Below, in pieces: positions 1 to 64,000 of a DNA stretch of 64,000 bases. The notes below the pieces were generated by a model that worked only from the letters and a program-made list of their open reading frames with translations, had not been told where the DNA came from and searched no databases. The DNA lies in the NCBI GenBank assembly GCA_017403825.1, contig JAFRDO010000083.1, positions 1-64,000 on the forward strand, given 5' to 3'. Numbering within the stretch: the stretch's first letter is position 1; each line of letters opens with the position of its first letter. The position numbers were made by a program, and so were the translations under genes. Source of the stretch: Kiritimatiellia bacterium. GTDB taxonomy: Bacteria > Verrucomicrobiota > Kiritimatiellia > RFP12 > UBA1067.

Positions 1-173
1 CAGATGGAGTTTGAGCTGCTTACGGGATGACGAGGCGCATAATCGCGGCAAACCATGCCCGAAAAACCTCCGAAGCCCGCAAAAACGCGCGAGGCTCTCG
101 AAGAGCTCGGTAGCGCTTCCCAAAGGTGGGGATATTCCAGTGCAAGTTTAGACTAACTGGCACAGCCCGAAAA
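1..173. other. Window-edge intergenic DNA, short ORF only
   Basis: There is no convincing gene here. A 33-codon ATG ORF runs from 55 to 156 and could be a gene remnant, but it has no clear ribosome site and no recognisable motif. A frame that enters from the left edge stops at 28-30 and could be the tail of an upstream gene. Confidence 0.3.
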
Positions 174-182
174 TGGTATAAT
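174..182 (+). promoter_or_regulatory. Extended -10 promoter box (TGGTATAAT)
   Basis: TGG-TATAAT matches the extended -10 form TGnTATAAT seen before several other genes in this window. It lies 35 bases ahead of the ATG at 217, giving a leader of roughly 28 bases. No clear -35 hexamer is visible. It probably drives the six-gene operon that follows. Confidence 0.6.
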
Positions 183-216
183 ATAAGGCCATGAAACAAA
201 GCACCTAAGGGCGGAT

Positions 217-1782
217 ATGAGATTCAAGGTCTTCATATCCAGTGTACAACGCGAATTTGCCGCAGAACGGCAGATCCTCGCGGAGTATATTCGCAAAGAC
301 GCGCTCTTGGGAAAGTTCTTCGACGTGTTCCTTTTTGAGGAAGAACCCGCTTGCGATGTCGAGGCTCGTGACCTGTATCTGCCGGAGGTTGAGAGGTCGG
401 ATGTTTACCTCGGTATTCTGGGTGCGCAATTCGGCAATGCAGACGCAGATGGCGTTTCGCCGACGGAGCGCGAGTACGACTTGGCCACGGCCAAGGGAAA
501 AGAGAGGCTTGTATTCGTCAAGAAGTGCGAACGCGATCCGCGAGAGGAACGGTTCGTGCAGAAGGTGCAGTCTGACGTCGTTCGCAAGTCGTTCGAGACG
601 GCGGAGGAATTGCAGCTGGCCGTGTACGCGGCACTTGTTCGCTTGTTGGAGAACAAGGGATATATTCGTGTCGCGCCGTTTGACTTGGCCGTCGATACGG
701 ATCTCACGCTTGCCGATGTAGATGACGCGAAGGTGAATGACTATCTTGCGCGGGCGAGGGAGGCCAAGAAGATTTCGATTCCGAAAGATGCAGATGCGAC
801 ATGGCTGTTGACGAAGCTCGGTATGCTTGCCTCGGACGGGCGGCTCACCAATGCGGGCGTTCTGTTCTTTGCGCGGCATCCTCAACAGGCAATCGACATC
901 TCGGTAGTCAAATGCCTTCAGTATTGGGGAACGCATGTCGAGCGACCGATTCCGTCCTATCAGACATACGAGGACGGCGTCATCGGCATGATAGAGTCGG
1001 CATTGGCCTTTGTCATGGGTCGCATTGACAGGACAATCGGTGTCCCTGATGAGCGCGGGCTTGCTGCGGCACAGGATGAGTTGCCTCGGATGGCTGTGCG
1101 CGAGGCTATTGTCAACGCCGTCTGCCATCGCGATTACGAATCAAACGGAGCGGTTCAGGTGATGCTTTTCCGTGATCGCCTTGAGATAATGAATCCGGGA
1201 ACGCTCCCACGTGGCTGGACGGCGGAAACATTGTTGACGACGCATGAGTCCATTGCCCGCAACAAGGTTATTGCCAAGGCATTGGATTGGGCAGGATATG
1301 TCGAGCGTTCCGGTCATGGTACCGAGTTCATCATCGAGAAATGCGAGGCTCAAGGTCTCGCGACTCCGCAATACAAGCCGGATGCCGCAATTTTCCATAC
1401 GATAATCTGGCGGAAGACGGAAGTGGCACATCAAGTGGGTGGAGTCATGGGTGGAGTCGGGGCCCAGTCAGGGACAAGTCAGGGACAAGTCGAGGGGACA
1501 AGTCAGGGACAAGTCATGTCGCTTTTTGTAAGAATAACGTCAATTCTTGCAGACAAGGTGCTTAGTAGCGGGGATATAACAGCTGCGCTGGGTAAAGAAT
1601 ACTATTCGGGTTACTTGCGTAGAATTATCAAAATGTTATTGTCCGACGGCATCATTGAATATACCATTCCCGAAAAACCACGCAGTCGCCTGCAGAAGTA
1701 CCGATTGACCGAAAAAGGTCGCCAGATGCTGGTGCAGAAAGGTGAAACCAGCAACACCAGAATGGGAGGAAAAGAATTATGA
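217..1782 (+). CDS. DUF4062 / RecG-like GHKL-ATPase / winged-helix protein
   Basis: 521 aa, first gene of a six-gene operon. Residues 1-85 (FKVFISSVQREF) match DUF4062, a TIR-like signalling module. Residues about 160-390 match the AlbA-type transcriptional regulator family C-terminal ATPase: LTNAGVLFF, then the N-box REAIVNAVCHRDY near residue 295, then a DRLEIMNPG box and SGHGTEF. A Gly/Gln/Ser repeat linker (SGTSQGQV twice, about residues 415-430) leads to a C-terminal winged helix. The usual N-terminal AlbA DNA-binding part seems to be replaced by DUF4062. The likely role is a cytoplasmic sensor or regulator for the downstream genes; that is inference. The stop overlaps the next gene (ATGA). 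Confidence 0.8.
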   Translation: MRFKVFISSVQREFAAERQILAEYIRKDALLGKFFDVFLFEEEPACDVEARDLYLPEVERSDVYLGILGAQFGNADADGVSPTEREYDLATAKGKERLVFVKKCERDPREERFVQKVQSDVVRKSFETAEELQLAVYAALVRLLENKGYIRVAPFDLAVDTDLTLADVDDAKVNDYLARAREAKKISIPKDADATWLLTKLGMLASDGRLTNAGVLFFARHPQQAIDISVVKCLQYWGTHVERPIPSYQTYEDGVIGMIESALAFVMGRIDRTIGVPDERGLAAAQDELPRMAVREAIVNAVCHRDYESNGAVQVMLFRDRLEIMNPGTLPRGWTAETLLTTHESIARNKVIAKALDWAGYVERSGHGTEFIIEKCEAQGLATPQYKPDAAIFHTIIWRKTEVAHQVGGVMGGVGAQSGTSQGQVEGTSQGQVMSLFVRITSILADKVLSSGDITAALGKEYYSGYLRRIIKMLLSDGIIEYTIPEKPRSRLQKYRLTEKGRQMLVQKGETSNTRMGGKEL

Positions 1783-2432
1783 ATATGACCACTGATGAAC
1801 TCCAACGGTTAGAGTCGCTGGTGCTAAATGCCGAGCGTGATAAGGAGGCGGCACTACAGCTCGCCATTGACGCGACCAAACTGCTTGCAGTCACGAAGGA
1901 GAATCTTGACGATTACAAGGGACACGAATTCTTTAAGCATTGTCTGCACGTGTTTTGTGGTGAACAAGATTCGATAGATGAGGTCGATGAAAACAGTTTG
2001 ACCACTGTACAGCGAATGGCCTTCGCTTACTTGATGAAACTCAAGGAGCAAAACTTGATTGACGAGCAAGATATTGCTTCAGGAATACAAAAAGAGAAGG
2101 ACGAGACTGTAGACATTGCCGCGAAAGCAATATTGGCCATGGGAAACCCCTTGGCGTTGGGAGCAACTTTGGTTTCGGGCATGTCTAAAGAAGAGGCACA
2201 GCAGAAATTGGATCAGATTATCGAACGTATTGGCAACAACGCTGATGATTGCAACAATGATCCAAGAGCGATATTGAAGCGCCTACGTGAACTCCACGAT
2301 CAACTTGGCGATCAGATTGGCGAAATCGAAGATGACCCCGAAGACGTCGCAAGTGGGTTGGAGAACATCTACACCGAAATGGAAACGCAACTGGACGCGC
2401 TTGAAGAGGCACTTGAAGAAGAAAAGGCCTAA
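1779..2432 (+). CDS. Acidic helical protein of unknown function
   Basis: 217 aa, overlapping the previous stop by four bases (ATGA), so it is probably translationally coupled. The N-terminal half is helical and charged. A Gly/Ala/Leu-rich stretch near residues 112-132 (AILAMGNPLALGATLV) could insert into or touch a membrane. The C-terminal 70 residues are strongly acidic and coiled-coil-like. I do not recognise a family. Because three operon partners also carry hydrophobic segments, it may be a component of the same membrane-associated complex; this is inference. Confidence 0.65.
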   Translation: MNMTTDELQRLESLVLNAERDKEAALQLAIDATKLLAVTKENLDDYKGHEFFKHCLHVFCGEQDSIDEVDENSLTTVQRMAFAYLMKLKEQNLIDEQDIASGIQKEKDETVDIAAKAILAMGNPLALGATLVSGMSKEEAQQKLDQIIERIGNNADDCNNDPRAILKRLRELHDQLGDQIGEIEDDPEDVASGLENIYTEMETQLDALEEALEEEKA

Positions 2433-2463
2433 CCTGACGAGTGGGGAAACGAGAGAACTGCCA

Positions 2464-3795
2464 TTGAAAGAGAAAAACAAAAAATCCTCCAATAGCGGAG
2501 TGGCCGTTGCAGCGGCGATTGGTGCTGCAACTGTCGGAGGATATGTTCTCAAGAAGTTCGGAGGACTTGAGACACCCGGTGTAACAATTTGTTCGTTTAA
2601 CCTATGGAACTTACAATCGCATGTAAGCGGCAAGGATTCCGACCCTAACTTTCGCGCACAGAGAATTCAAAAAGTTGCAGACCTGATAGCGAGGAATCAT
2701 TTTGGTGTTGTCGTACTTCAGGAAGTTAAGACACCAGAGACGGTTAACGACATTTGTAAGAGAATCAATGAGGGTGCTGGTTTCGGGAGGTATAACGGCG
2801 TTCATTGCTCCGATGCCTACGAACAGATCTTTGCAGAAAATGGATATACCGGGAAGACAGCCACGACATTAAAACGTGCAGAGTTGGCTTTTATATGGGA
2901 CTCAATGATGTTTGAGCCAGCCTGTGATGACTACGCAAAAGTCGTTTACAAGGGTATCGACAATAGTATCAATCATGTGTACGATGTCTTTTTTGCGTCT
3001 CTTGCGGCATTGGTTGTCGGCGGTATGCGGTATTTGAACAGGAATGAGGACGAAGAAAAGCGTGTCAAGCATGAAGCCGCCCTTGATGGAAGTGCTGTTG
3101 CGGCGGCGGCGGTTGCTGTTAACTCAAACAATCACGCGGCGAGCAAGATTGTCGAATGGACGAAAGATGAAACAGAAGAATGGTTGCGCCAGAATCTACG
3201 GCCACCATTTGTGTTACTGCTGAATTTTCGCAACAACAGAAAAAAACAATTGCGTCTTATCAATGTTCATCTGCAATTTGCTCTAACATCGGCCGATGAA
3301 GAAGATCGCCAGGAAAATGAAACAAGGACATCGCAGAAATTGCGCATACGTCAAGAAGAAGTAAAACTTCTTGCGAAGAACGATGAGAACATTTTTGACA
3401 TCGTTAACTCTCAAAGGAGCGGGGGAAACGAGACGGCAATCACAATTGTCGCTGGTGATTTCAATTTGAACGTTGACCAAATAAAATCTGATAGTACTGG
3501 TGGAATGAATGTGTCCGAAGACATGATTGTCGCACAAACGAAGAAAAGTTCCCTTTCTCTTAAAGCCGCACCAGACACGGAAGATCACAAGAAGGTAATT
3601 TGCCCAACCGTTCATTCATACGATCACTTCATGTTCAAATCAGATGTGTGGTGTGAGGATGATGCTAAGGTGTTGGATTCTCCTGACCCGCTCAACGATG
3701 ATGGCTTTTATGCCGAAAAAAATGTGAACGACAAGACAGTTCTACATCCGATTTCGGATCACTTGCCAATCGTAATAAAATCAACCAAAATCTAA
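2464..3795 (+). CDS. Membrane-anchored endonuclease/exonuclease/phosphatase (EEP) protein
   Basis: About 443 aa if it starts at the TTG at 2464, the only in-frame start between the previous stop and the conserved domain; a GAGAGA lies just upstream. An ATG at 2287 would overlap the previous gene by 146 bases and is unlikely. Residues about 11-30 form a Gly/Ala-rich membrane segment or uncleaved signal. The EEP (DNase I-like) fold shows its metal and catalytic motifs: FNLWNLQ, LQEVK (E87), GDFNLN (D332) and SDHLP (D432, H433). It should cut nucleic acid or a phosphodiester. An insert around residues 175-235 holds a second hydrophobic stretch. It is the most plausible effector enzyme of the operon. 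Confidence 0.78.
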   Translation: MKEKNKKSSNSGVAVAAAIGAATVGGYVLKKFGGLETPGVTICSFNLWNLQSHVSGKDSDPNFRAQRIQKVADLIARNHFGVVVLQEVKTPETVNDICKRINEGAGFGRYNGVHCSDAYEQIFAENGYTGKTATTLKRAELAFIWDSMMFEPACDDYAKVVYKGIDNSINHVYDVFFASLAALVVGGMRYLNRNEDEEKRVKHEAALDGSAVAAAAVAVNSNNHAASKIVEWTKDETEEWLRQNLRPPFVLLLNFRNNRKKQLRLINVHLQFALTSADEEDRQENETRTSQKLRIRQEEVKLLAKNDENIFDIVNSQRSGGNETAITIVAGDFNLNVDQIKSDSTGGMNVSEDMIVAQTKKSSLSLKAAPDTEDHKKVICPTVHSYDHFMFKSDVWCEDDAKVLDSPDPLNDDGFYAEKNVNDKTVLHPISDHLPIVIKSTKI

Positions 3796-3806
3796 CGAGG
3801 TAATCT

Positions 3807-6401
3807 ATGAAACTTCTTGACCGCATAATGGGAAGACAAAATGTTGACGAAACAACCCTTCGTGAGGCCATTTCATCGGCGGCGTCCGATTTTAGCAACG
3901 CCCGCTATGAGGCGGATAAAAAGACGATTGATTATCGCATGAAAATTGCCGACGACAAGGATCGTGCCCGCCGGGAACTATCAGCCCAAGAAGACGATGA
4001 AAAACGCAAGCAAGGGCTACAAGCTGTCTATGCATTGAATCTATGCATGGTCTCCTTGTCCCAGATTGTAGATTACGCGGACATCAATGTTCTTAAGCAA
4101 GAGTATGATTCTATTCTTAACAATCTTAATCTTGAGGTGATGCCGAAAGACGAAGCCCTGCTATCTGCACTTAAGCAAATCCTCGATACGTGCCATTTTT
4201 ACATCCTTCACCAGAAGGATAAAGAACTGCTCACCAAGAAGCAAGAACTGCGATTGAGTAATGCGCTTGGCAATGCAGTCTCTGGCGGAGTGTTTGCGAT
4301 TTTTTCAACTCCTAACCCTTGGGCGATAGCGGTCTCTGCCGCCACAATGATAGGAGTTGCTGCCGTACGATACAAAACGGAACGCCGCAAGGCCATGTTG
4401 GAAAATGAAATCGAAGCGTGGGAACTTGAGAAGACGGCATTAGAGCAACTGCATAACCTTCGGCGCACACTTTTTGAGACGGCATGGCGACTTTCAAAGG
4501 AGTACGGATTCGCCGACAGTTTGCGTCTTACAGAGTCGCAGATAAAGAACTACAACGAGATTCTGACTGACCCTGATCCGCAATCGCGTTATGAGCGGCT
4601 TTCGCTTATCAAAAACGATTTTGAAGCATACCCCCTGTTTTGGTATTATCTTGGACGTGCCGCGATGGAGGCGGCAGAGTTGTTCTTGCCGAGCGATGAG
4701 AGGCAGAAGCGTCTTGGGTGCGGAGAAGATGTCAATGTTGATGTGGTCGGTGCCTTTCTCAATGTTGAAGCCCGCGCATTGACGAACGATGTCGAGTCAC
4801 ACGGCAAGGCAATGTCATTTTATAGCCTTTATCGTGAAGAAGCAAAAAATGCCTTTGACAAGTTCAAGCATTTTGACGATGACTCTGAGGCGGAGGTCAA
4901 GCTCACGAATCTGCTTCGGGAGGATGTCGTTTCCGCCTCGGCATGGCTTGACGCATCGGATTTTTGCAAAACATGCAAAGACGAACTGGAACATATAGAG
5001 CGAGCTTATGCTCTTGCTGGAACCAATGCGGAATTGCTTCAGACATGCGCCTTCAGGTATTTGAAACTGCTTCACGACGCGACAGCGGATGACGATTCGT
5101 TGACTGAAAACGGAATCAAGATTTGCGTCGTTCATGCAGAAGATTGTTTGCGTAAGTTGATAAGTGCGGATGTCCGACCCGATCTGAATGGCAGGGCATT
5201 GGGTGCTTTGTATAAAAAGTCCTATGACTTATTCCATGGGGCGTTTACCATTGATTTTGCGAATGATGAGTCGTTAGAATTCAATCCTCGCAACCGGTAT
5301 CTGCGAATGAAGGCTGCGCTTTCATCGAAGCATGCTTTTGTTCCTATGTGGTTACGGCCTTGGGACGGGCCTGAACTTGCAACTGAATGGGGACGGTATC
5401 TTAATGGGGATGGGCTTAAGCGTTCATTGGCGTGTTTTCTTGATGGTAGAATGCGAACACTTCTGAAGAAATTTTATGCGGCACTTGAATCGGATCTTAC
5501 TAACGGCAGTTGGAAAGGTCTGGCAACACTGAAGTCAGATTGGGGCGATGACGATCCTGTCGCGAAAGTGATTACGAAGAACGACAAACCAGAGATTGAA
5601 TTGAAAAATAAAAGCTTTGAGGAGGTTCATATGCGCTTCTGGTATGACGGCAGTGAGTACAAATCATCCTTACTGTCAGACGCATATAAGAATCAAATGC
5701 AACTAATCGTGCGTAATCCACTAGGCGCGGCAACGCATGCTGTTCTGGACGGAGCCACTTGTGGTGCATATAGCGCATATCGAATGTGCAGATATATCAA
5801 GGAGAGGATAGATAAATCTAAAGAGCGTCAGATGGAAATCAAAGTGTCATTGGAAGACTTGGTTGATTTTGAAGTGGCGTCAGCCATCAAGGATTTATTA
5901 GAGCACACGAAGAAGGCGGATGCGTTTGCAGATTGTGCAAGAGAAAGTTTTAGGGAGTGTTTTGAGCGTGAGGCAACGCTGTATAATCGCATTGCTAATT
6001 TTGTGTACAAATCAGAATCGGGATGGATATGGAAAGACAATCCTGAAATACCTGTATCCCAATATGATGATGAGATTGATTTAATCGAGGAGGCTTTGCG
6101 GAAATTCATTGTTGCGGCAAGTGGAATGGTTGCAGATATTATCATCAGTGAATTAGAATTTGATGCGCATGCAGGGGAAAAGAACGAGCAATCTGCAGAG
6201 AAGACGGCTACAACCTACTTTTGCGCTGAAAGAATGCCAAAAAACATCTCGATACCTCTTTGCGTTGCCTTTGTCCAAAGCATCGAAAAGAAGGTAGAAG
6301 ATTCTCGGTGCAATATAGCCCGGAGTAGAATGGGTGGTAAATTCACATTTCCAGCATACTGGTCATCACTCCCCGGTGGGGTGGGAGCTTTGAAATCATG
6401 A
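3807..6401 (+). CDS. Large helical membrane-associated protein, unknown function
   Basis: 864 aa, 11 bases after the EEP gene, with CGAGG as the likely ribosome site. Residues 1-150 are charged and coiled-coil-like. Residues about 153-190 form one or two hydrophobic helices (SGGVFAIFSTP, WAIAVSAATMIGVAAV), followed by another coiled coil. The rest is alpha-helical with TPR-like helical pairs but no clear TPR consensus. I do not recognise a family. The hydrophobic hairpin flanked by coiled coils suggests a membrane-tethered scaffold or pore-forming part of the operon's system, which is inference. Confidence 0.65.
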   Translation: MKLLDRIMGRQNVDETTLREAISSAASDFSNARYEADKKTIDYRMKIADDKDRARRELSAQEDDEKRKQGLQAVYALNLCMVSLSQIVDYADINVLKQEYDSILNNLNLEVMPKDEALLSALKQILDTCHFYILHQKDKELLTKKQELRLSNALGNAVSGGVFAIFSTPNPWAIAVSAATMIGVAAVRYKTERRKAMLENEIEAWELEKTALEQLHNLRRTLFETAWRLSKEYGFADSLRLTESQIKNYNEILTDPDPQSRYERLSLIKNDFEAYPLFWYYLGRAAMEAAELFLPSDERQKRLGCGEDVNVDVVGAFLNVEARALTNDVESHGKAMSFYSLYREEAKNAFDKFKHFDDDSEAEVKLTNLLREDVVSASAWLDASDFCKTCKDELEHIERAYALAGTNAELLQTCAFRYLKLLHDATADDDSLTENGIKICVVHAEDCLRKLISADVRPDLNGRALGALYKKSYDLFHGAFTIDFANDESLEFNPRNRYLRMKAALSSKHAFVPMWLRPWDGPELATEWGRYLNGDGLKRSLACFLDGRMRTLLKKFYAALESDLTNGSWKGLATLKSDWGDDDPVAKVITKNDKPEIELKNKSFEEVHMRFWYDGSEYKSSLLSDAYKNQMQLIVRNPLGAATHAVLDGATCGAYSAYRMCRYIKERIDKSKERQMEIKVSLEDLVDFEVASAIKDLLEHTKKADAFADCARESFRECFEREATLYNRIANFVYKSESGWIWKDNPEIPVSQYDDEIDLIEEALRKFIVAASGMVADIIISELEFDAHAGEKNEQSAEKTATTYFCAERMPKNISIPLCVAFVQSIEKKVEDSRCNIARSRMGGKFTFPAYWSSLPGGVGALKS

Positions 6402-6413
6402 GTACACGGTTTA

Positions 6414-7703
6414 ATGTGTACGATGTTAAAAGACAACGCTATGAAAGAGTTAGATGATTTGCTTGTTCTATCTGAAAAGGTAGGATTATCGTTACGCGCT
6501 GGTGAGCAAACGAGCAAGCACTTTTCAGATCGGCTATCAATAGTGTCTCACAATGCAAATGTTCTAAAGTCGGAAGCGGATCGAATGTGTGATCTGTGTT
6601 CTAATGCCGAACGGGTAATCGATAAGATCGACGAGGAGTTTTGTAAACTTACAGGGTTGGATGCCGCAGATTTCACCTTTCTTGCTATCGCAACGGCACT
6701 TCAGACTGCTCGATGGATCATAATTGATTGTCTGACCGATTTCGGTTCGGGTACTGAACGTGATGAACGTGTCAATCATAACGACAAGGCAATCAAGGAT
6801 GCGGAGCAGGAATCGAAAGATTCAACCGTTGAAGAGATGAGCGATGTTGGCGACTTTCGTCGCAGGAGTGATGTCATACGAGGTAGAACGTGGAATGAAA
6901 TATTGACGGAACCGGTTCCGTTCGATGTGATTGACGGTTCGGCGCAATTTGGACTTGGATTGAGCGGGAAGAATCATCGAGAGATGACATTGGGACACGA
7001 TCCTGTTCTTGGGTGGTTTTTCGGAACAATTAATATCTTGACAGATACAACAACTATCAAGAATCTTCGAACTTTCGTGATGTCTCGAGACCCGAAACTT
7101 CATTTCTCAACAGAGACGATCTTTACAAATGCTTTGATGTCGGCGTGGTATAACTGTAAACTTGACAAAAAAAGGTTGGCGGCTGCAATTACCATGGAGG
7201 CAATTCACCTAAGATCCGATTTCTTTACCAAAGCTGGATTGCCTATTCCGATTATAACATCAGTATTGCCCGACTTGTCGTCATCACTTTACAAAGATAA
7301 TTATGATGCTCTTTGCCTTGCGAAAGATGTTGGAATTGTGGCTATGCAAGCAAAGATGTCTATCCTCATTAACATTGTTATCGCTCAACTACATGGCTAT
7401 TTCTTTGACCCGAAAAAGCACCAGTCTCGTGATTTGTATGAAGTTAAGACGCACAAGATACTTCTTTACTCAAATATTCTCGCCGAATCATCAAATGTCA
7501 TTACCGTTGCAGTTCGACACCTAATGGGTGATGTTTGTGCTTGGAAACATCTTGACTTTGGAGGTCTTTTGGTTCTGCTTTGGAGAATCATTAAGGACGT
7601 GAATTTCATGTACAAAGTCCGCGAGGATTTTGTTTCAAGCAAGTTCAAAGAGATAGTTGTCGGTGATTATGAAAAAAGGCTTTGGCCGATAAAGGAGAGT
7701 TGA
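6414..7703 (+). CDS. Operon protein of unknown function (429 aa)
   Basis: Starts 13 bases after the previous stop. ATGs at 6414, 6423 and 6441 are all possible and none has a good ribosome site. The protein is mixed helical, with several long apolar helices (residues about 85-107 and 330-350) but no clear signal peptide. The central part contains HDPVLGWFFGTINILTD and HLRSDFF. No family is recognised. Its fixed place between two membrane-associated partners suggests it works with them. Confidence 0.62.
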   Translation: MCTMLKDNAMKELDDLLVLSEKVGLSLRAGEQTSKHFSDRLSIVSHNANVLKSEADRMCDLCSNAERVIDKIDEEFCKLTGLDAADFTFLAIATALQTARWIIIDCLTDFGSGTERDERVNHNDKAIKDAEQESKDSTVEEMSDVGDFRRRSDVIRGRTWNEILTEPVPFDVIDGSAQFGLGLSGKNHREMTLGHDPVLGWFFGTINILTDTTTIKNLRTFVMSRDPKLHFSTETIFTNALMSAWYNCKLDKKRLAAAITMEAIHLRSDFFTKAGLPIPIITSVLPDLSSSLYKDNYDALCLAKDVGIVAMQAKMSILINIVIAQLHGYFFDPKKHQSRDLYEVKTHKILLYSNILAESSNVITVAVRHLMGDVCAWKHLDFGGLLVLLWRIIKDVNFMYKVREDFVSSKFKEIVVGDYEKRLWPIKES

Positions 7704-7705
7704 CA

Positions 7706-9646
7706 ATGGAAGATACTACGAAAGTTGGCATCGCAACTGGTGTCATTACGGCACTTGTCGGTGGAATCGCGGCGTTTATTTCCTACAAGCAAGGGCATTC
7801 AACCGGTCATGCGGAGGGAATTGCTAAAGGCTTTAAGATGGGTGAAGAAAAATTTAAGGGGTTAAGAGAGAAGTACGAAGAGACATTGAAGCAAATTCAG
7901 GAACTAAAAGAGTTTAAAGCGAAAATCGAAAATGATCTCAATGGGTCGCGTGCTATCGTTGAAGAACTATATAATTATCTCAAGGAGAAAGGGTATATCA
8001 GTGAAGAGACCTACAGCAAATTGACATCAAATCTTTGGCAAGGAAGATTCGATGACTTTTCTACAATTATGGACGATGTAATCAATGCAGAACAAGAAGC
8101 GTGTAATGTGATTAATGGTGATGTGGGGAAAGGACGAGTAGATATACAGAGCCATGGGGAGTCGTTGCCATCTTACAATGAAGTCCGCATTGTGTTTTCT
8201 GATACGGTTTGCGGTGTATATAAATACCCACAATGCAAGGAAGCCCTTTTGCCGAACGATGAGATATTGTTTTCATCACCAAAACTGCTGGAGCGTATAA
8301 AGTCACTTATCCCTGAATGGCGGTTTGAGTATCGTGAAGCCCCCGTTGCTCCAGTAGAACCTATGGCTTGCGCAGAGACGCCGTGGCTTCAGGCGGAATC
8401 TATAAGTAATGTGAGTGCCGTCAATTTAAGTCAGCGGATCGAAAGGCAGTTAAGATCCTTGAATGAGTCTCGGTTTGACGTAAGGCAGATGGGTGTTTTG
8501 TCGCGAGAGAAGTACGACTATGAATGTATTTGCAGGAACGCCCTTCGAGATTTGGACGGGCAATATGTTCTTTGTGACAAGGTAGAGTTTAGGAGCAAAT
8601 ACTTATGGGCAAACCTTCCTGAAACGGTAGGTGGGCTTGACTACGAACATGGATGCGTTACAAGTAAGTGGCTTGATGACTACCTTTGGAAAAGATGTAA
8701 TGAAGTAAAAGATGCAATATCGGCGTTTTTGACATTGCTTTCAGATGCAGATAAAGAAAGGATGGAAAAGAATCGGGTTGTCTTAATGGATATCGCCAAG
8801 AAACTTCCTGTTTTTGGAGCGATTGAATTTTCAGGAGATACTCCATGTGTCCGATTTAGTGACGATATTTGTATTCGTATTGCGATTCCTGATCTGCCCA
8901 TATATTTTGAGGGCGATAATTTTAATGTACACACGAATGTTGATCTGCGGAATGAATTACAAAAGCTCGTATCTAACTGGAAAGATATGCCAGTTTCAGA
9001 CTCTCGAATAGATGGGATTTTAAGCAGCTTTCGTTATGTGAACGGCTACCCTCGCAAGGGGGCCCCGTTGCCGGCAGAAGGTGCGGTTCGAGAGTTTCTG
9101 AGGTTCAAAGACGCAGCAAGAGTATTGTGCGATAATATTTTACATGAAATGATAGGCAAGCAGATATGTTGTCAAGCTGTTGAGATAAAACGGGTTGACG
9201 GTGTTATCGTAGAGTCGTCAGAGGCGGTAAGTAATGAAATTACAAAAGTGCTTTCCGACGCTGTTGCAAGTGTACAACAGAAATTAAATGACTTTGCCAA
9301 ATCGCGAAACGCCGTTCTGTATTGTTATGGTGATTTGTTTCCCGAATTGAAGACACCCCGCTATTATGAGAAGTGGAGAATGCTTGATAGGGCAGCAACC
9401 ATGCCACAGCTTCGGGTTGGTGACATTGTCTCAGGGGTTGTTCGCAACATCAAGGAATATGGTGCTTTTATTGATTTTGCAGGAACGAGTGGTTTACTTC
9501 ACATAAGTGAAATCAGCAATGCATTCGTGAAGGATGTTAATCAATTCCTGAAAGTAGGTCAATGTGTTTCTGTCAAAATCATTAGCATTGACAACTCTAA
9601 GGGGCGTATCAGTTTGAGCATGAGAAAGCTATGTGAAAATAAGTGA
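7706..9646 (+). CDS. Membrane-anchored coiled-coil protein with C-terminal S1 domain
   Basis: 646 aa from the ATG at 7706, two bases after the previous stop, with AAAGGAGAG well placed upstream. Residues about 6-27 are one transmembrane helix (GVITALVGGIAAFISY). Residues about 35-85 are a coiled coil. A long middle region is unrecognised. The last 75 residues are a classic S1 OB-fold RNA-binding domain (VGDIVSGVVRNIKEYGAFIDF, then GLLHISE, then GRISLSMR). S1 domains normally sit in ribosomal or RNA-decay proteins, so a membrane-anchored one is unusual. With the EEP nuclease in the same operon, binding of RNA at the membrane is a reasonable inference. It is the last gene before a terminator. 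Confidence 0.78.
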   Translation: MEDTTKVGIATGVITALVGGIAAFISYKQGHSTGHAEGIAKGFKMGEEKFKGLREKYEETLKQIQELKEFKAKIENDLNGSRAIVEELYNYLKEKGYISEETYSKLTSNLWQGRFDDFSTIMDDVINAEQEACNVINGDVGKGRVDIQSHGESLPSYNEVRIVFSDTVCGVYKYPQCKEALLPNDEILFSSPKLLERIKSLIPEWRFEYREAPVAPVEPMACAETPWLQAESISNVSAVNLSQRIERQLRSLNESRFDVRQMGVLSREKYDYECICRNALRDLDGQYVLCDKVEFRSKYLWANLPETVGGLDYEHGCVTSKWLDDYLWKRCNEVKDAISAFLTLLSDADKERMEKNRVVLMDIAKKLPVFGAIEFSGDTPCVRFSDDICIRIAIPDLPIYFEGDNFNVHTNVDLRNELQKLVSNWKDMPVSDSRIDGILSSFRYVNGYPRKGAPLPAEGAVREFLRFKDAARVLCDNILHEMIGKQICCQAVEIKRVDGVIVESSEAVSNEITKVLSDAVASVQQKLNDFAKSRNAVLYCYGDLFPELKTPRYYEKWRMLDRAATMPQLRVGDIVSGVVRNIKEYGAFIDFAGTSGLLHISEISNAFVKDVNQFLKVGQCVSVKIISIDNSKGRISLSMRKLCENK

Positions 9647-9653
9647 GTCAAAA

Positions 9654-9676
9654 AAGCCCCGCGATTTGCGGGGCTT
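9654..9676. terminator. Bidirectional intrinsic terminator
   Basis: A perfect stem AAGCCCCGC / GCGGGGCTT with a five-base loop, an A-tract before it and AT-rich DNA after it. It sits between the end of the six-gene operon and a convergent gene, so it can terminate transcription from both sides. Confidence 0.85.
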
Positions 9677-9703
9677 CCAAATCGATAATGATAAGATAGG
9701 CGT

Positions 9704-10042
9704 TCAGAGTTCGTCGGATTGTGGATAGCGCGGCATAACTGACTCGCCATCAAAGAAATAAACGGTGTCAGGCTTGATGCCTGTTATGTGTTCTTCGTAT
9801 TCGATACTAACTTCGTCGTTTGTATCTTGTGTCACATCGCAGACAGCAGCATCTACTGGTATGTTTTCTGCATATTGGTCATAAGGAATGCAGAGTTCTT
9901 CATAGGACTTACAGATGACCAACTCACCTTGTTGATCGCGTATCAGCAATAAACGAACAGGGTCGTTTATCTTTGCATCAGTCAGGAATTCTGTTTTTAG
10001 GTTCAGAAATTCCTCTTTGGTTAGGTTTTCAGGGGTATTCAT
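9704..10042 (-). CDS. Small acidic protein of unknown function
   Basis: 112 aa if read from the ATG at 10042, which has GGGAG at a good distance; longer upstream starts cross the likely promoter and are rejected. The protein (MNTPENLTKEEF...) is acidic, has no membrane segment, and carries the motif LLLIRDQQGELVICKSYEELC. I do not recognise a family. It is convergent with the six-gene operon and shares its terminator. An accessory or immunity role for that operon is possible but not shown. Confidence 0.6.
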   Translation of the reverse strand: MNTPENLTKEEFLNLKTEFLTDAKINDPVRLLLIRDQQGELVICKSYEELCIPYDQYAENIPVDAAVCDVTQDTNDEVSIEYEEHITGIKPDTVYFFDGESVMPRYPQSDEL

Positions 10043-10061
10043 GGTTTTTTCTCCCAGAATA

Positions 10062-10080
10062 TTTGGCCACCATGGCCAAA
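10062..10080 (-). promoter_or_regulatory. Palindrome in leader of small acidic gene
   Basis: TTTGGCCA-CCA-TGGCCAAA is a perfect 8-bp inverted repeat in the short 5' leader between the -10 box and the ATG at 10042. It could be an operator or a leader hairpin that affects translation. Confidence 0.45.
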
Positions 10081-10088
10081 CGGAGGAA

Positions 10089-10097
10089 ATTATACCA
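10089..10097 (-). promoter_or_regulatory. Extended -10 promoter box, minus strand
   Basis: On the minus strand the sequence reads TGGTATAAT, the extended -10 form used elsewhere in the window. It is about 47 bases ahead of the start codon at 10042. Confidence 0.6.
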
Positions 10098-10214
10098 CAA
10101 ATTGGGTGTGCTGATAAAGGTGCTGAGTTTTCTTGTCGCGTAGTCGCAGTTTTATTGGGGGGGGCGACAATGCACGTCCAATCCCTTTGTTCGCTAAGTT
10201 CTGACACTCTGAGA

Positions 10215-10220
10215 TATAAT
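10215..10220 (+). promoter_or_regulatory. -10 box before repeat copy A
   Basis: TATAAT just upstream of duplicated segment A and about 120 bases before its mini-ORFs. The surrounding 10043-10338 stretch holds no gene. It contains a run of eight G (10157-10164), this box and part of the duplicated segment. Confidence 0.4.
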
Positions 10221-10231
10221 GCCTATTGTTG

Positions 10232-10360
10232 GAATAAATTTGCCCATAGATGGTTAATTAGTAGCCACTTGCCGTATTGATCAGACTATATTCATGCCGA
10301 TTCTTGGCTTGGCATATATGTTGCTGCTGTATTGTTGCATGGTTGAGTACATCAAATCAT
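10232..10360 (+). repeat. Diverged direct repeat, copy A
   Basis: 129 bases that align by eye, nearly without gaps, to 11351-11479 at roughly two-thirds identity. Shared words include TTGCCCAT, GTAGCCA, TTGGCAT and TACATCA. Both copies end in the start of a mini-ORF beginning M-[VF]-[ED]-Y-I-[KR], so leader and gene start were duplicated together. Confidence 0.7.
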
Positions 10361-10374
10361 CAGGAAGCTTATGA
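10339..10374 (+). pseudogene. 11-codon leader or remnant of the zinc-ribbon ORF
   Basis: This reads MVEYIKSSGSL and its stop overlaps the next ATG (ATGA). In copy B the corresponding ORF (11458) continues into a full zinc ribbon, so this copy appears to have lost that part by deletion. It may still couple translation to the following ORF. Confidence 0.5.
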
Positions 10375-10529
10375 ATATGCTATTGAAATGGTTGGCATTC
10401 ATCGCGTTTGTGGCGGCGGTGTATGTCAGTATCGTCATTGCTATAAACCCGAATCGCCGTGAACGGCTCCGTCAGTTTTTGTCGGATGACGAGTCGCTTG
10501 AGTATGAAGTTCAAATTCGGCGTAATTGA
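10371..10529 (+). CDS. 52-aa single-pass membrane protein
   Basis: Starts with AGGA seven bases upstream and an ATGA overlap with the mini-leader. Residues 4-25 are one transmembrane helix (LLKWLAFIAFVAAVYVSIVI), followed by a basic patch and an acidic tail. The arrangement (mini-ORF, ATGA overlap, small membrane protein) repeats at 11458-11786. The function is unknown. Confidence 0.55.
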   Translation: MNMLLKWLAFIAFVAAVYVSIVIAINPNRRERLRQFLSDDESLEYEVQIRRN

Positions 10530-10576
10530 ATGATTACTCTTGAATACTGACCTAAGATTCAAAAACATAAGGCGAT

Positions 10577-11329
10577 ATGCGAACCTCCGGTGATGACATC
10601 AAGAAGCGGCTGAAGCAGCGCGAGGATATGTTCCTGCGGCGGCTGTTTGGAATGTTGGCGAAGATGGCAAAGGCGGACGGTAAGGTCGATGCGTGGGAAA
10701 CACATGCCGCCGAGGGTGCGTTTGACCGATTCCCGCGAGCGGCGGCACGTCGAAAGTTCTGTGTTCGCGTGTTCAATGAGTCTAAGAAGAGCCGCATTTC
10801 GCTTTATCGTCAGGCGTGGGAGTTCTCCAACAAGTGGGGCGCATCGCCGTCGGATTGCCTTGCCGTTTATGAATTGCTCTGGGACATCGCCTGTTCCACG
10901 GGATTCCTAAAACCAGTCCACAAGTCGAATCTCTCTGGCATCTGCAAGTACCTGAATCTGCCGGAGGCGTACTTCAACATCTACTTCCGCAAGCGTTCCG
11001 GGACGTTCCGCGAATGGTCGTATTCCGACCAAGCGGCAGAAGAGGAAGCCCAGCGTGCAAAGCGAAATCAGACCCATGAACGGAAGAAGACCAATAAGCC
11101 GCCGCCCCGTCCCAAATCCTCGCTCCAGGCCGCCTACGAGTTGATCGGATGCTCCAGCGACGCCGACAATGCCGCCGTCCGCCGCGCCTACCGCCTCGCG
11201 GCCAAGAAGTGCCACCCAGACATCCTCCGCGCATCCGGCGCGTCTGAGGGGCGTGTGGCGGCGGCTACGGAGCAGATGGCGCGGATCAACGATGCGTGGG
11301 ACACGATCCGCAAGGCGCGAGGGATGTAG
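10577..11329 (+). CDS. TerB-like plus C-terminal DnaJ domain protein (DjlA-like)
   Basis: 250 aa. Residues about 15-130 look like the TerB/DjlA N-terminal helical domain (MLAKMAKADGKVDAWE is its acidic signature). A basic linker rich in Lys, Pro and Arg follows, then a J domain at residues about 185-250 with the HPD triad at 213-215. It should stimulate Hsp70 (DnaK) ATPase as a co-chaperone. Unlike E. coli DjlA it has no N-terminal membrane anchor. A damaged second copy lies at 13078-13219. Confidence 0.85.
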   Translation: MRTSGDDIKKRLKQREDMFLRRLFGMLAKMAKADGKVDAWETHAAEGAFDRFPRAAARRKFCVRVFNESKKSRISLYRQAWEFSNKWGASPSDCLAVYELLWDIACSTGFLKPVHKSNLSGICKYLNLPEAYFNIYFRKRSGTFREWSYSDQAAEEEAQRAKRNQTHERKKTNKPPPRPKSSLQAAYELIGCSSDADNAAVRRAYRLAAKKCHPDILRASGASEGRVAAATEQMARINDAWDTIRKARGM

Positions 11330-11350
11330 TCGCCCGCGTTTGCTGTGCTG

Positions 11351-11479
11351 ACGAGATTTTGCCCATTGGTGGTTGATTTGTAGCCATCCGGTGCTTTGAT
11401 TAGCCAGTTTCTGCACTGGTTTCTGCCTTGGCATGGATGTTGCTAATGTGCTGGTGTATGTTTGACTACATCAGAGCAT
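11351..11479 (+). repeat. Diverged direct repeat, copy B
   Basis: Second copy of the segment at 10232-10360. It lacks the TATAAT seen upstream of copy A, but its downstream zinc-ribbon ORF is intact. Confidence 0.7.
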
Positions 11480-11649
11480 TGATGCTTCGGCCACGTTGCC
11501 CGAAGTGCGGTTGCCGGTCGATGAAGCCGGTGAAGCGGACGCCGCCGTTCCCGACAGGGCGCGAACCGGGCGGGTACAAGTATGTCTGCCCCAAGTGCGG
11601 GTGCGTTGTCGATCTGCCGCTACACATCCTTTGGAGGCTGGCGCGATGA
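11458..11649 (+). CDS. Small zinc-ribbon protein
   Basis: 63 aa from the ATG at 11458, chosen because the start M-F-D-Y-I-R is conserved in duplicate A; a longer start at 11428 is possible. Two CPKCGC knuckles (residues about 15-20 and 44-49) form a four-cysteine zinc ribbon. Its stop overlaps the next ATG. The function is unknown; binding of nucleic acid or protein is typical of such ribbons. Confidence 0.6.
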   Translation: MFDYIRALMLRPRCPKCGCRSMKPVKRTPPFPTGREPGGYKYVCPKCGCVVDLPLHILWRLAR

Positions 11650-11786
11650 AGTGGATCGACGATTTGAAGGAGTCTGCGGCGGCTTTCAGGGATTGGGGAC
11701 GCTTGCTGACGATTGTCGGCTTCGTCATGGCCGGTTCGCTCGTCGTAATCGCGGTTGAGCTGTTCGTTGTTTGCCTCAAGGTTTGA
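11646..11786 (+). CDS. 46-aa single-pass membrane protein
   Basis: Overlaps the zinc-ribbon ORF by ATGA. An amphipathic N-terminus (MKWIDDLKESAAAFRDW) precedes one transmembrane helix, residues 19-43. It matches the 52-aa membrane ORF at 10371 in position and layout, though the sequences differ. Confidence 0.55.
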   Translation: MKWIDDLKESAAAFRDWGRLLTIVGFVMAGSLVVIAVELFVVCLKV

Positions 11787-11821
11787 TTGGGTATAGTGAA
11801 GGGCGCACTTGCTCATATAAA

Positions 11822-11850
11822 GCAAATCTTACTTTCAAAGTAAGATTTGC
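11822..11850 (+). promoter_or_regulatory. 29-bp perfect palindrome (putative operator) before ATPase gene
   Basis: GCAAATCTTACTTT and its exact reverse complement flank a single C. The element ends two bases before the -35 hexamer of the ATPase promoter. Its position fits an operator or an activator site. Confidence 0.6.
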
Positions 11851-11852
11851 AC

Positions 11853-11881
11853 TTGCGGTCGGTCGCCGGATTTGATACAAT
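11853..11881 (+). promoter_or_regulatory. Promoter TTGCGG-17-TACAAT (extended -10)
   Basis: A -35 TTGCGG, a 17-base spacer ending in TGA, then -10 TACAAT. The ATG at 11889 begins only eight bases after the -10 box, so the transcript is probably leaderless or nearly so. Confidence 0.6.
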
Positions 11882-11888
11882 CCACGGC

Positions 11889-13046
11889 ATGAAAAAGTAT
11901 CTGGAAAGAGAGCTTGGCAAGAAAATCGTTCAGTGGGCGAGGCAGTATCCTGTCGTCACGTTGACAGGGCCGCGTCAGAGCGGCAAGACGACGCTGGTGA
12001 AGTCCCTGTTCCCGAAATATGCCTACGTCAACCTGGAGAATCCCGTCGAGCGGGATTATGCCGAGAGCGATCCTGTGGCGTTTTTCGGGCAGTTTCGCCG
12101 TGGTGTCATAATCGACGAAATCCAAAGAGTGCCGGCGTTGCTTTCTCATGTGCAGAGTATTGTGGACGAGTCCCCGGATGAACATGGGCGTTTTATACTT
12201 ACCGGCAGCCAAAACCTTCAACTTATGAAAGGCGTTTCGCAATCGCTTGCTGGCAGAACTGCCATCGGGTCGCTTCTGCCTTTCTCTCTGTCGGAAATCG
12301 GCGGCGGAAGCAATTTGTGGAAGACGTTGTGGCAAGGTTTTTTCCCGCGCATATTCCATGACAATCTTGACCCCACCGAGGCCCTTGCCTTCTACACGGC
12401 GACATACCTTGAGCGCGATGTGCGCGAACTTGTAAGGGTCAAAGACCTTTCCCGCTTTTCCCAGTTCCTCCGCCTTTGTGCGGGGCGAACTGGGCAGTTG
12501 ATGAATGCCGCAAATCTTGCGTTTGACTCCGGAATAGCGGGAAAAACAGCATTGGAGTGGATTGCCATCCTCGAGGCGAGTTATATTGTGCGTCGTCTGC
12601 CACCATGGTTTGCCAACGTTTCCAAGCGTCTCTCCAAAACGCCAAAGATGTATTTCCTCGACACGGGACTTGTTTGCTATCTTCTTGGTATAGGTTCTCC
12701 CGATCAGTTGGCGAGTCACCCCTTGCGCGGTGCCATATTTGAAACATTTGTTATGACGGAGTTTTGGAAGCACTATGCCAATCGCGGCGTTGTGGACAGG
12801 CTCAGCCATTACCGTGATGGAGCGCAGCGAGAGATCGACCTTGTAGATGAAGGGCGGTCTGGTAATTTGCTTGTCGAGATCAAAAGCGGGCAGACGCCAA
12901 ACTTGGAATGGGGAGAGACGCTTAGGCGTATTTCGGACATATTCCCTAACGCTTCGCAACTTTGTGTCGTCTATGGAGGGGCAAAGGAGCAGGTGCGTTC
13001 AGGTGTTCGCTTCGTGCCGTGGCGCAACATCGGGAGTTTGCTTTGA
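11889..13046 (+). CDS. AAA_14 / DUF4143 ATP-binding protein
   Basis: 385 aa from the ATG at 11889; an earlier in-frame start would lie upstream of the -35 box. The Walker A is GPRQSGKT (residues about 27-34), the Walker B IIDEIQR, and sensor-like LTGSQ follows. The C-terminal DUF4143 part has a nuclease-like EIDLV...VEIKS motif (PD-(D/E)xK style). Members of this large family occur in many copies in free-living bacteria and archaea, and their function is not settled. It is a close relative of the 34885 gene and more distant from 25855. It seems to have inserted between duplicated TerB-J units. Confidence 0.88.
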   Translation: MKKYLERELGKKIVQWARQYPVVTLTGPRQSGKTTLVKSLFPKYAYVNLENPVERDYAESDPVAFFGQFRRGVIIDEIQRVPALLSHVQSIVDESPDEHGRFILTGSQNLQLMKGVSQSLAGRTAIGSLLPFSLSEIGGGSNLWKTLWQGFFPRIFHDNLDPTEALAFYTATYLERDVRELVRVKDLSRFSQFLRLCAGRTGQLMNAANLAFDSGIAGKTALEWIAILEASYIVRRLPPWFANVSKRLSKTPKMYFLDTGLVCYLLGIGSPDQLASHPLRGAIFETFVMTEFWKHYANRGVVDRLSHYRDGAQREIDLVDEGRSGNLLVEIKSGQTPNLEWGETLRRISDIFPNASQLCVVYGGAKEQVRSGVRFVPWRNIGSLL

Positions 13047-13077
13047 CCATTAAGATCGTTTGAGGATGTTGACGAAG

Positions 13078-13219
13078 TTCCGGCAATGACATCAAGAAGC
13101 GGCTCAAGCAGCGTGAGGAAATGTTCCTGCGGAGGCTCATGGGGATGCTGGTGAAGATGGCCAAGACGGACGGCAAGGTCGATGCGTGGGGCTCGATCCG
13201 CAAGGTGCGAGGTATCTGA
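13078..13219 (+). pseudogene. Internal-deletion remnant of the TerB-DnaJ gene
   Basis: The segment closely matches codons about 4-40 of the gene at 10577 and then jumps to its last ten codons (SIRKVRGI, stop). The start codon, most of TerB, the linker and the J domain are missing. The join stays in frame. Confidence 0.85.
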
Positions 13220-13377
13220 CGCGTGTCTGACGCCATTCGATTGTCAGTTTCTCGCCGGCCGTCTTGCGCACCGTGATTAGAGCCTGGAAACGTCCCGCTG
13301 TTCAGTAACGGGTTTTAACCGCGTGAAAATTTGTCGTCGCGGCGGGCCGGCAGAGGGTATGTAACCTGCGGCGGATG

Positions 13378-13386
13378 TGATATAAT
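13378..13386 (+). promoter_or_regulatory. Extended -10 promoter box (TGATATAAT)
   Basis: TGATATAAT followed by ACGC, almost identical to the box before the ATPase gene at 25855. It is 28 bases ahead of the SDR start, with AAAGGAGAGG as ribosome site. The stretch 13220-13377 holds nothing recognisable. Confidence 0.65.
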
Positions 13387-13413
13387 ACGCAGGTAAAGGA
13401 GAGGATTGCCCAC

Positions 13414-14226
13414 ATGGCAAGAAACATATTGGTGACGGGCTCTTCGCACGGGATCGGCGCAGGGTGCGCGATAGCGTTTGCGCGCGACGAAGGCGCTAAC
13501 GTCGGCATCACGTGCAACAAGTGTCCCGAAGGAGCCGAGCAGGTCGCGGCGGAGTGCGCCAAGTACGGAGTGAAGACGAAGATCTACGCCGGAGACGTGG
13601 GGTGCCACGACCACTGCAAGGCGATGGTGGAGGATTTCGTCGCGACGTTCGGAAAGATCGACGTGCTCGTGAACAACGCCGGCGGCGCGCTGCAGATCCC
13701 GGGAGGCCCGAAGGGCGAGTTCAAGGACATGCCGATGGAGTACTGGGATTCGCAGATGGCGCTCAACCTCAATGCTGCCGCGTATCTCTCGCGCTACGCC
13801 GTGGCGGACATGATCGAGAAGAAGACCGAGGGGCGCATCGTGAACATATCGTCCGTCCACGGGCAGGTCACGTGGGTGCACCGCCGGATGCTTCCGTATT
13901 CCGCCGCGAAGGCTGGCCTCAACATGTTCACGAAGTCTCTCGGCGTGGAGGTCGCCAAGTACGGCATCCGCGTGAATGCGGTCGCGCCGGGTCTCATCTA
14001 CACGAAGATCATGTCGCGCTATTCCGAGTCGGACGTCAAGGGCTTCAACCACAAGATACCCGTGGGGCGAGGCGGAACGGTCGAGGAAATCGTGCCGACG
14101 ATACAGTTCCTTGCGGACGTGGAGAAGACGCGCTTCATCGTCGGGCAGGTCATCTTCGTGGACGGCGGACAGTCGTGCGACGGCTCGATCGAATCAATGA
14201 ACTTCCCCATGACCTTCGCAGACTGA
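13414..14226 (+). CDS. Short-chain dehydrogenase/reductase
   Basis: 270 aa, a classical SDR: nucleotide-binding TGSSHGIG near residue 8, NNAGG near 90, and a catalytic Ser with Y162 and K166 (YSAAK). The C-terminal end has the FVDGG motif typical of this family. It should interconvert an alcohol or sugar hydroxyl and a ketone with NAD(P). It is followed after 37 bases by a sugar-acid dehydratase, so oxidation of a sugar or sugar acid is the likely setting. The exact substrate cannot be read from the sequence. Confidence 0.88.
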   Translation: MARNILVTGSSHGIGAGCAIAFARDEGANVGITCNKCPEGAEQVAAECAKYGVKTKIYAGDVGCHDHCKAMVEDFVATFGKIDVLVNNAGGALQIPGGPKGEFKDMPMEYWDSQMALNLNAAAYLSRYAVADMIEKKTEGRIVNISSVHGQVTWVHRRMLPYSAAKAGLNMFTKSLGVEVAKYGIRVNAVAPGLIYTKIMSRYSESDVKGFNHKIPVGRGGTVEEIVPTIQFLADVEKTRFIVGQVIFVDGGQSCDGSIESMNFPMTFAD

Positions 14227-14263
14227 AGGCCATGGCGGCAACGGAAAACAAGGACAACCAGCA

Positions 14264-15952
14264 ATGAACGGATGCAATGGCGGCTGCGGCCTCAAACTTC
14301 GCAGCAAGTGGGAGTTCGGCGAGGCGAGCGAATGCCGCCGCGGACTCCTTTGCGGAATGGGAATCTCGCCTGAAGAGCAGTCAAGGCCCCTCATAGGCGT
14401 CGTCAACTCGTGGAACGAGTACAACCCCGGCCACGTCCACCTGAAGGGGCTCGCCGAGCGCGTGAAGCAGGGCATCCGCGACGCGGGCGGCTACCCCGTA
14501 GAGGTGATGACGACGGCAATCTGCGACGGCATGGTGCTGAAGGATCCGAAGTACATCGAGATTCCTTCCCGGAACTCCATCGCCGACCAGGTGGAGATCA
14601 CCGTCGACGGCAACTTCTTCGACGGCATGGTGATGCTCTCCACCTGCGACTCGATCGTGCCAGGGCATCTCATGGCCGCGGCGCGCCTCGACATCCCCAC
14701 CGTGCTCGTCACGGGCGGCTACATGCCGCTTGGCACGTTCCGCGGCAAGGAGGTGCTGCACATCCATGCGCAGGACAAGGTCGGCACGATGCAGGACGGC
14801 AAGATCGATCCCGACGAATACAACGGGCTCATCGAACACTCGTGGGGAACGTGCGGCGGCTGCACTTCGATGACGACCGCCAACTCCATGTGCATGGTCG
14901 CGGAAGCTCTCGGCATGTCGTTGCCGTACAATTCCACGGTAAGCGCGGTATCGTCCGAACTCGCCCTCATCGCCTACCGGGCGGGCGAGCGCGTGATGGA
15001 CCTGCTGCGGAAGGGCATCACGGCCCGCAAGATCATCACGCCGGCTGCGCTCCGCAACGCGATAAAGATGGACATGGCCGTCGCGGCGTCTTCGAACCTC
15101 ATTCTCCATATCCCCGCCATCGCGCACGAGGCCGGATACGACGAGCCGTGGTGGAAGTATTTCGACGAGGCGTCGAATGACATTCCGCTCCTGTCGCATC
15201 TCGCGCCGAGCGGCCCGTATAACCTGCACGACCTCGACCTTGCGGGCGGCCTTCCCGCCGTCATGAAGGAGCTCCTTCCGAAGATCGATGGCGATGCGCT
15301 CACCGTCACGGGCAAGACGATGGCGGAGAACGTCGCGCCAGCGAAGGTTTACAACCGCGACGTCATCCACACGATCGAAGAGCCGGTCATGAAGAAGCCC
15401 GGCATCGGCGTCCTCTACGGGTCGCTCGCGCCCGAGGGGGCGATCATCAAGATCGCCGCCGTGCCGGATGCGCTGATGAACAGGTTCAGCGGCCCGGCGC
15501 GCGTCTTCGACTCGCTTGACGAAGGCCTGGAGGCGCTTCGCGCCGGGAAGGTCAAGCCTGGCGATGCGTGCGTTCTCAGGTTCCTCGGCCTCAAGGCAAG
15601 GTTCGGGACGACTGCGTTCATGTTCCAGGAGGAGCTGAAGGGCCGTCCGGAACTGTACAACTCTTGCGCCGTCATCACGGACGGACGCTTCTCCGGCGGC
15701 ACGTCAGGGCTTTCCGTCGGCTACGTCTCGCCGGAAGCGGCGCTCTGCGGTCCGCTCGGGCTGGTCAAGGAGGGCGACATGATTGAGATCGACCTCCCGA
15801 ACCGTCGCATAGACCTCATGATCGACGATGCGGAGATGGCGAAGCGCAAGGCGGCGTTCAGCTGGAAGTTCGACGAAAGCAAGTATCCGCGCTACCTGAA
15901 CCTGTTCGTCAAGAACGTCGGCTCGATGGCCCACGGTGGAATTTGGGAATAG
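14264..15952 (+). CDS. IlvD/Edd-family dehydratase
   Basis: 562 aa, full length for the family. Iron-sulfur cluster cysteines are visible at STCDS (C128) and GTCGGC (C197/C200); SGGTSG lies near the C-terminus. The family contains dihydroxy-acid dehydratase, phosphogluconate dehydratase and sugar-acid dehydratases (arabonate, xylonate, galactonate). The company of an SDR, and sugar enzymes elsewhere in the window, favours a sugar-acid dehydratase over branched-chain amino acid synthesis; that is inference. The ribosome site is AAGGA. Confidence 0.88.
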   Translation: MNGCNGGCGLKLRSKWEFGEASECRRGLLCGMGISPEEQSRPLIGVVNSWNEYNPGHVHLKGLAERVKQGIRDAGGYPVEVMTTAICDGMVLKDPKYIEIPSRNSIADQVEITVDGNFFDGMVMLSTCDSIVPGHLMAAARLDIPTVLVTGGYMPLGTFRGKEVLHIHAQDKVGTMQDGKIDPDEYNGLIEHSWGTCGGCTSMTTANSMCMVAEALGMSLPYNSTVSAVSSELALIAYRAGERVMDLLRKGITARKIITPAALRNAIKMDMAVAASSNLILHIPAIAHEAGYDEPWWKYFDEASNDIPLLSHLAPSGPYNLHDLDLAGGLPAVMKELLPKIDGDALTVTGKTMAENVAPAKVYNRDVIHTIEEPVMKKPGIGVLYGSLAPEGAIIKIAAVPDALMNRFSGPARVFDSLDEGLEALRAGKVKPGDACVLRFLGLKARFGTTAFMFQEELKGRPELYNSCAVITDGRFSGGTSGLSVGYVSPEAALCGPLGLVKEGDMIEIDLPNRRIDLMIDDAEMAKRKAAFSWKFDESKYPRYLNLFVKNVGSMAHGGIWE

Positions 15953-15984
15953 GGGTTAGTGGTTGGGGGTTGGGGATTAGGGGT
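15951..15984 (+). repeat. G/T-rich heptamer-like tandem repeat
   Basis: An intergenic run built from variants of GGGGTTA, GTGGTTG and GGGGATT. It is similar in style to the repeats at 29770, 45899 and, inside genes, 16435 and 61926. Confidence 0.6.
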
Positions 15985-15995
15985 GGAGCGCTGAG

Positions 15996-17156
15996 ATGAA
16001 AGACGTGGTGGTGGTCGGCGGGGGGCTGGCCGGATGGCGGGCGGCGGAGGCGGCGGCAAAAGCCGGCGCTTCCGTCGCGCTCGTCGCCAACGGCGCCGGC
16101 AACTCGCCCGACATCCACGCGCTCAACGTACCGGTCCGCGCCGACGACTCTGTCGAGCGCTTCATGGACGATACCCTCAAAAGCGGACGCGGTGCATGCG
16201 ACCGCGCCCTTGTGGAGGTGCTGTGCCGCGAATCCGTGAAGCTTGCGGACGAGTTCCCGTTCGACCGCAATCCCGATGGCACCTACAAGCTCCTTCAGCC
16301 GCTCGGGTGCAGCGTCCCGCGCTGCGTCTCCATCGACCACAAGATCGGGGCCTGGGCTCTCGCAAAAATTCGCCGCGAACTTGACGGCAAGGTGAAGGTG
16401 ATCGAAGGGCGCGTAACAGCCCTCATTCCCGGTTCTTCACTATTCACTATTCACTATTCACTTGGCGACGACGACGGAGCGTGCACGGCACGCTCCGTCG
16501 TCGTCGCCACAGGCGGCTGGTGCGGGAAGTACGCCTTCTCCGACAATCCGCCGGAGCTGCGCGGCGACGGGATAGACATGGCTGTCGCGCTTGGCGCGGC
16601 GGTGCGGGACATGGATGCCGTGCAGTACGAGCCGACGGTTGCGCTCGCCCCGGAAAGGCTGCGCGGCATACCAGTCATCACCACCATGCTTTACGAGGGC
16701 GCGACGTTCCGCAACAGGGACGGCAGGGAGTTCCTCGTCGACAAGCACGCCAACAAGGACGAAATCTCCCGTGCCATCTTTGCAGAGATTGAAGCGGGAC
16801 GCGGCGTTGATGGCGGCGTGTGGTTCGACGCCACTGGTGTTCCGCACGAAATTCTCAACACGACCTACGTTGATACCGTGCGCCGCTATGCCGCGGCGGG
16901 CGTCGACATATCGCGCGAGCCGATGCTTGTTGCGCCGGCGCCCCACACTTCGCTCGGAGGGCTTGTCATCGACACGCGCTGCCGCGTCCTTCGCGCCGAC
17001 GGCTCTCCGATCCCCGGTCTCTTTGCCGCCGGCGAGGTGACTGGCGGCGTACATGGCTTGAACCGCATCGGCGGCAACGCGGGAACGGAAGTCCTCGTCT
17101 TCGGGCGAATCGCCGGACAGACGGCGGCTTTGAGAAAGGATGCTGCGAATCCATGA
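15996..17156 (+). CDS. FAD-dependent oxidoreductase (fumarate reductase/flavocytochrome c-like)
   Basis: 386 aa. The N-terminal VVVVGGGLAGWRA binds the FAD ADP moiety; VVVATGG, HTSLGGL and GLFAAGEVTGGVHG with GGNAG are the usual later FAD motifs. It lacks a signal peptide and heme sites. Residues about 147-163 (GSSLFTIHYSLGDDDGA) are an in-frame insertion made of a seven-base tandem repeat plus one arm of a perfect inverted repeat whose other arm codes part of VVVATGG. It is the third gene after SDR and dehydratase, so oxidation in the same sugar or organic-acid route is likely. Confidence 0.82.
   Translation: MKDVVVVGGGLAGWRAAEAAAKAGASVALVANGAGNSPDIHALNVPVRADDSVERFMDDTLKSGRGACDRALVEVLCRESVKLADEFPFDRNPDGTYKLLQPLGCSVPRCVSIDHKIGAWALAKIRRELDGKVKVIEGRVTALIPGSSLFTIHYSLGDDDGACTARSVVVATGGWCGKYAFSDNPPELRGDGIDMAVALGAAVRDMDAVQYEPTVALAPERLRGIPVITTMLYEGATFRNRDGREFLVDKHANKDEISRAIFAEIEAGRGVDGGVWFDATGVPHEILNTTYVDTVRRYAAAGVDISREPMLVAPAPHTSLGGLVIDTRCRVLRADGSPIPGLFAAGEVTGGVHGLNRIGGNAGTEVLVFGRIAGQTAALRKDAANP
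16435..16462 (+). repeat. In-gene heptamer repeat (TTCACTA x4)
   Basis: Four successive copies of TTCACT(A/T) inside the FAD oxidoreductase gene, translated as part of a low-complexity insert. Confidence 0.85.
16462..16508. repeat. Perfect 22-bp inverted repeat inside FAD gene
   Basis: Arms 16462-16483 and 16487-16508 are exact reverse complements around ACG. The right arm codes conserved FAD-family residues (ARSVVVA), while the left arm lies in the inserted region, so the left arm looks like an inverted copy of the native sequence. Confidence 0.9.
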
Positions 17157-17242
17157 AAAGGCGCGACTTCATCAGGAGCTTTGCGTGTGCTTCTGCGTGC
17201 GGCGCGGCGTTCCCGTGCAGAAGCTCGATCGCATTGCGCTAA
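17153..17242 (+). pseudogene. Tat signal-peptide stub of a lost gene
   Basis: 29 codons starting by ATGA overlap with the FAD gene. It reads MKRRDFIRSFACASACGAAF, a twin-arginine signal, then stops shortly after. The mature enzyme is missing, so the fourth gene of the operon has been deleted down to its export signal. Confidence 0.65.
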
Positions 17243-17256
17243 TCTAAAGAATATTG

Positions 17257-17262
17257 TATAAT
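17257..17262 (+). promoter_or_regulatory. -10 box for exported beta-helix gene
   Basis: TATAAT 23 bases before the ATG at 17285, followed by AAGGAA as ribosome site. Confidence 0.55.
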
Positions 17263-17284
17263 CCATTAAAAAGGAAATAAACTT

Positions 17285-19375
17285 ATGCAAAAGTTTCTGA
17301 CAATCTGCGTGGCGACGTTGGCTATAGTGCCAATTCTGACGCATGCCGCAGACCAGTCTTTGACTTGGACTTCAGGCACGACGCCAGCCGCATTGGGCAC
17401 GGGTGGCGAACTGGCTTTTACCTACACGGACGGAAAAGTGCAGACGCTTTCCGTGACCGTCGCCGCTGGCGACACGATTACGCTTGGCGGCGGCACTATC
17501 GACTTTGCCGCCGATGCTGTCGTGAAGTTGGCCGGCTACGGCAAGTTCATCGTCAACAACACCTTGACGGGCGTGAATGGCCTCACGGTCACCAACATTG
17601 CCGACAAGTCCGGCGTCCTGAACTACAAGGGGCAGTTGCCGTCCAACGGGTACGCGACGGTCTTCCCCGGCTGCGACCTCGACGACATCACCGTTCTCTA
17701 CGCCGACAATCCCCATTCCGGCTATTCGTGGTCCAATTCGGGACAGATCCATTGGCCGTATGTCGTGCAGCGTTTTACGGAGAATGGCGTAAAGATGATG
17801 ACCCTGCAGATGCAGATTCAATATCCTTACGCTTCGTTTAGCGGCTATCTGACGAAATGCGTAAAGATTGAACTGAAGCAAAGCGGCGCAGACGTGGTCG
17901 TCAAGGAAGCGGGTGAATACGGCTGTTTCAACAACGTTGAAGGCACCGATATGGAGCTGTCGTACCAGAGGAATCCTGGCCGTCAGACCATTGCCGACCT
18001 GCGCGTCTGGCGGGCCGGCAACAACTACCATATCGGCGCATTGGCGGCGGAATGGAACGGGGCGGCGCACATGAGCCTGCGCGGAAGCCTGACGGGGCTG
18101 GGCGGCAAACTCACCGTGGCGCGCGGTGCGCTGGTGGACACCCTTGGCGCGACGTTGGCAACCGGTCCGGCTCAGCTTGACGTGCTCGGCACGTTCACGT
18201 CGGGCGATGCGACCGGTACGGCGAATGGCATCGTTGCCGGTACGCGCGGCGGCACCATCGTGTATGAGGCGACGCAGCCCGGAAACTGGACGGTCACCCT
18301 CAACAAGGCGAACAATATGGGTAATTCATCCGACAGGCTTTCCACCACTGATTATGCGGGGCATCTTATCGTGAAAGGCGACAGCGCGACGGGGGCGTAT
18401 ATGATATACGACATTGCGGCTACAAATGTCGTTCCTAAGTATGGCACGGTGGATATCTATGATGGCGGCACAGTGAATTTTACGCCAGGGGCGAAGAATC
18501 ATAGCGGTACGCAATACCATAACGATACAGCGACCTATTATGTCCATTCGGGCGGCGTGCTGCGGATATCCGGAAACCATGCGATCTATCGCAACGACAA
18601 GATCAAGTTGCTGGGCGGGACATTTGAGAAACGGCGTGAGAGTTCAACGGCCAACACTTCAGTCATGAATCTCTACTGCAACGATCTGTTTCTGGCGGAC
18701 GGCGCGCAGGTGAACAGCGATCCTGAATATCCCAACCTGAAGATGTGGATGGGGAATGCCGCCGGCACATGGAGTGTGCGTGGTTCGTCGCCGTCCTTCT
18801 GCAATGTAGTGGTCCAGTTTGTTGGAACGGTCACGCATACGATCGATGTGGATGATGTCACCAGTGACGATTCGCCCGACTTCATCTACGCCAAAGCGTT
18901 CGGTACGCAGGAGAGCGGCAATGGCGCAACCATCATCAAGAAAGTCGGAGCTGGGACGGTGCTGTGCAAAAGCGACGTTGACATTGTCGGCGGCTTGAAT
19001 GTCACCAACGGCACATGGCAGCTGGGCGCGAGCAACCTCTGGAAGAACAACCGGGCGCTGACGCTCAGCGGCGGTACGTTCTCGGTGTCCAACAACACGT
19101 CAAATGCGATCGGGGTTTTGACGGTTGCTGCGAACGGCGGCACGATTGAGCTGGGCGAAGGCGCAACTGTGTCCTTCGGAGATTCACGCGCGAAGACGTG
19201 GAACGGCAATCTGGTCATCAAGGGCTTCCGCGAGAACTCCATCCGTTTTGGAGAAAGCGCGACGGCACTTACCGACGCGCAGGTAGGGCGCCTGCGGACG
19301 GAAACGGGACGGAGGTTGACTCTTCTCCCCGACGGCTATCTTGCGTTCAGAGGCATGAAGATTGGCATTCGCTGA
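17285..19375 (+). CDS. Exported beta-helix/autotransporter-like surface protein
   Basis: 696 aa. Residues 1-21 form a Sec signal (ILTHAA cleavage region). The rest is rich in Gly, Thr, Asn and Val, with repeated short strands such as GGTFSVSNNTSNAIGVLTVA and VNNTLTGVNGLTV, as in autotransporter passenger beta-helices. There is no beta-barrel domain and no C-terminal aromatic residue. It ends FRGMKIGIR, a tail resembling three other exported proteins here. The gene stands alone between an operon remnant and an oxidoreductase. Its role is probably structural or surface; the ligand is unknown. Confidence 0.75.
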   Translation: MQKFLTICVATLAIVPILTHAADQSLTWTSGTTPAALGTGGELAFTYTDGKVQTLSVTVAAGDTITLGGGTIDFAADAVVKLAGYGKFIVNNTLTGVNGLTVTNIADKSGVLNYKGQLPSNGYATVFPGCDLDDITVLYADNPHSGYSWSNSGQIHWPYVVQRFTENGVKMMTLQMQIQYPYASFSGYLTKCVKIELKQSGADVVVKEAGEYGCFNNVEGTDMELSYQRNPGRQTIADLRVWRAGNNYHIGALAAEWNGAAHMSLRGSLTGLGGKLTVARGALVDTLGATLATGPAQLDVLGTFTSGDATGTANGIVAGTRGGTIVYEATQPGNWTVTLNKANNMGNSSDRLSTTDYAGHLIVKGDSATGAYMIYDIAATNVVPKYGTVDIYDGGTVNFTPGAKNHSGTQYHNDTATYYVHSGGVLRISGNHAIYRNDKIKLLGGTFEKRRESSTANTSVMNLYCNDLFLADGAQVNSDPEYPNLKMWMGNAAGTWSVRGSSPSFCNVVVQFVGTVTHTIDVDDVTSDDSPDFIYAKAFGTQESGNGATIIKKVGAGTVLCKSDVDIVGGLNVTNGTWQLGASNLWKNNRALTLSGGTFSVSNNTSNAIGVLTVAANGGTIELGEGATVSFGDSRAKTWNGNLVIKGFRENSIRFGESATALTDAQVGRLRTETGRRLTLLPDGYLAFRGMKIGIR

Positions 19376-19489
19376 CGGGAGGTCTGTGGAGTTGCGCGAC
19401 GAACGCTGAAGCCCGCAATGTCGTGCCAAACGGATTTGTCATCATGTTCAGGTAACACTCATTTCACAGACAACAGAAGGAGATTGGCC

Positions 19490-20956
19490 ATGGACCTTTC
19501 AAGAAAGGCGTTTCTGCATGGGATAGGCGCCAGCGGTGCGCTTTCCCTTTTCAACATCGGGTGCGCCGGGTTCGGCGAGAGCCGCCGCGCGCAGCTGGCG
19601 AAGGGCGGCAAGATACGCATCGCCATCGTCGGCTGCGGCGACTGGGGGCGGACGCTCCTCGTCCGCGCCGGGATCGTGGGCGGCTGCGAACTCGTCGCCT
19701 TGTGCGAGCCCGATCCCAAGGCGGTTGCGGACCTGAAGAAGAGATGCGCGAAGAGGTGGGGACGCGCGGCGCTCGACGCCGCGAAAGTGTATCCCGACTA
19801 TCGCGTGATGTTCGACGAGATCGGAGACACGCTTGACGCCGTGTTCATCGCGACGCCCAACCACCATCATGCGCTTCCGGCTCTGCTGGCGATCCGGCAT
19901 GGCGTGAACGTCTATGTCGAAAAGCCGATGGCGCACACGATGGAGGAGGTGATCCGCATCGGCGAGGAGGCGCGGAAGGCGGGCGTCGTCGTGCGCGTCG
20001 GCAACAAGGGCCACAACATATCGCACCGTCCCAAGCTTGAAAAGTACCTGAAGGAAGGCGTGATCGGCGATGTCACTGAGGTGTTCAGCTTCTCGGACCG
20101 CCCGAACACGATGTTCCGCCGTCCGCACACGATTCCCGTGCCGGAGGGAATGGACTGGGACCTCTGGTGCGGCGGCTCGCCGGTATGCGAGCCGTACGGC
20201 GAGGAGGACGGGCGCGTGGGACTGCATCCGCACGACTGGCACAGCTGGATCGACTACGGCAACGGCTCCATCGGCAATATGGGCACGCACGTCCTTGACG
20301 CTCCGTTCCAGACGATGGACATGTGGAAGGTCAAGCCGTCCAAGATTGTCGTAAGGGACGTGAAGTGGGGCTGCCCAGGAGCATGGAACGCGCGCGGCAC
20401 GGTTGACTTCCACATTCCTGCGCGCGAGGGATGGGGCGAGATCGTCCTGCACTGGAACGATGGCGTCGCCGACGGAGTGGACATCGGCTCCAAGTTCATG
20501 ACGGGCTGGTACAACCGCGTTTACAAGCGTGAGCACACGAACTTTCCGCCGGAGCTTGTGGAGCTTGAGAAGAAGTGGGGCGTCAAGAATCCGATTCCCG
20601 CTTTCGGCACGGTGTTCGTCGGCACGAAGGGCATGATTTACGAGGAGTTCCACCGTACGCTGCGGTTCTTCCCGGAGGGCGGCAAGATCGCGGACATCCC
20701 GGTTCCCGAGAAAGACGTGCTCAACGCTGAGGAGCGGAAGATCGTCGCGGAGTTCCTTTCCGCCGTGCGCGGAAATCCCGGTCCCGTGAACACCGGCCTT
20801 GACTTCTCGATTCCTCTCGCCAAGACGCTAATGCTCGCCAACATGCTGGCGTTCGCCGGCAAGGGGACGTACTCGTTTGACGGCGTGAAGACCGACAGCG
20901 CCGTTGCAAACGCGCGCTTCGGCATGGACTACAGGAAGGGCTGGAGCATATCGTGA
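19490..20956 (+). CDS. Exported Gfo/Idh/MocA-family oxidoreductase
   Basis: 488 aa from the ATG at 19490 (AAGGAGA upstream). The N-terminus has a Tat-like SRKAFLHG followed by a lipobox FNIGC, so the protein is probably exported and lipid-anchored. The NAD(P)-binding IAIVGCGDWG and the catalytic-region motif VYVEKPMAH mark the Gfo/Idh/MocA family. It is clearly paralogous to the gene at 27152: both have GMDWD.WCGGSP, HDWHSWIDYGNGSIGN-type and LFNIGC motifs. The family oxidises or reduces sugars and inositols. How NAD(P) would be used outside the cytoplasm is unclear unless it is tightly bound. Confidence 0.88.
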   Translation: MDLSRKAFLHGIGASGALSLFNIGCAGFGESRRAQLAKGGKIRIAIVGCGDWGRTLLVRAGIVGGCELVALCEPDPKAVADLKKRCAKRWGRAALDAAKVYPDYRVMFDEIGDTLDAVFIATPNHHHALPALLAIRHGVNVYVEKPMAHTMEEVIRIGEEARKAGVVVRVGNKGHNISHRPKLEKYLKEGVIGDVTEVFSFSDRPNTMFRRPHTIPVPEGMDWDLWCGGSPVCEPYGEEDGRVGLHPHDWHSWIDYGNGSIGNMGTHVLDAPFQTMDMWKVKPSKIVVRDVKWGCPGAWNARGTVDFHIPAREGWGEIVLHWNDGVADGVDIGSKFMTGWYNRVYKREHTNFPPELVELEKKWGVKNPIPAFGTVFVGTKGMIYEEFHRTLRFFPEGGKIADIPVPEKDVLNAEERKIVAEFLSAVRGNPGPVNTGLDFSIPLAKTLMLANMLAFAGKGTYSFDGVKTDSAVANARFGMDYRKGWSIS

Positions 20957-21005
20957 TGGGGAAATCTTGCCAATGTGACAGTGTTGCCAGTTCCAATTTT
21001 CAATA

Positions 21006-22178
21006 ATGCTGGCGCGTGTGTTTGCCATATGCCTTGCCGTGCTGACGATGCCGCTTTTGGCGGCACCGCAGGCCGTTGCGCTTGACGAGGCGCGTGAAGC
21101 TGTGCGCGCACTTCTCGCAGAGGATTTCCGCAAGTTGAATGCCGGGGGCTGCACATTGATCGACGTAGCGGACCATGTGGCCGACCTTGCGTCTGCGTCG
21201 AACTCTCCCGCGATGGCGCGCGTATTGCAGGAGGGCGCCTTCAACATCTACCGAAAGGCTGGCGAGCTTCAGCGCGCGGCGGAAAGGCACGTTCCATTTT
21301 GGATCAACCTTGGCACGGATGCGGAATTCGAGTTCGCGGTGTGTCCGGCCGGGGCGTTCCAAATGGGCTTTGAGGGCGATCGGACTGACGTTAGCTTTCG
21401 CCACAAGGTGAACATAACGCATCCGTTCTGGATTGCGCGCTATCAAACGACGAAGCGGCTGTACGATACTTTCCGCAAGGTGCGGGAGATGAGCGACGAG
21501 GAGAAAGCGTACGGAGGGATGGATTCGCCCGTGGGAGGCATTCCCCGGCGCACAATCAACGCTTTCTGCGCGTTCCTCACCAAGCAGAACAAGAGCTGCA
21601 TCCCGGAAGGGTACGTCTTTCGCCTCCCGACCGACGCTGAATGGGAGTATGCGCTCAACGCGAACTGCAAAGGCCTTGAAGATCCGTACGTCAGATTCAA
21701 GAACGGCGACAAGTCGGTCGAGGCGGAGATATCGGTAACGCTGAAGGACGTGAACGACGTCCGCGCGCAGCACGGCCTAACGGCAATTTCCGAGAGGGAT
21801 TGGGTGGGCCCTGTTTTCGCCGTGGGGACGAAAAGGCCGAATGCGTGGGGACTCTACGACATGCTGGGCAACGGTTCGGAGATGGTCTTGGATACGCTGC
21901 CGCTGAATGCGGTCAATATTGAGTACGGCGAGGGACGCATTGCGCGGGAGAATGTCCACAACTATCAGGACGAGGAGACCGATCCGCTACGTTTTTCGGG
22001 TACGGAAAACGTCCTCCTCGTGTTGCGAGGTCGGCCTCGCTGGACGCGCTTTGCGGCGAGTTGGTATTGCCGGACAGTCAGGATCGAGTATCCCAGTTGG
22101 AGCCGCGGACAGGTTTTCCGTGTCGCGCTTGCGCCGGATATCCTGGCGGAACGGAACGCGAAGGGGACCGCGCAATGA
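21006..22178 (+). CDS. Exported FGE/SUMF1-domain protein
   Basis: 390 aa. Residues 1-19 form a signal peptide. A helical segment follows. Residues about 95-385 match the formylglycine-generating-enzyme fold (PAGAFQMGFEGDR, RLPTDAEWEYA, GLYDMLGNGSEMVLD). The usual VSWYDA and the terminal RVA-type motifs are weak, so it may be a binding version rather than a sulfatase-maturing enzyme. The stop overlaps the kinase gene (ATGA), which suggests that it is the periplasmic sensing partner of the kinase; that is inference. Confidence 0.78.
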   Translation: MLARVFAICLAVLTMPLLAAPQAVALDEAREAVRALLAEDFRKLNAGGCTLIDVADHVADLASASNSPAMARVLQEGAFNIYRKAGELQRAAERHVPFWINLGTDAEFEFAVCPAGAFQMGFEGDRTDVSFRHKVNITHPFWIARYQTTKRLYDTFRKVREMSDEEKAYGGMDSPVGGIPRRTINAFCAFLTKQNKSCIPEGYVFRLPTDAEWEYALNANCKGLEDPYVRFKNGDKSVEAEISVTLKDVNDVRAQHGLTAISERDWVGPVFAVGTKRPNAWGLYDMLGNGSEMVLDTLPLNAVNIEYGEGRIARENVHNYQDEETDPLRFSGTENVLLVLRGRPRWTRFAASWYCRTVRIEYPSWSRGQVFRVALAPDILAERNAKGTAQ

Positions 22179-23224
22179 CGTTTGAGCCGGGAGAGACGAT
22201 TGGCGCATACCGTGTTGTCCGACTGCTGAGGACAGGCGGCATGGGCGCGGTATACGAAGTCGAACATATGGAGCTCGGCGTCCGCTACGCGCTCAAGGTG
22301 TTTGTTCGCGACCATGGCGACGTCGAGTCGCTTCGCATGCGTTTCAGCACCGAGGGCAAGGCGCTCGCACGTCTGCGGCATCCGAACCTCGTGCGCGTTT
22401 ACGACCTCGGAGAGGACGAGGGGCGCGGCATGCTTTATTTCATCATGGACTTGGTCGTCGGACGCGACGGGTCGGCGCGGACCCTCGCCGACGTCCAGCC
22501 GGGCGAAGCGGACGAGGCGCAGCTCGCGCGCTGGTATGCGCAACTCAAGTCGGCGCTCGAGTACATCCACGCTGCCGGAATCGTCCATCGCGACCTGAAG
22601 CCCGGAAACGTGCTTCTCGACGCGGACGGAAACGCCGTTCTGGGCGACTTCGGAATCTCGCGATTCCTTGACGAAAAGCTTCGCCGCGAACTTGATGTTG
22701 AGAGTACGATGGAAATCCAGAACACGGATCCCCGCAAGGTCATGGGGTCGGTGATGTTCCTTGCCCCAGAAGTGCGTCGCGGGGAGAATGCGACGGCCGC
22801 GTCCGACGCCTATGCGCTCGGCGTTACGTTCTACCGGCTGCTGACGGGCGTGTGGTACGAGCCGGGTCCGGTGGCAGACGGACTTCTCGCCGAATTCGGC
22901 CGTGAATGGTCGTCCGCGCTTGGGGCGTTGCTTTCGGACGATCCTGCGCGGCGGCTTCCGATTCCGTCGGTTGGCACGGCACGCGATTCGTGGAAAAAGC
23001 GTTGGCGAGTTGCTGTGGCTCTTGGTCTGGTCTTTGTCGTGCTTGCGGTAGTGGCGTTAGTGCTGTCCAAGTCGTTGGTGGCACCTAAGGCGTTGGTGGT
23101 GCCTAAGGCGAAACGTGGCGATTCCGCGGGAGTGCCCGCAGTCGCTCCACGCGGCGATGCACCAGCGGTCTCCTACGCCTTTGACGAGTTCTTCCCCGTC
23201 CATGCAAGCCCTTCGCTGAAATGA
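22175..23224 (+). CDS. Membrane-bound Ser/Thr protein kinase
   Basis: 349 aa. The Hanks-type kinase domain covers residues about 10-270: glycine-rich loop RTGGMGAVYEV, catalytic Lys in ALKVF, HRDLKPGN near residue 138, DFG near 160 and LAPE in the activation segment, so it should be active. One transmembrane helix at about 275-297 is followed by a short Pro/Ala-rich extracytoplasmic tail with no sensor domain. It overlaps by ATGA both the FGE-domain gene before it and the ECF sigma gene after it. This points to a three-protein signalling unit. Confidence 0.88.
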   Translation: MTFEPGETIGAYRVVRLLRTGGMGAVYEVEHMELGVRYALKVFVRDHGDVESLRMRFSTEGKALARLRHPNLVRVYDLGEDEGRGMLYFIMDLVVGRDGSARTLADVQPGEADEAQLARWYAQLKSALEYIHAAGIVHRDLKPGNVLLDADGNAVLGDFGISRFLDEKLRRELDVESTMEIQNTDPRKVMGSVMFLAPEVRRGENATAASDAYALGVTFYRLLTGVWYEPGPVADGLLAEFGREWSSALGALLSDDPARRLPIPSVGTARDSWKKRWRVAVALGLVFVVLAVVALVLSKSLVAPKALVVPKAKRGDSAGVPAVAPRGDAPAVSYAFDEFFPVHASPSLK

Positions 23225-23844
23225 ACGCATTCCCCACTACCTCCACCACGTTGATTGCGACGTTGGCCGAAATCGACACCGGAATCGACCAGGCGGCGTG
23301 GTTCCGGTTTTTCGAGCTTTATCAGCCGGTGATGGTCGAGTTCGCACGGGTGAAGGGCGCGGGCGACGACGCCGAAGACGTTGTGCAGGAGGTTCTCGCC
23401 GATCTTGTGAAGGTGTTCAGGGCGGGACGATACGTCTGTGGGAAAGGGCGGTTCAGGTCGTACCTGTCCAAGATGCTCCGCAACGAGCTGATCAACCGCT
23501 TCAGGCGGATGCAGGCGAGACCAGAGGGCGCGGCGGAGTCGATCGCCTCGGAAGAATCTCAGGCTGGCAGGGCGCGGGCTCTGGCCACGCTGCAAGAATC
23601 CGGCAAATACGACGCGGACGACGAACGCGCCTGGAGGCTTGCGAACCATCGCGCCGCAGTCGAGCACGTCCTCACGAAGACGGCGCTTTCGGAACAGTCG
23701 CGGCGGATATACCGCGAGTTGCTGGCGACGGGCGACAACTGCGCGGAGGTCGCGCGCAGGATGGGGCTCCCTGCGGCGACTGTCCGTCAGGTGAAGTCGC
23801 GCGTCTCGCGCATGATCGTCGCGTTCGAGAAGACGGTGAAGTGA
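23221..23844 (+). CDS. ECF-type RNA polymerase sigma factor
   Basis: 207 aa. Region 2 (residues about 25-95: DDAEDVVQEVLADL, then RFRSYLSKMLRNELINRFRR) and a helix-turn-helix region 4 near 165-200 (NCAEVARRMGLPAATVRQVKSRV) are present. The spacing matches sigma factors of the ECF group. It is encoded directly after a Ser/Thr kinase with an ATGA overlap; kinase-linked ECF factors of this layout are known from Planctomycetes and relatives. No anti-sigma gene is adjacent, so kinase phosphorylation may control it (inference). Confidence 0.88.
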   Translation: MNAFPTTSTTLIATLAEIDTGIDQAAWFRFFELYQPVMVEFARVKGAGDDAEDVVQEVLADLVKVFRAGRYVCGKGRFRSYLSKMLRNELINRFRRMQARPEGAAESIASEESQAGRARALATLQESGKYDADDERAWRLANHRAAVEHVLTKTALSEQSRRIYRELLATGDNCAEVARRMGLPAATVRQVKSRVSRMIVAFEKTVK

Positions 23845-23909
23845 TCTGTTCTCTCTGCGCGTGAGATATAACAGCTGGTGCGAGAATGAACTGGCGAACC
23901 TAGATTAAA

Positions 23910-24004
23910 TACTTGAAAAACGGGAAAATCATTTTCAAGTAATATGGAATGCGTGAAAATGGGGTTAATTCTACTTGAAAACAGAAAAAGTAATTTTCAA
24001 GTAG
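23910..24004. repeat. Two related inverted repeats (TACTTGAAAA...TTTTCAAGTA)
   Basis: Arms 23910-23919/23932-23941 and 23971-23981/23994-24004 each enclose a 12-base AT-rich spacer. The arms have the same sequence and lie 62 bases apart. They are either paired operator sites or a leftover of a mobile or control element. The nearby stretch 23845-23958 holds no gene. Confidence 0.7.
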
Positions 24005-24123
24005 AAATCGCCGACAAGACGTTGTCCGTGCGAACGGCGCTTGTGTACGACGGACGGCTTTCGCCGCGCATAGAGGCAGATCGGTTCTTCGATTTTATAA
24101 TCCCGGCGGATAGGCTTTTTTGA
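23959..24123 (+). pseudogene. Possible C-terminal remnant of a DUF4143 ATPase
   Basis: A 54-codon ORF whose second half reads DKTLSVRTALVYDGR then RFFDFIIP. The TALVYDG stretch resembles the C-terminus of DUF4143 ATPases (the one at 34885 has PALVYDGE). The first half is the inverted-repeat DNA. It is likely the tail of a deleted ATPase next to its former control palindromes, but the match is short. Confidence 0.4.
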
Positions 24124-24216
24124 CCTGGCACTGTCACACTTCTCGCTGATTCTGCGTATATCATAATGTGTCGATGGATTCTCGCGATGCGAGGTTTCCA
24201 ACGGCACTTTGGCGGC

Positions 24217-24245
24217 TTGTATGTCCCAAGGGAATGTGGTAGAAT
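24217..24245 (+). promoter_or_regulatory. Promoter TTGTAT-17-TAGAAT
   Basis: A -35 TTGTAT, 17-base spacer ending in TGG, and -10 TAGAAT. It predicts a start at about 24252, just before the closing stem of the structured RNA. Confidence 0.7.
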
Positions 24246-24251
24246 ACCAAC

Positions 24252-24427
24252 GTATCCTGTCGAAAGACTGGTAATCGTTCGAAAGGGGATGCGCAGCACA
24301 GGACAGCTGTACAAAGATGTCTCGGCTGTGGAATCGGCGTGGTCAACACCACGCCATCCGCAGCTGGCACATGCTTGGCGGCGTCTCGTGCGTGATCCCC
24401 TTGGGCATACCAGTCGCCTCGACAGGA
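24252..24427 (+). ncRNA. Structured RNA, 6S-RNA-like rod (candidate)
   Basis: About 175 nt that folds by eye into one long rod. The closing stem is CCTGTCGA with TCGACAGG, then GACTGGTA with TACCAGTC (24256-24273 / 24408-24426). Next come a small internal loop and a stem 24285-24295 / 24389-24400, then a large central bubble (about 29 and 24 nt). Stem GCTGTGG/CCGCAGC (24325-24331 / 24358-24364) leads to a terminal hairpin GGCGTGGT-CAAC-ACCACGCC. Length, single-rod shape, own promoter and central bubble fit 6S RNA. It could instead be a structured leader of the gene at 24517. No terminator of the usual kind is obvious. Confidence 0.5.
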
Positions 24428-24516
24428 CACGCACGGGCGCCGCTTTTTCGTTCCCTGCGAGATGGCGGGACCAAAAACAAAAACCTAAACCAAACGTTAC
24501 AAAGGAGGAAAAATCT

Positions 24517-25296
24517 ATGATAGACTTAATTGCAAGGGCGGTAGGAAAGTTCGTGTGGGACGCTGTAGAAAATGCATCCAATAAGCATGATTACAATTCG
24601 AAGGCACCTGAGAGACGCAAGATAGCACAGGATAATGCTACTCGTCGTCGTGCCTGCTTTGAGTATTATTTCAAACAAGAAGTTGGTAAACTAAAGAAAA
24701 GCGATCCATCGGCGTCCGGGTTCTCGCGTGATGCGTTGGAGATGTATGTCAAGGGGACGATATTAGACAATGCAACAAAGTGGGCAGAGTCGTTGTCCGA
24801 GAAGTCCCAAAAGGAGTATCAAGAGTCAAAGAGGCTGAAAGAAGATAATAAAACCATCAAAATGATTCAAGAGTTTTGGTCTTCAAGGTCGGATGGTGCG
24901 TACGAAACTTATGGGAAAGCATATTATAAATATTTAAGATCTGGAGAATCGTCTGCAATTCAAAAGTTAAAGGTGTTGGAATTGGCTTCAAAGTATAAGA
25001 TACCAGATGATAGGATGCGGGCGCTAAACGAAATTGTTGAATTTGTGATTAAAAGTGACGGGCACTGCGATCCCGTAGGTGTTTCGGGCAAGGTAAGGTT
25101 GCCAGCAGATGCAGAAAAATTGAAGGCTGATGCCTTAATGGATGCAGAAAGGGCTGCTGTCCTCAAACAGTGGGCAGAGCATAATAGTGTGTATTTTGAA
25201 GATGGAGATGAGGAAGAGTACAGGATTAGTACAGAAGCAGAAAGTATATGTCGTGCCCTTGACGATGGGGATTCACTACCTCCAGTGCCGGTATGA
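24517..25296 (+). CDS. Unknown charged, coiled-coil-like protein
   Basis: 259 aa from the ATG at 24517, fixed by a strong AAAGGAGGA ribosome site; upstream in-frame starts would run through the structured RNA. The protein is Lys/Glu-rich and helical with no signal peptide (MIDLIARAVGKFVWDAVENA). I do not recognise a family. The coding sequence is clearly more AT-rich than its neighbours, which suggests transfer. The stop overlaps the next start by ATGA. Confidence 0.65.
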   Translation: MIDLIARAVGKFVWDAVENASNKHDYNSKAPERRKIAQDNATRRRACFEYYFKQEVGKLKKSDPSASGFSRDALEMYVKGTILDNATKWAESLSEKSQKEYQESKRLKEDNKTIKMIQEFWSSRSDGAYETYGKAYYKYLRSGESSAIQKLKVLELASKYKIPDDRMRALNEIVEFVIKSDGHCDPVGVSGKVRLPADAEKLKADALMDAERAAVLKQWAEHNSVYFEDGDEEEYRISTEAESICRALDDGDSLPPVPV

Positions 25297-25619
25297 AGAA
25301 GTTTGTGCGAATAGTGGTTGCTTTTAGGGTGAGTGTTTCAGCACTGGTTGCGCTTTCCGCTTCGGCGGTGTAGCACTACTACTGAAAGTACTGTGGACAC
25401 AAGACGACGTCGGTGAACAGTTTGACGGCATCGCTTTGCCAGCGGCATCCGGACGGACCGGCGAAAGGGCGCCATGTGCTTTACGAGGGTGAGGAGAAGT
25501 CCACGTACGTCTGCAAGTACTGCGGGCTTAAGTCGATCTCTATAGCGTTGCTTACCTCCTCCAAGTGCCAGCGGCATCCCGACAGCGCACAGAAGGGGCG
25601 CCACGCCCCCGCACTGTAG
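25293..25619 (+). pseudogene. Broken exported tandem zinc-knuckle protein
   Basis: The frame begins with a signal-like MKKFVRIVVAFRV... and ends with two tandem copies of a roughly 35-residue motif (KYCG.K...S...LT.S.CQRHPD...KGRH). The first Cys-x-x-Cys knuckle is interrupted: TAG at 25371-25373 lies after the signal, and TGA at 25383-25385 sits exactly where copy two has the first cysteine of CKYCG. It is best read as a pseudogene with two nonsense changes. A selenocysteine at the second is conceivable but not supported. It is joined by ATGA to the gene before it. Confidence 0.65.
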
Positions 25620-25768
25620 GGTTGGGCGGCGTGGACAGACCCCGCAAGAGCCTTTGAGGTCGAATCTGCGGCCAAGAAGGGAAACCGCACCCCAATCGGC
25701 TTTATGTGTTGAGGGTAGAAGGGCCGTCACACTGCCGCATAATAGATGCGGTGCCGTGTAAATCTGAT

Positions 25769-25818
25769 AGTTATAACTCTCTGATTTGGCAATTTCGCGT
25801 TGTCGTGGAGTTATAACT
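25769..25818 (+). promoter_or_regulatory. Paired AGTTATAACT palindromes (putative operator)
   Basis: Two identical 10-bp palindromes at 25769-25778 and 25809-25818, spaced exactly 40 bp apart (about four helical turns). The second lies between the -35 and -10 boxes, a classic repressor position. The stretch 25620-25768 holds nothing else recognisable. Confidence 0.65.
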
Positions 25819-25829
25819 TATGATATAAT
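25800..25829 (+). promoter_or_regulatory. Promoter TTGTCG-18-TATAAT (extended -10)
   Basis: -35 TTGTCG, an 18-base spacer containing the second palindrome and ending TGA, and -10 TATAAT. The ribosome site GGGAAGGGG and the ATG at 25855 follow. Confidence 0.65.
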
Positions 25830-25854
25830 ACGCAACGCAGGGAAGGGGTGTTGC

Positions 25855-27060
25855 ATGGTCTTACGCAAGAAAATCATAGAAGAGGTTCGTCCTTTTATCG
25901 GAACTGACGTCGTAAAGGTCATCACCGGCATACGCCGTTGCGGGAAGTCGGTGCTGATGTCGCAGATACGCGATGTCATTGTTTCCGAAATCGACAAGAA
26001 GGCCTCTGTTTTCTACCTCGACCTTGACGACGAGGCAAATGCAAGATACCTGAAGGCGGGGGTGCTGTTCAAGGAGTTGACGTCAATTCTGGACAAGTGT
26101 CCAAATCGCAAGACATATGTGTTTCTCGATGAAGTGCATGACATGGAAGGATGGGAGAAGACCGTCAATTCTATACGAAAGCGGAAGAATGCGGATGTTT
26201 ACATCACGGGATCCAACTCCAAGTTGCTTTCCGGGGAGTTGGCGACGTATTTGACCGGGAGGTATGTCGAATTTTCACTTACGCCTTTTTCATACCAGGA
26301 GTTTCTTGAGGCATCCGGTTCTTCCAATACAGACGAGGCTTTCAGGCGATACCTTGAGTTCGGGGGCATGCCGTTTCTCTCGGAGCTTGGATACAGGGCA
26401 AATCCTTCGATTCGGTATTTGCGCGACGTGTACGGCGCAATACTGCTAAAGGACGTCGTAAGGCGAAAGGCCATTCGCGACGTCGATCTTCTGGAGCGGA
26501 TTGTCCGCTTCGTGATGACAGAGACGGGGCACGTGTTCTCGGCAAGAAGGATTGTGGATTTCCTCAAGAACGAGCAATGCGTCACGGCTCCGTCAACGGT
26601 CTTGAACTATCTCAAGGCGTGCGAGGAGGCGTTCCTTCTCCGCAAGGTCGAACGCGAGGATCTGATCGGAAAGCGAGTGCTCAGTGTTGACGAGAAATAC
26701 TATGCCGCCGACACCGGATTGCGGAATGCGAACGTGGCCGCGTCGCTCCAGCGAGACATAGACCAGCTGCTTGAGACGGTGGTTTTTGCCGAGATGGTGC
26801 GGCGCGGCTATAACGTGACGATTGGCAGGGTCAAGGAGAAGGAGGTTGATTTCGTGTGCGAAAAAGGCAACGGCAGACTCTATGTGCAAGTGGCGTATCT
26901 GATGCCGACTGCGGAAACTCGCAATCGTGAGTTCTCTGCATTGATGAGTGTGCCGGACCAGTATGAAAAGGTTGTGCTCTCAATGGATCGGTTTGACTTC
27001 TCGAGCAGCGGAATCAAGCATCGCTATTTGCCTGATTTCCTGCTAGAATCAAGGGAATGA
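25855..27060 (+). CDS. AAA_14 / DUF4143 ATP-binding protein (second type)
   Basis: 401 aa. Walker A GIRRCGKS (residues about 23-30), Walker B VFLDEVHD, ITGSNS sensor, ELLARRY-like TGRYVEFSL. The C-terminal DUF4143 region has KEVDFVCEKGNGRLYVQV, a degenerate PD-(D/E)xK-like motif. It belongs to a different subgroup from the genes at 11889 and 34885. The molecular role of this family is not established. A -10 box and ribosome site fix the start at 25855. Confidence 0.88.
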   Translation: MVLRKKIIEEVRPFIGTDVVKVITGIRRCGKSVLMSQIRDVIVSEIDKKASVFYLDLDDEANARYLKAGVLFKELTSILDKCPNRKTYVFLDEVHDMEGWEKTVNSIRKRKNADVYITGSNSKLLSGELATYLTGRYVEFSLTPFSYQEFLEASGSSNTDEAFRRYLEFGGMPFLSELGYRANPSIRYLRDVYGAILLKDVVRRKAIRDVDLLERIVRFVMTETGHVFSARRIVDFLKNEQCVTAPSTVLNYLKACEEAFLLRKVEREDLIGKRVLSVDEKYYAADTGLRNANVAASLQRDIDQLLETVVFAEMVRRGYNVTIGRVKEKEVDFVCEKGNGRLYVQVAYLMPTAETRNREFSALMSVPDQYEKVVLSMDRFDFSSSGIKHRYLPDFLLESRE

Positions 27061-27109
27061 ACGACTCCCTTCAGTGAAAGATGTAGAACGCAGGCGTATT
27101 GCCGATTTT

Positions 27110-27118
27110 TGATATAAT
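27110..27118 (+). promoter_or_regulatory. Extended -10 promoter box (TGATATAAT)
   Basis: TGATATAATAC about 34 bases before the oxidoreductase start, with GAGAAAGGGAAAGG as ribosome region. Confidence 0.6.
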
Positions 27119-27151
27119 ACACTTGTCTCTGGAGAAAGGGAAAGGCCGAAA

Positions 27152-28642
27152 ATGAAGCATGCATCTCGCAGGACGTTTCTCGCCGGAACTGCGGCGTTGG
27201 GGGCGTTGCCTCTCTTCAACATCGGCTGTGTCGGGTTCGGGCGGAGCCGGGCGAGGCAGATCGCCGACGGCGCGAAGATACGCGTCGCGCTGATAGGGTG
27301 CGGCATCCAGGCGCGGACGGTAATCAACGCCGTCCTCACCGAGCGGCTCGTCGCGATGGTCGATCCCGATCCGTCGATGTTCAAGAGGATGGACAAGCAT
27401 GTCGCCGCGTACGCGAAGAAGTACGGCGAGCCTGAGATTGTCGAGAACTGCAAGGACGTGCGCAAGTTTGCGACGTACCAGGACATGTTCGACAAGATGG
27501 GCGACGAAATCGACGCCGTGGTCATCGAGACGCCGAACCATCAGCACATCCTTCCGGCGGTCATGGCCATCAGGCGAGGAATTCACGTGTTCCTCGACAA
27601 GCCGCTTGTCCTGACGGCGGCGGAAGGCGATCTGCTGCTCGCCGAGACGCTGAAGCGTCCGGGCCTCGTGACGCAGACCGGCACGTACGGACACACGTTC
27701 CCGTCGATGAAGTATTGCGTGGACCGCATCAAGGAGGGCGCTCTCGGCGAGGTAAGGGAAGTGTGGGCCTACGACGACCGCTGCAACTCCATCTATCAGC
27801 GTCCGGCGGCCGCGCGTCCGCCCGAGGGCATGGACTGGGACGCATGGTGCGGCGGGTCGCCGATCTGCGATTTCTATCCTTCCAGCGAAGACCAGGACGG
27901 GATGCATCCGCATGGCTGGCACAGCTGGATAGGCTACGGCAACGGCTCCATCGGCAACCTCGGAATGCACATCATGGACGTCGCTTTCTGGGCTCTCGAC
28001 CTGAAGGAGCCGGATCGTGTGACGTGCCATGACGCGAAGTTCGCGCTTGACGGCGCCTGGGCCTACCGCGACGCTTTTGAGTTCCATTTTCCGGCGACTG
28101 CAGGAAGGGGCGAGGTCGCGTTGCATTGGTGGGACGGTCTTAAGGACGGCGTGCCGTACACGAAGGAATTTGTCAACAAGTATGGCATACCGCACAAGCG
28201 CGAACACCTGAACATCCCTCCGCGCGTTTTGGAGGAAGAGAAGAAATGGGGCTTCGAGAACGACCCGTTCTACAAGAACGGCATCCTGTTCGTTGGCTCC
28301 AAGGCCAACCTGTGGTTCACGCACCACGGCGGCTACAGATTCCTGCCGAGTTCGGCTGGATGGTGCCACCCGCGCCTCGACCGCCAGGCGGACTTCAACT
28401 ACACGCGCAACACCAAGCCGCATGTCGTCGAGTTCTTCAACGCCATCCGCGAGGGACGCGAGGCGGATGATCCTTTCCGCTACAGCGTGCCGCTGGCGAA
28501 GACGGTGTGCCTCGGCAATCTGGCGGCGCTGGCGGGCGCCGGCAGCACGTTGGAATGGAACGGCAATGCAGTCACGAACAACGAGAAGGTGAACAAACAT
28601 GTCTCAAAAGACTATCGCCCTGGCTGGAATCCTTTTGCTTGA
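27152..28642 (+). CDS. Exported Gfo/Idh/MocA-family oxidoreductase
   Basis: 496 aa. A full Tat motif SRRTFLAG is followed by a lipobox LFNIGC; this predicts folded export and lipid anchoring. NAD(P)-binding IRVALIGCGIQ and the FLDKPLVLT motif (catalytic Lys region) identify the family, and WHSWIGYGNGSIGN and the DYRPGWNPF end match this exported subgroup. It is paralogous to the gene at 19490. The last 44 bases overlap the next gene in another frame; both ends look genuine. Confidence 0.88.
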   Translation: MKHASRRTFLAGTAALGALPLFNIGCVGFGRSRARQIADGAKIRVALIGCGIQARTVINAVLTERLVAMVDPDPSMFKRMDKHVAAYAKKYGEPEIVENCKDVRKFATYQDMFDKMGDEIDAVVIETPNHQHILPAVMAIRRGIHVFLDKPLVLTAAEGDLLLAETLKRPGLVTQTGTYGHTFPSMKYCVDRIKEGALGEVREVWAYDDRCNSIYQRPAAARPPEGMDWDAWCGGSPICDFYPSSEDQDGMHPHGWHSWIGYGNGSIGNLGMHIMDVAFWALDLKEPDRVTCHDAKFALDGAWAYRDAFEFHFPATAGRGEVALHWWDGLKDGVPYTKEFVNKYGIPHKREHLNIPPRVLEEEKKWGFENDPFYKNGILFVGSKANLWFTHHGGYRFLPSSAGWCHPRLDRQADFNYTRNTKPHVVEFFNAIREGREADDPFRYSVPLAKTVCLGNLAALAGAGSTLEWNGNAVTNNEKVNKHVSKDYRPGWNPFA

Positions 28643-29768
28643 GTGCGTCGCAGGGTGCGCAAGCGCGCCGTCCGCGGCGTCGGGACCCGAGTGGAAACCG
28701 ATAGGCAAGCGCAAGGCGCGCGTCGTCCTGTGGGGCGTCACGCATAATCACGCGAAGGGCAAGTTCGATGCGCTGAAGCGGCTCAAGGACGACTACGAGA
28801 TCGTCGGCATAGTCGACAACTCCGCCTCGAAGGTGATGCGCATGGCGGAGCCGAATCTGAAGCACTACAAGGACGATCCGAAGTTCACGCCCGAGCAGGT
28901 GATCAACGAGGTGAAGCCGGACCTCGCGGTGATCGAGGTCTCGAACCAGGAGCTTGTCGATGTCGCGAAGATGTGCGCGGACGCTGGGATCCCCATGCAC
29001 ATGGACAAGCCGCTCGGCTTCACGAAGGACGGGTTCAAGTACGTCTCGGACGTGTGCCGCGCGCGCAACATTCCGCTCCAGACCGGCTACATGTTCCGCG
29101 TGAACGGCGCGATCCAGTTCGCGTGCAAGGCGGCGCATGATGGCGTGATAGGAGAAGTGTTCTCGATAGACGCCGACCTGAACCACAGCTACGGCGGCAA
29201 GAAGTATCCTGAATACTGCGGCACGTATCCTGCGGGCACGGCTTACCTGCTTACTTGCCACGTGATCGAGTACGTGCTGCCGCTGATGAACGAGGTGGCT
29301 CCCGACTTCGTGAAGACGTGGGTCATGCCCGCGCCCGGCGACCCCGAGGGGACGCCAAGCCATACGTTTACGCTCATGAAGTGGCCGCGCACCACATGCA
29401 CGGTCACCGTCTGCTCCAAAGGCACCCAGTCGCGCCGCCACCTGCGCATCGACGGGTCGGACGGCACGATAGAGATAACGCCCATCGAGGACTTCCGCAA
29501 GGTCAAGCACGACACCGGAGAGGAAGGTGGCGAAGGCCGCAAGGAGGTTGTCGATCCTCGGATCATGGTCAGGCTGTACCTCAAGAAGGCAAAGGACGGC
29601 TACAAGAAAGGCGAGAACATCCTCGACTTCGGCATCATCCATGACAGGTACGCCGACCAGTTGAAGGAGCTTGCGGAGATTTTGCGCGGCGAGAAGCCCA
29701 ATCCGCAGTGGCTCTACGATCACGACTTGCTCGTTCACGACGTGTCGTTGCGCGCCTGCAATTTGTAA
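28599..29768 (+). CDS. Lipoprotein Gfo/Idh/MocA-family oxidoreductase
   Basis: 389 aa. A Sec lipoprotein signal ends at the LECVAGC lipobox. The Rossmann N-terminus is modified (VVLWGVTHNHAKG) and lacks the usual GxGxxG, so NAD(P) binding may be altered. HMDKPLGFT is the catalytic-lysine region, and the C-terminal region resembles the family's substrate domain. It overlaps the preceding oxidoreductase by 44 bases and precedes an exported aldolase, which suggests a shared extracytoplasmic sugar pathway. Confidence 0.8.
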   Translation: MSQKTIALAGILLLECVAGCASAPSAASGPEWKPIGKRKARVVLWGVTHNHAKGKFDALKRLKDDYEIVGIVDNSASKVMRMAEPNLKHYKDDPKFTPEQVINEVKPDLAVIEVSNQELVDVAKMCADAGIPMHMDKPLGFTKDGFKYVSDVCRARNIPLQTGYMFRVNGAIQFACKAAHDGVIGEVFSIDADLNHSYGGKKYPEYCGTYPAGTAYLLTCHVIEYVLPLMNEVAPDFVKTWVMPAPGDPEGTPSHTFTLMKWPRTTCTVTVCSKGTQSRRHLRIDGSDGTIEITPIEDFRKVKHDTGEEGGEGRKEVVDPRIMVRLYLKKAKDGYKKGENILDFGIIHDRYADQLKELAEILRGEKPNPQWLYDHDLLVHDVSLRACNL

Positions 29769-29769
29769 G

Positions 29770-29803
29770 TTTAGAGTTAAGAGTTGAGAGTTGTGAGTTG
29801 GGG
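29770..29803 (+). repeat. AGAGTTG-type heptamer repeat
   Basis: Short intergenic run of seven-base units (TAGAGTTA, AGAGTTG, AGAGTTG, TGAGTTG) directly after the oxidoreductase stop and before the next ribosome site. Confidence 0.7.
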
Positions 29804-29814
29804 TGGGAAAGGAA

Positions 29815-30879
29815 ATGAAGGTGAAGAAGATTGTATTTGGAATGCTTGCGCTGGCGGGCGGAATGTTGCTCGCGGGGGGCGACCCCGCGATGCGCGGGCC
29901 GTTTCCGCTTCTCTGCACGCCGTGGACGGCGGATGGTGCGCTTGACGTGCCGACGCTTGTGAAAGAGGCGGAGTTCGTGGATTCCTGCGGCGCGACGGGC
30001 GTAATCTGGCCGACGGCAAGCGAGGTCGCGGACCTCGTGAAGGAAGGCGAGTACGAGAAGGGCCTTGATGCGCTTGCGGCGCGGGCCGCGAAGCCGGGCT
30101 TCAAGGCGCGCCTTACGGCGGTCTGCCCGGGAAAGACGAGCAAGAGCGCGCTTGATCGTGTGCGGACCGTCAACTCGATCATGGAGAAGCACGGCGTCAA
30201 GATGGCGATCCTGGCGCGTCCGCCGGACGATGCGAAGACCCAGGAAGACATCGCCGCGCATTACCGGGCGCTTGGCGCAATCGCGAAATGCCCCGTCATC
30301 ATCCAGACGTATAACGGCAAGAGTCCGCAGCCTGACGTTGATCTTCTGATTGCGCTCGCGAAGGAGTTCCCGGAGGCGTTCGGCTACGTGAAGGAAGAGT
30401 CTCCCGGCAATAAGGTGAACGCGCGCATTGCGCGCCTTGTGGCCGCGAAGCCGGTCATCCACTCTGTGTTCAGCGGATGGGGCGCGAAGGGGTGGCTTTA
30501 CCAGGGGCCGCAGCTCGGCGCGGACGGGGTCATCACGCAGCGTCCCGCATACGCCGACATCCTCGCCTTCATCTGGCGGCAGATGGAAAGCGGCGACAGG
30601 GACGGCACGCTTGTCGACGCCTACTGCAAGTTGCTGCTGATGTGCAATCTCGGCACTACTTTCGGCGGAAACGACGATGTCATGCGCGGACCTCACCTAT
30701 ATGTGCTCCAGAAGCGCGGCGTATTTGCGAACACCTGCACGCGCAAGCATCCGCCGAAGGGTGACACGAGCGGCAGGAAGTGGATCGTGGAGTCAAGCGA
30801 TTTCACGCAGGCCGAGAAGGCCGAGATCGACCGCCGCCTTGCGGCCTGCGCACCTTACATGAAGAAGGAGGGGCGCTGA
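29815..30879 (+). CDS. Exported DapA/NanA-family lyase or dehydratase
   Basis: 354 aa from the ATG at 29815 (AAAGGA upstream). Residues 1-20 form a signal peptide, unusual because class I aldolases of the dihydrodipicolinate synthase/N-acetylneuraminate lyase family are normally cytosolic. FPLLCTPWTADGALD and QTYNG (catalytic Tyr) are seen, and the Schiff-base Lys is in YVKEES. Family members split or dehydrate 2-keto-3-deoxy sugar acids, for example ketodeoxyarabonate. It ends by TGATG overlap with a GH51-GH43 gene, which supports a pentose context. Confidence 0.82.
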   Translation: MKVKKIVFGMLALAGGMLLAGGDPAMRGPFPLLCTPWTADGALDVPTLVKEAEFVDSCGATGVIWPTASEVADLVKEGEYEKGLDALAARAAKPGFKARLTAVCPGKTSKSALDRVRTVNSIMEKHGVKMAILARPPDDAKTQEDIAAHYRALGAIAKCPVIIQTYNGKSPQPDVDLLIALAKEFPEAFGYVKEESPGNKVNARIARLVAAKPVIHSVFSGWGAKGWLYQGPQLGADGVITQRPAYADILAFIWRQMESGDRDGTLVDAYCKLLLMCNLGTTFGGNDDVMRGPHLYVLQKRGVFANTCTRKHPPKGDTSGRKWIVESSDFTQAEKAEIDRRLAACAPYMKKEGR

Positions 30880-33779
30880 TGCGAGCCGCGAACCTTTTTG
30901 CGACGGCGCTTGTCGCCACGGTTGCGTGTGCGGAGCCGGTGAGAGTGGATGTCGCCGTTTCGCGTCCGGGACACGAGGTGCCGACGTCGCTGTGGGGCGC
31001 ATTTCTCGAAGACATCGCTTTTTCGGTGGACGGCTGTCTCTATCCGGAGCTTGTCTGGAACCGAGGCTTCGAGTTCCGTCCCGCGCCAAGCGACGACGGA
31101 TTCGAGAGCCGCCTGAAGGGGCCTGGAGACCTTGGGATTCCCGGCTGGACGGCAGACTGCCGCCGAGGCGGGATGGGCCGCTTCACGCTCCAGTACGCGA
31201 AGCCGCTCAGGGCCGACACTCCTGCATACCTTAGGATCGAGGCGTTCGCGCCGTTCGCCGGAATGCGCAACACCGGCGTGCTAGGCGCGATGTCCGTAAA
31301 GGGCGGCGAAAAGCTGAACCTGTCGCTCTATGCGCGCGGCGACGTTCCGCTCATCGTGCGCGTGGAATCTGAGAAGAACAAGGTTCTGTGTGAAAAGCAC
31401 TTTCGTCCGGGAAAGCACTGGAAGCGTTTTGCGGCGACGGTCACGCCGTCGGAATCGTCCGAGAGGGCGCATCTGCTTGTCATGGCGGCTGCAGCCGGCG
31501 TTGCGGAGATCGACTTCGTGAGCCTGATGCCGTCCGGTACGTTCAGGGGACACGGATTGAGGCGCGACATCGCGAAGCTGATCGCCGACCTGAGGCCGGC
31601 CAACTTCCGATTCCCCGGCGGTTGCATGCTCGAGAGCTGCGACTACGCAGGCTGGTGGGACTGGAAACGCACCGTTGGCGACGTAGAGTCGCGTCAGCCG
31701 CTCTGGAACATCTGGGGCTACTACCAGAACGTCGGCCTCGGCTTCTACGAGTATTTCAGGTTCTGCGAAGACATCGGCGCGGAGCCGCTGCCGGTGTTCA
31801 TCGGCGGGCGCACGTGCCAGTTCCGCAACTCCAAGCTCTTCCCGAAGGAGAGCCTCGGCTATCTCGTGACGAACATGCTCGATGCCATCGAGTTTGCACG
31901 AGGCGGCGCGGACACGAAGTGGGGCGGGCTTCGCGCCAAGATGGGGCATCCCGCGCCGTTCCTGCTCAAGACGATAGGAATAGGAAACGAAAACTGGGGC
32001 GAAGAATACTTCTCTCGGCTCTATGTGCTCGCGGCCGGCGTCAAGGCCGTGCATCCGGACATCAAGGTCATCGCCTCGATAGACCCGCACACCGTGCGCG
32101 ACCCGCCGCGTGCTCTCAAAAGCTGGGCGCAGATACGCAAGGGCGAAGTCGACTTTGCCGACGAGCACATGTACGCGAGCCCGAGCTGGTGGCTGAACAA
32201 CACCGGCAGGTACGATTCGTACGACCGCGCCAACGTGCCGGTATACATCGGCGAGTGGGGCACCCGCGACATACGCGCGGACTGGAGGGACGGCCTCTAC
32301 GTCGCGCTCGCGGAGGCGGCGTTCCGCATCGGCATCGAGAAGAACAGCGATGTCGTCAAGATGGTTGCGTACGCTCCGCTTGCGCGCCGCGTCGGCGCGC
32401 CGCGCGACGGGTTCTCGCTCCTAGACGTCACGCCCAGCGGCTCGTGCGGCAATCCCACGTATTACGCCGAGAAGATGTTCTCGTTGAACCGTCCGGAGAG
32501 AATCGTGCCCGTCGCATACCCGAAGGCGGTCGTGCGCCAGCCGGCAGGATGGGAGAAGGATGGCGGCCCGTGCAACCCGAAGAACGAGGCCGTTGACGTG
32601 GTGGCGTTTCATGCCGGGGCGGGCGTCGTGAACGGCGAACTGGTCGTGAAGCTCGTGAACGCCGCGCCCGAGGCGCGGGCCGTGACACTTGCGTTTGATG
32701 CCGCGTTGCCGAGCGGGAACGTCGTCCGCCAGACACTCAGCGGCGAACCGGGCGCGAAGAACACGCCAGAGGACCCGCTGCGCGTGACCCCCGTCGAGGA
32801 TTCGTTCGCATTCGGCGGCGGAAGCGAGCTCGCGACGGAACTTCCGCCTTATTCGTTCACGGTGCTCAGGCTCGCCACGGCGCAGGCGCCGCAGCCCGCG
32901 TGGCCGAAGAGCTTCCCCGATCCGACAATCTGGCGTGCGGAGGACGGCACATGGCGCGCGACTTCGACTACGAAGCAGATTCTCAAGAGCAAAGACTTCT
33001 TCCATTGGGAAGACACGGGCAGGAAGATATTCGACACGGACGAGCTGAAGCGAATCCACAAGGAATGGAAGAACATCTGGGCGCCGGACGCCTTCAAGCT
33101 CGGCGACGAATGGCTGATGTACGTCTCGCTCGTGAACTCCGCCGCCGACAGCGCAATCGCCGTCTATTCCTCCAAGAGCGTCGACGGGCCGTTCTCGGAC
33201 GGGCGGATCATAGTGCGCAGCAAGGACACCGGCATCCGCGACACCATCGACCCGGAAGTCGTGCGCGACGATCGCGACGGGACGCTATGGCTGTTCTTCG
33301 GATCGACCGGCAAGATGCACCGGGTGAAGCTTGCGCCCGACGGCAAGTCTCTCGCGCCGGGGGCGACTTGCGAACATGTCGCCGGACTCTGGGGGGACGA
33401 GCGTGACGATCCTTCGCGTCGCAGGATATTTGAAGGCGCGTATCTCCATCGGCGCGGCGGATGGTGGTATCTCTTTGCGTCAAGGGGCTGGTACGACGAC
33501 CACACCTACTCGGTCGTCGTCGGCCGCGCCAAGACGCTTGACGGCCCGTTTCTCGACCGCGAAGGGCACGACATGCGCGATGGCTTCGCGACGGTCGTGC
33601 TTTCGTCGGGCGTGAACGACAGGCTTTTCGGCCCGGGACACAACGCCGAGATCGTCACAATCGACGGCCGCGACTATCTTCCGCACCATTGCCACGTCAA
33701 AGGCGAAACGCCGCGATCCCGTCCGCTTTTCATCCGCGAACTGTTCTGGGATCCCGACGGCTGGCCTATTGTGCATTGA
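30879..33779 (+). CDS. GH51-GH43 fusion arabinofuranosidase
   Basis: 966 aa, starting by TGATG overlap with the lyase gene. A signal peptide (about 20 aa) is followed by a GH51 alpha-L-arabinofuranosidase: SLWGAFLEDIAF, FRFPGGCMLE, acid/base GNENWG (E371) and nucleophile YIGEWG (E459), then a beta-sandwich. From residue about 675 there is a GH43-type five-bladed propeller with FPDPT (D681), DTIDPEV (D791) and FEGAY (E852), the expected catalytic triad. Both catalytic sets look complete, so the enzyme should act on arabinan or arabinoxylan from two angles. Location: periplasm or cell surface. Confidence 0.88.
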   Translation: MRAANLFATALVATVACAEPVRVDVAVSRPGHEVPTSLWGAFLEDIAFSVDGCLYPELVWNRGFEFRPAPSDDGFESRLKGPGDLGIPGWTADCRRGGMGRFTLQYAKPLRADTPAYLRIEAFAPFAGMRNTGVLGAMSVKGGEKLNLSLYARGDVPLIVRVESEKNKVLCEKHFRPGKHWKRFAATVTPSESSERAHLLVMAAAAGVAEIDFVSLMPSGTFRGHGLRRDIAKLIADLRPANFRFPGGCMLESCDYAGWWDWKRTVGDVESRQPLWNIWGYYQNVGLGFYEYFRFCEDIGAEPLPVFIGGRTCQFRNSKLFPKESLGYLVTNMLDAIEFARGGADTKWGGLRAKMGHPAPFLLKTIGIGNENWGEEYFSRLYVLAAGVKAVHPDIKVIASIDPHTVRDPPRALKSWAQIRKGEVDFADEHMYASPSWWLNNTGRYDSYDRANVPVYIGEWGTRDIRADWRDGLYVALAEAAFRIGIEKNSDVVKMVAYAPLARRVGAPRDGFSLLDVTPSGSCGNPTYYAEKMFSLNRPERIVPVAYPKAVVRQPAGWEKDGGPCNPKNEAVDVVAFHAGAGVVNGELVVKLVNAAPEARAVTLAFDAALPSGNVVRQTLSGEPGAKNTPEDPLRVTPVEDSFAFGGGSELATELPPYSFTVLRLATAQAPQPAWPKSFPDPTIWRAEDGTWRATSTTKQILKSKDFFHWEDTGRKIFDTDELKRIHKEWKNIWAPDAFKLGDEWLMYVSLVNSAADSAIAVYSSKSVDGPFSDGRIIVRSKDTGIRDTIDPEVVRDDRDGTLWLFFGSTGKMHRVKLAPDGKSLAPGATCEHVAGLWGDERDDPSRRRIFEGAYLHRRGGWWYLFASRGWYDDHTYSVVVGRAKTLDGPFLDREGHDMRDGFATVVLSSGVNDRLFGPGHNAEIVTIDGRDYLPHHCHVKGETPRSRPLFIRELFWDPDGWPIVH

Positions 33780-33810
33780 TTGGTTCAAATGACGGGAGTG
33801 ACAAGTTGGC

Positions 33811-34722
33811 ATGAAGAGGGTTGTAATCAGTCTGATTGGAGGGCTTGCGATGTTTGCGGTCAGCGCGGAGCAGGTTGAGCTCGCCTCCGGTGATGGCGGC
33901 AGGGCAGTTGCCGACACATGCGGCGCGCGGCTTGTGAGCTGGCGTCCGGCCGGAGGCGATGAGGTGTTCGCGATGGCGAAGAGCCGCGACAAGTGGCCTG
34001 CGGGCAAGCAAATTCACGGAGGGCTGCCGATCTACTGGCCGTGGTTCGTGTTCGAGGGACCGGAAGGCTGCAAGATACATGGCGTTACGGGCTATGCCGA
34101 ATGGCGGATCAAGGAGCGGGCTACGAACCGCGTGGTGTTCGCGTTGGACGACAGCGAGATGACTCGCCTCGCCTGGCCGCACAAGTTCCATGCAGAATTG
34201 GAGTATTCGCTTGGAGAGAACCTTGCCGCCACGTTCCGCGTTACGAATACCGATACGAATGCCTATGCATGCACGGAGGGATTCCATCCGTATTTCCGTG
34301 TGGGCGATGTGGAGAAATGCGTCGTGACGGGATCGGATGGCGTGCGGTATTTCTGGAAGGGTGAGATTGAGAAGGGCGACCGCCGCGTATGGAAAGGCGA
34401 TTTCCCGTGCAGCCTCGTTGCTACGGGCAAGCCTGGATACGTCTTCGAGGAGAAGACGCCCTCTGGCGTGCATGTGCATGATCTCGTCGATCCAGTCCTC
34501 AACCGGACGCTGCGGCTTTCCTATGAAGGGAACGTAAAGTTCGTCGTCTGGAACTCGGGGCCAGCCTTCTCGTCGTTCGGCGGGGCTGACGTTCCGGACT
34601 ATGGGCGGAGGTTCGTCTGCGTTGAGGGCGCTACGCTCTACCGCGACTGCGCCTACACGCTCGCCCCAGGCGAGACACATGTGTTGAAGCTGGCGATTCA
34701 AGTCGAGAAAACCTTGCCATAG
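33811..34722 (+). CDS. Exported aldose-1-epimerase (YeaD-like) family protein
   Basis: 303 aa with a signal peptide (residues 1-19). IHGGLPIYWPWF, HGVTGYAEW and TEGFHPYFRVGD are typical of the glucose-6-phosphate 1-epimerase/galactose mutarotase-like fold; His in HPYF and a C-terminal acidic residue would be catalytic. It should interconvert sugar anomers. Its place directly after an arabinofuranosidase suggests that it acts on a released sugar outside the cytoplasm. Confidence 0.8.
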   Translation: MKRVVISLIGGLAMFAVSAEQVELASGDGGRAVADTCGARLVSWRPAGGDEVFAMAKSRDKWPAGKQIHGGLPIYWPWFVFEGPEGCKIHGVTGYAEWRIKERATNRVVFALDDSEMTRLAWPHKFHAELEYSLGENLAATFRVTNTDTNAYACTEGFHPYFRVGDVEKCVVTGSDGVRYFWKGEIEKGDRRVWKGDFPCSLVATGKPGYVFEEKTPSGVHVHDLVDPVLNRTLRLSYEGNVKFVVWNSGPAFSSFGGADVPDYGRRFVCVEGATLYRDCAYTLAPGETHVLKLAIQVEKTLP

Positions 34723-34744
34723 AGCGTTCGGTAGACAGGTAGGG

Positions 34745-34761
34745 CGGCATCAACGATGCCG
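34745..34761. repeat. REP-like hairpin (CGGCATC-AAC-GATGCCG)
   Basis: A perfect 7-bp stem after the epimerase gene. A hairpin with the same GCATCAACG core lies at 46006-46023. There is no T-run, so it is not a standard terminator. Confidence 0.5.
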
Positions 34762-34807
34762 ACCGTGATTCTTTCATACTCCGGCGACCGATAGGATCTG
34801 TCCCAAT

Positions 34808-34842
34808 GGAACAAATCCAAAGTTGCACTTGTGATTTGTTCC
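34808..34842 (+). promoter_or_regulatory. 35-bp imperfect palindrome over the -35 (putative operator)
   Basis: Outer arms GGAACAAATC / GATTTGTTCC and inner arms AAGT / ACTT share one centre at 34825; 14 of 17 pairs match. It covers the -35 hexamer of the ATPase promoter. The CAAATC/GATTTG core also occurs in the palindrome at 11822. Confidence 0.65.
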
Positions 34843-34857
34843 GGAATGTGATATTAT
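34829..34857 (+). promoter_or_regulatory. Promoter TTGTGA-17-TATTAT
   Basis: -35 TTGTGA inside the palindrome, a 17-base spacer ending TGA, then -10 TATTAT. GGGAGGAC and the ATG at 34885 follow. Confidence 0.6.
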
Positions 34858-34884
34858 ATTGCGCGTTTAGGGAGGACTTAGGAC

Positions 34885-36081
34885 ATGATTGATCGAATAC
34901 TTTCCAAGAAGATTCTTGAGATGTCGCACCATTATCCGGTTGTGACACTACTTGGACCCCGCCAGTCTGGTAAGACGACGCTTGTTAGAACTCTGTTCCC
35001 TGCTTTTGCTTACGCCGATTTGGAAGATCCAGAAACACGGGCGCTTGCTCGCGACGATCCGAAGACATTTTTTGAGAACTATCCAGAACCGTTGCTTGTG
35101 GACGAAGTTCAGCGTGTGCCGGAACTGCTTTCGCATATTCAAGTGCGCGTTGACGCGGATCGACGGCGCATGGGACGTTTTATCCTCACAGGGAGCCATC
35201 AGCCCAGGCTAAAGGAGGCCATATCCCAATCTCTTGTCGGACGGACGGCGGAACTGGAACTGCTCCCGCTTTCGCTGGAAGAGCTGGCGGAGCGGACGGG
35301 GCCCGTCCCGACCGACACGATCCTCCTGCGCGGATTCTTCCCGGACGCTTGGGAAACCGATGTTCCGCCTACCGACTTTCACCGGAATTATTTGCGGACT
35401 TATGTAGAGCGCGATGTAAGGACTTTGCTGGAAGTGCGCAACATTGCAGCATTCGAGAAATTCCTGCACCTTCTTGCCGGCCGCGTAGGGCAAATTGTCA
35501 ATCTTGACGGACTTGCGGGCGAAGTCGGCGTAAGTGCACCCACCATAGAGAACTGGATTTCCGTCGCCGAAGCGTCGTTCGTCGTGTTTCGCCTTCGTCC
35601 ATGGTTTGCCAATGTCGGAAAGCGTTTCGTCAAATCGCCGAAGATATACTTTACGGACGTCGGGCTCGCAGCATATTTGCTTGGGATTGAAACGCCGTCC
35701 CAGCTCGCTCGCGATCCATTGCGCGGCAGCCTCTTTGAGAACATGATCATTGCGGACCTCGTCAAGGCGCGGACGAATTTGGGGCGCGAACCTGCGCTGT
35801 TTTTTGTACGCGACTCAAAGGGTTTTGAGGTGGACGCGCTTTATGCCATAGGGCGGGAACTGCGTCCGTTCGAAATCAAAAGCGCAAGGACGTTTGATTC
35901 CTCCTTTTACAAGAACCTTGTCTCCTTTCGGAGTCTAGTTCCTGAATGCGCCACCCCCGCTCTCGTGTACGATGGCGAATCATATTCGGAGCGTGGAGGC
36001 GTTCGCTGTCTCGCCTTTCGCGCTCTCTCCGGCCGGACAGTCTTCAGCCAGGGCGGAAAGGATAGCGGAGGATGTAGATGA
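34885..36081 (+). CDS. AAA_14 / DUF4143 ATP-binding protein
   Basis: 398 aa. Walker A GPRQSGKT, Walker B LLVDEVQR, LTGSHQ sensor. The C-terminal half (DUF4143) has FEVDALYAIGRELRPFEIKS, a nuclease-like E-D-ExK pattern. It is closely similar to the protein at 11889 over its whole length, but each has a different upstream palindrome. The stop overlaps the start of the next gene by ATGA, which places a hydrolase in its operon. Confidence 0.88.
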   Translation: MIDRILSKKILEMSHHYPVVTLLGPRQSGKTTLVRTLFPAFAYADLEDPETRALARDDPKTFFENYPEPLLVDEVQRVPELLSHIQVRVDADRRRMGRFILTGSHQPRLKEAISQSLVGRTAELELLPLSLEELAERTGPVPTDTILLRGFFPDAWETDVPPTDFHRNYLRTYVERDVRTLLEVRNIAAFEKFLHLLAGRVGQIVNLDGLAGEVGVSAPTIENWISVAEASFVVFRLRPWFANVGKRFVKSPKIYFTDVGLAAYLLGIETPSQLARDPLRGSLFENMIIADLVKARTNLGREPALFFVRDSKGFEVDALYAIGRELRPFEIKSARTFDSSFYKNLVSFRSLVPECATPALVYDGESYSERGGVRCLAFRALSGRTVFSQGGKDSGGCR

Positions 36082-37243
36082 TTGCGATGCGTCGAAGAAA
36101 TGCTGTCTTGATTGGAAGCCTTGCCGTTGCCCTGGTCTCTTTGGCATCCCAGGGGGGGACTTCTCGATTTCATGGGGCGGGCCTGTCGATCTCGGTCCCG
36201 GCGGATACGCCAGGGTGCACCGTCTTTCCGACGGACGTCTCATGGCCGCATACGAGCGCAGTGGAGACTTGTTGGTGCGCTTCAACATCGGCGGGAAGAT
36301 TGACAAGTGGACGGATCCGCAGAGAGTCGCATGTCATTTCTCCGCCACTAACGGTTCCGATGCCGTCAGGGTAAATCTTGTGAACGCGGAGTTTGCGCAA
36401 CTTGGCACGGGGCGGATTCTCCTCGCCTGCAACATGCGCCCTGCGGAAAAGAGGTGCGATGTCCACCCGTACGCTATCGCCATTGCGTCGAGTGACGACG
36501 GCGGCGAGAACTGGTCGCCGCTCAGGATCGTCTACAAGGGGCGCAAATGCACCAACGGCGTGGCGCGCGGCTGCTATGAGCCGTTCTTCCTGCCGATTGC
36601 AGGAGGCTCGGCGCAGCTTTTCTATGCGGACGAAACGCCGTACACTGCTGGACGCAGCAAGTACCAGGAGATTTCCGTGATGGAGACGACGGACGGCGGC
36701 GAGACGTGGAGCGTGCCGCGCACGGCATCGTACGCGCCTAAGCGCCGTGACGGCATGCCGGTCGTTTTGCAGCTTGGCGAGTGGCGCTACCTTGCCATCG
36801 AGTCCAATCCGGCAGGGACACGCCTCCATCCGCAGATCATCCGCTCGCGCGTTTCGGACAATTGGCGCGATGCCGTGGGGTGTCCGTCGCCGGACAGGTT
36901 CGAGCCGTTTCTCTCGCCTCCTGACTGGAAAGACACATATGGCGGCGCGCCGTACATCGCGGCGACGGAGAACTTCGTGCTTTTGTCGTGGCAGGAGCGC
37001 ATGGGCCACGACGATGTTGCAGGGGCCAGGACCGTCGCGCACGTCGCTGCCGTGCCGAAGTCGGAGATCCGAGACGGACGTTTCACCACGATGCGAGGCG
37101 TGTCGTGTCCGCCAAACGATGAGAAGCGCAGTTTGAAAATGCGATGGAACGCATTGTGTCCGTTGGTCGGCGACAGTTTCCTTTTTGTCAGCGATTGCGA
37201 CGGAAGAATCGTCGTCTGGCCAGGACGCGTGGCGAAGCCGTAG
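36078..37243 (+). pseudogene. Frameshifted exported GH93-like sialidase-fold hydrolase
   Basis: The start at 36078 (GGAGG ribosome site, ATGA overlap) gives a good signal peptide (MRRRNAVLIGSLAVALVSLA). The enzyme body is in another frame. The two frames meet at a run of seven G (36152-36158); one extra G would restore a continuous protein. The body has Asp boxes (SSDDGGENWS, TTDGGETWS), CYEPFFL and KRRDGMPV, as in GH93 exo-arabinanases and sialidase-superfamily propellers. It is either a sequencing or mutational frameshift or an OFF state of a phase-variable gene. GH93 rather than sialidase is favoured by neighbouring arabinofuranosidases. Confidence 0.7.
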
Positions 37244-37401
37244 ATTCCTGAAGTTTGCGCATTAATATTCCAGCGCGTACGAGATTGCGGTTTCCGGGAG
37301 GCGACGACAAGCGGGAATCGGACGCAAATTCTGCGAACTCTGCGACTAAACCCGTAAATCCCGCAGCCCACCAACCCATTGCAGGCTGAGGGGCGACGGA
37401 T

Positions 37402-37430
37402 TTGCGCCGGGGCCGGATATTTGCTATAAT
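37402..37430 (+). promoter_or_regulatory. Promoter TTGCGC-17-TATAAT (extended -10)
   Basis: -35 TTGCGC, a 17-base spacer ending TGC, and -10 TATAAT, 41 bases before the start at 37472. The rest of 37244-37471 shows nothing else recognisable. Confidence 0.6.
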
Positions 37431-37471
37431 CCTTATCAGTTGGATGTGAGAACATTACAATGGGAGTAAAC

Positions 37472-40400
37472 ATGACAACAGAACTTCGCGTTTTCAGGCG
37501 CACGGCCGCCTTCTTTTTTGCATTCGGCTCGTTCTTTGCGGCGAGCCTCAGCCTGTCGGCGGCAATGACGGTAACGAATGTCGCGGCGGACGCGGAATTC
37601 ACCTTCCAATCCCCCAACGACAGATTGAACGCTAACACATACGAACTTGTTGTCAATGCAGGCTCGACCACGACGGTATGCTTCCCGCCGAGCGGCAAGT
37701 TCAACTGTTTTGTCTATCTGAAAGGCAGCGGCACCGTCACGTTCAAGAAGCCCACCACCTACAATGGTGGCGATCAGGTGACGTTTTCGAATGGTCTTGC
37801 CGCCGATAGCACTGTGACCGTAGATATCACGGATGTGACGACGGTCAACATCGGCCGAGATGTCGTGTCAAGTGACGTGCATTATCCCGTCGCGGATGTC
37901 GCAAACATGACCTTTGAGCAGGACGGCGGCAAGTTGGTTCTGACGAACAAGTGTACTGCTCGGGTGCTCCCCTCGTCGTTCGAGGTCGCGTCCGGCGCGA
38001 TTGTCGCATTGCAGGGCACGAATCCGCTTGGGCTCTGCAACTCTTTTACTCTTACGGACTACGATGTCGTGGCGATGACGCGCGATTCGATCCCGAATGG
38101 CTGCGTTATATCCGTCCCGCCGGGTCGAACGCTTGGCCTCAAGCCCGCGAACATGGTGATTCGCGAGGGCAACTCGACATACAAGTGGAACTGGTCGGGC
38201 GTGGCATCCTACTTCGACGAGTCTTTCAGCATAGCCCTTGGCGGCAAAGGCGCCAAAGTCCTCTGCCGGAACACGGCCAGCAAGTTGCGTCTGTTCGCGC
38301 CGGTGACCGGCGAGGGCGAGGTGCTGTTCATGCCCGATTCGGATGCCTCTGGCTCTCAGCTCGTTTTTCGCGGTGTTACGCATGTGGCGTCAAGGTCCAC
38401 CCCTGTCGCCATTCCCGTGAACACAGCGGCGGAATCGGTTTTGCACGATACGTGGATGAACAAGGTCTCGCACTGGTTCGACGCCTCGGATGCATCTGCC
38501 ATTGTTCCGTTCTCGTTCGATCCCAATGCGAATTTTGGCTGGAGCGGCGCGGAGAACAAGTTCGACGGCAACCAGATCGTCATAGGATGGAAGGACAAGG
38601 TGGAAGGTTCCGGCGTCTCCTTCTACAACAAGCGAATCTGGCATAATTATCCCGACGGCATGAAGAACGACTACCATCTTGAAGTGATGCCGTATCTGGT
38701 AGCGGGTGGCTTGAACGGCAAGGCCTATCTTTCGTTCGGTTATTTCGGACGAGAGAATGCGTCAAATGTGATGTACAACTCAAGCGGAAAACTCGCCCCC
38801 GCAAAGGAGTTTCGCCGTCTTCCGCTTTGGAACGGCGACACACCTGGTGCGACAAAGTATTCATCAGGTTCGGAAACGACAATCACGCCCAAATACTGCA
38901 TAATGGTGTTCGGTTCCCAGCAAGGCGGAGGCAAAGCCATCTTGGGTGACGACATCTCTCAGACTGGCAACGGAAATCTTGCGAGAAACGACAGTTTGAC
39001 CAACCAACCGTGGTTGGCCTATAATGGTTACTCGATGATGGTTGATGGCGTAGCGGTCAATCCAAGATCCGCCAAGCCCAGCGGGGGATGGCAGATCGTC
39101 TCGCTTGACATGACGGCAACCAACACCGTCATCAACGGTCTCGGAAATCACAATGCCACGACATCTGCCTGCGGCGGGCAGAACTATGCGGAAATCATCT
39201 TCTTCGACGAGGCGCCCACGGATGGAGAGCGCATAGCATGCGAAGCGTATCTTGCAGAGAAATGGGGATTGACGTCAACTCGGTCCTTCCGTGCGGGCAA
39301 GGAGCTGTTCTCCGAGATGTCCGGCGGCTATGGGGCCACGGTAAAGATTGAAGACTACGAATCCAACGAAAACAACGTCACTGTTTCCAATATAGTCCCC
39401 AAGGAGGTGACGATTGCGGGTAACTACAGAGGCACGATCAACATTGCGTCCGGCAAGACGCTCGTCGTATCCGACCGCCCTGCGCCGCCTGCGCCCTGCG
39501 ACATGCCGCAGCAAGGCAACATTGCCGCATGGTTTGACCCGAGTCTCGACGGGGCGACGGATCCTCACGGGAATGCAGATGCGGCGGCGGCCGGCGGCAT
39601 TGCGCGCCTCTATTCGCGCACGGCGGGCGACGTGGACAAGACCGCCGGCTCCTTCTACCTTGCGATGCAGGGTGGACTAACATCTGTGAGCACGCGCTAT
39701 CCGTTCCTTCTTGAGCAGACATATCTTGGTGCCAATGGAATCGCCGGCCCGATGAAGTGGCTGGATTTCACGACTAACGCGCCGAACGATACCACGTCCA
39801 ACAATTTGAGGTCGCACCTTTTGCCGGCACAGGATTCGCACATTACCGGAACAGGCGTCGACAAGTTGCCGGTCGTGCGTTCCGTGTTCATGGCGATAGA
39901 CACTTCTGTGGGCGGCGGCAATCCGATTGCCGATACTGTGGGCATGACCGGAATGTTCCGTCCTCGCAACGGAACGAGCGCGGCCAATCCTATATGGAGC
40001 GCGAACAACACCGTGTCGATGACGCACACCTGGTTGGATACTGACGAGGTGAACGGCACGACGACTGGATTCAACGGCCGTGCCGAAGTGCTGGGCTTCG
40101 AGATGTCCGAGCAGAAGGAGATGGCGGTGTTTTTGGCCTACTACAATCAAGGAAGCAACAAGAACTACGAGCACATCGGCGAGACGATGATCTACAAAAC
40201 GGTGCTTTCTGACGCGGAGCGCCTGACTGTGCAGGAGTACCTGATGGCGAAGTGGACTGGCGACATGAACAGCAAGTATTCCGACCTCTCCGGCGCGACA
40301 GTGACGGGCGCGGGCAATGTGAAGAGCGCGTCGCTGCGCAATCTGCCGGCGTTTGACGCCGGATTCACGGGTATGCTTTCGGGCGGCTCGGACATGACGT

Positions 40401-40690
40401 TTACGGTCGATTCTCAGCGTAACGCTTCGGCGGCGATAGATGCGATCACGATCGATCGCTCCGTCACGCTAGACGCCGACTGCACGGTCACGGTGACGCT
40501 GAAAGCGGGGACTAACTTCGGCACATACACGCTGCTGACGGTGCCGTCAGGCTCGCTTGCGGGCAAGACGTTCACGCGCAAGGTCATAAACGAAACGGGT
40601 ATGGAGTTGAGTGCAAGGTTGGTGGTTTCCGACACGACTCTTGCATTGGAAATCGCCTCTAAAGGTGGTCTCGTAATTTCGATTCGCTGA
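37472..40690 (+). CDS. Large exported beta-helix / LamG-like surface protein
   Basis: 1072 aa from the ATG at 37472, preferred over 37460 because GGGAG sits six bases upstream. An N-terminal signal (FRRTAAFFFAFGSFF) ends near SLSAA. The first third is strand-rich and resembles a beta-helix. Two later blocks each finish with a DAER/DGER...YL..KW motif (DGERIACEAYLAEKWG and SDAERLTVQEYLMAKW), as at the end of LamG-type (concanavalin-like) domains. The protein ends KGGLVISIR, the tail shared with three other exported proteins here. The role is probably surface adhesion or glycan binding. Confidence 0.75.
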   Translation: MTTELRVFRRTAAFFFAFGSFFAASLSLSAAMTVTNVAADAEFTFQSPNDRLNANTYELVVNAGSTTTVCFPPSGKFNCFVYLKGSGTVTFKKPTTYNGGDQVTFSNGLAADSTVTVDITDVTTVNIGRDVVSSDVHYPVADVANMTFEQDGGKLVLTNKCTARVLPSSFEVASGAIVALQGTNPLGLCNSFTLTDYDVVAMTRDSIPNGCVISVPPGRTLGLKPANMVIREGNSTYKWNWSGVASYFDESFSIALGGKGAKVLCRNTASKLRLFAPVTGEGEVLFMPDSDASGSQLVFRGVTHVASRSTPVAIPVNTAAESVLHDTWMNKVSHWFDASDASAIVPFSFDPNANFGWSGAENKFDGNQIVIGWKDKVEGSGVSFYNKRIWHNYPDGMKNDYHLEVMPYLVAGGLNGKAYLSFGYFGRENASNVMYNSSGKLAPAKEFRRLPLWNGDTPGATKYSSGSETTITPKYCIMVFGSQQGGGKAILGDDISQTGNGNLARNDSLTNQPWLAYNGYSMMVDGVAVNPRSAKPSGGWQIVSLDMTATNTVINGLGNHNATTSACGGQNYAEIIFFDEAPTDGERIACEAYLAEKWGLTSTRSFRAGKELFSEMSGGYGATVKIEDYESNENNVTVSNIVPKEVTIAGNYRGTINIASGKTLVVSDRPAPPAPCDMPQQGNIAAWFDPSLDGATDPHGNADAAAAGGIARLYSRTAGDVDKTAGSFYLAMQGGLTSVSTRYPFLLEQTYLGANGIAGPMKWLDFTTNAPNDTTSNNLRSHLLPAQDSHITGTGVDKLPVVRSVFMAIDTSVGGGNPIADTVGMTGMFRPRNGTSAANPIWSANNTVSMTHTWLDTDEVNGTTTGFNGRAEVLGFEMSEQKEMAVFLAYYNQGSNKNYEHIGETMIYKTVLSDAERLTVQEYLMAKWTGDMNSKYSDLSGATVTGAGNVKSASLRNLPAFDAGFTGMLSGGSDMTFTVDSQRNASAAIDAITIDRSVTLDADCTVTVTLKAGTNFGTYTLLTVPSGSLAGKTFTRKVINETGMELSARLVVSDTTLALEIASKGGLVISIR

Positions 40691-40711
40691 CGGCAGAAGG
40701 AGAAGACGGCA

Positions 40712-41893
40712 ATGACAAGAAAATGCATGATTGCAGGAGTTTTCGCGTTGACGGCGTTTGCCGCGCTTGCTGGGCGCACTGGCCCGTGGACGAAGGAAAA
40801 GGCGTGGGAGTGGTACAAGGCACAGCCGTGGATGCGCGGGTGCAACTATATGCCGGCGTCGGCGGCGAACCGCGTGGATCAATGGCAGGAGCTTGGCAGC
40901 GAGGAACGCTTCGCAGAGGTCGAGCGCGAACTTACGCTCGCCGAGTCGATTGGCTTCAATACGCTTCGAATCATCATCGAGGAGCAGGGTTTCGCCGTGT
41001 GGTGCGCCGAGCACGACGGCTTCATGGAACGGTTCGAGCGGTATCTGCAGATCATGGAGAAGCACAAGATGCGTGCGATAGTCGTCCTTGGAAACGACTG
41101 TTCGCGTCCGAAGGAGATATGGAGCTTCCCGAAAACCGGTCCGCAGAAATTCGACTGGGGCTATCACGGCGGACGCAAGCTCAGCCAGCACGGCTCCTTC
41201 CCCGGCGCCGTAGGCTACACGTGCGTCGATGACCCCGAGCTGTGCGAAAAGTTCTTCGCCATGTGCGAGGAGGTGATGACGAAGTATCGCGCTGACCCGC
41301 GCATCGTGTTCTGGAACGTCTGGAACGAGCCGGGCAACGGCAACCGCCGCAAGCCCGAGCATGTGGCGCTTATCCGTCGCATCTTCGAGCTGGGATGGAA
41401 GATCGATCCCGTGCAGCCGCTCGCGGCGGACGTCTGGCAGGGACACTATGGCACGACGCCGAAGGACGCCAACAAGTCGCAGGTTGTTGCCGGCGAACTG
41501 TCGGACATCATCTCGTACCACTGCTACCGCGACTACGAGACGCAGGTGAGCCTCATACGCAAGCTGCGCAAATACTACGGGCGCCCGATGGTCAACACGG
41601 AATGGCTCGCCCGCATCAGCCACAACGACGTGTTCACGGCGTATCCGCTCTACTACATCGAGGGCATAGGCTGCACGTGCTGGGGATTCGTCGCAGGCAA
41701 GTACCAGACTTCCGAGCCTTGGGAATCGATGTGGCGGGACCTTGAGAAGGGCACCGAGAAGAGCAAGACCTGGGACATGACGAAATGGCTTCACGACCTC
41801 TATCGTCCGTCGCTCCGGCCGTACGACCCGAAGGAGATAGACCTCATCAAGCGGTTCAACAAGATGGCCGACGAAGACTTCGGGAAGAAATGA
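40712..41893 (+). CDS. Exported GH5-like (beta/alpha)8 glycoside hydrolase
   Basis: 393 aa, AAGGAG ribosome site. A signal peptide covers residues 1-20. The acid/base Glu is in WNVWNEPG (E206) and the likely nucleophile in NTEW (E297), with HCYRDY and WGFVAGK lining the barrel, as in clan GH-A. The subfamily and substrate cannot be decided by eye; proteins of this type are often annotated as cellulase or 1,4-beta-xylanase. It overlaps the next gene by ATGA. Confidence 0.82.
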   Translation: MTRKCMIAGVFALTAFAALAGRTGPWTKEKAWEWYKAQPWMRGCNYMPASAANRVDQWQELGSEERFAEVERELTLAESIGFNTLRIIIEEQGFAVWCAEHDGFMERFERYLQIMEKHKMRAIVVLGNDCSRPKEIWSFPKTGPQKFDWGYHGGRKLSQHGSFPGAVGYTCVDDPELCEKFFAMCEEVMTKYRADPRIVFWNVWNEPGNGNRRKPEHVALIRRIFELGWKIDPVQPLAADVWQGHYGTTPKDANKSQVVAGELSDIISYHCYRDYETQVSLIRKLRKYYGRPMVNTEWLARISHNDVFTAYPLYYIEGIGCTCWGFVAGKYQTSEPWESMWRDLEKGTEKSKTWDMTKWLHDLYRPSLRPYDPKEIDLIKRFNKMADEDFGKK

Positions 41894-43899
41894 GACATGG
41901 CCTCGCCCCCGTGCTCGTGGCGCTTGCGGTCGTGCATTCGGCTGCGGCGATCTCGCTCTCCACGCAGAACTTCTCGTTCGAGATAAAAGCCGACGCCACT
42001 GACGCGCGTTTTGCGTTTCCGAAGAACACCGCCGAAGGCAAGGACTTCTGGCGACTCATCCTTGATGACGGTGACCGCACAGAGGTTCCGGTGTTCTCCC
42101 ATGCGCAGAAGGGGAGCGCCGTCCTTGAGGGCGACGTGCTCACGGTCGCGTACGACCGTCTTGTCTCTGCCTATGGCGATTCTTACGACATCGGCTTCAC
42201 CCTGCGCATCGAGAAGGACGGCGACGTGCTGAAGTTCACGCCAACGGTGGCCAACCGCTCCAAGGTGCGCGTGAACGAGTGCTTCGCGCCGCTTGTCTCG
42301 TTCAACGGACTCGTCGGCGAGAAGGCGAAGGACGTCCTCTATATGCCGCGCTCCCTTGGCCAGCGCTCTCCCAATCCATACGCTAAATTGGAGTCGATAG
42401 TTCCGTTCGACTACCAGCACAACGAATACGAGACTAGCTGGCATTACCATTATCCGCAGTGCTCCATGTGCTGGCTCGGCATAGAGTCGGCGGACAAGTT
42501 CCTCTACGTTGCGCGTCTTGACGAGCAGATCCGCGCCTGCTTCATCACGGTGCGCCATACGATCCACGGCGACGACCTCATGCCCGGCATCGTCCACTTC
42601 CCCATGGCGCGTCCGGGCGAGACGGTGACGTTCGCCCCGACTACGGTGGGGCTCCTCGACGGCGACTGGCGCGAGGGCGCGAGGCGCTACCGCGCCTGGG
42701 CCGACTCCGCCTTCTTCAAGGTGCGTCCGAAGGCGCAGTGGGTGAAAGAGCTCACCGGCTGGCAGCGTCTTGTGCTGAAGACGCAGTTCGGCGAAAACAT
42801 CTACACGTTCAAGGACCTTCCCGCCATGTTCGAGGCCGGACACAAGTACGGCATAGACACGCTCTTCCTCTTCGCCTGGTGGAAGGCGGGCATGGACCGC
42901 GGTTATCCGAAGTACGAGGAGCCGTATCCCGGCGCGTGGACGGAGCTGAAGGCGAACATCGCCGAAGTGCGCCGGCGCGGCGGACGCGTGATTCTTGAAT
43001 GCAACTGCCATTTTCTCGATCTCGCAGGCGACTTCTACAGGGAGCACGGGAAAGACGTGCTAATACGCACGATAAACGGCACGGAGTTTCGTCCCTCGTT
43101 CGTCTACCCCGGGTTCGGCGAGTACCGCCAGATGTACGGCGCGCGCCAGTTCCCGGTCGCCTGCTCGGGCACCGCCCTTTGGCGCAACACCGTGTTCTCG
43201 CAGCTGGAGCTGATGCAGGACAAGTTCGATCCCGACTGTCTCTTCGTGGACTGCTACGGCGCCGCGCCCACGCAGCCGTGCTTCAACGATGCGCACGAGC
43301 ACGGTCCGCGCATCGATTGCGAGTGGCCTTGCCGCCGGAAGTTCTTCGACCGCGCCGCAGCCTACTGCGAACAGATAGGCAAGCCGCTTGCCACCGAGAT
43401 CGCCACCGACATCGCCGCCTCGTACACGCAGTTCATCCACAGCGGGCTCGGCGGTTTCGCCGAAATCGCGCCCAACACCGAGCAGTTCCCCGCGCTCTTC
43501 CGCTACACGTTCCCCGAGGTCATCGTTTCCAACCGCGGCGTGCGCAATGCGGAGGGCGACTTCGCCAGGAAGCTCCGCAACTGTCTCGTCTACGGCATCC
43601 GCTACGACGCCGAACTGTACGTCTGCCGGCGCACCATCGACGCCGTGCCAGCATACGCCGAAGTGATCGGACGCTGCTGCCGGAAGATGAAAGAATACGG
43701 CGAATTCTACTTCGACGGACGCTTCACCGTGCGCGACACGTCGCCTCTCCCGCCCGGCGTCGTTCGCGGAGAGTTTCTGAACGGCGACGGCACCAAGCTT
43801 CTCACCGTCCTGCACAACGCCGGCAAAAAAGCCGCCAAGGTCGGCGGCAAGAGCCTCCCCGCCGGACACCTCTCTTTCGACGTGACGCAGCTGAGATGA
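41890..43899 (+). CDS. Exported DUF6259-like TIM-barrel protein
   Basis: 669 aa from the ATG at 41890 (ATGA overlap; an earlier in-frame start would sit inside the GH5-like gene). It has a signal peptide, an N-terminal beta-sandwich (about residues 20-270), then a TIM-barrel region with TLFLFAWWKAGMDRGYP, ILECNCHFLDLA, CLFVDCYGAAP and EIATDIAASY, as in DUF6259 and GH-D/GH36-like barrels. The Asp in FVDCY may be the nucleophile. It is probably a glycoside hydrolase; the substrate is unknown. Confidence 0.72.
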   Translation: MRHGLAPVLVALAVVHSAAAISLSTQNFSFEIKADATDARFAFPKNTAEGKDFWRLILDDGDRTEVPVFSHAQKGSAVLEGDVLTVAYDRLVSAYGDSYDIGFTLRIEKDGDVLKFTPTVANRSKVRVNECFAPLVSFNGLVGEKAKDVLYMPRSLGQRSPNPYAKLESIVPFDYQHNEYETSWHYHYPQCSMCWLGIESADKFLYVARLDEQIRACFITVRHTIHGDDLMPGIVHFPMARPGETVTFAPTTVGLLDGDWREGARRYRAWADSAFFKVRPKAQWVKELTGWQRLVLKTQFGENIYTFKDLPAMFEAGHKYGIDTLFLFAWWKAGMDRGYPKYEEPYPGAWTELKANIAEVRRRGGRVILECNCHFLDLAGDFYREHGKDVLIRTINGTEFRPSFVYPGFGEYRQMYGARQFPVACSGTALWRNTVFSQLELMQDKFDPDCLFVDCYGAAPTQPCFNDAHEHGPRIDCEWPCRRKFFDRAAAYCEQIGKPLATEIATDIAASYTQFIHSGLGGFAEIAPNTEQFPALFRYTFPEVIVSNRGVRNAEGDFARKLRNCLVYGIRYDAELYVCRRTIDAVPAYAEVIGRCCRKMKEYGEFYFDGRFTVRDTSPLPPGVVRGEFLNGDGTKLLTVLHNAGKKAAKVGGKSLPAGHLSFDVTQLR

Positions 43900-43929
43900 A
43901 TGTCGGGTTGATTTCAGCCGCAAATTGTT

Positions 43930-45693
43930 TTATCGCTCCTTGAGGAAGCGAGAAGACGTCACCTTGCGGTTGTCCGCGTCGAGCGGACAGCCTGTGCCGC
44001 GAAACCAGTCGCCTGTCTCGGTCTCTGCCGTCGGTGCCGAGCCGTCGGACGGAATCCACACGCGGCTCGGACCTCCTGCATTCAGCCGTCGCCAGTACGG
44101 CACGCGCTCCCTGAAATCCGTCCCTTCCCAGGAGAAGACTATCGGTCCCCGCTGCCAGGCAACGAGTCCCCGGTTCGCCTTCACGCGCGCGTCACACGTC
44201 ACGCGCTGGAGCGGCATCGGCAACTCGAAGCGTATCGACTTCGCAGGCGCGTCGTCCTGCCGTGTCAGCGCAACGTCGAAATCACGGAATCCGTGAGGTG
44301 TCGCCGGCTCGACGGAGTAGAGCGCCGACTCCGCCCTGTTAGGCAGCCTCACACGCACCGTGAACGATGCCGGACGATCTGCGGACAGCGTGAGCGCCAC
44401 TTTCCCGTCGTCCGGGTATGTTGTTGCCATGTCTAATCGCACATGTGCGCCGCCCACCGTCGCCATGCCGCCGGTCGAGGCGATGAAGTGGTTCACGTAT
44501 AGGGTGCGTCCGTCGGAAGAGACTGCGTACATGCGGTTCTTGAAGTCCTCCAGCACGCGCGGCACGTTCCCCACGCAGCATGGCAGCGTGTGCCACGGAT
44601 AGCGCGGGTTGGCGCTCGCTGGCGGATTCTGGTAGGCGTAGCGCGTGAAGTCCTCGGAGAACGTTCCGAGGAGGTTGTTGTAGACGACGCGCTCGCGCAC
44701 GTCCTCGAAGCGTCCGATGCCGTCCAGCATCGCCATTTCGGTGCACCAGTCGTACATGCCGCAGCCAGCGCACCCTTCAAGATATGCGCGTGCGTTCGGG
44801 AGCGCGTAGTCCTTCCCGAACGCCTCGCCGGCCCACTGTCCGCCAACGCCTCCCGTGAGGTATCCCTTGCGGTCGATCGCGTTCGCGAACACGCGGCGCG
44901 CCGCAGCCGCCAGTTCGGCGTCGCCGCACCGCCACGCGGCTCCCGCCATGCCGGCGTAGAAATAGGTGCCGCGCACGGCGTGTCCGACGGCTTCCGACAT
45001 CGCCACGGCGGGTTCGTGGCTTTGGCAATAGGCGTGTCGGTATTCGGGGATGTCGTTCTGGTGGCGGATGAAATAGCGGGCGAGCGCGGCGTAGCGCTCT
45101 CCCTTCCTGGCACCGTCCCAGCGGTCTACGGCGTCCGCAAGCGTGAGAAGGGCCTTCTCCACGCCGGGGTGCCCGTCCGTCCAGGTGCGCTTCGGCGGCG
45201 GGCCGAAGGTGGAATCGAGATGGTTGCCCAGACGGATTGCCGCGTCGAAGTAGCGTCGGTCTTTGCCTTTCGTGAAGTCCATGTGGCGAACCGCTGCCTC
45301 GATGAAGTAGCCCTGCCCGTACAGCTCGTGTCGGCCGTAGTCCACGTAATGCGGATCGCACTTCCCCACGTAGCCGTCCGGACGTTGCGCTGCCACGTCG
45401 CTCGCGACGAACCGTGCCAGAATGTCGGCAAGATCCTTGCGGTCGGGATGGCGTTCGAGCGCCATCATCGTGGCTTCGGCCAGGTTACGCTGGAACGCGC
45501 CGCTGCGTACGCCAAGTCGTTTCCAGCAATGCGGAATCCACGCCGACTCCAGCTTGTCGAGCCTGTCGGCCCAGAAGCCGGATGTTTTTAGATCCGGCTG
45601 CGGCACGAACCGCACCTTCGGCTCCGCCGCGCCAGCGCGCAGCAACGCGCCGAGTGCGCATGCACAGAGGAGAATCCGGCGAATATCTTTCAT
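43930..45693 (-). CDS. GH127 beta-L-arabinofuranosidase
   Basis: 587 aa on the minus strand from the ATG at 45693. A signal peptide (residues 1-20) precedes an (alpha/alpha)6 barrel with YLTGGVGGQW, GEAFGKDY and NLLGTF. The adjacent cysteines C372-C373 in LPCCVGN match the zinc/cysteine catalytic site of the GH127 (DUF1680) family, which removes beta-L-arabinofuranose. It is convergent with the hydrolase genes before it and extends the arabinose theme. A minus-strand TACAAT lies 17 bases upstream, so the leader is very short. Confidence 0.87.
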   Translation of the reverse strand: MKDIRRILLCACALGALLRAGAAEPKVRFVPQPDLKTSGFWADRLDKLESAWIPHCWKRLGVRSGAFQRNLAEATMMALERHPDRKDLADILARFVASDVAAQRPDGYVGKCDPHYVDYGRHELYGQGYFIEAAVRHMDFTKGKDRRYFDAAIRLGNHLDSTFGPPPKRTWTDGHPGVEKALLTLADAVDRWDGARKGERYAALARYFIRHQNDIPEYRHAYCQSHEPAVAMSEAVGHAVRGTYFYAGMAGAAWRCGDAELAAAARRVFANAIDRKGYLTGGVGGQWAGEAFGKDYALPNARAYLEGCAGCGMYDWCTEMAMLDGIGRFEDVRERVVYNNLLGTFSEDFTRYAYQNPPASANPRYPWHTLPCCVGNVPRVLEDFKNRMYAVSSDGRTLYVNHFIASTGGMATVGGAHVRLDMATTYPDDGKVALTLSADRPASFTVRVRLPNRAESALYSVEPATPHGFRDFDVALTRQDDAPAKSIRFELPMPLQRVTCDARVKANRGLVAWQRGPIVFSWEGTDFRERVPYWRRLNAGGPSRVWIPSDGSAPTAETETGDWFRGTGCPLDADNRKVTSSRFLKER

Positions 45694-45709
45694 CCAAAGC
45701 ACGCCGCAT

Positions 45710-45715
45710 ATTGTA
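45710..45715 (-). promoter_or_regulatory. -10 box TACAAT for GH127 gene
   Basis: Minus-strand TTACAAT followed after 17 bases by the start codon. No clear -35. Confidence 0.4.
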
Positions 45716-45835
45716 ACATATCCTTATCGGTTCCGTAATCTGCCCCGATTTATGCTGTAATCTCATCATACGTTTCCAACGTCGTATGCATAAAACGCAT
45801 CAAGTCGCGCGGCGGATTCGCCGCGCCGATTTTTT

Positions 45836-45900
45836 TGCTATAATACCCACATCCCGCGAGGCGGTCTGCGCGGCGCGGGGTCATAGTCCGGAAAACGGAA
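45836..45900 (+). other. Promoter plus GC-rich RNA-like segment
   Basis: TGC-TATAAT at 45836-45844 is a good extended -10 promoter. It is followed not by a gene but by a GC-rich stretch with GCGAGGCGGTCTGCGCGGCG and AGTCCGG...AGGGCA, which weakly recalls the 5' part of RNase P RNA before the sequence breaks into repeats. It may be the remnant of an RNA gene; the identity is not established. Confidence 0.3.
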
Positions 45901-46000
45901 AGGGCAAGTGGGTGAGTTGAGAGTGGATGAGTGGGTGGGTTGACTCCCACGCTCCTTCACTCCTCCACTCCACCACTTCTCCCGCTCCCGCCGGGCGCTT
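45899..46000. repeat. Fold-back heptamer-rich low-complexity repeat
   Basis: The left half is built of GTGGGTGAG, TTGAGAG, TGGATGAG-like units, and the right half of CACTCCTC, CACTCCAC, CACTTCTC units, so the halves are partly complementary and could fold back. Its style matches the repeats at 15951, 29770 and inside the gene at 61555. No gene lies in 45716-46240. Confidence 0.65.
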
Positions 46001-46005
46001 GTCAA

Positions 46006-46023
46006 TGTAGCATCAACGCTACA
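46006..46023. repeat. REP-like hairpin (TGTAGC-ATCAAC-GCTACA)
   Basis: A 6-bp stem with the same GCATCAACG core as the hairpin at 34745. Confidence 0.4.
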
Positions 46024-46080
46024 CGTCGTTCATCCGAAATACGACCAAACATTTCAAAGTCGAACGGCATGTAAGTGGGG

Positions 46081-46103
46081 ATGCGCTCAGTTGGGCGCAT
46101 TTT
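46081..46103 (+). terminator. Weak intrinsic terminator
   Basis: ATGCGC and GCGCAT form a short stem followed directly by TTTTCT. It may end transcription from the promoter at 45836. Confidence 0.4.
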
Positions 46104-46240
46104 CTCTTCGTGTATTCGATTTGGGCCTTTGGTCGGGCTTCGGATGAGTGCATGAACTGGAATCTGCGCTCTTTTTCATGCAAGCGAGGTGGTCTCTGCG
46201 ACGAAGGGAAGCGTAAAAGTGATTTCGGTTGAGTTGCCAA

Positions 46241-48169
46241 ATGATAGTTGTACATGAACTTGCAGACGATATTTTTGCTGCGTCGACAATAGAAGGGCTG
46301 GAAGCTGGTGTTAAAGGTTTCTTGTCCAGGATGAAGATTGCTGATTGCTCCGTTGTGAGAGATGGGGGGCGAGTTCTTGTAAACTTCCCAGATAATAAAG
46401 ATATAGATGCTGAAGAAGACGAGCGTATCGTCATTTTGTTTTGCAATAGCGGTCGATTTGGGAAGGCAAGGAAAGTTATCCGAGAATGGATTGAGAAAGC
46501 GCCGTGGAATTCGGATGCATACCGCCTGGCGGCACAGGTTGAGATGATGGAGGGGAATATCGACGATGCCATAGAGAAGGCCAAGAACTCGCTGAAACTC
46601 AATCCAAAGAACCTGTATGCGTTGATCCTTTACGGAAATCTTCTTGGAAGGGACAAGGGATTGCATGGCGAAGCAATCAAATGGTACAAGAGAGCTTCTG
46701 AGCTTTATCCCGAATCGTCTCTTGCCGTGAATAATTATGCAGGCTGCTTGTTGCAGTCTGGCAACTATGACAAAGCCGAAGTGGAAGGATTGTTTCGCAA
46801 GGCCATTTCTCTGGACAAGACAAACATTCAGTCGTATTATGGGCTGGCAAGCCTCGTCTTGGAAAGTGGGAATTACAAGGAGGCTTTTGAAATAGTAAGA
46901 GATGGGTTGATGAATGGCATCGAGAAGCCCGAGAACAATTTGCCGATAAACGAGGTGATGACAGAGATGTTGGTCAGGATATCAAGAGAACTGGCCAAAG
47001 AGCTCAAGCTTGATGTCGTGAAAGCTGTGTGCGAAGAAGTGGGGCGGATAGATGGTGTGGATATTGAGCTTGCTGAGGATGATGGCCTCAAGGTGCTGGT
47101 AAAAATGGAGCTTGCTGAGCGCTATGGCAGGAACAGCCATCGGCTCGTGTACAGCCCCCGGATAGCCGACAAGGGCGGAACGTACTTGTTGGTGCAGGAG
47201 CTTGAGAAGCATCGGATGCATGTCGAGGCGAAGTCGGCAGGGCGTGATGCGTCCTTCGTTTGCGATAGCGCCGGGGCAATGAAGTTTAAGGACTGGATCA
47301 TGCCGTATATCACCGGCAAGTTTCGTGCCTGTGTACCGGTTTCCAAACTGGAAGATGCGATTGACAATCTGCGTATAGGTCTTGGTGGTCAAATCATGAA
47401 TACGCCGCTTGACTATTTTTCTGAAAAGAGGACAGCAGTTAAGTACAGGGAACTTGGCCCTGACCATGTTGTCGCATCATATCTTCTTTGCGCGGAGGCG
47501 ATTGAGTCGGCCAAAGTAGGCGAAGCATCAGGCGTTCCAAAAAGGATTCTCCATGCAAACAAGGCCATGAATGCCGTGATGTTCATGCTTCACAAGGAAT
47601 TGACAGGATTGGACATGGTGAAGCATCTTCGCCTCGAAACTGAGGAGGAAAAGCTCGTTGCTACGCTGCGGAACGCATGCAAGAGTGCTGAAGCAAATCA
47701 CAAGCCGGGATGTGAATGGGACGTGGTGCGGGTGTTTGTTGAAGTACTGAGGGTTGCGGATTTCTTCAGGGTGGAGGATTCCGCGTCCAAGGCAGCTGAA
47801 GAGCAGAGGCGGAAAGACAGCAACCAGAGCTTCCAGGAACGCATAAAGTCTGGCTCCGATCCTGCGCTCAACATGGCAATAACGATGCATATGATCGACG
47901 CTATAAAAAGATTGGAAGGGCTTGACGTCGAACGGGTAAGGATCGTTGCTGCGCAGATAGCGATGCTGGGAACGAGGGGCATAAGCCCGGACAAAAAGTC
48001 TGGCTATAGCGTTCCAGCCTTGGGGAATGAAGACATGAGCGGTCCGCGAATGCTGGCGTATTACTACGTGTCGTGGAAGATTGGATTCCCTGAAAAGGTT
48101 GATGTCTTGGGCCTGCCTTTTGCGAAGGAATACGAGATGGCCTTGTCGATGAAAAACATGGGGATGTGA
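46241..48169 (+). CDS. TPR-repeat protein, first gene of helicase operon
   Basis: 642 aa from the ATG at 46241; a TTG at 46229 is the alternative and neither has a good ribosome site. Residues about 65-235 hold four to five TPR units (GRFGKARKVIREWIEKAP, GNIDDAIEKAKNSLKLNP, EAIKWYKRASELYPESS). The rest is helical and unrecognised. TPRs mediate protein contacts, and in this operon the protein may be a sensor or adaptor for the nuclease and helicase genes; this is inference. It overlaps the next start (TGATG). Confidence 0.72.
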   Translation: MIVVHELADDIFAASTIEGLEAGVKGFLSRMKIADCSVVRDGGRVLVNFPDNKDIDAEEDERIVILFCNSGRFGKARKVIREWIEKAPWNSDAYRLAAQVEMMEGNIDDAIEKAKNSLKLNPKNLYALILYGNLLGRDKGLHGEAIKWYKRASELYPESSLAVNNYAGCLLQSGNYDKAEVEGLFRKAISLDKTNIQSYYGLASLVLESGNYKEAFEIVRDGLMNGIEKPENNLPINEVMTEMLVRISRELAKELKLDVVKAVCEEVGRIDGVDIELAEDDGLKVLVKMELAERYGRNSHRLVYSPRIADKGGTYLLVQELEKHRMHVEAKSAGRDASFVCDSAGAMKFKDWIMPYITGKFRACVPVSKLEDAIDNLRIGLGGQIMNTPLDYFSEKRTAVKYRELGPDHVVASYLLCAEAIESAKVGEASGVPKRILHANKAMNAVMFMLHKELTGLDMVKHLRLETEEEKLVATLRNACKSAEANHKPGCEWDVVRVFVEVLRVADFFRVEDSASKAAEEQRRKDSNQSFQERIKSGSDPALNMAITMHMIDAIKRLEGLDVERVRIVAAQIAMLGTRGISPDKKSGYSVPALGNEDMSGPRMLAYYYVSWKIGFPEKVDVLGLPFAKEYEMALSMKNMGM

Positions 48170-48519
48170 TGCAAGGGGAAATCCAAGAGATTGAGGCAGA
48201 GATCGCCCGATTCTGTGCCAAGCGCGAATGGGATCAATTCCATTCAAACAAGGATCTTGCTGCCGCAATAGCCATAGAGGTGGCGGAACTGCAGGAAGCG
48301 TTTCTTTGGGACAGGGTTGCTACGATAGAGAAAATCAAGGAGGAGCTTGCGGATGTTTTCATATATGCATTCAGGATGGCGGAGAGGAATGGATTGGATG
48401 TAATGAAAATTGTCCGCGAGAAGCTTGCGGTCAACGCGGCGAAATATCCAGTTGAAAAATGCAGAGGATCGGCAAGTAAGTATACAAATCTGAACGAAGG
48501 AGTCTACGATGGACGGTGA
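48169..48519 (+). CDS. MazG-like nucleotide pyrophosphohydrolase
   Basis: 116 aa. The all-alpha NTP-PPase signature is present: EVAELQE near residue 36 and EELADVF about 20 residues later (ExxE...ExxD metal site). RS21-C6/MazG-type enzymes hydrolyse dNTPs or NTPs, dCTP in particular, to monophosphates. The next gene starts inside its end (11-base overlap). In a putative defence operon it could deplete or sanitise nucleotides (inference). Confidence 0.8.
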   Translation: MQGEIQEIEAEIARFCAKREWDQFHSNKDLAAAIAIEVAELQEAFLWDRVATIEKIKEELADVFIYAFRMAERNGLDVMKIVREKLAVNAAKYPVEKCRGSASKYTNLNEGVYDGR

Positions 48520-50749
48520 ATCACTTCAGGGGGTGCTTTATACGATCAACGATTTCAACGAGCTCGTCCAAGAGGATCTTGACGGGCTCGTTGGTGAAAT
48601 CTGCAGCCATGTGTCAGGGCGCAGGCCGTCGCCGAAAGAAATCGAGGCGATGAAACGTAGTTACGAAGAGGTATCTATGGCGCTCGCCGTGGCTATAAAG
48701 CAGAAACCATCTCTTGCATCTGCATACATCGGTGTGCCGATGGTGAAGTTTGAGTACAAGCTTCCGTCTGCGCCAGCGTGGTGCGATCTGGTCATGCTTG
48801 GCGTGTCTGATAAGCGTAAACAAGCCGTAATTGTCGAGCTCAAGGACTGGTTCAAGAATGCGTCAGACCAACCTGGAATGTGTGAAGGGCTAATAGAGCA
48901 CCAAGGTGTGTCGCATGAGCATCCCTCGGACCAGGTCAAGGGATATGTGGAGTATTGCAGCAACTTCCATTCAGCGGTGCTTGACAACGACGCAGCGGTT
49001 AGCGGCTGTGTGTATTTCACAAGAAGTTTTAACACTGAGCCGTATTGTGCGTGGCCAAATGACATGTTGACAAAAGAGTATCCTGTCTTCTGTCGCGATA
49101 CTCGTTCGGAACTCGCCAGCTATGTTGTGGATCACATTGACGAAGGAGATTCCGATTGGGCTGTTAAATTCATCAACGGCTATTACCGTCAGAACAGGAA
49201 TATCCTCAAACAGGTTGCCGAAGCATTCGAGACAAATGCGGACGCAAGGCCGTTCATTTTGCTTGGAGAGCAGCGCCGCGGCTATCATCAAGTCCTTCAT
49301 CGGCTTTCGGAGGCTGTAAAGAACGTTTCTGAGAAGCGCGTCATCATTGTTTCTGGACCTCCAGGATCTGGCAAAAGTGCGATTGCGCTCAATCTTTGGG
49401 CCGAAGCCGTTCGTCGCTATGTGACTAATGCAACAGGCGCTCATCCAGGCAACGTGGTCTTTGTTTCGACATCTTCTTCCCAGGATGAGAACTGGAAAAG
49501 CATTTTCAAGAAATATTCGGACATTGATTCTTCTGGAGGTCTAGTCATGCGGTCCAACCGGTTCAACCCCGGTATGACCGGCGCCACGATGAAGAAGACA
49601 TATCTGCCCATATTCAAGGCAAGGGACCCTCGATATCTGCGAGACGAGAGTTCGCTGGACTTCCGATACTATGAGGAGTATACGAATTACATGATGGAGA
49701 ATGGCCTGGCCGAGGGCTACAAGGACAATCTTCATTTCTTGTCCATTGTTGACGAGGCGCATGCGCTCATCAATCCATTGGCCGAGGGATTTAACTCGAA
49801 CAAGATGAGTGGCTGGTGCCTTCAGATGGGGCCACAAGCCTACCATATAATACGCGAGAGTCGGATTTCCGTCTTCTTCATGGACGGCGAGCAGTCGTTT
49901 CGCGACAACGAGACCACGACACAGGCCGACTTAATGCAGCTGGCCTGTAAGCTTGACGCAGTTTGCGAAGTCATCGATTTAAGCGACCTGCAGTTCCGTT
50001 GCGCGGGCAGCGTCGAGTATGTCGATTGGATTGAGGGATTGTTCACCCTGAATCCAGCGACGAATGTCGACCTTTGGAAAGATGTGTTTTCCGTCAAGGT
50101 GTTCGATACCACGCATAAAATGGAGTCGGCTCTGCGAGTAGAGCAGGAGAAAGGGCTGACGGTTCGATTGCTGTCTTCATATACGGTTGACTGGATTTCG
50201 AGCAAGACGCTTGATGAAATGCATACGAAAGGCGACGTTGATTGCGACTTCGACTTCAAGAATGAAGACGGAACTGTGTTCAAGCGTCACTGGAACAATC
50301 CCAAGAAAATGGACATTTTCGTCCAGGCGCCGCCGCATACAAAGATGCATGACGATCCGCTTTGCGAAGTAGGGTGCCCATATGAGATTCGCGGATTTGA
50401 CTTTGACTATGTTGGCCTCCTTTGGCTAGATGATGTGGTCTGGCGGAAAGACAAGTGGATGGTCGATATCGGCAAGACGGTCGACCGAGCAAACTCTTGC
50501 TCCGTGTCACAGGCCCGAAAGGAGTTGGTCGCTATTCGCAAAAAGATGGGCTATCGTGGTGATGCTGCTAAGAGGATTCCTCTCGTTCCGTTAGATGTTA
50601 ATGTCGACAAAATGCCGATGACAAAGAAGTTCTTCCGCCGCGTCATTCAGGCATATCGAATTCTTTTGACGAGAGCGGTGCGAGGTGTTTATATCTACAT
50701 CCATGATCCAGAAACGAGGGCGCATGTCAGGAGTCTCCTTGGCCAGTGA
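48509..50749 (+). CDS. PD-(D/E)xK-like plus DUF2075 ATPase
   Basis: 746 aa. The N-terminal 250 residues contain D93 and E110-L-K112 (WCDLVML...VIVELKDW), a PD-(D/E)xK nuclease pattern. From residue about 270 a DUF2075/Schlafen-type helicase-like ATPase follows: Walker A SGPPGSGKS (about 283-290), Walker B SIVDEAHA, then FFMDGEQSF, LQFRCAGS and, near the end, LLTRAVRGVYIYI, which are superfamily 1 helicase motifs. Its last 26 bases overlap the helicase gene. It is probably a nuclease-helicase that senses or cuts foreign nucleic acid. Confidence 0.82.
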   Translation: MDGESLQGVLYTINDFNELVQEDLDGLVGEICSHVSGRRPSPKEIEAMKRSYEEVSMALAVAIKQKPSLASAYIGVPMVKFEYKLPSAPAWCDLVMLGVSDKRKQAVIVELKDWFKNASDQPGMCEGLIEHQGVSHEHPSDQVKGYVEYCSNFHSAVLDNDAAVSGCVYFTRSFNTEPYCAWPNDMLTKEYPVFCRDTRSELASYVVDHIDEGDSDWAVKFINGYYRQNRNILKQVAEAFETNADARPFILLGEQRRGYHQVLHRLSEAVKNVSEKRVIIVSGPPGSGKSAIALNLWAEAVRRYVTNATGAHPGNVVFVSTSSSQDENWKSIFKKYSDIDSSGGLVMRSNRFNPGMTGATMKKTYLPIFKARDPRYLRDESSLDFRYYEEYTNYMMENGLAEGYKDNLHFLSIVDEAHALINPLAEGFNSNKMSGWCLQMGPQAYHIIRESRISVFFMDGEQSFRDNETTTQADLMQLACKLDAVCEVIDLSDLQFRCAGSVEYVDWIEGLFTLNPATNVDLWKDVFSVKVFDTTHKMESALRVEQEKGLTVRLLSSYTVDWISSKTLDEMHTKGDVDCDFDFKNEDGTVFKRHWNNPKKMDIFVQAPPHTKMHDDPLCEVGCPYEIRGFDFDYVGLLWLDDVVWRKDKWMVDIGKTVDRANSCSVSQARKELVAIRKKMGYRGDAAKRIPLVPLDVNVDKMPMTKKFFRRVIQAYRILLTRAVRGVYIYIHDPETRAHVRSLLGQ

Positions 50750-52562
50750 TCAAGAGGTGGGATTCGACAGCTTTCGCTCGTCGGTCTTGGACTATCTACT
50801 TGCCGAGTGTCGACTTGTCAATGAGGACATCTCTGCGCATGCAGATATGGCGCCAGACGAAAAGGAGCGGTTGGGTTTACTTATCCGCAACGCAACCCTC
50901 CTTGAAGGTGGAGACGGCGCGTCATTTTCATATGAGACGCCAAATAATTTCACAAAGCTTCGCCCTGGTGATCAGGTGAGGATTTTGGAGTTGGACTCTG
51001 CTGGCGATGGCATCCGCGCCATTGTCGATGAGAATGCCGTAGACAAGATGTCGTTTACTTTTGAGTCGTCGGAACCATTGCAGAAGTCTTCCGCGCGGCT
51101 CCCTGCGAAAGTGGACATTGTAGTCAATGAGCAAAACAACCTTGACACTCTGATTTCAGTTGTGCGGGATATTGTGGACGGGAGTCGAGGTCTGCGATTC
51201 TTGAAAATGCTCGGAGGATTCGCCGCACCGAGAGAGGATGGACTGTTCGGCCGAATTGAAGACCTTGACGACTCGGAAATTCCTGAATCATTCAATGATG
51301 TGCAGCGTAGCGCGGTGCGCATGGCGATGCGACGTCCGAGTCTTGCGTTTGTTCAAGGCACGCCCGGGTCAGGCAAGACTCATTTGCTTGCCGTTGTGGC
51401 GAGGGCATATGCACGGCGTGCAAAGGACGTCGTGGTGTTGGCGCTTACACACCATGCCGTCAATAATGCATTGAACAAGGTTCGAAGCGTTGACAAGGAC
51501 ATTCCAGTTGTTAAGATTGGTAAACAGTTCAAGAACCTTGATCTGGATGAGACCGTTGCACAAGACGAGACTTTCTCGGCGTATCTGCAAAAGCGGAAGG
51601 CGGCGGGGTTCTTTGGGAAGGAGGGCCATGTCGTCGGAATGACATTTCAGGCGGCGTTAACGAATCTTGGCAAACGGAGAAGCGCCTTTACTCCACAGAT
51701 TGTCCTTTTTGACGAGGCCGGACAGATTCCGCTTGCTCACGCGGCGGCCATTGGACAATTAGGAGGCGGTTCGGTTATATTCATTGGCGATGATGCTCAG
51801 ATGCCGCCGATTTATCATCCCAAACTGGAGAGCGATTCTCTTTCTATTTCTGTCTTTGAACGTATTAAAGCGCTATATCCAACGCACGGCCGAGTCCTCA
51901 ATGTTACTTACCGAATGAATAGTCGGATCACGAGTTTTGTCGGGGATTGCTTCTATCGACCAAGGGGCATCAAGTTGGAATGTTCTGAATTCTCGGCCAA
52001 ACGGCACATTGATGACCCAGAGATTGAGTTTGCGGTGTGCTCGTCGGCAGGATCCACTGATGAGAATGCAGTTGAAGCGCGAACGGCTGTAGATATCGCC
52101 AACAAGTATCTTGATTCTGGATTGCCGCCGGACCGGTTGGCAATTATTACGCCTTACCGACGGCAAGTAAGGTTGATTCACAAGTTGTTGAATGAGAACA
52201 GTCCGGGTCGCTTGGATATTCCGCTCGTTGATACTGTTGAGCGGCTACAGGGTCAGGATGTAGATGTAATTATTCTTTCCTTCGCTGTTGATGACGAGGT
52301 GTATTTTGCGGCGCAGAAGTCTTTTTTGCTGAATCGCAATCGATTGAACGTCATGTTTTCGCGTGCGACTTCAAAAGTTGTTGTCGTCTCTGGTCAACTT
52401 GTCCAAGATGAGGTGAAGGCCATTTGGACAAATGCCTGCAAATGGCAAATAGAGTCGAAAAGACAGAAGATTGGGCTGGCGGACGGGAAGTACACATTCC
52501 CGGCTGGTTTTGACGAAGCCTTTGATGCGATGGACGAGGAGATTGCCGAGATGTTCAAGTGA
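50724..52562 (+). CDS. UPF1/DNA2-like superfamily 1 helicase
   Basis: 612 aa from the ATG at 50724, overlapping the previous gene. Motif I GTPGSGKT (near residue 214), motif Ia LTHHAVNNAL, motif II LFDEAGQIP, motif III IGDDAQMPP, then TYRMN, IITPYRRQV, VERLQGQDVDVIILS and NRLNVMFSRA complete the SF1B set. It should translocate on and unwind DNA or RNA. An N-terminal OB-like region (residues about 80-125) may bind the strand. It is the last intact gene of the TPR/MazG/DUF2075/helicase operon. Confidence 0.88.
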   Translation: MSGVSLASDQEVGFDSFRSSVLDYLLAECRLVNEDISAHADMAPDEKERLGLLIRNATLLEGGDGASFSYETPNNFTKLRPGDQVRILELDSAGDGIRAIVDENAVDKMSFTFESSEPLQKSSARLPAKVDIVVNEQNNLDTLISVVRDIVDGSRGLRFLKMLGGFAAPREDGLFGRIEDLDDSEIPESFNDVQRSAVRMAMRRPSLAFVQGTPGSGKTHLLAVVARAYARRAKDVVVLALTHHAVNNALNKVRSVDKDIPVVKIGKQFKNLDLDETVAQDETFSAYLQKRKAAGFFGKEGHVVGMTFQAALTNLGKRRSAFTPQIVLFDEAGQIPLAHAAAIGQLGGGSVIFIGDDAQMPPIYHPKLESDSLSISVFERIKALYPTHGRVLNVTYRMNSRITSFVGDCFYRPRGIKLECSEFSAKRHIDDPEIEFAVCSSAGSTDENAVEARTAVDIANKYLDSGLPPDRLAIITPYRRQVRLIHKLLNENSPGRLDIPLVDTVERLQGQDVDVIILSFAVDDEVYFAAQKSFLLNRNRLNVMFSRATSKVVVVSGQLVQDEVKAIWTNACKWQIESKRQKIGLADGKYTFPAGFDEAFDAMDEEIAEMFK

Positions 52563-52571
52563 GGCGAGACG

Positions 52572-52727
52572 ATGAAATATCTTGTAGACACGCATCTTCT
52601 TATCTGGCGTTTTTGCGATAGCCGTGCGAGACGCGACGTATGCGAACATGCGGCACTTTTCAAAGCATCTTTTAGAATTGTACTTGATTTCCAGGCGGGC
52701 GGTTTTGCAATTACCTCATGTGATTAA
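52572..52727 (+). pseudogene. VapC-type PIN toxin stub
   Basis: ATG nine bases after the helicase stop. The N-terminus MKYLVDTHLLIWRF is the typical PIN-domain start with its first catalytic Asp, but the reading frame soon degenerates and ends after 51 codons (full length is usually near 130). No antitoxin gene is visible. Confidence 0.7.
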
Positions 52728-52822
52728 CTGACCGGTTAAAAGTCGATTAGGCAATAGATTGCAAGTCAACCGCAATCTTGGACACAGGCGCACCCCATTT
52801 TGAGATTTTCTGCGGTTCCCCA

Positions 52823-52851
52823 TTGACTTTTGCGAAAAAGGTCTCTATAAT
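52823..52851 (+). promoter_or_regulatory. Consensus promoter TTGACT-17-TATAAT
   Basis: The best -35/-10 pair in the window. It precedes an ATPase stub and then the LamG gene at 53012, which it probably now drives. Confidence 0.75.
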
Positions 52852-52880
52852 GCAACCGAAATGCAATGGAGGAGAAGGCC

Positions 52881-52982
52881 ATGATTGGCAGAATTGATGA
52901 GCAAAAGGAGCTTAACGGGTTGTTTGACTCAAAAGAGTCGGAGCTGTATATGGACGCCGTCGTGCCGGGCGTGGGAATATAA
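52881..52982 (+). pseudogene. N-terminal stub of an ATPase gene
   Basis: With GGAGG upstream, 33 codons begin MIGRIDEQKELNGLFDSKES, which matches the start of AAA ATPases of the DUF234/archaeal-type family (normally followed by a GRRRVGKT Walker A). The rest is deleted and the frame ends 30 bases before the LamG gene. Confidence 0.6.
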
Positions 52983-53011
52983 TGACGTCGAATTTAACAA
53001 AAGGAGTCCGA

Positions 53012-55444
53012 ATGAAGCTGAGTGTAACTGTTTTTGTCCTGGCTGTTTCCTTCGCCGCCTCGGCGGATACTGTCGCATGGTGGCACTTCGACGAGTGCGA
53101 TCCCGGCACTCCGGCATCCACAGATACCATTGCCTGTGATCAGGCGCCGAGCAAGTATGCGACGCCTTACAGCATAGCAAGCAAAACCGGCACGGCGGGG
53201 TCCGGCGACTATCTGCCGACCTATGCCAAGCCGTTCCACGGTCTCGCCGTTTATGATCCGGTCACGGACACCACGCGCACCAACCGCGCCGCGATGAAGT
53301 TCACCACCGCGAAAGGCGGAAGCTCCAATCTTCCCGCCTACTACGGCGGCTGCCTCATTGTTACCAATACCGCATCGCTCCTTTCCAGTTGCAATGAGGC
53401 CTTCACCGTCGAAGCCTACATCTGCACCACGGGTGGCCTTGATGTCGCCCAAAATTTCGGCCCCATCGTCGCCAGCGTGGATGGAACGGGATTCACGAGC
53501 GAGAAGTGGGCGCTGTATCTGGACACGGAGTCCGCTGGTTTGGGCGGTCTTGCCTTCCGCATCAACACCGTTAACGGCGCTACGGTGCGCTATCAGGGCA
53601 GTGCGACATCCGCCAAGGTCAACGACGGCGCATGGCACCATGTCGCATACGTCTACAATGGCGAAAATGTTCTTCTCTACGTCGATCACACCCTCAACAA
53701 GACCTACACCCTCGACAAGACCGGCAACATTTCATACGGCAGCAACAACGCCATCTACATCGGCGGTTATGACAACTACTACAACAGCGGCTACGGTTAT
53801 CGCCGCTTCCCCGGACTCATCGACGAGGTGCGTGTCTCGAACGTTGCGCTCGAACCAGAGCAGTTCCTGCAGATGCAGCCTATAGACATGGATCAGGACG
53901 AGCTTGTCCGCGTCTCGTTCGATCCTGGTGAATTCGGCGTCCTGGCTAACGGCATGAATCTCTCTGACATGCGCGCACCTGGCGCCCAGAAGACCGAATA
54001 CAAAACAGTCAGTGGAGCGGGTGCCTCGACGCTCGACACCGCGAATAAGGCCGGTTCCGTCATGGCCGCCAAGACCGAGACGGACACTTGGCTTGAGGAT
54101 GCCGCCTCGTTTTATCAGGCGACTAATGGAGTCGGCAAGGCAAACTACGTCCAGATGCAATACATCTCGAATTTGCTCTACGGCAACGACGGGGCGGCGG
54201 CGAGCTACACCGTTGAGATGTTCTACAAGTCGCGCAGCACGGTGCGCGGCACGGCCGACAACCGCCAGGTCTTGATGAAGTTCAGCGGAACGCCGTATTT
54301 CAATGTGCTTTTCAATGCAACCGGCTCGAATCTGCTTTATGTGCCCAGAACGGGCAATGCGAACCAGTACCTCGGATCGCGGTTCTCGAACGCGGACGAC
54401 GGCAAGTGGCATCATGTGGCGGTCGTCGTCGATGGCACGGCGCAGGCCATGAACTTCTATTTTGACTATCAGCTTGACAAGACGCAAAGCGGCACATTGC
54501 CCGCCGTCGGCACCGGTTATTCCATCTTCTTCGGCGCAAAGGAGAACGGTGGAGGGCAGTGGTACGATGGGTGGATAGACGACATCCGCGTGACGCGGCG
54601 CGTGCTCGCGCCCAAAGAGTTCCTCACCACGCACCCCGTCGGCACGGGCGACAATTCGCTGCTGGCCCTCTTTGAGCAGAACTACGATTTCACCTGCGCG
54701 TCGAACGCGGCGTTCAACGTAACCGCTACTGGCGAAGCTCGCACGGGCGGCAACGCGCCTACGTTCGTCAAGGAGTCGCGTGGGGATCTCATTCTCGACG
54801 GCACGAACGGCAGCGAGCGGGCGACGAATGAATATTCGGTCCGTCTGAACACAAGCCGCGTCGTGGTTCCGCCGATCAATCTTTTCGAGCTGGATTCCTA
54901 CACGATCGAGTTCTGGGCGAAGTTTGACGGCATCGTTGATGAAAACGGCGCCGTTGCTGCCGATTCGACGGCGCTCGCCCAGCACGCTCCGATTCTGCGC
55001 CTCACGCAGACTGAAAGCACGGATTACGACTGGTTCTTCTACCGGCAGAAAAATTCCGCGAAAATCTTCCAGATGGCCAGCAGCGGCAAATACGGCGGAT
55101 GGGAGATTCCGTCCGGCCTCGTGGTCGATGGCAAGTGGCATCACTGCGCCCTCACGTTCGAGCCGGTTCCGGGCGTCGCGACAAACTCCTACGTGCAGTT
55201 TTTCTATGACTATTCGCCGGTGCCGGGGACGTTATACGAAAACGGAACTACGGAGAAGGAGAAGAATACGTTCCCGCGCTTCAGGAAGCGCGTTGCCGGC
55301 CATCGGCTGATGATAGGCGAAGGCACCTACGAACAGCCGAACATCCAGATGGAGTTCGACGCCATACGTATCTCCAAGGGTGTCCTCACGCCCGACAAGT
55401 TCCTTGGCCGTGCGCGCAAAGGCTTCACGCTCATCGTCCGCTGA
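53012..55444 (+). CDS. Exported triple LamG-domain protein
   Basis: 810 aa from the ATG at 53012 (AAAGGAGT upstream). The signal peptide ends near FAASA. Three concanavalin A-like LamG domains each show the W-H-H-V/C-A strand (AWHHVAYVYNGENV, KWHHVAVVVDG, KWHHCALTF) and end with a DEVRVS/DDIRVTRR/DAIRISKG motif followed by L.P..FL. These domains usually bind or act on glycans. The protein ends RKGFTLIVR, the tail shared with three other exported proteins. It is paralogous to the next gene. Confidence 0.82.
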   Translation: MKLSVTVFVLAVSFAASADTVAWWHFDECDPGTPASTDTIACDQAPSKYATPYSIASKTGTAGSGDYLPTYAKPFHGLAVYDPVTDTTRTNRAAMKFTTAKGGSSNLPAYYGGCLIVTNTASLLSSCNEAFTVEAYICTTGGLDVAQNFGPIVASVDGTGFTSEKWALYLDTESAGLGGLAFRINTVNGATVRYQGSATSAKVNDGAWHHVAYVYNGENVLLYVDHTLNKTYTLDKTGNISYGSNNAIYIGGYDNYYNSGYGYRRFPGLIDEVRVSNVALEPEQFLQMQPIDMDQDELVRVSFDPGEFGVLANGMNLSDMRAPGAQKTEYKTVSGAGASTLDTANKAGSVMAAKTETDTWLEDAASFYQATNGVGKANYVQMQYISNLLYGNDGAAASYTVEMFYKSRSTVRGTADNRQVLMKFSGTPYFNVLFNATGSNLLYVPRTGNANQYLGSRFSNADDGKWHHVAVVVDGTAQAMNFYFDYQLDKTQSGTLPAVGTGYSIFFGAKENGGGQWYDGWIDDIRVTRRVLAPKEFLTTHPVGTGDNSLLALFEQNYDFTCASNAAFNVTATGEARTGGNAPTFVKESRGDLILDGTNGSERATNEYSVRLNTSRVVVPPINLFELDSYTIEFWAKFDGIVDENGAVAADSTALAQHAPILRLTQTESTDYDWFFYRQKNSAKIFQMASSGKYGGWEIPSGLVVDGKWHHCALTFEPVPGVATNSYVQFFYDYSPVPGTLYENGTTEKEKNTFPRFRKRVAGHRLMIGEGTYEQPNIQMEFDAIRISKGVLTPDKFLGRARKGFTLIVR

Positions 55445-55524
55445 TTGGGCGGGATGAAGTGTTTATTCCCTTTGACTGAAAACCAATCACCCGAAGTCGA
55501 AACCGCAAATAGGAGAACAAACCT

Positions 55525-58053
55525 GTGAAGAAGCAATTGATAACCGGTGTGACTGCGATTGTCTGCACTGCGATGGCATCCGCCGATGTTGTCGGCTGGT
55601 GGCGTTTCAACGGCGAGGGCGCGAACGTGCCCAACGTGGCCGCGACGGCGGACGGCCTGCCCGACGGCACGGTCCGCGCGACGGACGGCACGATCAGGTC
55701 CATCACGAACTACGGCAATCCCAACTACGGCAGTGACCCGACGAATATGCCAATTGCCACCAACCTCTTCCAGCAGATCGCGCCGCGCATCATCGATCAG
55801 AATACCGGCGCCGTTTATGAGGGCGGCAAGACGCTTCATTTTGGAAATGACGGACTCAACGGCGGCGTTATAGTGCCGTACAACGATGCGTTCAACCTCA
55901 CGAACTTTACCGTTGAGGTGATCGTCAGGTTCCCTGTGGAGGCCGCCGCTCGCGCCAGCACTGGCGACAAGATGTTCCCGCTCGTCCAGTTTGGGCGCGA
56001 TTCGAGCGATGGTTGGTTGTTCGCCGTCTATGACGGTTTTCCATGGGCGCGATTTAACTACTTCAAGTCGGATGGAAGCAAAAAATTGAACGACGCTCCT
56101 ACCACTGTGAAGGCGAATGGGTACATGAAGGACATGCCGTCTCTATTTGACGGGCGGTGGCATCGGCTGACAATGACAACGAAACAGAACGATGCTGGAA
56201 AAGTGACGGCCGAGTTTATGGTCGATGGCGTGAAATGCGGCGGTTTCACCACCGAATCTGCTTTCGACCGCTGGATACTGAGCGGCAACTATCCGCTCGC
56301 AATCGGCTGCGAGCCGTTCCGGCAGGCCTCCCGCACATTCTGGGGCGACATCGCCGAGGTGCGCATTTCGAATACGAAACTGGGCGACAACACGCTCCTT
56401 GTGCCGCTTGTGAATGGTCTGGTCGATGATGACACGGCCGTTATGTTATCGTTTGACAGTGCGGCGAAGGGGCTTGGTTTCGACCGGCAGTATATGGTGC
56501 CGTGCTTCAAGACTCCCTCGCAAGCAGTACAGACATCGACGAACTACGTGTGGCATGCGCGCCAGTGGAACATTCACAACGCAGCCTACAACAACCCGTA
56601 CATCCCGCGCTGGTTTCCGTTCGCCGGGCTGTCCACCGACTGGGGAATCCCCGACTACTTCAGCGAAGCACTGCGCCCGACGTTGACGAATGATACGTGG
56701 GGCGCGACCTACGGCGCTGATGCCACGCTCGCCGCGAACGCGGGTGCGCTGAACATCCCCACATGCCAGCCGTCCGGACGTGCCGCGCCCGGCACGGACG
56801 TGATCAACATACCCGACCTCAACAAAACCCTCCCGAATGGAGACTTCACCATCGAGTTCGTCCTCAAGACAGAAGCCGCCAGCACGTCAGAGGCCGACAC
56901 ATTCTTCTACTGCCCCTTCCTCAAGTGGTGCATTTATAACGGCAAGGTGCTGGCGCGCGGCTACGCGACTAGCTATGGTTCTGGCGCCGACATCACGTCT
57001 GGCAACAGCATCGCGGACGGCAAGTGGCATCATGTGGCGTACACCTACGACAAGGCTGCAGCCAAGGTCCGCCATTACCTGGACTACAAGCTAATTGGAA
57101 GCCAGAACGAGCAACTCTATGTGTCCCAGGACGCGACCGAGAAAGACAGACGCTGCTTTATCGGTGCTCAATATCGCGATTTCACGAGTGGAGCGGACGG
57201 CTCACAGGCATTCCGCGGCAAGATCGACGCCGTGCGCATCACGCGCCGCATACTCACAACGGGCGAGTTCCTTTCCACGCGCTCAGCAGAACCGCTGATG
57301 ACAATGACGTTTGACGACGCGGAGGCTCCCTACGCCGCTGGACAGGAAGGTGGCATAGCGTCTGACGCGGGCGTGGCGGGCGCACTTGACGGCGGCGAAA
57401 TTCCGATGATTGTGGACGGCCGCAGGGGCTATTATGTGCTAGATGGGGAAAACGGCACGAACAAGGTCGAATGCGGCAAGGCGGTCCAGTTCGCTGGCAG
57501 CACCCTTTACTGGAAGAACGCGACGCTCTTGGAACGCAAGTCGCTCACAGTCGAGTTTTTTGCCAGATTCACCAGTTTTACCAATTCGGCAAGCCTGATG
57601 CGTTGCGTCAGGACCGATGCCGTGAACGGTACTCCTGTCTGGGTGTTTTGGAAAACCATCAACGAGGGACATCTACAGTTCTCCTCCTACCCGGTCAAGA
57701 GCGATGGGACGTATAACACCCAGTATAACAAAACCATTGAGACGGAGTTTATGCCAGTCGGCGGAACGGACACGGCTTGGCATCATTGGGCACTGACGGT
57801 CGATTCGACGGACGGCGAGCACATCTATGCCAAGGTCTACAGGGACTACGAGCAGTTGGGCAGCACGGCAACCATTGACGGCACGCTGGATGTGCCCCCC
57901 TTGAATGGCAACCGTGTTGGGCTTTCCCTCGGTGCCAATGGGAAAGTCTACGGTACGTTTGACCAAATCCGCGTGAGCGCGGGCATCCTGCCCGTGGACA
58001 AGTTCATGCGCCACGTCAAGGCCGACACCGGCATGTTGCTGATTCTCAAATAG
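55525..58053 (+). CDS. Exported triple LamG-domain protein (paralogue)
   Basis: 842 aa, GTG start with AGGAGA upstream. The signal peptide ends near MASA. Three LamG-like domains are recognised by RWHRLTMTTK, KWHHVAYTYDKA and AWHHWALTVDS and by AEVRISN, DAVRITRR and DQIRVSAG ends. It starts DVVGWWRFNGEG, parallel to TVAWWHFDE in the preceding gene, so the two arose by duplication. It ends TGMLLILK, a variant of the shared C-terminal tail. It is probably a surface glycan-binding protein. Confidence 0.82.
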   Translation: MKKQLITGVTAIVCTAMASADVVGWWRFNGEGANVPNVAATADGLPDGTVRATDGTIRSITNYGNPNYGSDPTNMPIATNLFQQIAPRIIDQNTGAVYEGGKTLHFGNDGLNGGVIVPYNDAFNLTNFTVEVIVRFPVEAAARASTGDKMFPLVQFGRDSSDGWLFAVYDGFPWARFNYFKSDGSKKLNDAPTTVKANGYMKDMPSLFDGRWHRLTMTTKQNDAGKVTAEFMVDGVKCGGFTTESAFDRWILSGNYPLAIGCEPFRQASRTFWGDIAEVRISNTKLGDNTLLVPLVNGLVDDDTAVMLSFDSAAKGLGFDRQYMVPCFKTPSQAVQTSTNYVWHARQWNIHNAAYNNPYIPRWFPFAGLSTDWGIPDYFSEALRPTLTNDTWGATYGADATLAANAGALNIPTCQPSGRAAPGTDVINIPDLNKTLPNGDFTIEFVLKTEAASTSEADTFFYCPFLKWCIYNGKVLARGYATSYGSGADITSGNSIADGKWHHVAYTYDKAAAKVRHYLDYKLIGSQNEQLYVSQDATEKDRRCFIGAQYRDFTSGADGSQAFRGKIDAVRITRRILTTGEFLSTRSAEPLMTMTFDDAEAPYAAGQEGGIASDAGVAGALDGGEIPMIVDGRRGYYVLDGENGTNKVECGKAVQFAGSTLYWKNATLLERKSLTVEFFARFTSFTNSASLMRCVRTDAVNGTPVWVFWKTINEGHLQFSSYPVKSDGTYNTQYNKTIETEFMPVGGTDTAWHHWALTVDSTDGEHIYAKVYRDYEQLGSTATIDGTLDVPPLNGNRVGLSLGANGKVYGTFDQIRVSAGILPVDKFMRHVKADTGMLLILK

Positions 58054-58100
58054 CCCTACGCGATTGCTTTTGTTGGCTTACGGAGTGGGCTTTTTAGATC

Positions 58101-59885
58101 ATGCAAGCAATGAGAATAAGATATGCAATGATGGGGGGGGGTGTTTTGGCGGCGGCGCTTCTTGCCGAGGCGACGCCGTTCCGCACGATTCAGCGCATCT
58201 GGGCCATGGATCCGGAGAAGATCGAGGCGGCGCAAGCGGCGTATCCTGGCGCGTTTTCGGACGGCATCATCATAGCCTCGTTCGCAGGGCTGAAGATAGG
58301 CCCGAAGGAAGTGCGCGACTTTGAGAAACAGAAGGCGTTCATCAAGCGCATGAAGGCGCGGGGCACGGAGGTGCAGATATGCATCAGCTCCTCCATCGGG
58401 CACAAAGACGAATGGACAGCCGACAACAACCTGCCGAAGATGGTTGGCTCCGACGGCAAGGCGGCGAAGACGATAGCGTGTCCGAGATCGGCTCAGTTCG
58501 CGGACTATATTCGCGGACTTTTCAGTCGATATGCCGAACTCGGTCCGACGGTCATTTGGATAGACGACGATTTCAGGATGGCGCACCATCCGCCTGTTGA
58601 CTTCGCTTGCTTCTGCGACGACTGCATTGCACGTTTCGCGGCGGAGACAGGAATCAAGATGTCGCGCAAGGAGTTGAAGGCGGCGATTCTCAACGATACG
58701 ATCGTGGGCGGCGTTCGTGTCCGCGCCGCATGGCGGAAGTATTCGCAACGCGCCCTCAATGACCTTTCAGGCATAATCGCAGACGCCGTCCATGCCGTGG
58801 ACGACAAGATCATCATCGGGTTCATGTGCTGCAATCCTGAAGGCCAGGCGTATGCCGCGTTCGACTTCAAGACGCTGATTGCCCGTGCAAAGAACCGCGA
58901 CGGCGTGGTGTGGTTCCGCCATGGAAGCGGCACGTACACCGACTTCACGCCATATACGGACGTAAACATCGTCTCAAAGAACATCGCCATCGGGCGCTAC
59001 TGTGCCGCGACCGAAGGCCCCGGCGTCGTAAATCTCACGGAAGAAGTGACGTATCCATTCAACCGCCGATCCAAGTCGCTCAGGATCACGTTTCTCGAAG
59101 CGGCGCTCAACATCGGCTTCGCAGGAGCGGACGGCGTAACCTACGACGCGATAAAGCCGAATCTCGACGAGCAGCTTCGCGATGACGCCATCGTTGCCGA
59201 CATCCACCGTCGGCGTGGCGAACTCGAACGGATGCGCGCGCTTATCGAGGGCAAGCGGCAGCTTGGCGTATATCCTTTCTATAGCCCCGACATATGGCTT
59301 GCGAACGGCAAGGAAAAGTCGCTATGGAACATGCAGACCCTCGGCACGGAAGACTGGCGGCCGCTCGCTTACATCGGCATTCCGTTCACGTTCCGAGAGA
59401 AGGACGCTTCGCTGCTGCTGCTTTCGGGCGCGTCGGCGCGGGCGATGCCGAAGGAACGGCTTGCCGCGTGGCGCAAGCGCGGCGTCATCTCCGACGGCGC
59501 GGCAGCCGCGGAAGTCGGCAGGGAAGGCAAGACGTTCGTGTTCGGGAAGGGTGCATGGGGGAAGCATGTCTGGGGCCGCAAGGAGAGTCTTAGAATCAAG
59601 GACGAACTCGACAAGCTCGCAGGCGGCCGCATGCCGTCCCGCGTCGACACATGCGTGCGCCTCGCGCAGAGCGTGTGGGAATCGCCTGACGGCAAGGAGC
59701 GTGTCGTATTCCTCTTTAATCTCGATTTCGACGACGCGGCGGATGTGCGTCTGACGGAGAATGGCGCATTCGCCGCGGAGCGGCTGTGCGCGAATGGTTC
59801 GTGGACGCCGCTCGGGAAGGGTGACACGTTCCGCCTTGCGCCGATTCCCGCGTGGTCGGCGACGGCTGTCCGTCTGAGGAGATAG
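58101..59885 (+). CDS. Exported putative TIM-barrel glycoside hydrolase with poly-G tract
   Basis: 594 aa if started at 58101; ATGs at 58110, 58128 and 58131 are alternatives. A run of nine G (58133-58141) encodes the Gly stretch of the signal peptide (MMGGGVLAAALLAEA). The body has VIWIDDDFRMAHHP, FACFCDDCIARF and NIGFAGADGVTYDAIKP, which recall the beta/alpha barrels of GH42-like or related hypothetical hydrolases. The family is not certain. Slippage in the G tract would destroy the signal frame, so expression may switch. It is followed by a DUF5107 gene. Confidence 0.65.
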   Translation: MQAMRIRYAMMGGGVLAAALLAEATPFRTIQRIWAMDPEKIEAAQAAYPGAFSDGIIIASFAGLKIGPKEVRDFEKQKAFIKRMKARGTEVQICISSSIGHKDEWTADNNLPKMVGSDGKAAKTIACPRSAQFADYIRGLFSRYAELGPTVIWIDDDFRMAHHPPVDFACFCDDCIARFAAETGIKMSRKELKAAILNDTIVGGVRVRAAWRKYSQRALNDLSGIIADAVHAVDDKIIIGFMCCNPEGQAYAAFDFKTLIARAKNRDGVVWFRHGSGTYTDFTPYTDVNIVSKNIAIGRYCAATEGPGVVNLTEEVTYPFNRRSKSLRITFLEAALNIGFAGADGVTYDAIKPNLDEQLRDDAIVADIHRRRGELERMRALIEGKRQLGVYPFYSPDIWLANGKEKSLWNMQTLGTEDWRPLAYIGIPFTFREKDASLLLLSGASARAMPKERLAAWRKRGVISDGAAAAEVGREGKTFVFGKGAWGKHVWGRKESLRIKDELDKLAGGRMPSRVDTCVRLAQSVWESPDGKERVVFLFNLDFDDAADVRLTENGAFAAERLCANGSWTPLGKGDTFRLAPIPAWSATAVRLRR

Positions 59886-59922
59886 TGAATTTGTCTTTTG
59901 TTTCATGAAGGGAGTGATCGGC

Positions 59923-61449
59923 ATGAATATGAAATCATTGATGTTGCTGTCGGCGGCGGGGTGCGCGGCACTCGCGTTCGCAGGTGAAGTCACGATTGCG
60001 GAGAAGACGGTCACGCTGCCGACGTACGCGCCGGGCGGATACGACAAGACGCCGCTCTTCTACACTGGACGCGTGTATCAGGGGGCGCAGGGGCGCGTGT
60101 ATCCGTATCCGATGCAGGACGTCCTGCACGACGGCAAGATTGACGAGACGTACAAGTACCTGACGCTTGAGAACGACTGGCTTCAGATGGGACTCCTGCC
60201 GGAGCATGGCGGACATCTCCTCAACTTCACTGACAAGGCGACAGGCTTCGAGGCGTTCTACCGCCAGCACGTGATCAAGCCTGCGCTCATCGGCATGCTC
60301 GGTGCGTGGATCTCGGGCGGCGTCGAGTGGAACTTCCCGCACCATCACCGCGCGACAACGGCGATGCCCATCGACTGGAGATTTGTCGAGAACAAGGACG
60401 GATCCAAGACGATATGGATCGGCGAGACGGAACTTCGCCGCCGGCTTAAGTGGACGGTCGGCCTTTCGCTCCTTCCCGACCGCGCCGTCCTGAAGGCCGA
60501 GAACGTGTTCATGAACCGCCAGCCGTGGATTGAGTCGATGATATACTGGGCGAACGTATCCGTCCACTGCGGCGATGACTACCAGATACTTTTTCCGCCC
60601 TCGATGCATGTTGGCTTCGACCACCACAAGAACTACTGGACGAGCTTCCCAATCGGCCCGCGCAAGGAGGAGCTTGAGCTTCTTCCTTCCCAGCGCTCGA
60701 AGTACGCCAACGACATCAGCGGCAGCATGGACCTTTCCTGGTGGCGCAACTTCACGATCGAGTCGCGCTCGATTTTCGGAATGGATCCCGACAATGCGTT
60801 CATGGCCGGTTACGACCACAAGAAGCAGTGCGGAACGGTGCACGTCTCCAACCGCCACATAACGGTCGGAAAGAAGTTCTTCCTCTGGGGCAACTTCCCG
60901 GAGGCGCACGTGTGGGACACGGTGCTCACCGATTCCGACGGCCCGTATCTGGAGCTGATGGTCGGCTGCTGGTCGGACAACCAGCCTGACTATTCCTGGA
61001 TAGCGCCATACGAGACGCGCAAGGTGGAGCAGTTCTGGTTCCCTGTGAAGGGCATCGGCGGCGTCAAGAACGTGACTATCGACGGCGCCGTGAACGTGGA
61101 TCGCAGAGGTCCGGAAGAGATGCTCGTTGGTTTCCATTCGACGCGAGTGCTGAAGGACTGCACGGTGAGGGTTTCTAGAAGTTCTGGGGATTCTAGAAAT
61201 CCTAGGGAAGTCATCTTCTCAGAAGGAGGCGTCGCCATCGACCCGAACACGCCTTGGTGCAAGACTGTGAAAGTCGCGGCCGACGCCAAGGATCAGGAAT
61301 TCACTGCCGAGATTGCCGACGCCAGCGGCAAGGTGTTCCTTTCCTACACGCCTGTTCCGGAGGTCAAGCCGGAAGACGTGAAGCTTCCGCCCAAGGTGGC
61401 GAACCCCAAGCCGCCAACGGAGTATGAGAGCGCGGAACTCGCATACTAG
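59923..61449 (+). CDS. Exported DUF5107 protein, interrupted before its TPR half
   Basis: 508 aa from the ATG at 59923 (GGGAG well placed; 59905 is a poorer start). A signal peptide is followed by DUF5107, a galactose-mutarotase-like sandwich (ENDWLQMGLLPEHGG, GGVEWNFPHHH, GYDHKKQCGTVHVSN, LELMVGCWSDNQPDYSW). The TAG at 61447-61449 is followed in the same frame by the linker and TPR half typical of full-length members (IGLRLDQFHNGLIDPEPYY). It therefore looks like the first part of one 1,203-codon protein cut by an amber mutation. Its role in sugar binding or epimerisation is likely but unproven. Confidence 0.8.
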   Translation: MNMKSLMLLSAAGCAALAFAGEVTIAEKTVTLPTYAPGGYDKTPLFYTGRVYQGAQGRVYPYPMQDVLHDGKIDETYKYLTLENDWLQMGLLPEHGGHLLNFTDKATGFEAFYRQHVIKPALIGMLGAWISGGVEWNFPHHHRATTAMPIDWRFVENKDGSKTIWIGETELRRRLKWTVGLSLLPDRAVLKAENVFMNRQPWIESMIYWANVSVHCGDDYQILFPPSMHVGFDHHKNYWTSFPIGPRKEELELLPSQRSKYANDISGSMDLSWWRNFTIESRSIFGMDPDNAFMAGYDHKKQCGTVHVSNRHITVGKKFFLWGNFPEAHVWDTVLTDSDGPYLELMVGCWSDNQPDYSWIAPYETRKVEQFWFPVKGIGGVKNVTIDGAVNVDRRGPEEMLVGFHSTRVLKDCTVRVSRSSGDSRNPREVIFSEGGVAIDPNTPWCKTVKVAADAKDQEFTAEIADASGKVFLSYTPVPEVKPEDVKLPPKVANPKPPTEYESAELAY

Positions 61450-61554
61450 ATCGGTCTCAGGCTCGACCAGTTCCACAACGGGCTCATCGACCCGGAGCCT
61501 TACTACCTGCGAGCGCTTGAAATCGACCCAGACTACTCCAAGGCGAATCTCGCA

Positions 61555-63534
61555 ATGGGCGTGAGGCTTGCGAAGAACGGCAGCTACGGTGCCGCGAAAC
61601 CGTATCTTGAAAAGGCGGTTGCCCGCGTGACGCAGAACCACACCCGCGCCCTCGACGCCGCGCCGGAATACTACCTCGCGCTCGTGGAGCGCGGCCTCGC
61701 CGCGACGGCTGCGGATGCCGAGATGCACCTCAAGCGCGCCGAAGATCTCTTCTGGCGCTGCACATGGCGGCTGACGCACAAGAAGGAGTCGTATGTGGAG
61801 ATCGCGCGGATTGCCGCGCTAAAGGGCGACTTCGCAGAGGCGCTTGCGCGCATCGACGATGCGCTCGCGCTCGGCCAGGACGAGGCGAAGCTCTGGACGA
61901 TGAAGGGGATTTTCCTGCGGAAGCTGAAAGTTGGAGGGAAGAGTTCGAGTTCGAGAAAGGAAGAACAAATTCCGCTCTCCAACTCCAACTCCCAACTCCA
62001 ACTCGAGATGCCAATTATGCAAAACCCTCAAGATGCTCTTAGTCGTGCCATTGCTTGCGATCCGCTGGAGTATTGGGCGGTCGCGGAGCGCGACGGCCTC
62101 GCCGCCGCCGAGAAGAACCGCGGACTCAAGGCTCAGCAGCTCTTGGAGTGTGTGAGCGACTATTGGGGCATCGGTGCGTGGGACGAGGTGATTGCGCTCT
62201 GCGATGCCGCGCTCGCGAAAGCCGCCGCCGAGAAGCCTTACAAGACCGAGGGCGCGCTTCCGCTCAAGGATACGCTTGCCGCGTGCGACAGCTACAAGAA
62301 TGCGCTCTTCGGCTACTTCAAGGGTGCTGCGCTGGAAAAGCTGGAAAAGTTGAAAGTTGGAGAGAAGAGTTCGAGTTCGAGAAAGGTGGAACAAATTCCT
62401 CTCTCCAACTCCAACTCGAGCCTCCAACTCGTTCGCTCCAACTCGAAACTCCAACTCGCTCGCGACGCTTACGTCGCGGCAAACGCAATGCCCACCGACT
62501 ATTGCTTCCCGAACCGGCTGGAGGAGGAAGAAGTTCTTATGATGGCGGCGAAGACCGCGCCGGAACTGGCGAACACGTGGTATTACCTTGGCTGCTGCGA
62601 GTGGAATCACGACCGCAAGGACGCTGGCCTCGCCGACTGGAAACGTTGCGTAGAGCTGTGCGAAAAAGCATCCGCAACTCACAACTCCGCCTACGCGCTT
62701 GCGCTCCGCTGCATCGGCTTCGCCCTCTCGCATCCCGGCACGTACTTCACGAACACCGGTGTTCCGTCTGGCGTTCCGAGCCGCGAAGCGTACGAATATT
62801 ATCTCAAGTCGCTTGAGGCCGATCCGGGGAACTTCCGCACGCTCGACGAGGCCGGGAAACTCGCCGAAAAGCTGAACCTTCCGGCTGCGGAACGCCTTGC
62901 GCTCATGGAGAAGTACCGCTCCACGGTTGACAAGTATGATCCCTGCATCCTGCGTCTCGCCTACACGTACAACGCCGTCGGGCGCTACGCCGAGGCGCAC
63001 GAGATACTCACGACCCGCCGCTTCCACGTGTGGGAAGGGGCGGACGGACTGCTCGCGCCGTTCGTCGAGTCTTGCATCGGTCTCGGAAAGGCGGCGATGG
63101 AGAAGGGCGACTACAAGACTGCGCTCAAGTATTTCGAGGAATCGACCACCTATCCTGCCAACCTTCAGGCGGGACGTCCCGGCGATGCCGGCACGGAGCC
63201 GAAGAGCCGCTATTTCATGGCGCAGTGCAAGAAGGCGCTCGGCGACGCGGCGGGCTATAAGGCCGAGCTCGAGAACTCTCTCAAGGGCTGGATTCACGCT
63301 GGCGAGATGGACTATTGGCGCGTGAAGGCGTTGCGTGAACTCGGGCGCGACGCCGAGGTCGCTCCGCTTGTCGCGGAACTTCGCCAGGCAATCAAGGAAC
63401 TGGAATCGCCGCAGCCCGTTGTCATCAACGCATACGCCAAGTTTGCGGGCGACAATTCCGCGATGGAACGGGCCGCCAAGGCGCGCGAAAAGGCTGGAGA
63501 GCTTCGCAAGCTCTTGGAGGAAATCGAGAAATGA
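61555..63534 (+). CDS. TPR half of the split DUF5107-TPR protein
   Basis: Same frame as the DUF5107 gene. The coding sense resumes immediately after the TAG at 61447; ATG 61555 is the first possible new start but has no ribosome site. TPR-like helices continue (YGAAKPYLEKAVARV, GDFAEALARIDDALALG, GDYKTALKYFEES). Two low-complexity inserts (KSSSSRKEEQIPLSNSNS and a near-copy) interrupt the helices; they come from a duplicated insertion element. It lacks its own signal peptide, so it is probably not functional alone. Confidence 0.65.
   Translation: MGVRLAKNGSYGAAKPYLEKAVARVTQNHTRALDAAPEYYLALVERGLAATAADAEMHLKRAEDLFWRCTWRLTHKKESYVEIARIAALKGDFAEALARIDDALALGQDEAKLWTMKGIFLRKLKVGGKSSSSRKEEQIPLSNSNSQLQLEMPIMQNPQDALSRAIACDPLEYWAVAERDGLAAAEKNRGLKAQQLLECVSDYWGIGAWDEVIALCDAALAKAAAEKPYKTEGALPLKDTLAACDSYKNALFGYFKGAALEKLEKLKVGEKSSSSRKVEQIPLSNSNSSLQLVRSNSKLQLARDAYVAANAMPTDYCFPNRLEEEEVLMMAAKTAPELANTWYYLGCCEWNHDRKDAGLADWKRCVELCEKASATHNSAYALALRCIGFALSHPGTYFTNTGVPSGVPSREAYEYYLKSLEADPGNFRTLDEAGKLAEKLNLPAAERLALMEKYRSTVDKYDPCILRLAYTYNAVGRYAEAHEILTTRRFHVWEGADGLLAPFVESCIGLGKAAMEKGDYKTALKYFEESTTYPANLQAGRPGDAGTEPKSRYFMAQCKKALGDAAGYKAELENSLKGWIHAGEMDYWRVKALRELGRDAEVAPLVAELRQAIKELESPQPVVINAYAKFAGDNSAMERAAKAREKAGELRKLLEEIEK
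61926..62007 (+). repeat. In-frame insertion element, copy 1
   Basis: The 66-base core 61926-61991 matches 62352-62417 with four mismatches. Ends AGTTGGAG and CTCCAACT are inverted repeats, followed by CAACTCC-type tandem units. It is translated in frame. Confidence 0.85.
62352..62461 (+). repeat. In-frame insertion element, copy 2
   Basis: Second copy in the same gene and reading frame, with a longer tail of CTCCAACTCG units. Confidence 0.85.
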
Positions 63535-64000
63535 AGCCCGTGTTGCTGGTTTTTGCGTCCGTCGCGCTCCTTGCGGCTGCGTCCGTAGCCGCGCCGCGGC
63601 TGGCGTTTCAGGCGTATGCCGTGCGCGACCTGTGCGAAAAGGATTTCGTCGGAACGCTGAAGGCCGCGAAAGCAATGGGCTACGAGGGCATTGAGACCGG
63701 ACGCTTCTTCGGCCTTGATGCGAAAGGCTTGAAGGCGGCGTGCGACAGCGCGGGGCTGGAGCTTATTGCGCTCCAGCTCTATCCGCACAACATTACGGAA
63801 CCGCAGCTCGGCGAGACGATTCGGTTCTGCAAGGATTGCGGATGCAACCGCATCAACGTCGCGTGGTTCAAGGGCAGCGCGGAAAACCCGAACGACTGGC
63901 AGCTCCTTGTGAACGTGCTGAACCATGCGGCGGAGGTGTGCGCGAAGGAAGGAATCTCTGTTGCCTATCACAACCACGACCACGAGTTCAAGATCAGGTT
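63531..64000 (+). CDS. Exported xylose-isomerase-like TIM-barrel protein (partial)
   Basis: Starts by ATGA overlap with the TPR ORF and runs off the window end (156 codons visible). A signal peptide (MKPVLLVFASVALLAAAS) is followed by LAFQAYAVRDL, GYEGIETG and VAYHNHDHEFK, typical of sugar phosphate isomerase/epimerase proteins of the AP-endonuclease-2 superfamily; the HNHDHE stretch would bind metal. An exported member fits the other extracytoplasmic sugar enzymes here. Confidence 0.82.
   Translation, partial: MKPVLLVFASVALLAAASVAAPRLAFQAYAVRDLCEKDFVGTLKAAKAMGYEGIETGRFFGLDAKGLKAACDSAGLELIALQLYPHNITEPQLGETIRFCKDCGCNRINVAWFKGSAENPNDWQLLVNVLNHAAEVCAKEGISVAYHNHDHEFKIR

Follow-up and report, generated by a model that had tools for sequence, protein, structure and literature searches.

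Nhi, the nuclease-helicase immunity of Staphylococcus epidermidis (PMC10732053), and AbiO are single-gene systems in which a nuclease and an SF1 helicase share one protein. PDC-S41, a PADLOC phage-defence candidate, is likewise defined as a single gene and is unvalidated as far as found. UPF1-like SF1 helicases are found within nuclease operons in Mokosh and in CoCoNuTs types II/III, which carry the UPF1-like helicase CnuH (PMC11090510). In the accessible part of the DefensePredictor study, MazG is a predicted, unvalidated defence domain, and it is this domain that its MazG-containing candidate shares with the operon described here (PMC13092281).

A 64,000-nt stretch of Kiritimatiellia DNA (the window) carries, at 46241-52562 of the forward strand, four intact genes that each overlap the next and encode a TPR protein, a MazG-like enzyme, a nuclease-DUF2075 protein and a UPF1-like SF1 helicase. 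The host is a gut bacterium. No named defence system matches this operon.

Relation to known nuclease-helicase systems

The third gene resembles Nhi and AbiO in joining a nuclease to an SF1 helicase, but the operon adds MazG, a TPR protein and a second helicase. When PADLOC models were compared with 19 nuclease-helicases, PDC-S41 matched all 19, Nhi 17 and AbiO 16, the latter two in the helicase part only; the Nhi model leaves the nuclease part of the homologues unaligned. The window protein gives no match to the Nhi model at E up to 1, and Nhi proper is rejected for it on this basis. In several homologues the PDC-S41 match begins in the nuclease half and E falls as low as 2e-21, while the window protein matches weakly (30 bits, E 3e-8, residues 141-302 of 746). 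The sequence-only reading had known of no named system with this gene set, and the PADLOC comparison leaves that statement standing. Among the publications found to mention DUF2075, none deals with this system, and literature searches on MazG or helicases in defence yielded nothing specific.

The helicase domain of group III Schlafens (SLFN11, SLFN13, SLFN14), SLFN-g3 (PF09848), is present in the window protein, where a PD-(D/E)xK domain takes the place of the Schlafen core RNase. A Schlafen RNase identity is rejected since Pfam finds no N-terminal Schlafen/AlbA_2 core domain and PD-(D/E)xK residues are there instead. The fourth protein matches Mokosh MkoA at E 8e-37 in the helicase domain only, and Mokosh is rejected because none of the four proteins has a Pfam match to a kinase or a PLD domain. 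CoCoNuT types II/III are likewise rejected, as Pfam detects no AAA_5/McrB-type GTPase (CnuB) or coiled-coil nuclease in the operon.

Four overlapping genes

The TPR protein (46241-48169, ATG start, 642 aa in an open frame) matches Pfam TPR repeats at E 6e-17. Its AlphaFold model, built with 4-7 sequences, is of moderate quality (pLDDT 72), and residues 53-250 match TPR folds with Z ~20. The structure comparison spans residues 48-421 only, so the C-terminal fold is assigned by sequence motifs. Relatives in six loci (L050, L056, L057, L073, L080 and L083) carry an HExxH motif, which has degenerated to QELEK in the window protein and in that of L002, a second Kiritimatiellae genome. Judged by its motifs, the protein is more than plain TPR repeats, its C-terminal part sharing homology with HExxH (zincin-type) proteins. 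The adaptor proposed from the sequence alone is thus right as to the repeats and too simple as a whole; a functional HExxH metallopeptidase is rejected for the window protein, given the degenerate motif.

The MazG-like gene (48166-48519, GTG start, 117 aa) overlaps the TPR gene by 4 bp. Both features that define a MazG-like NTP-pyrophosphohydrolase are present in its product, namely a match to PF12643 (E 5e-15, 56 bits against a cut-off of 27) and the metal ligands ExxE (E38, E41) and ExxD (E60, D63), which are kept in 30 homologues.

Overlapping the MazG gene by 11 bp, the third gene (48509-50749, 746 aa) fuses a predicted PD-(D/E)xK nuclease to an SF1 helicase of the SLFN-g3_helicase family (PF09848, formerly DUF2075; E 2e-50, 172 bits against a cut-off of 24). 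Residues E82, D93, E110-x-K112 and Q142, together with Walker A and DEAH, are invariant across 19 homologues, which upholds the earlier choice of E110 as catalytic. The N-terminal domain matches no Pfam PD-(D/E)xK model; it has the D...ExK signature and following Q of such nucleases (D93, E110-x-K112, Q142) within an alpha-beta core whose elements (beta79-85, beta88-97, beta105-111, alpha139-158, beta164-170) come from a low-confidence model. That AlphaFold model (4-7 sequences) is weak (pLDDT 58), and the helicase fold in it resembles those of UvrD (Z 13.3) and of SLFN11 (Z 11.8). As the structure comparison spans residues 238-746 only, the nuclease fold is assigned by sequence motifs. A sequence search among solved structures returned generic P-loop matches only. 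Helicase motif V is changed in the window lineage (GCPYEIRG vs GCIHTCQG), which counts against the defence reading favoured below.

The UPF1-like helicase gene (50724-52562, ATG start, 612 aa) overlaps the preceding gene by 26 bp, and a second in-frame start, a GTG at 50685, lies upstream of the ATG. Its product matches Pfam AAA_12/AAA_11 at E 6e-28, and the motifs GTPGSGKT (Walker A), DEAGQ and NRNRLNVMFSRA are all intact. Its L002 orthologue is 69% identical. The helicase was found together with the full gene set in two close relatives only, and is a lineage-specific addition to the operon. Its closest outside relative, in Persicobacter, is partnered by a Cas4-like nuclease, not MazG. In Halalkalicoccus, too, a UPF1-like helicase gene precedes MazG-DUF2075 (E 1e-18); this link is suggestive and could be a generic UPF1-like match.

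All four domain calls of the sequence-only reading are therefore borne out by Pfam and the invariant nuclease residues, and the overlaps support its operon. The same four genes stand in identical order in L002, all open, with 69-87% protein identity and unrelated flanks. Purifying selection on the operon genes is strong (pN 0.07-0.19 vs pS 0.65-0.80). An intact, conserved four-gene operon with purifying substitution is far beyond chance.

On the 3' side lie, as had been noticed, the truncated start of a VapC-type PIN toxin (52572-52727, plus strand, 51 codons, beginning MKYLVDTHLLIW) and that of an ATPase (52881-52982, plus strand, 33 codons, beginning MIGRIDEQKELNGLFDSKESELY), both probably outside the system. 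The surrounding genes are otherwise glycoside-hydrolase-like and LamG-like, and the GC content of the operon is 0.49-0.51 vs ~0.60 in the flanks. The neighbourhood is no classical defence island, contrary to what those remnants had suggested.

A structured leader RNA

The operon is headed by a previously undescribed structured RNA leader (45836-46206, plus strand) with very strong covariation. The leader went unmentioned in the sequence-only reading and is the most unusual feature of the locus. An extended -10 promoter box, TGCTATAAT, lies at 45836-45844. Of 61 leader copies, 47 have a TATAAT no more than 300 nt upstream of the core, and 32 have the extended TGnTATAAT. A generic sigma-70 scan requiring a -35 box found no promoter for the leader. 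The 5' conserved segment (45849-45900), shared with L002 and carried by 22 of the 58 genomes of the genus, comprises a CCCGCG...CGCGGG hairpin followed by ATAGTCCGGAAAACGG; the motif ATAGTCCGG occurs in 35 of the 61 copies. A variable linker (45901-45984), an insertion absent from L002, leads to the structured core (45985-46206).

The core forms 9 helices with 53 pairs in model R1, which scores 230.8 bits on the window copy. Its covariation score is 0.387, compared with 0.165 in shuffles and at most 0.078 when slid, and the fold z-score is -5.06. The alignment also shows a putative pseudoknot alternative for helix 4, in which a GAAATA/TATTTC hairpin loop would kiss a GCC/GGC loop. Rfam 15 holds no matching leader family; the window region and six further loci gave only chance microRNA matches. 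An exact-match search of IMG/VR with 24 bases of the leader found no copy.

Copies of the leader occur in 147 of 334 Kiritimatiellia genomes. Nearly all those examined lie directly 5' of a gene, and about two-thirds precede restriction-modification or other defence genes, including DNA methyltransferases and restriction enzymes, a pattern that extends outside the genus. A DNA-methyltransferase motif is found in 27 of 56 first genes after the leader vs 4 of 174 others (p ~1e-15). The remaining third or so precede non-defence genes such as surface LRR proteins and acyltransferases, which counts against the favoured explanation. Because the leader is common to both, the operon would fall into one regulated gene class with restriction-modification cassettes, and because its other copies mostly precede restriction-modification or defence genes, it lends the operon independent support as a defence locus. 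It is about as likely as not that the leader represents a new type of cis-regulatory RNA, widespread in Verrucomicrobiota/Kiritimatiellia, through which restriction-modification and other defence cassettes are controlled as an RNA-based regulon, with the operon a previously unnamed defence system within it.

A conserved core and its possible functions

MazG lies next to a nuclease-helicase gene in 7 of the 10 genomes of the phylum that were tested, each with only 1-2 such MazG genes (chance ~1e-16); for this pair, the neighbourhood check proposed with the sequence-only reading speaks in its favour. The pair also occurs on bacterial and archaeal plasmids (Priestia, Halalkalicoccus, Halomonas) and on 4 of 5 viral contigs. 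These viral relatives were reached only with a 19-member nuclease-helicase alignment; searches of viral contigs with a single nuclease-helicase protein or the TPR alignment found none. TPR-MazG-nuclease-helicase recurs in another Kiritimatiellia family (L080), Microcystis phage Mwe-JY31 (L083), an IMG/VR contig (L073) and Marivirga (L057; Bacteroidota). Restriction-modification and BREX genes lie near the relatives' loci. As read from these sequences, the conserved unit is MazG plus nuclease-helicase, with TPR a frequent third gene and the exact four-gene set local. The four-gene combination first proposed as a unit holds for its core, frequently includes TPR, and fails for the UPF1-like helicase.

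The operon is probably a mobile defence system against phages or other mobile elements. This reading, which preserves the essence of the earlier one, is supported by two independent lines, the conserved cross-phylum core and the leader RNA common to restriction-modification systems. Against it also count the weak PDC-S41 match and absent Nhi match of the window protein, the lack of a defence island around the operon, and MazG-like genes that stand far from any nuclease-helicase. The genes, motifs, core conservation, leader structure and gene associations are established from sequence; the activity we infer. The PD-(D/E)xK-SF1 helicase protein would act as effector and engage foreign nucleic acid, its SLFN-group-3 helicase translocating and its N-terminal nuclease cutting, perhaps in that order, by analogy with Nhi-type nuclease-helicases. 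MazG may hydrolyse (d)NTPs or an aberrant nucleotide, and so either starve the invader or clear away a signal. The TPR protein, a predicted protease in related loci and a pseudo-protease here, could serve as sensor or scaffold, and the UPF1-like helicase as a second motor recruited locally. Transcription would run from the extended -10 promoter through the large leader RNA, which may exert regulation.

The roles could instead be reversed in abortive infection by nucleotide depletion, with MazG the effector, switched on by the TPR protein and the nuclease-helicase when these detect nucleic acid of a phage. Retention of the MazG catalytic residues in 30 homologues would fit, as would the tie of MazG to the nuclease-helicase, which divergent pairs in L074, L076 and L082 extend to both orientations. 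The invariance of the PD-(D/E)xK residues in 19/19 nuclease-helicases nevertheless implies a nuclease under strict selection, and five nuclease-helicase loci (L040, L046, L058, L060, L063) have no MazG nearby, which makes this scheme unlikely.

S24/LexA-type peptidase domains elsewhere report DNA damage, and the presence of one at the C-terminus of 9/19 nuclease-helicase homologues would suit a DNA/RNA repair or stress-response module unconnected with defence. Such a module is improbable in view of a scattered occurrence (in 11 of 346 genomes of the class), carriage by plasmids and phages, the low GC, flanks that vary, and a leader common to restriction-modification genes. The lower-GC insertion with truncated genes behind it might even suggest a chance adjacency of horizontally acquired genes, yet the frames overlap, the order is identical in L002 and the pairing recurs across phyla. 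Chance is exceedingly improbable for the operon, and for MazG and the nuclease-helicase it is already refuted by that recurrence.

The pairing of MazG with the nuclease-helicase recurs in bacteria, archaea and phages as an uncharacterised module, one that couples an enzyme hydrolysing nucleotides with a helicase of the Schlafen type. If the leader regulates restriction-modification genes, a structured RNA would be common to many unrelated defence systems across the phylum, and, if it is regulatory, searching for it would offer a new route to defence genes outside known islands.

Organization and spread of the operon

Four open frames running in one direction on the forward strand, overlapping successively by 4, 11 and 26 bp, encode a TPR protein (46241-48169), a MazG-like protein (48166-48519), a nuclease-helicase (48509-50749) and a UPF1-like SF1 helicase (50724-52562). 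Pfam matches agree with the domain calls of the sequence-only reading: TPR repeats, MazG-like PF12643, PF09848 (once called DUF2075 and since renamed Schlafen group 3 helicase domain) and, as is usual for UPF1-like SF1 helicases, AAA_11 together with AAA_12. The toxin stub and ATPase remnant that it placed behind the operon are both real, being a 51-codon VapC-like start from 52572 and a 33-codon ATPase start from 52881, each on the forward strand.

A second Kiritimatiellae metagenome-assembled genome (L002, JAEEOY010000046.1) repeats this set in identical gene order, with protein identities of 71, 73, 87 and 69%. In all four, pN (0.07-0.19) is low against pS (0.65-0.80); dN/dS is 0.046 for the nuclease-helicase, and synonymous sites are saturated in the other three. 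Beyond the genes and the RNA leader preceding them, the flanks of the two loci share no DNA similarity, and the unit therefore moves. GC content is 0.49-0.51 in the operon versus ∼0.60 outside. Judged by sequence comparison, the four genes form one unit.

The MazG gene was searched for in ten genomes of the phylum with good nuclease-helicase matches. Each holds only one or two MazG genes, and in seven of the ten one touches the nuclease-helicase gene (binomial chance ∼1e-16). The pair also resides on plasmids of Priestia, the archaeon Halalkalicoccus, Halomonas and Nocardiopsis. IMG/VR contigs carry it too, and the two genes may be tandem or divergent. A TPR gene precedes the pair in another Kiritimatiellia family (L080), Microcystis phage Mwe-JY31 (L083), locus L073 and Marivirga, and adjoins MazG in Hymenobacter. 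The UPF1-like helicase makes up the full set of four in the window and L002 only; in Halalkalicoccus a possible counterpart stands upstream, two genes away from the pair.

The closest outside relative of this helicase, on a Persicobacter plasmid (L084:8695-11767), is overlapped by a Cas4-like nuclease gene, possibly a two-gene defence system. On a Vibrio plasmid (L085:4042-9069), integrase and VapE genes are followed consecutively by HNH nuclease, UPF1-like helicase and UvrD-like helicase genes, a row that is possibly satellite-borne defence.

Elsewhere in the window, AAA_14/DUF4143 ATPase genes lie at 11889-13040 and 25858-27054, both confirmed by Pfam, and at 34885-36078, assigned by a start resembling those two; the remnant at 52881 may be related in kind. 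A second low-GC stretch (217-9643), at 0.42-0.47 from 2 kb onwards, has the look of a further acquired island. It encodes a DUF4062, HATPase and Fic-like C-terminal protein (217-1779), an S1-domain protein (7682-9643) and several long genes without Pfam matches.

Active sites and known defence systems

Across 19 aligned nuclease-helicases, E82, D93, E110-x-K112 and Q142 are invariant, as would be expected of PD-(D/E)xK nucleases, and E110 had already been picked out as an active-site residue. The Walker A and DEAH motifs do not vary either, nor does arginine R722 of motif VI. In MazG, 30 homologues conserve the ligands E38, E41, E60 and D63. Nine of the 19 nuclease-helicases (L039-L046, L048) have a further peptidase domain of S24/LexA type at the C-terminus, as though damage sensing were built in.

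Relatives of the TPR protein bear HExxH in the C-terminal region, such as MHELVH (L083) and AHELTH (L080). QELEK takes the place of HExxH in the window and L002, so any protease activity has probably been lost. Helicase motif V is GCPYEIRG in the window lineage versus GCIHTCQG in others; that these two changes and the added UPF1-like helicase, which coincide in one lineage, are functionally linked is speculation. McrBC-like genes adjoin another TPR relative: at L050:7000-13244 a TPR-HExxH gene is followed by an AAA_5 (McrB-like) gene and a DUF2357 and PDDEXK_7 (McrC-like) gene. Different nuclease systems would seem to share the TPR protein as a sensor module.

PADLOC and NCBIfam return no system call for the operon proteins, in agreement with the earlier impression that no named system is known to have this set. 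Individually, the 19 nuclease-helicases match the PADLOC models PDC-S41 (19/19), Nhi (17/19) and AbiO (16/19), the latter two in the helicase part. PDC models are the product of a guilt-by-embedding screen, and the majority are not validated (PMC12988326); Nhi reportedly responds to the single-stranded DNA-binding protein of phages, which activates it (PMC10732053). Relatives of the operon have BREX, methyltransferase and restriction genes as neighbours. On comparative evidence, the preferred reading of the operon is a putative defence system, in which the nuclease-helicase would be the effector, MazG a second enzyme and the TPR protein a sensor or scaffold.

A structured leader RNA

In the 380 bp 5′ of the operon, conservation between the window and L002 exceeds that of synonymous sites. 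This leader (45836-46206, core 45985-46206) is scattered through the genus, in 35 of 58 genomes with up to six core copies each, and 58 of 62 copies have a gene start within ∼200 nt on the same strand. Of 61 copies, 47 are preceded by a plain TATAAT and 32 by an extended -10 box (TGnTATAAT).

Fifty-five copies, aligned by sequence only, give 53 consensus pairs. Paired cells reach 95.7% versus 83.4% in shuffles, double changes 357 versus 117, and the covariation score 0.387 versus 0.165 (at most 0.078 with partners slid); column pair 54-192 appears as U-A, A-U, C-G and G-C. Folding of the window copy gives -90 kcal/mol (z -5.06). No family in Rfam 15 matches. A covariance model, with rough E-values, finds the leader in 147 of 334 Kiritimatiellia genomes (40 genera); a few further families within the phylum have it too.

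The loop of a GAAATA/TATTTC hairpin could pair with that of a GCC/GGC hairpin (alignment A6 columns 59-83 and 168-186, window about 46035-46160). Such a kissing interaction would fit the way helix 4 covaries.

Genes behind the leader

Outside the window and L002, ∼39 of 57 first genes after the leader belong to restriction-modification or BREX-like loci, as classed by reading of clusters with Pfam and PADLOC on a 53-protein subset. They include EcoRI-type adenine methylases with GmrSD-type partners, type I, II, III and ISP systems, DpnII, SacI, TdeIII and R.Pab1 nucleases, and DUF6079. As a control independent of this classing, the DNA-methyltransferase motif (D/N/S)PP(Y/F/W), a proxy for methylases, is present in 27 of 56 first genes, as against 4 of 174 other genes from these stretches (p ∼1e-15, among leader copies related by descent). 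In other genera, where first genes were classed by their homology with that set, by the motif and by our own reading, ∼14 of 19 copies stand before genes of restriction-modification type. Classed by the same means, the genome of the window itself has two weaker copies, one before an apparent Z1-type NTPase gene that adjoins a type III methylase and the other before a type II methylase-nuclease.

Our preferred reading is that the leader acts in cis as a regulatory RNA. It may work by attenuation, as suggested by its 3′ helix (columns 195-200 with 211-216), after which comes UCUUUUU, and by a possible competing UGCAUGA-UCAUGCA pairing; a generic terminator scan did not flag the helix and U-tract. 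Among the remaining first genes are those for BspA-like surface proteins, Sel1 proteins and acyltransferases. Because the leader is common to some surface genes, it suggests a class of variable, horizontally acquired genes wider than defence alone.
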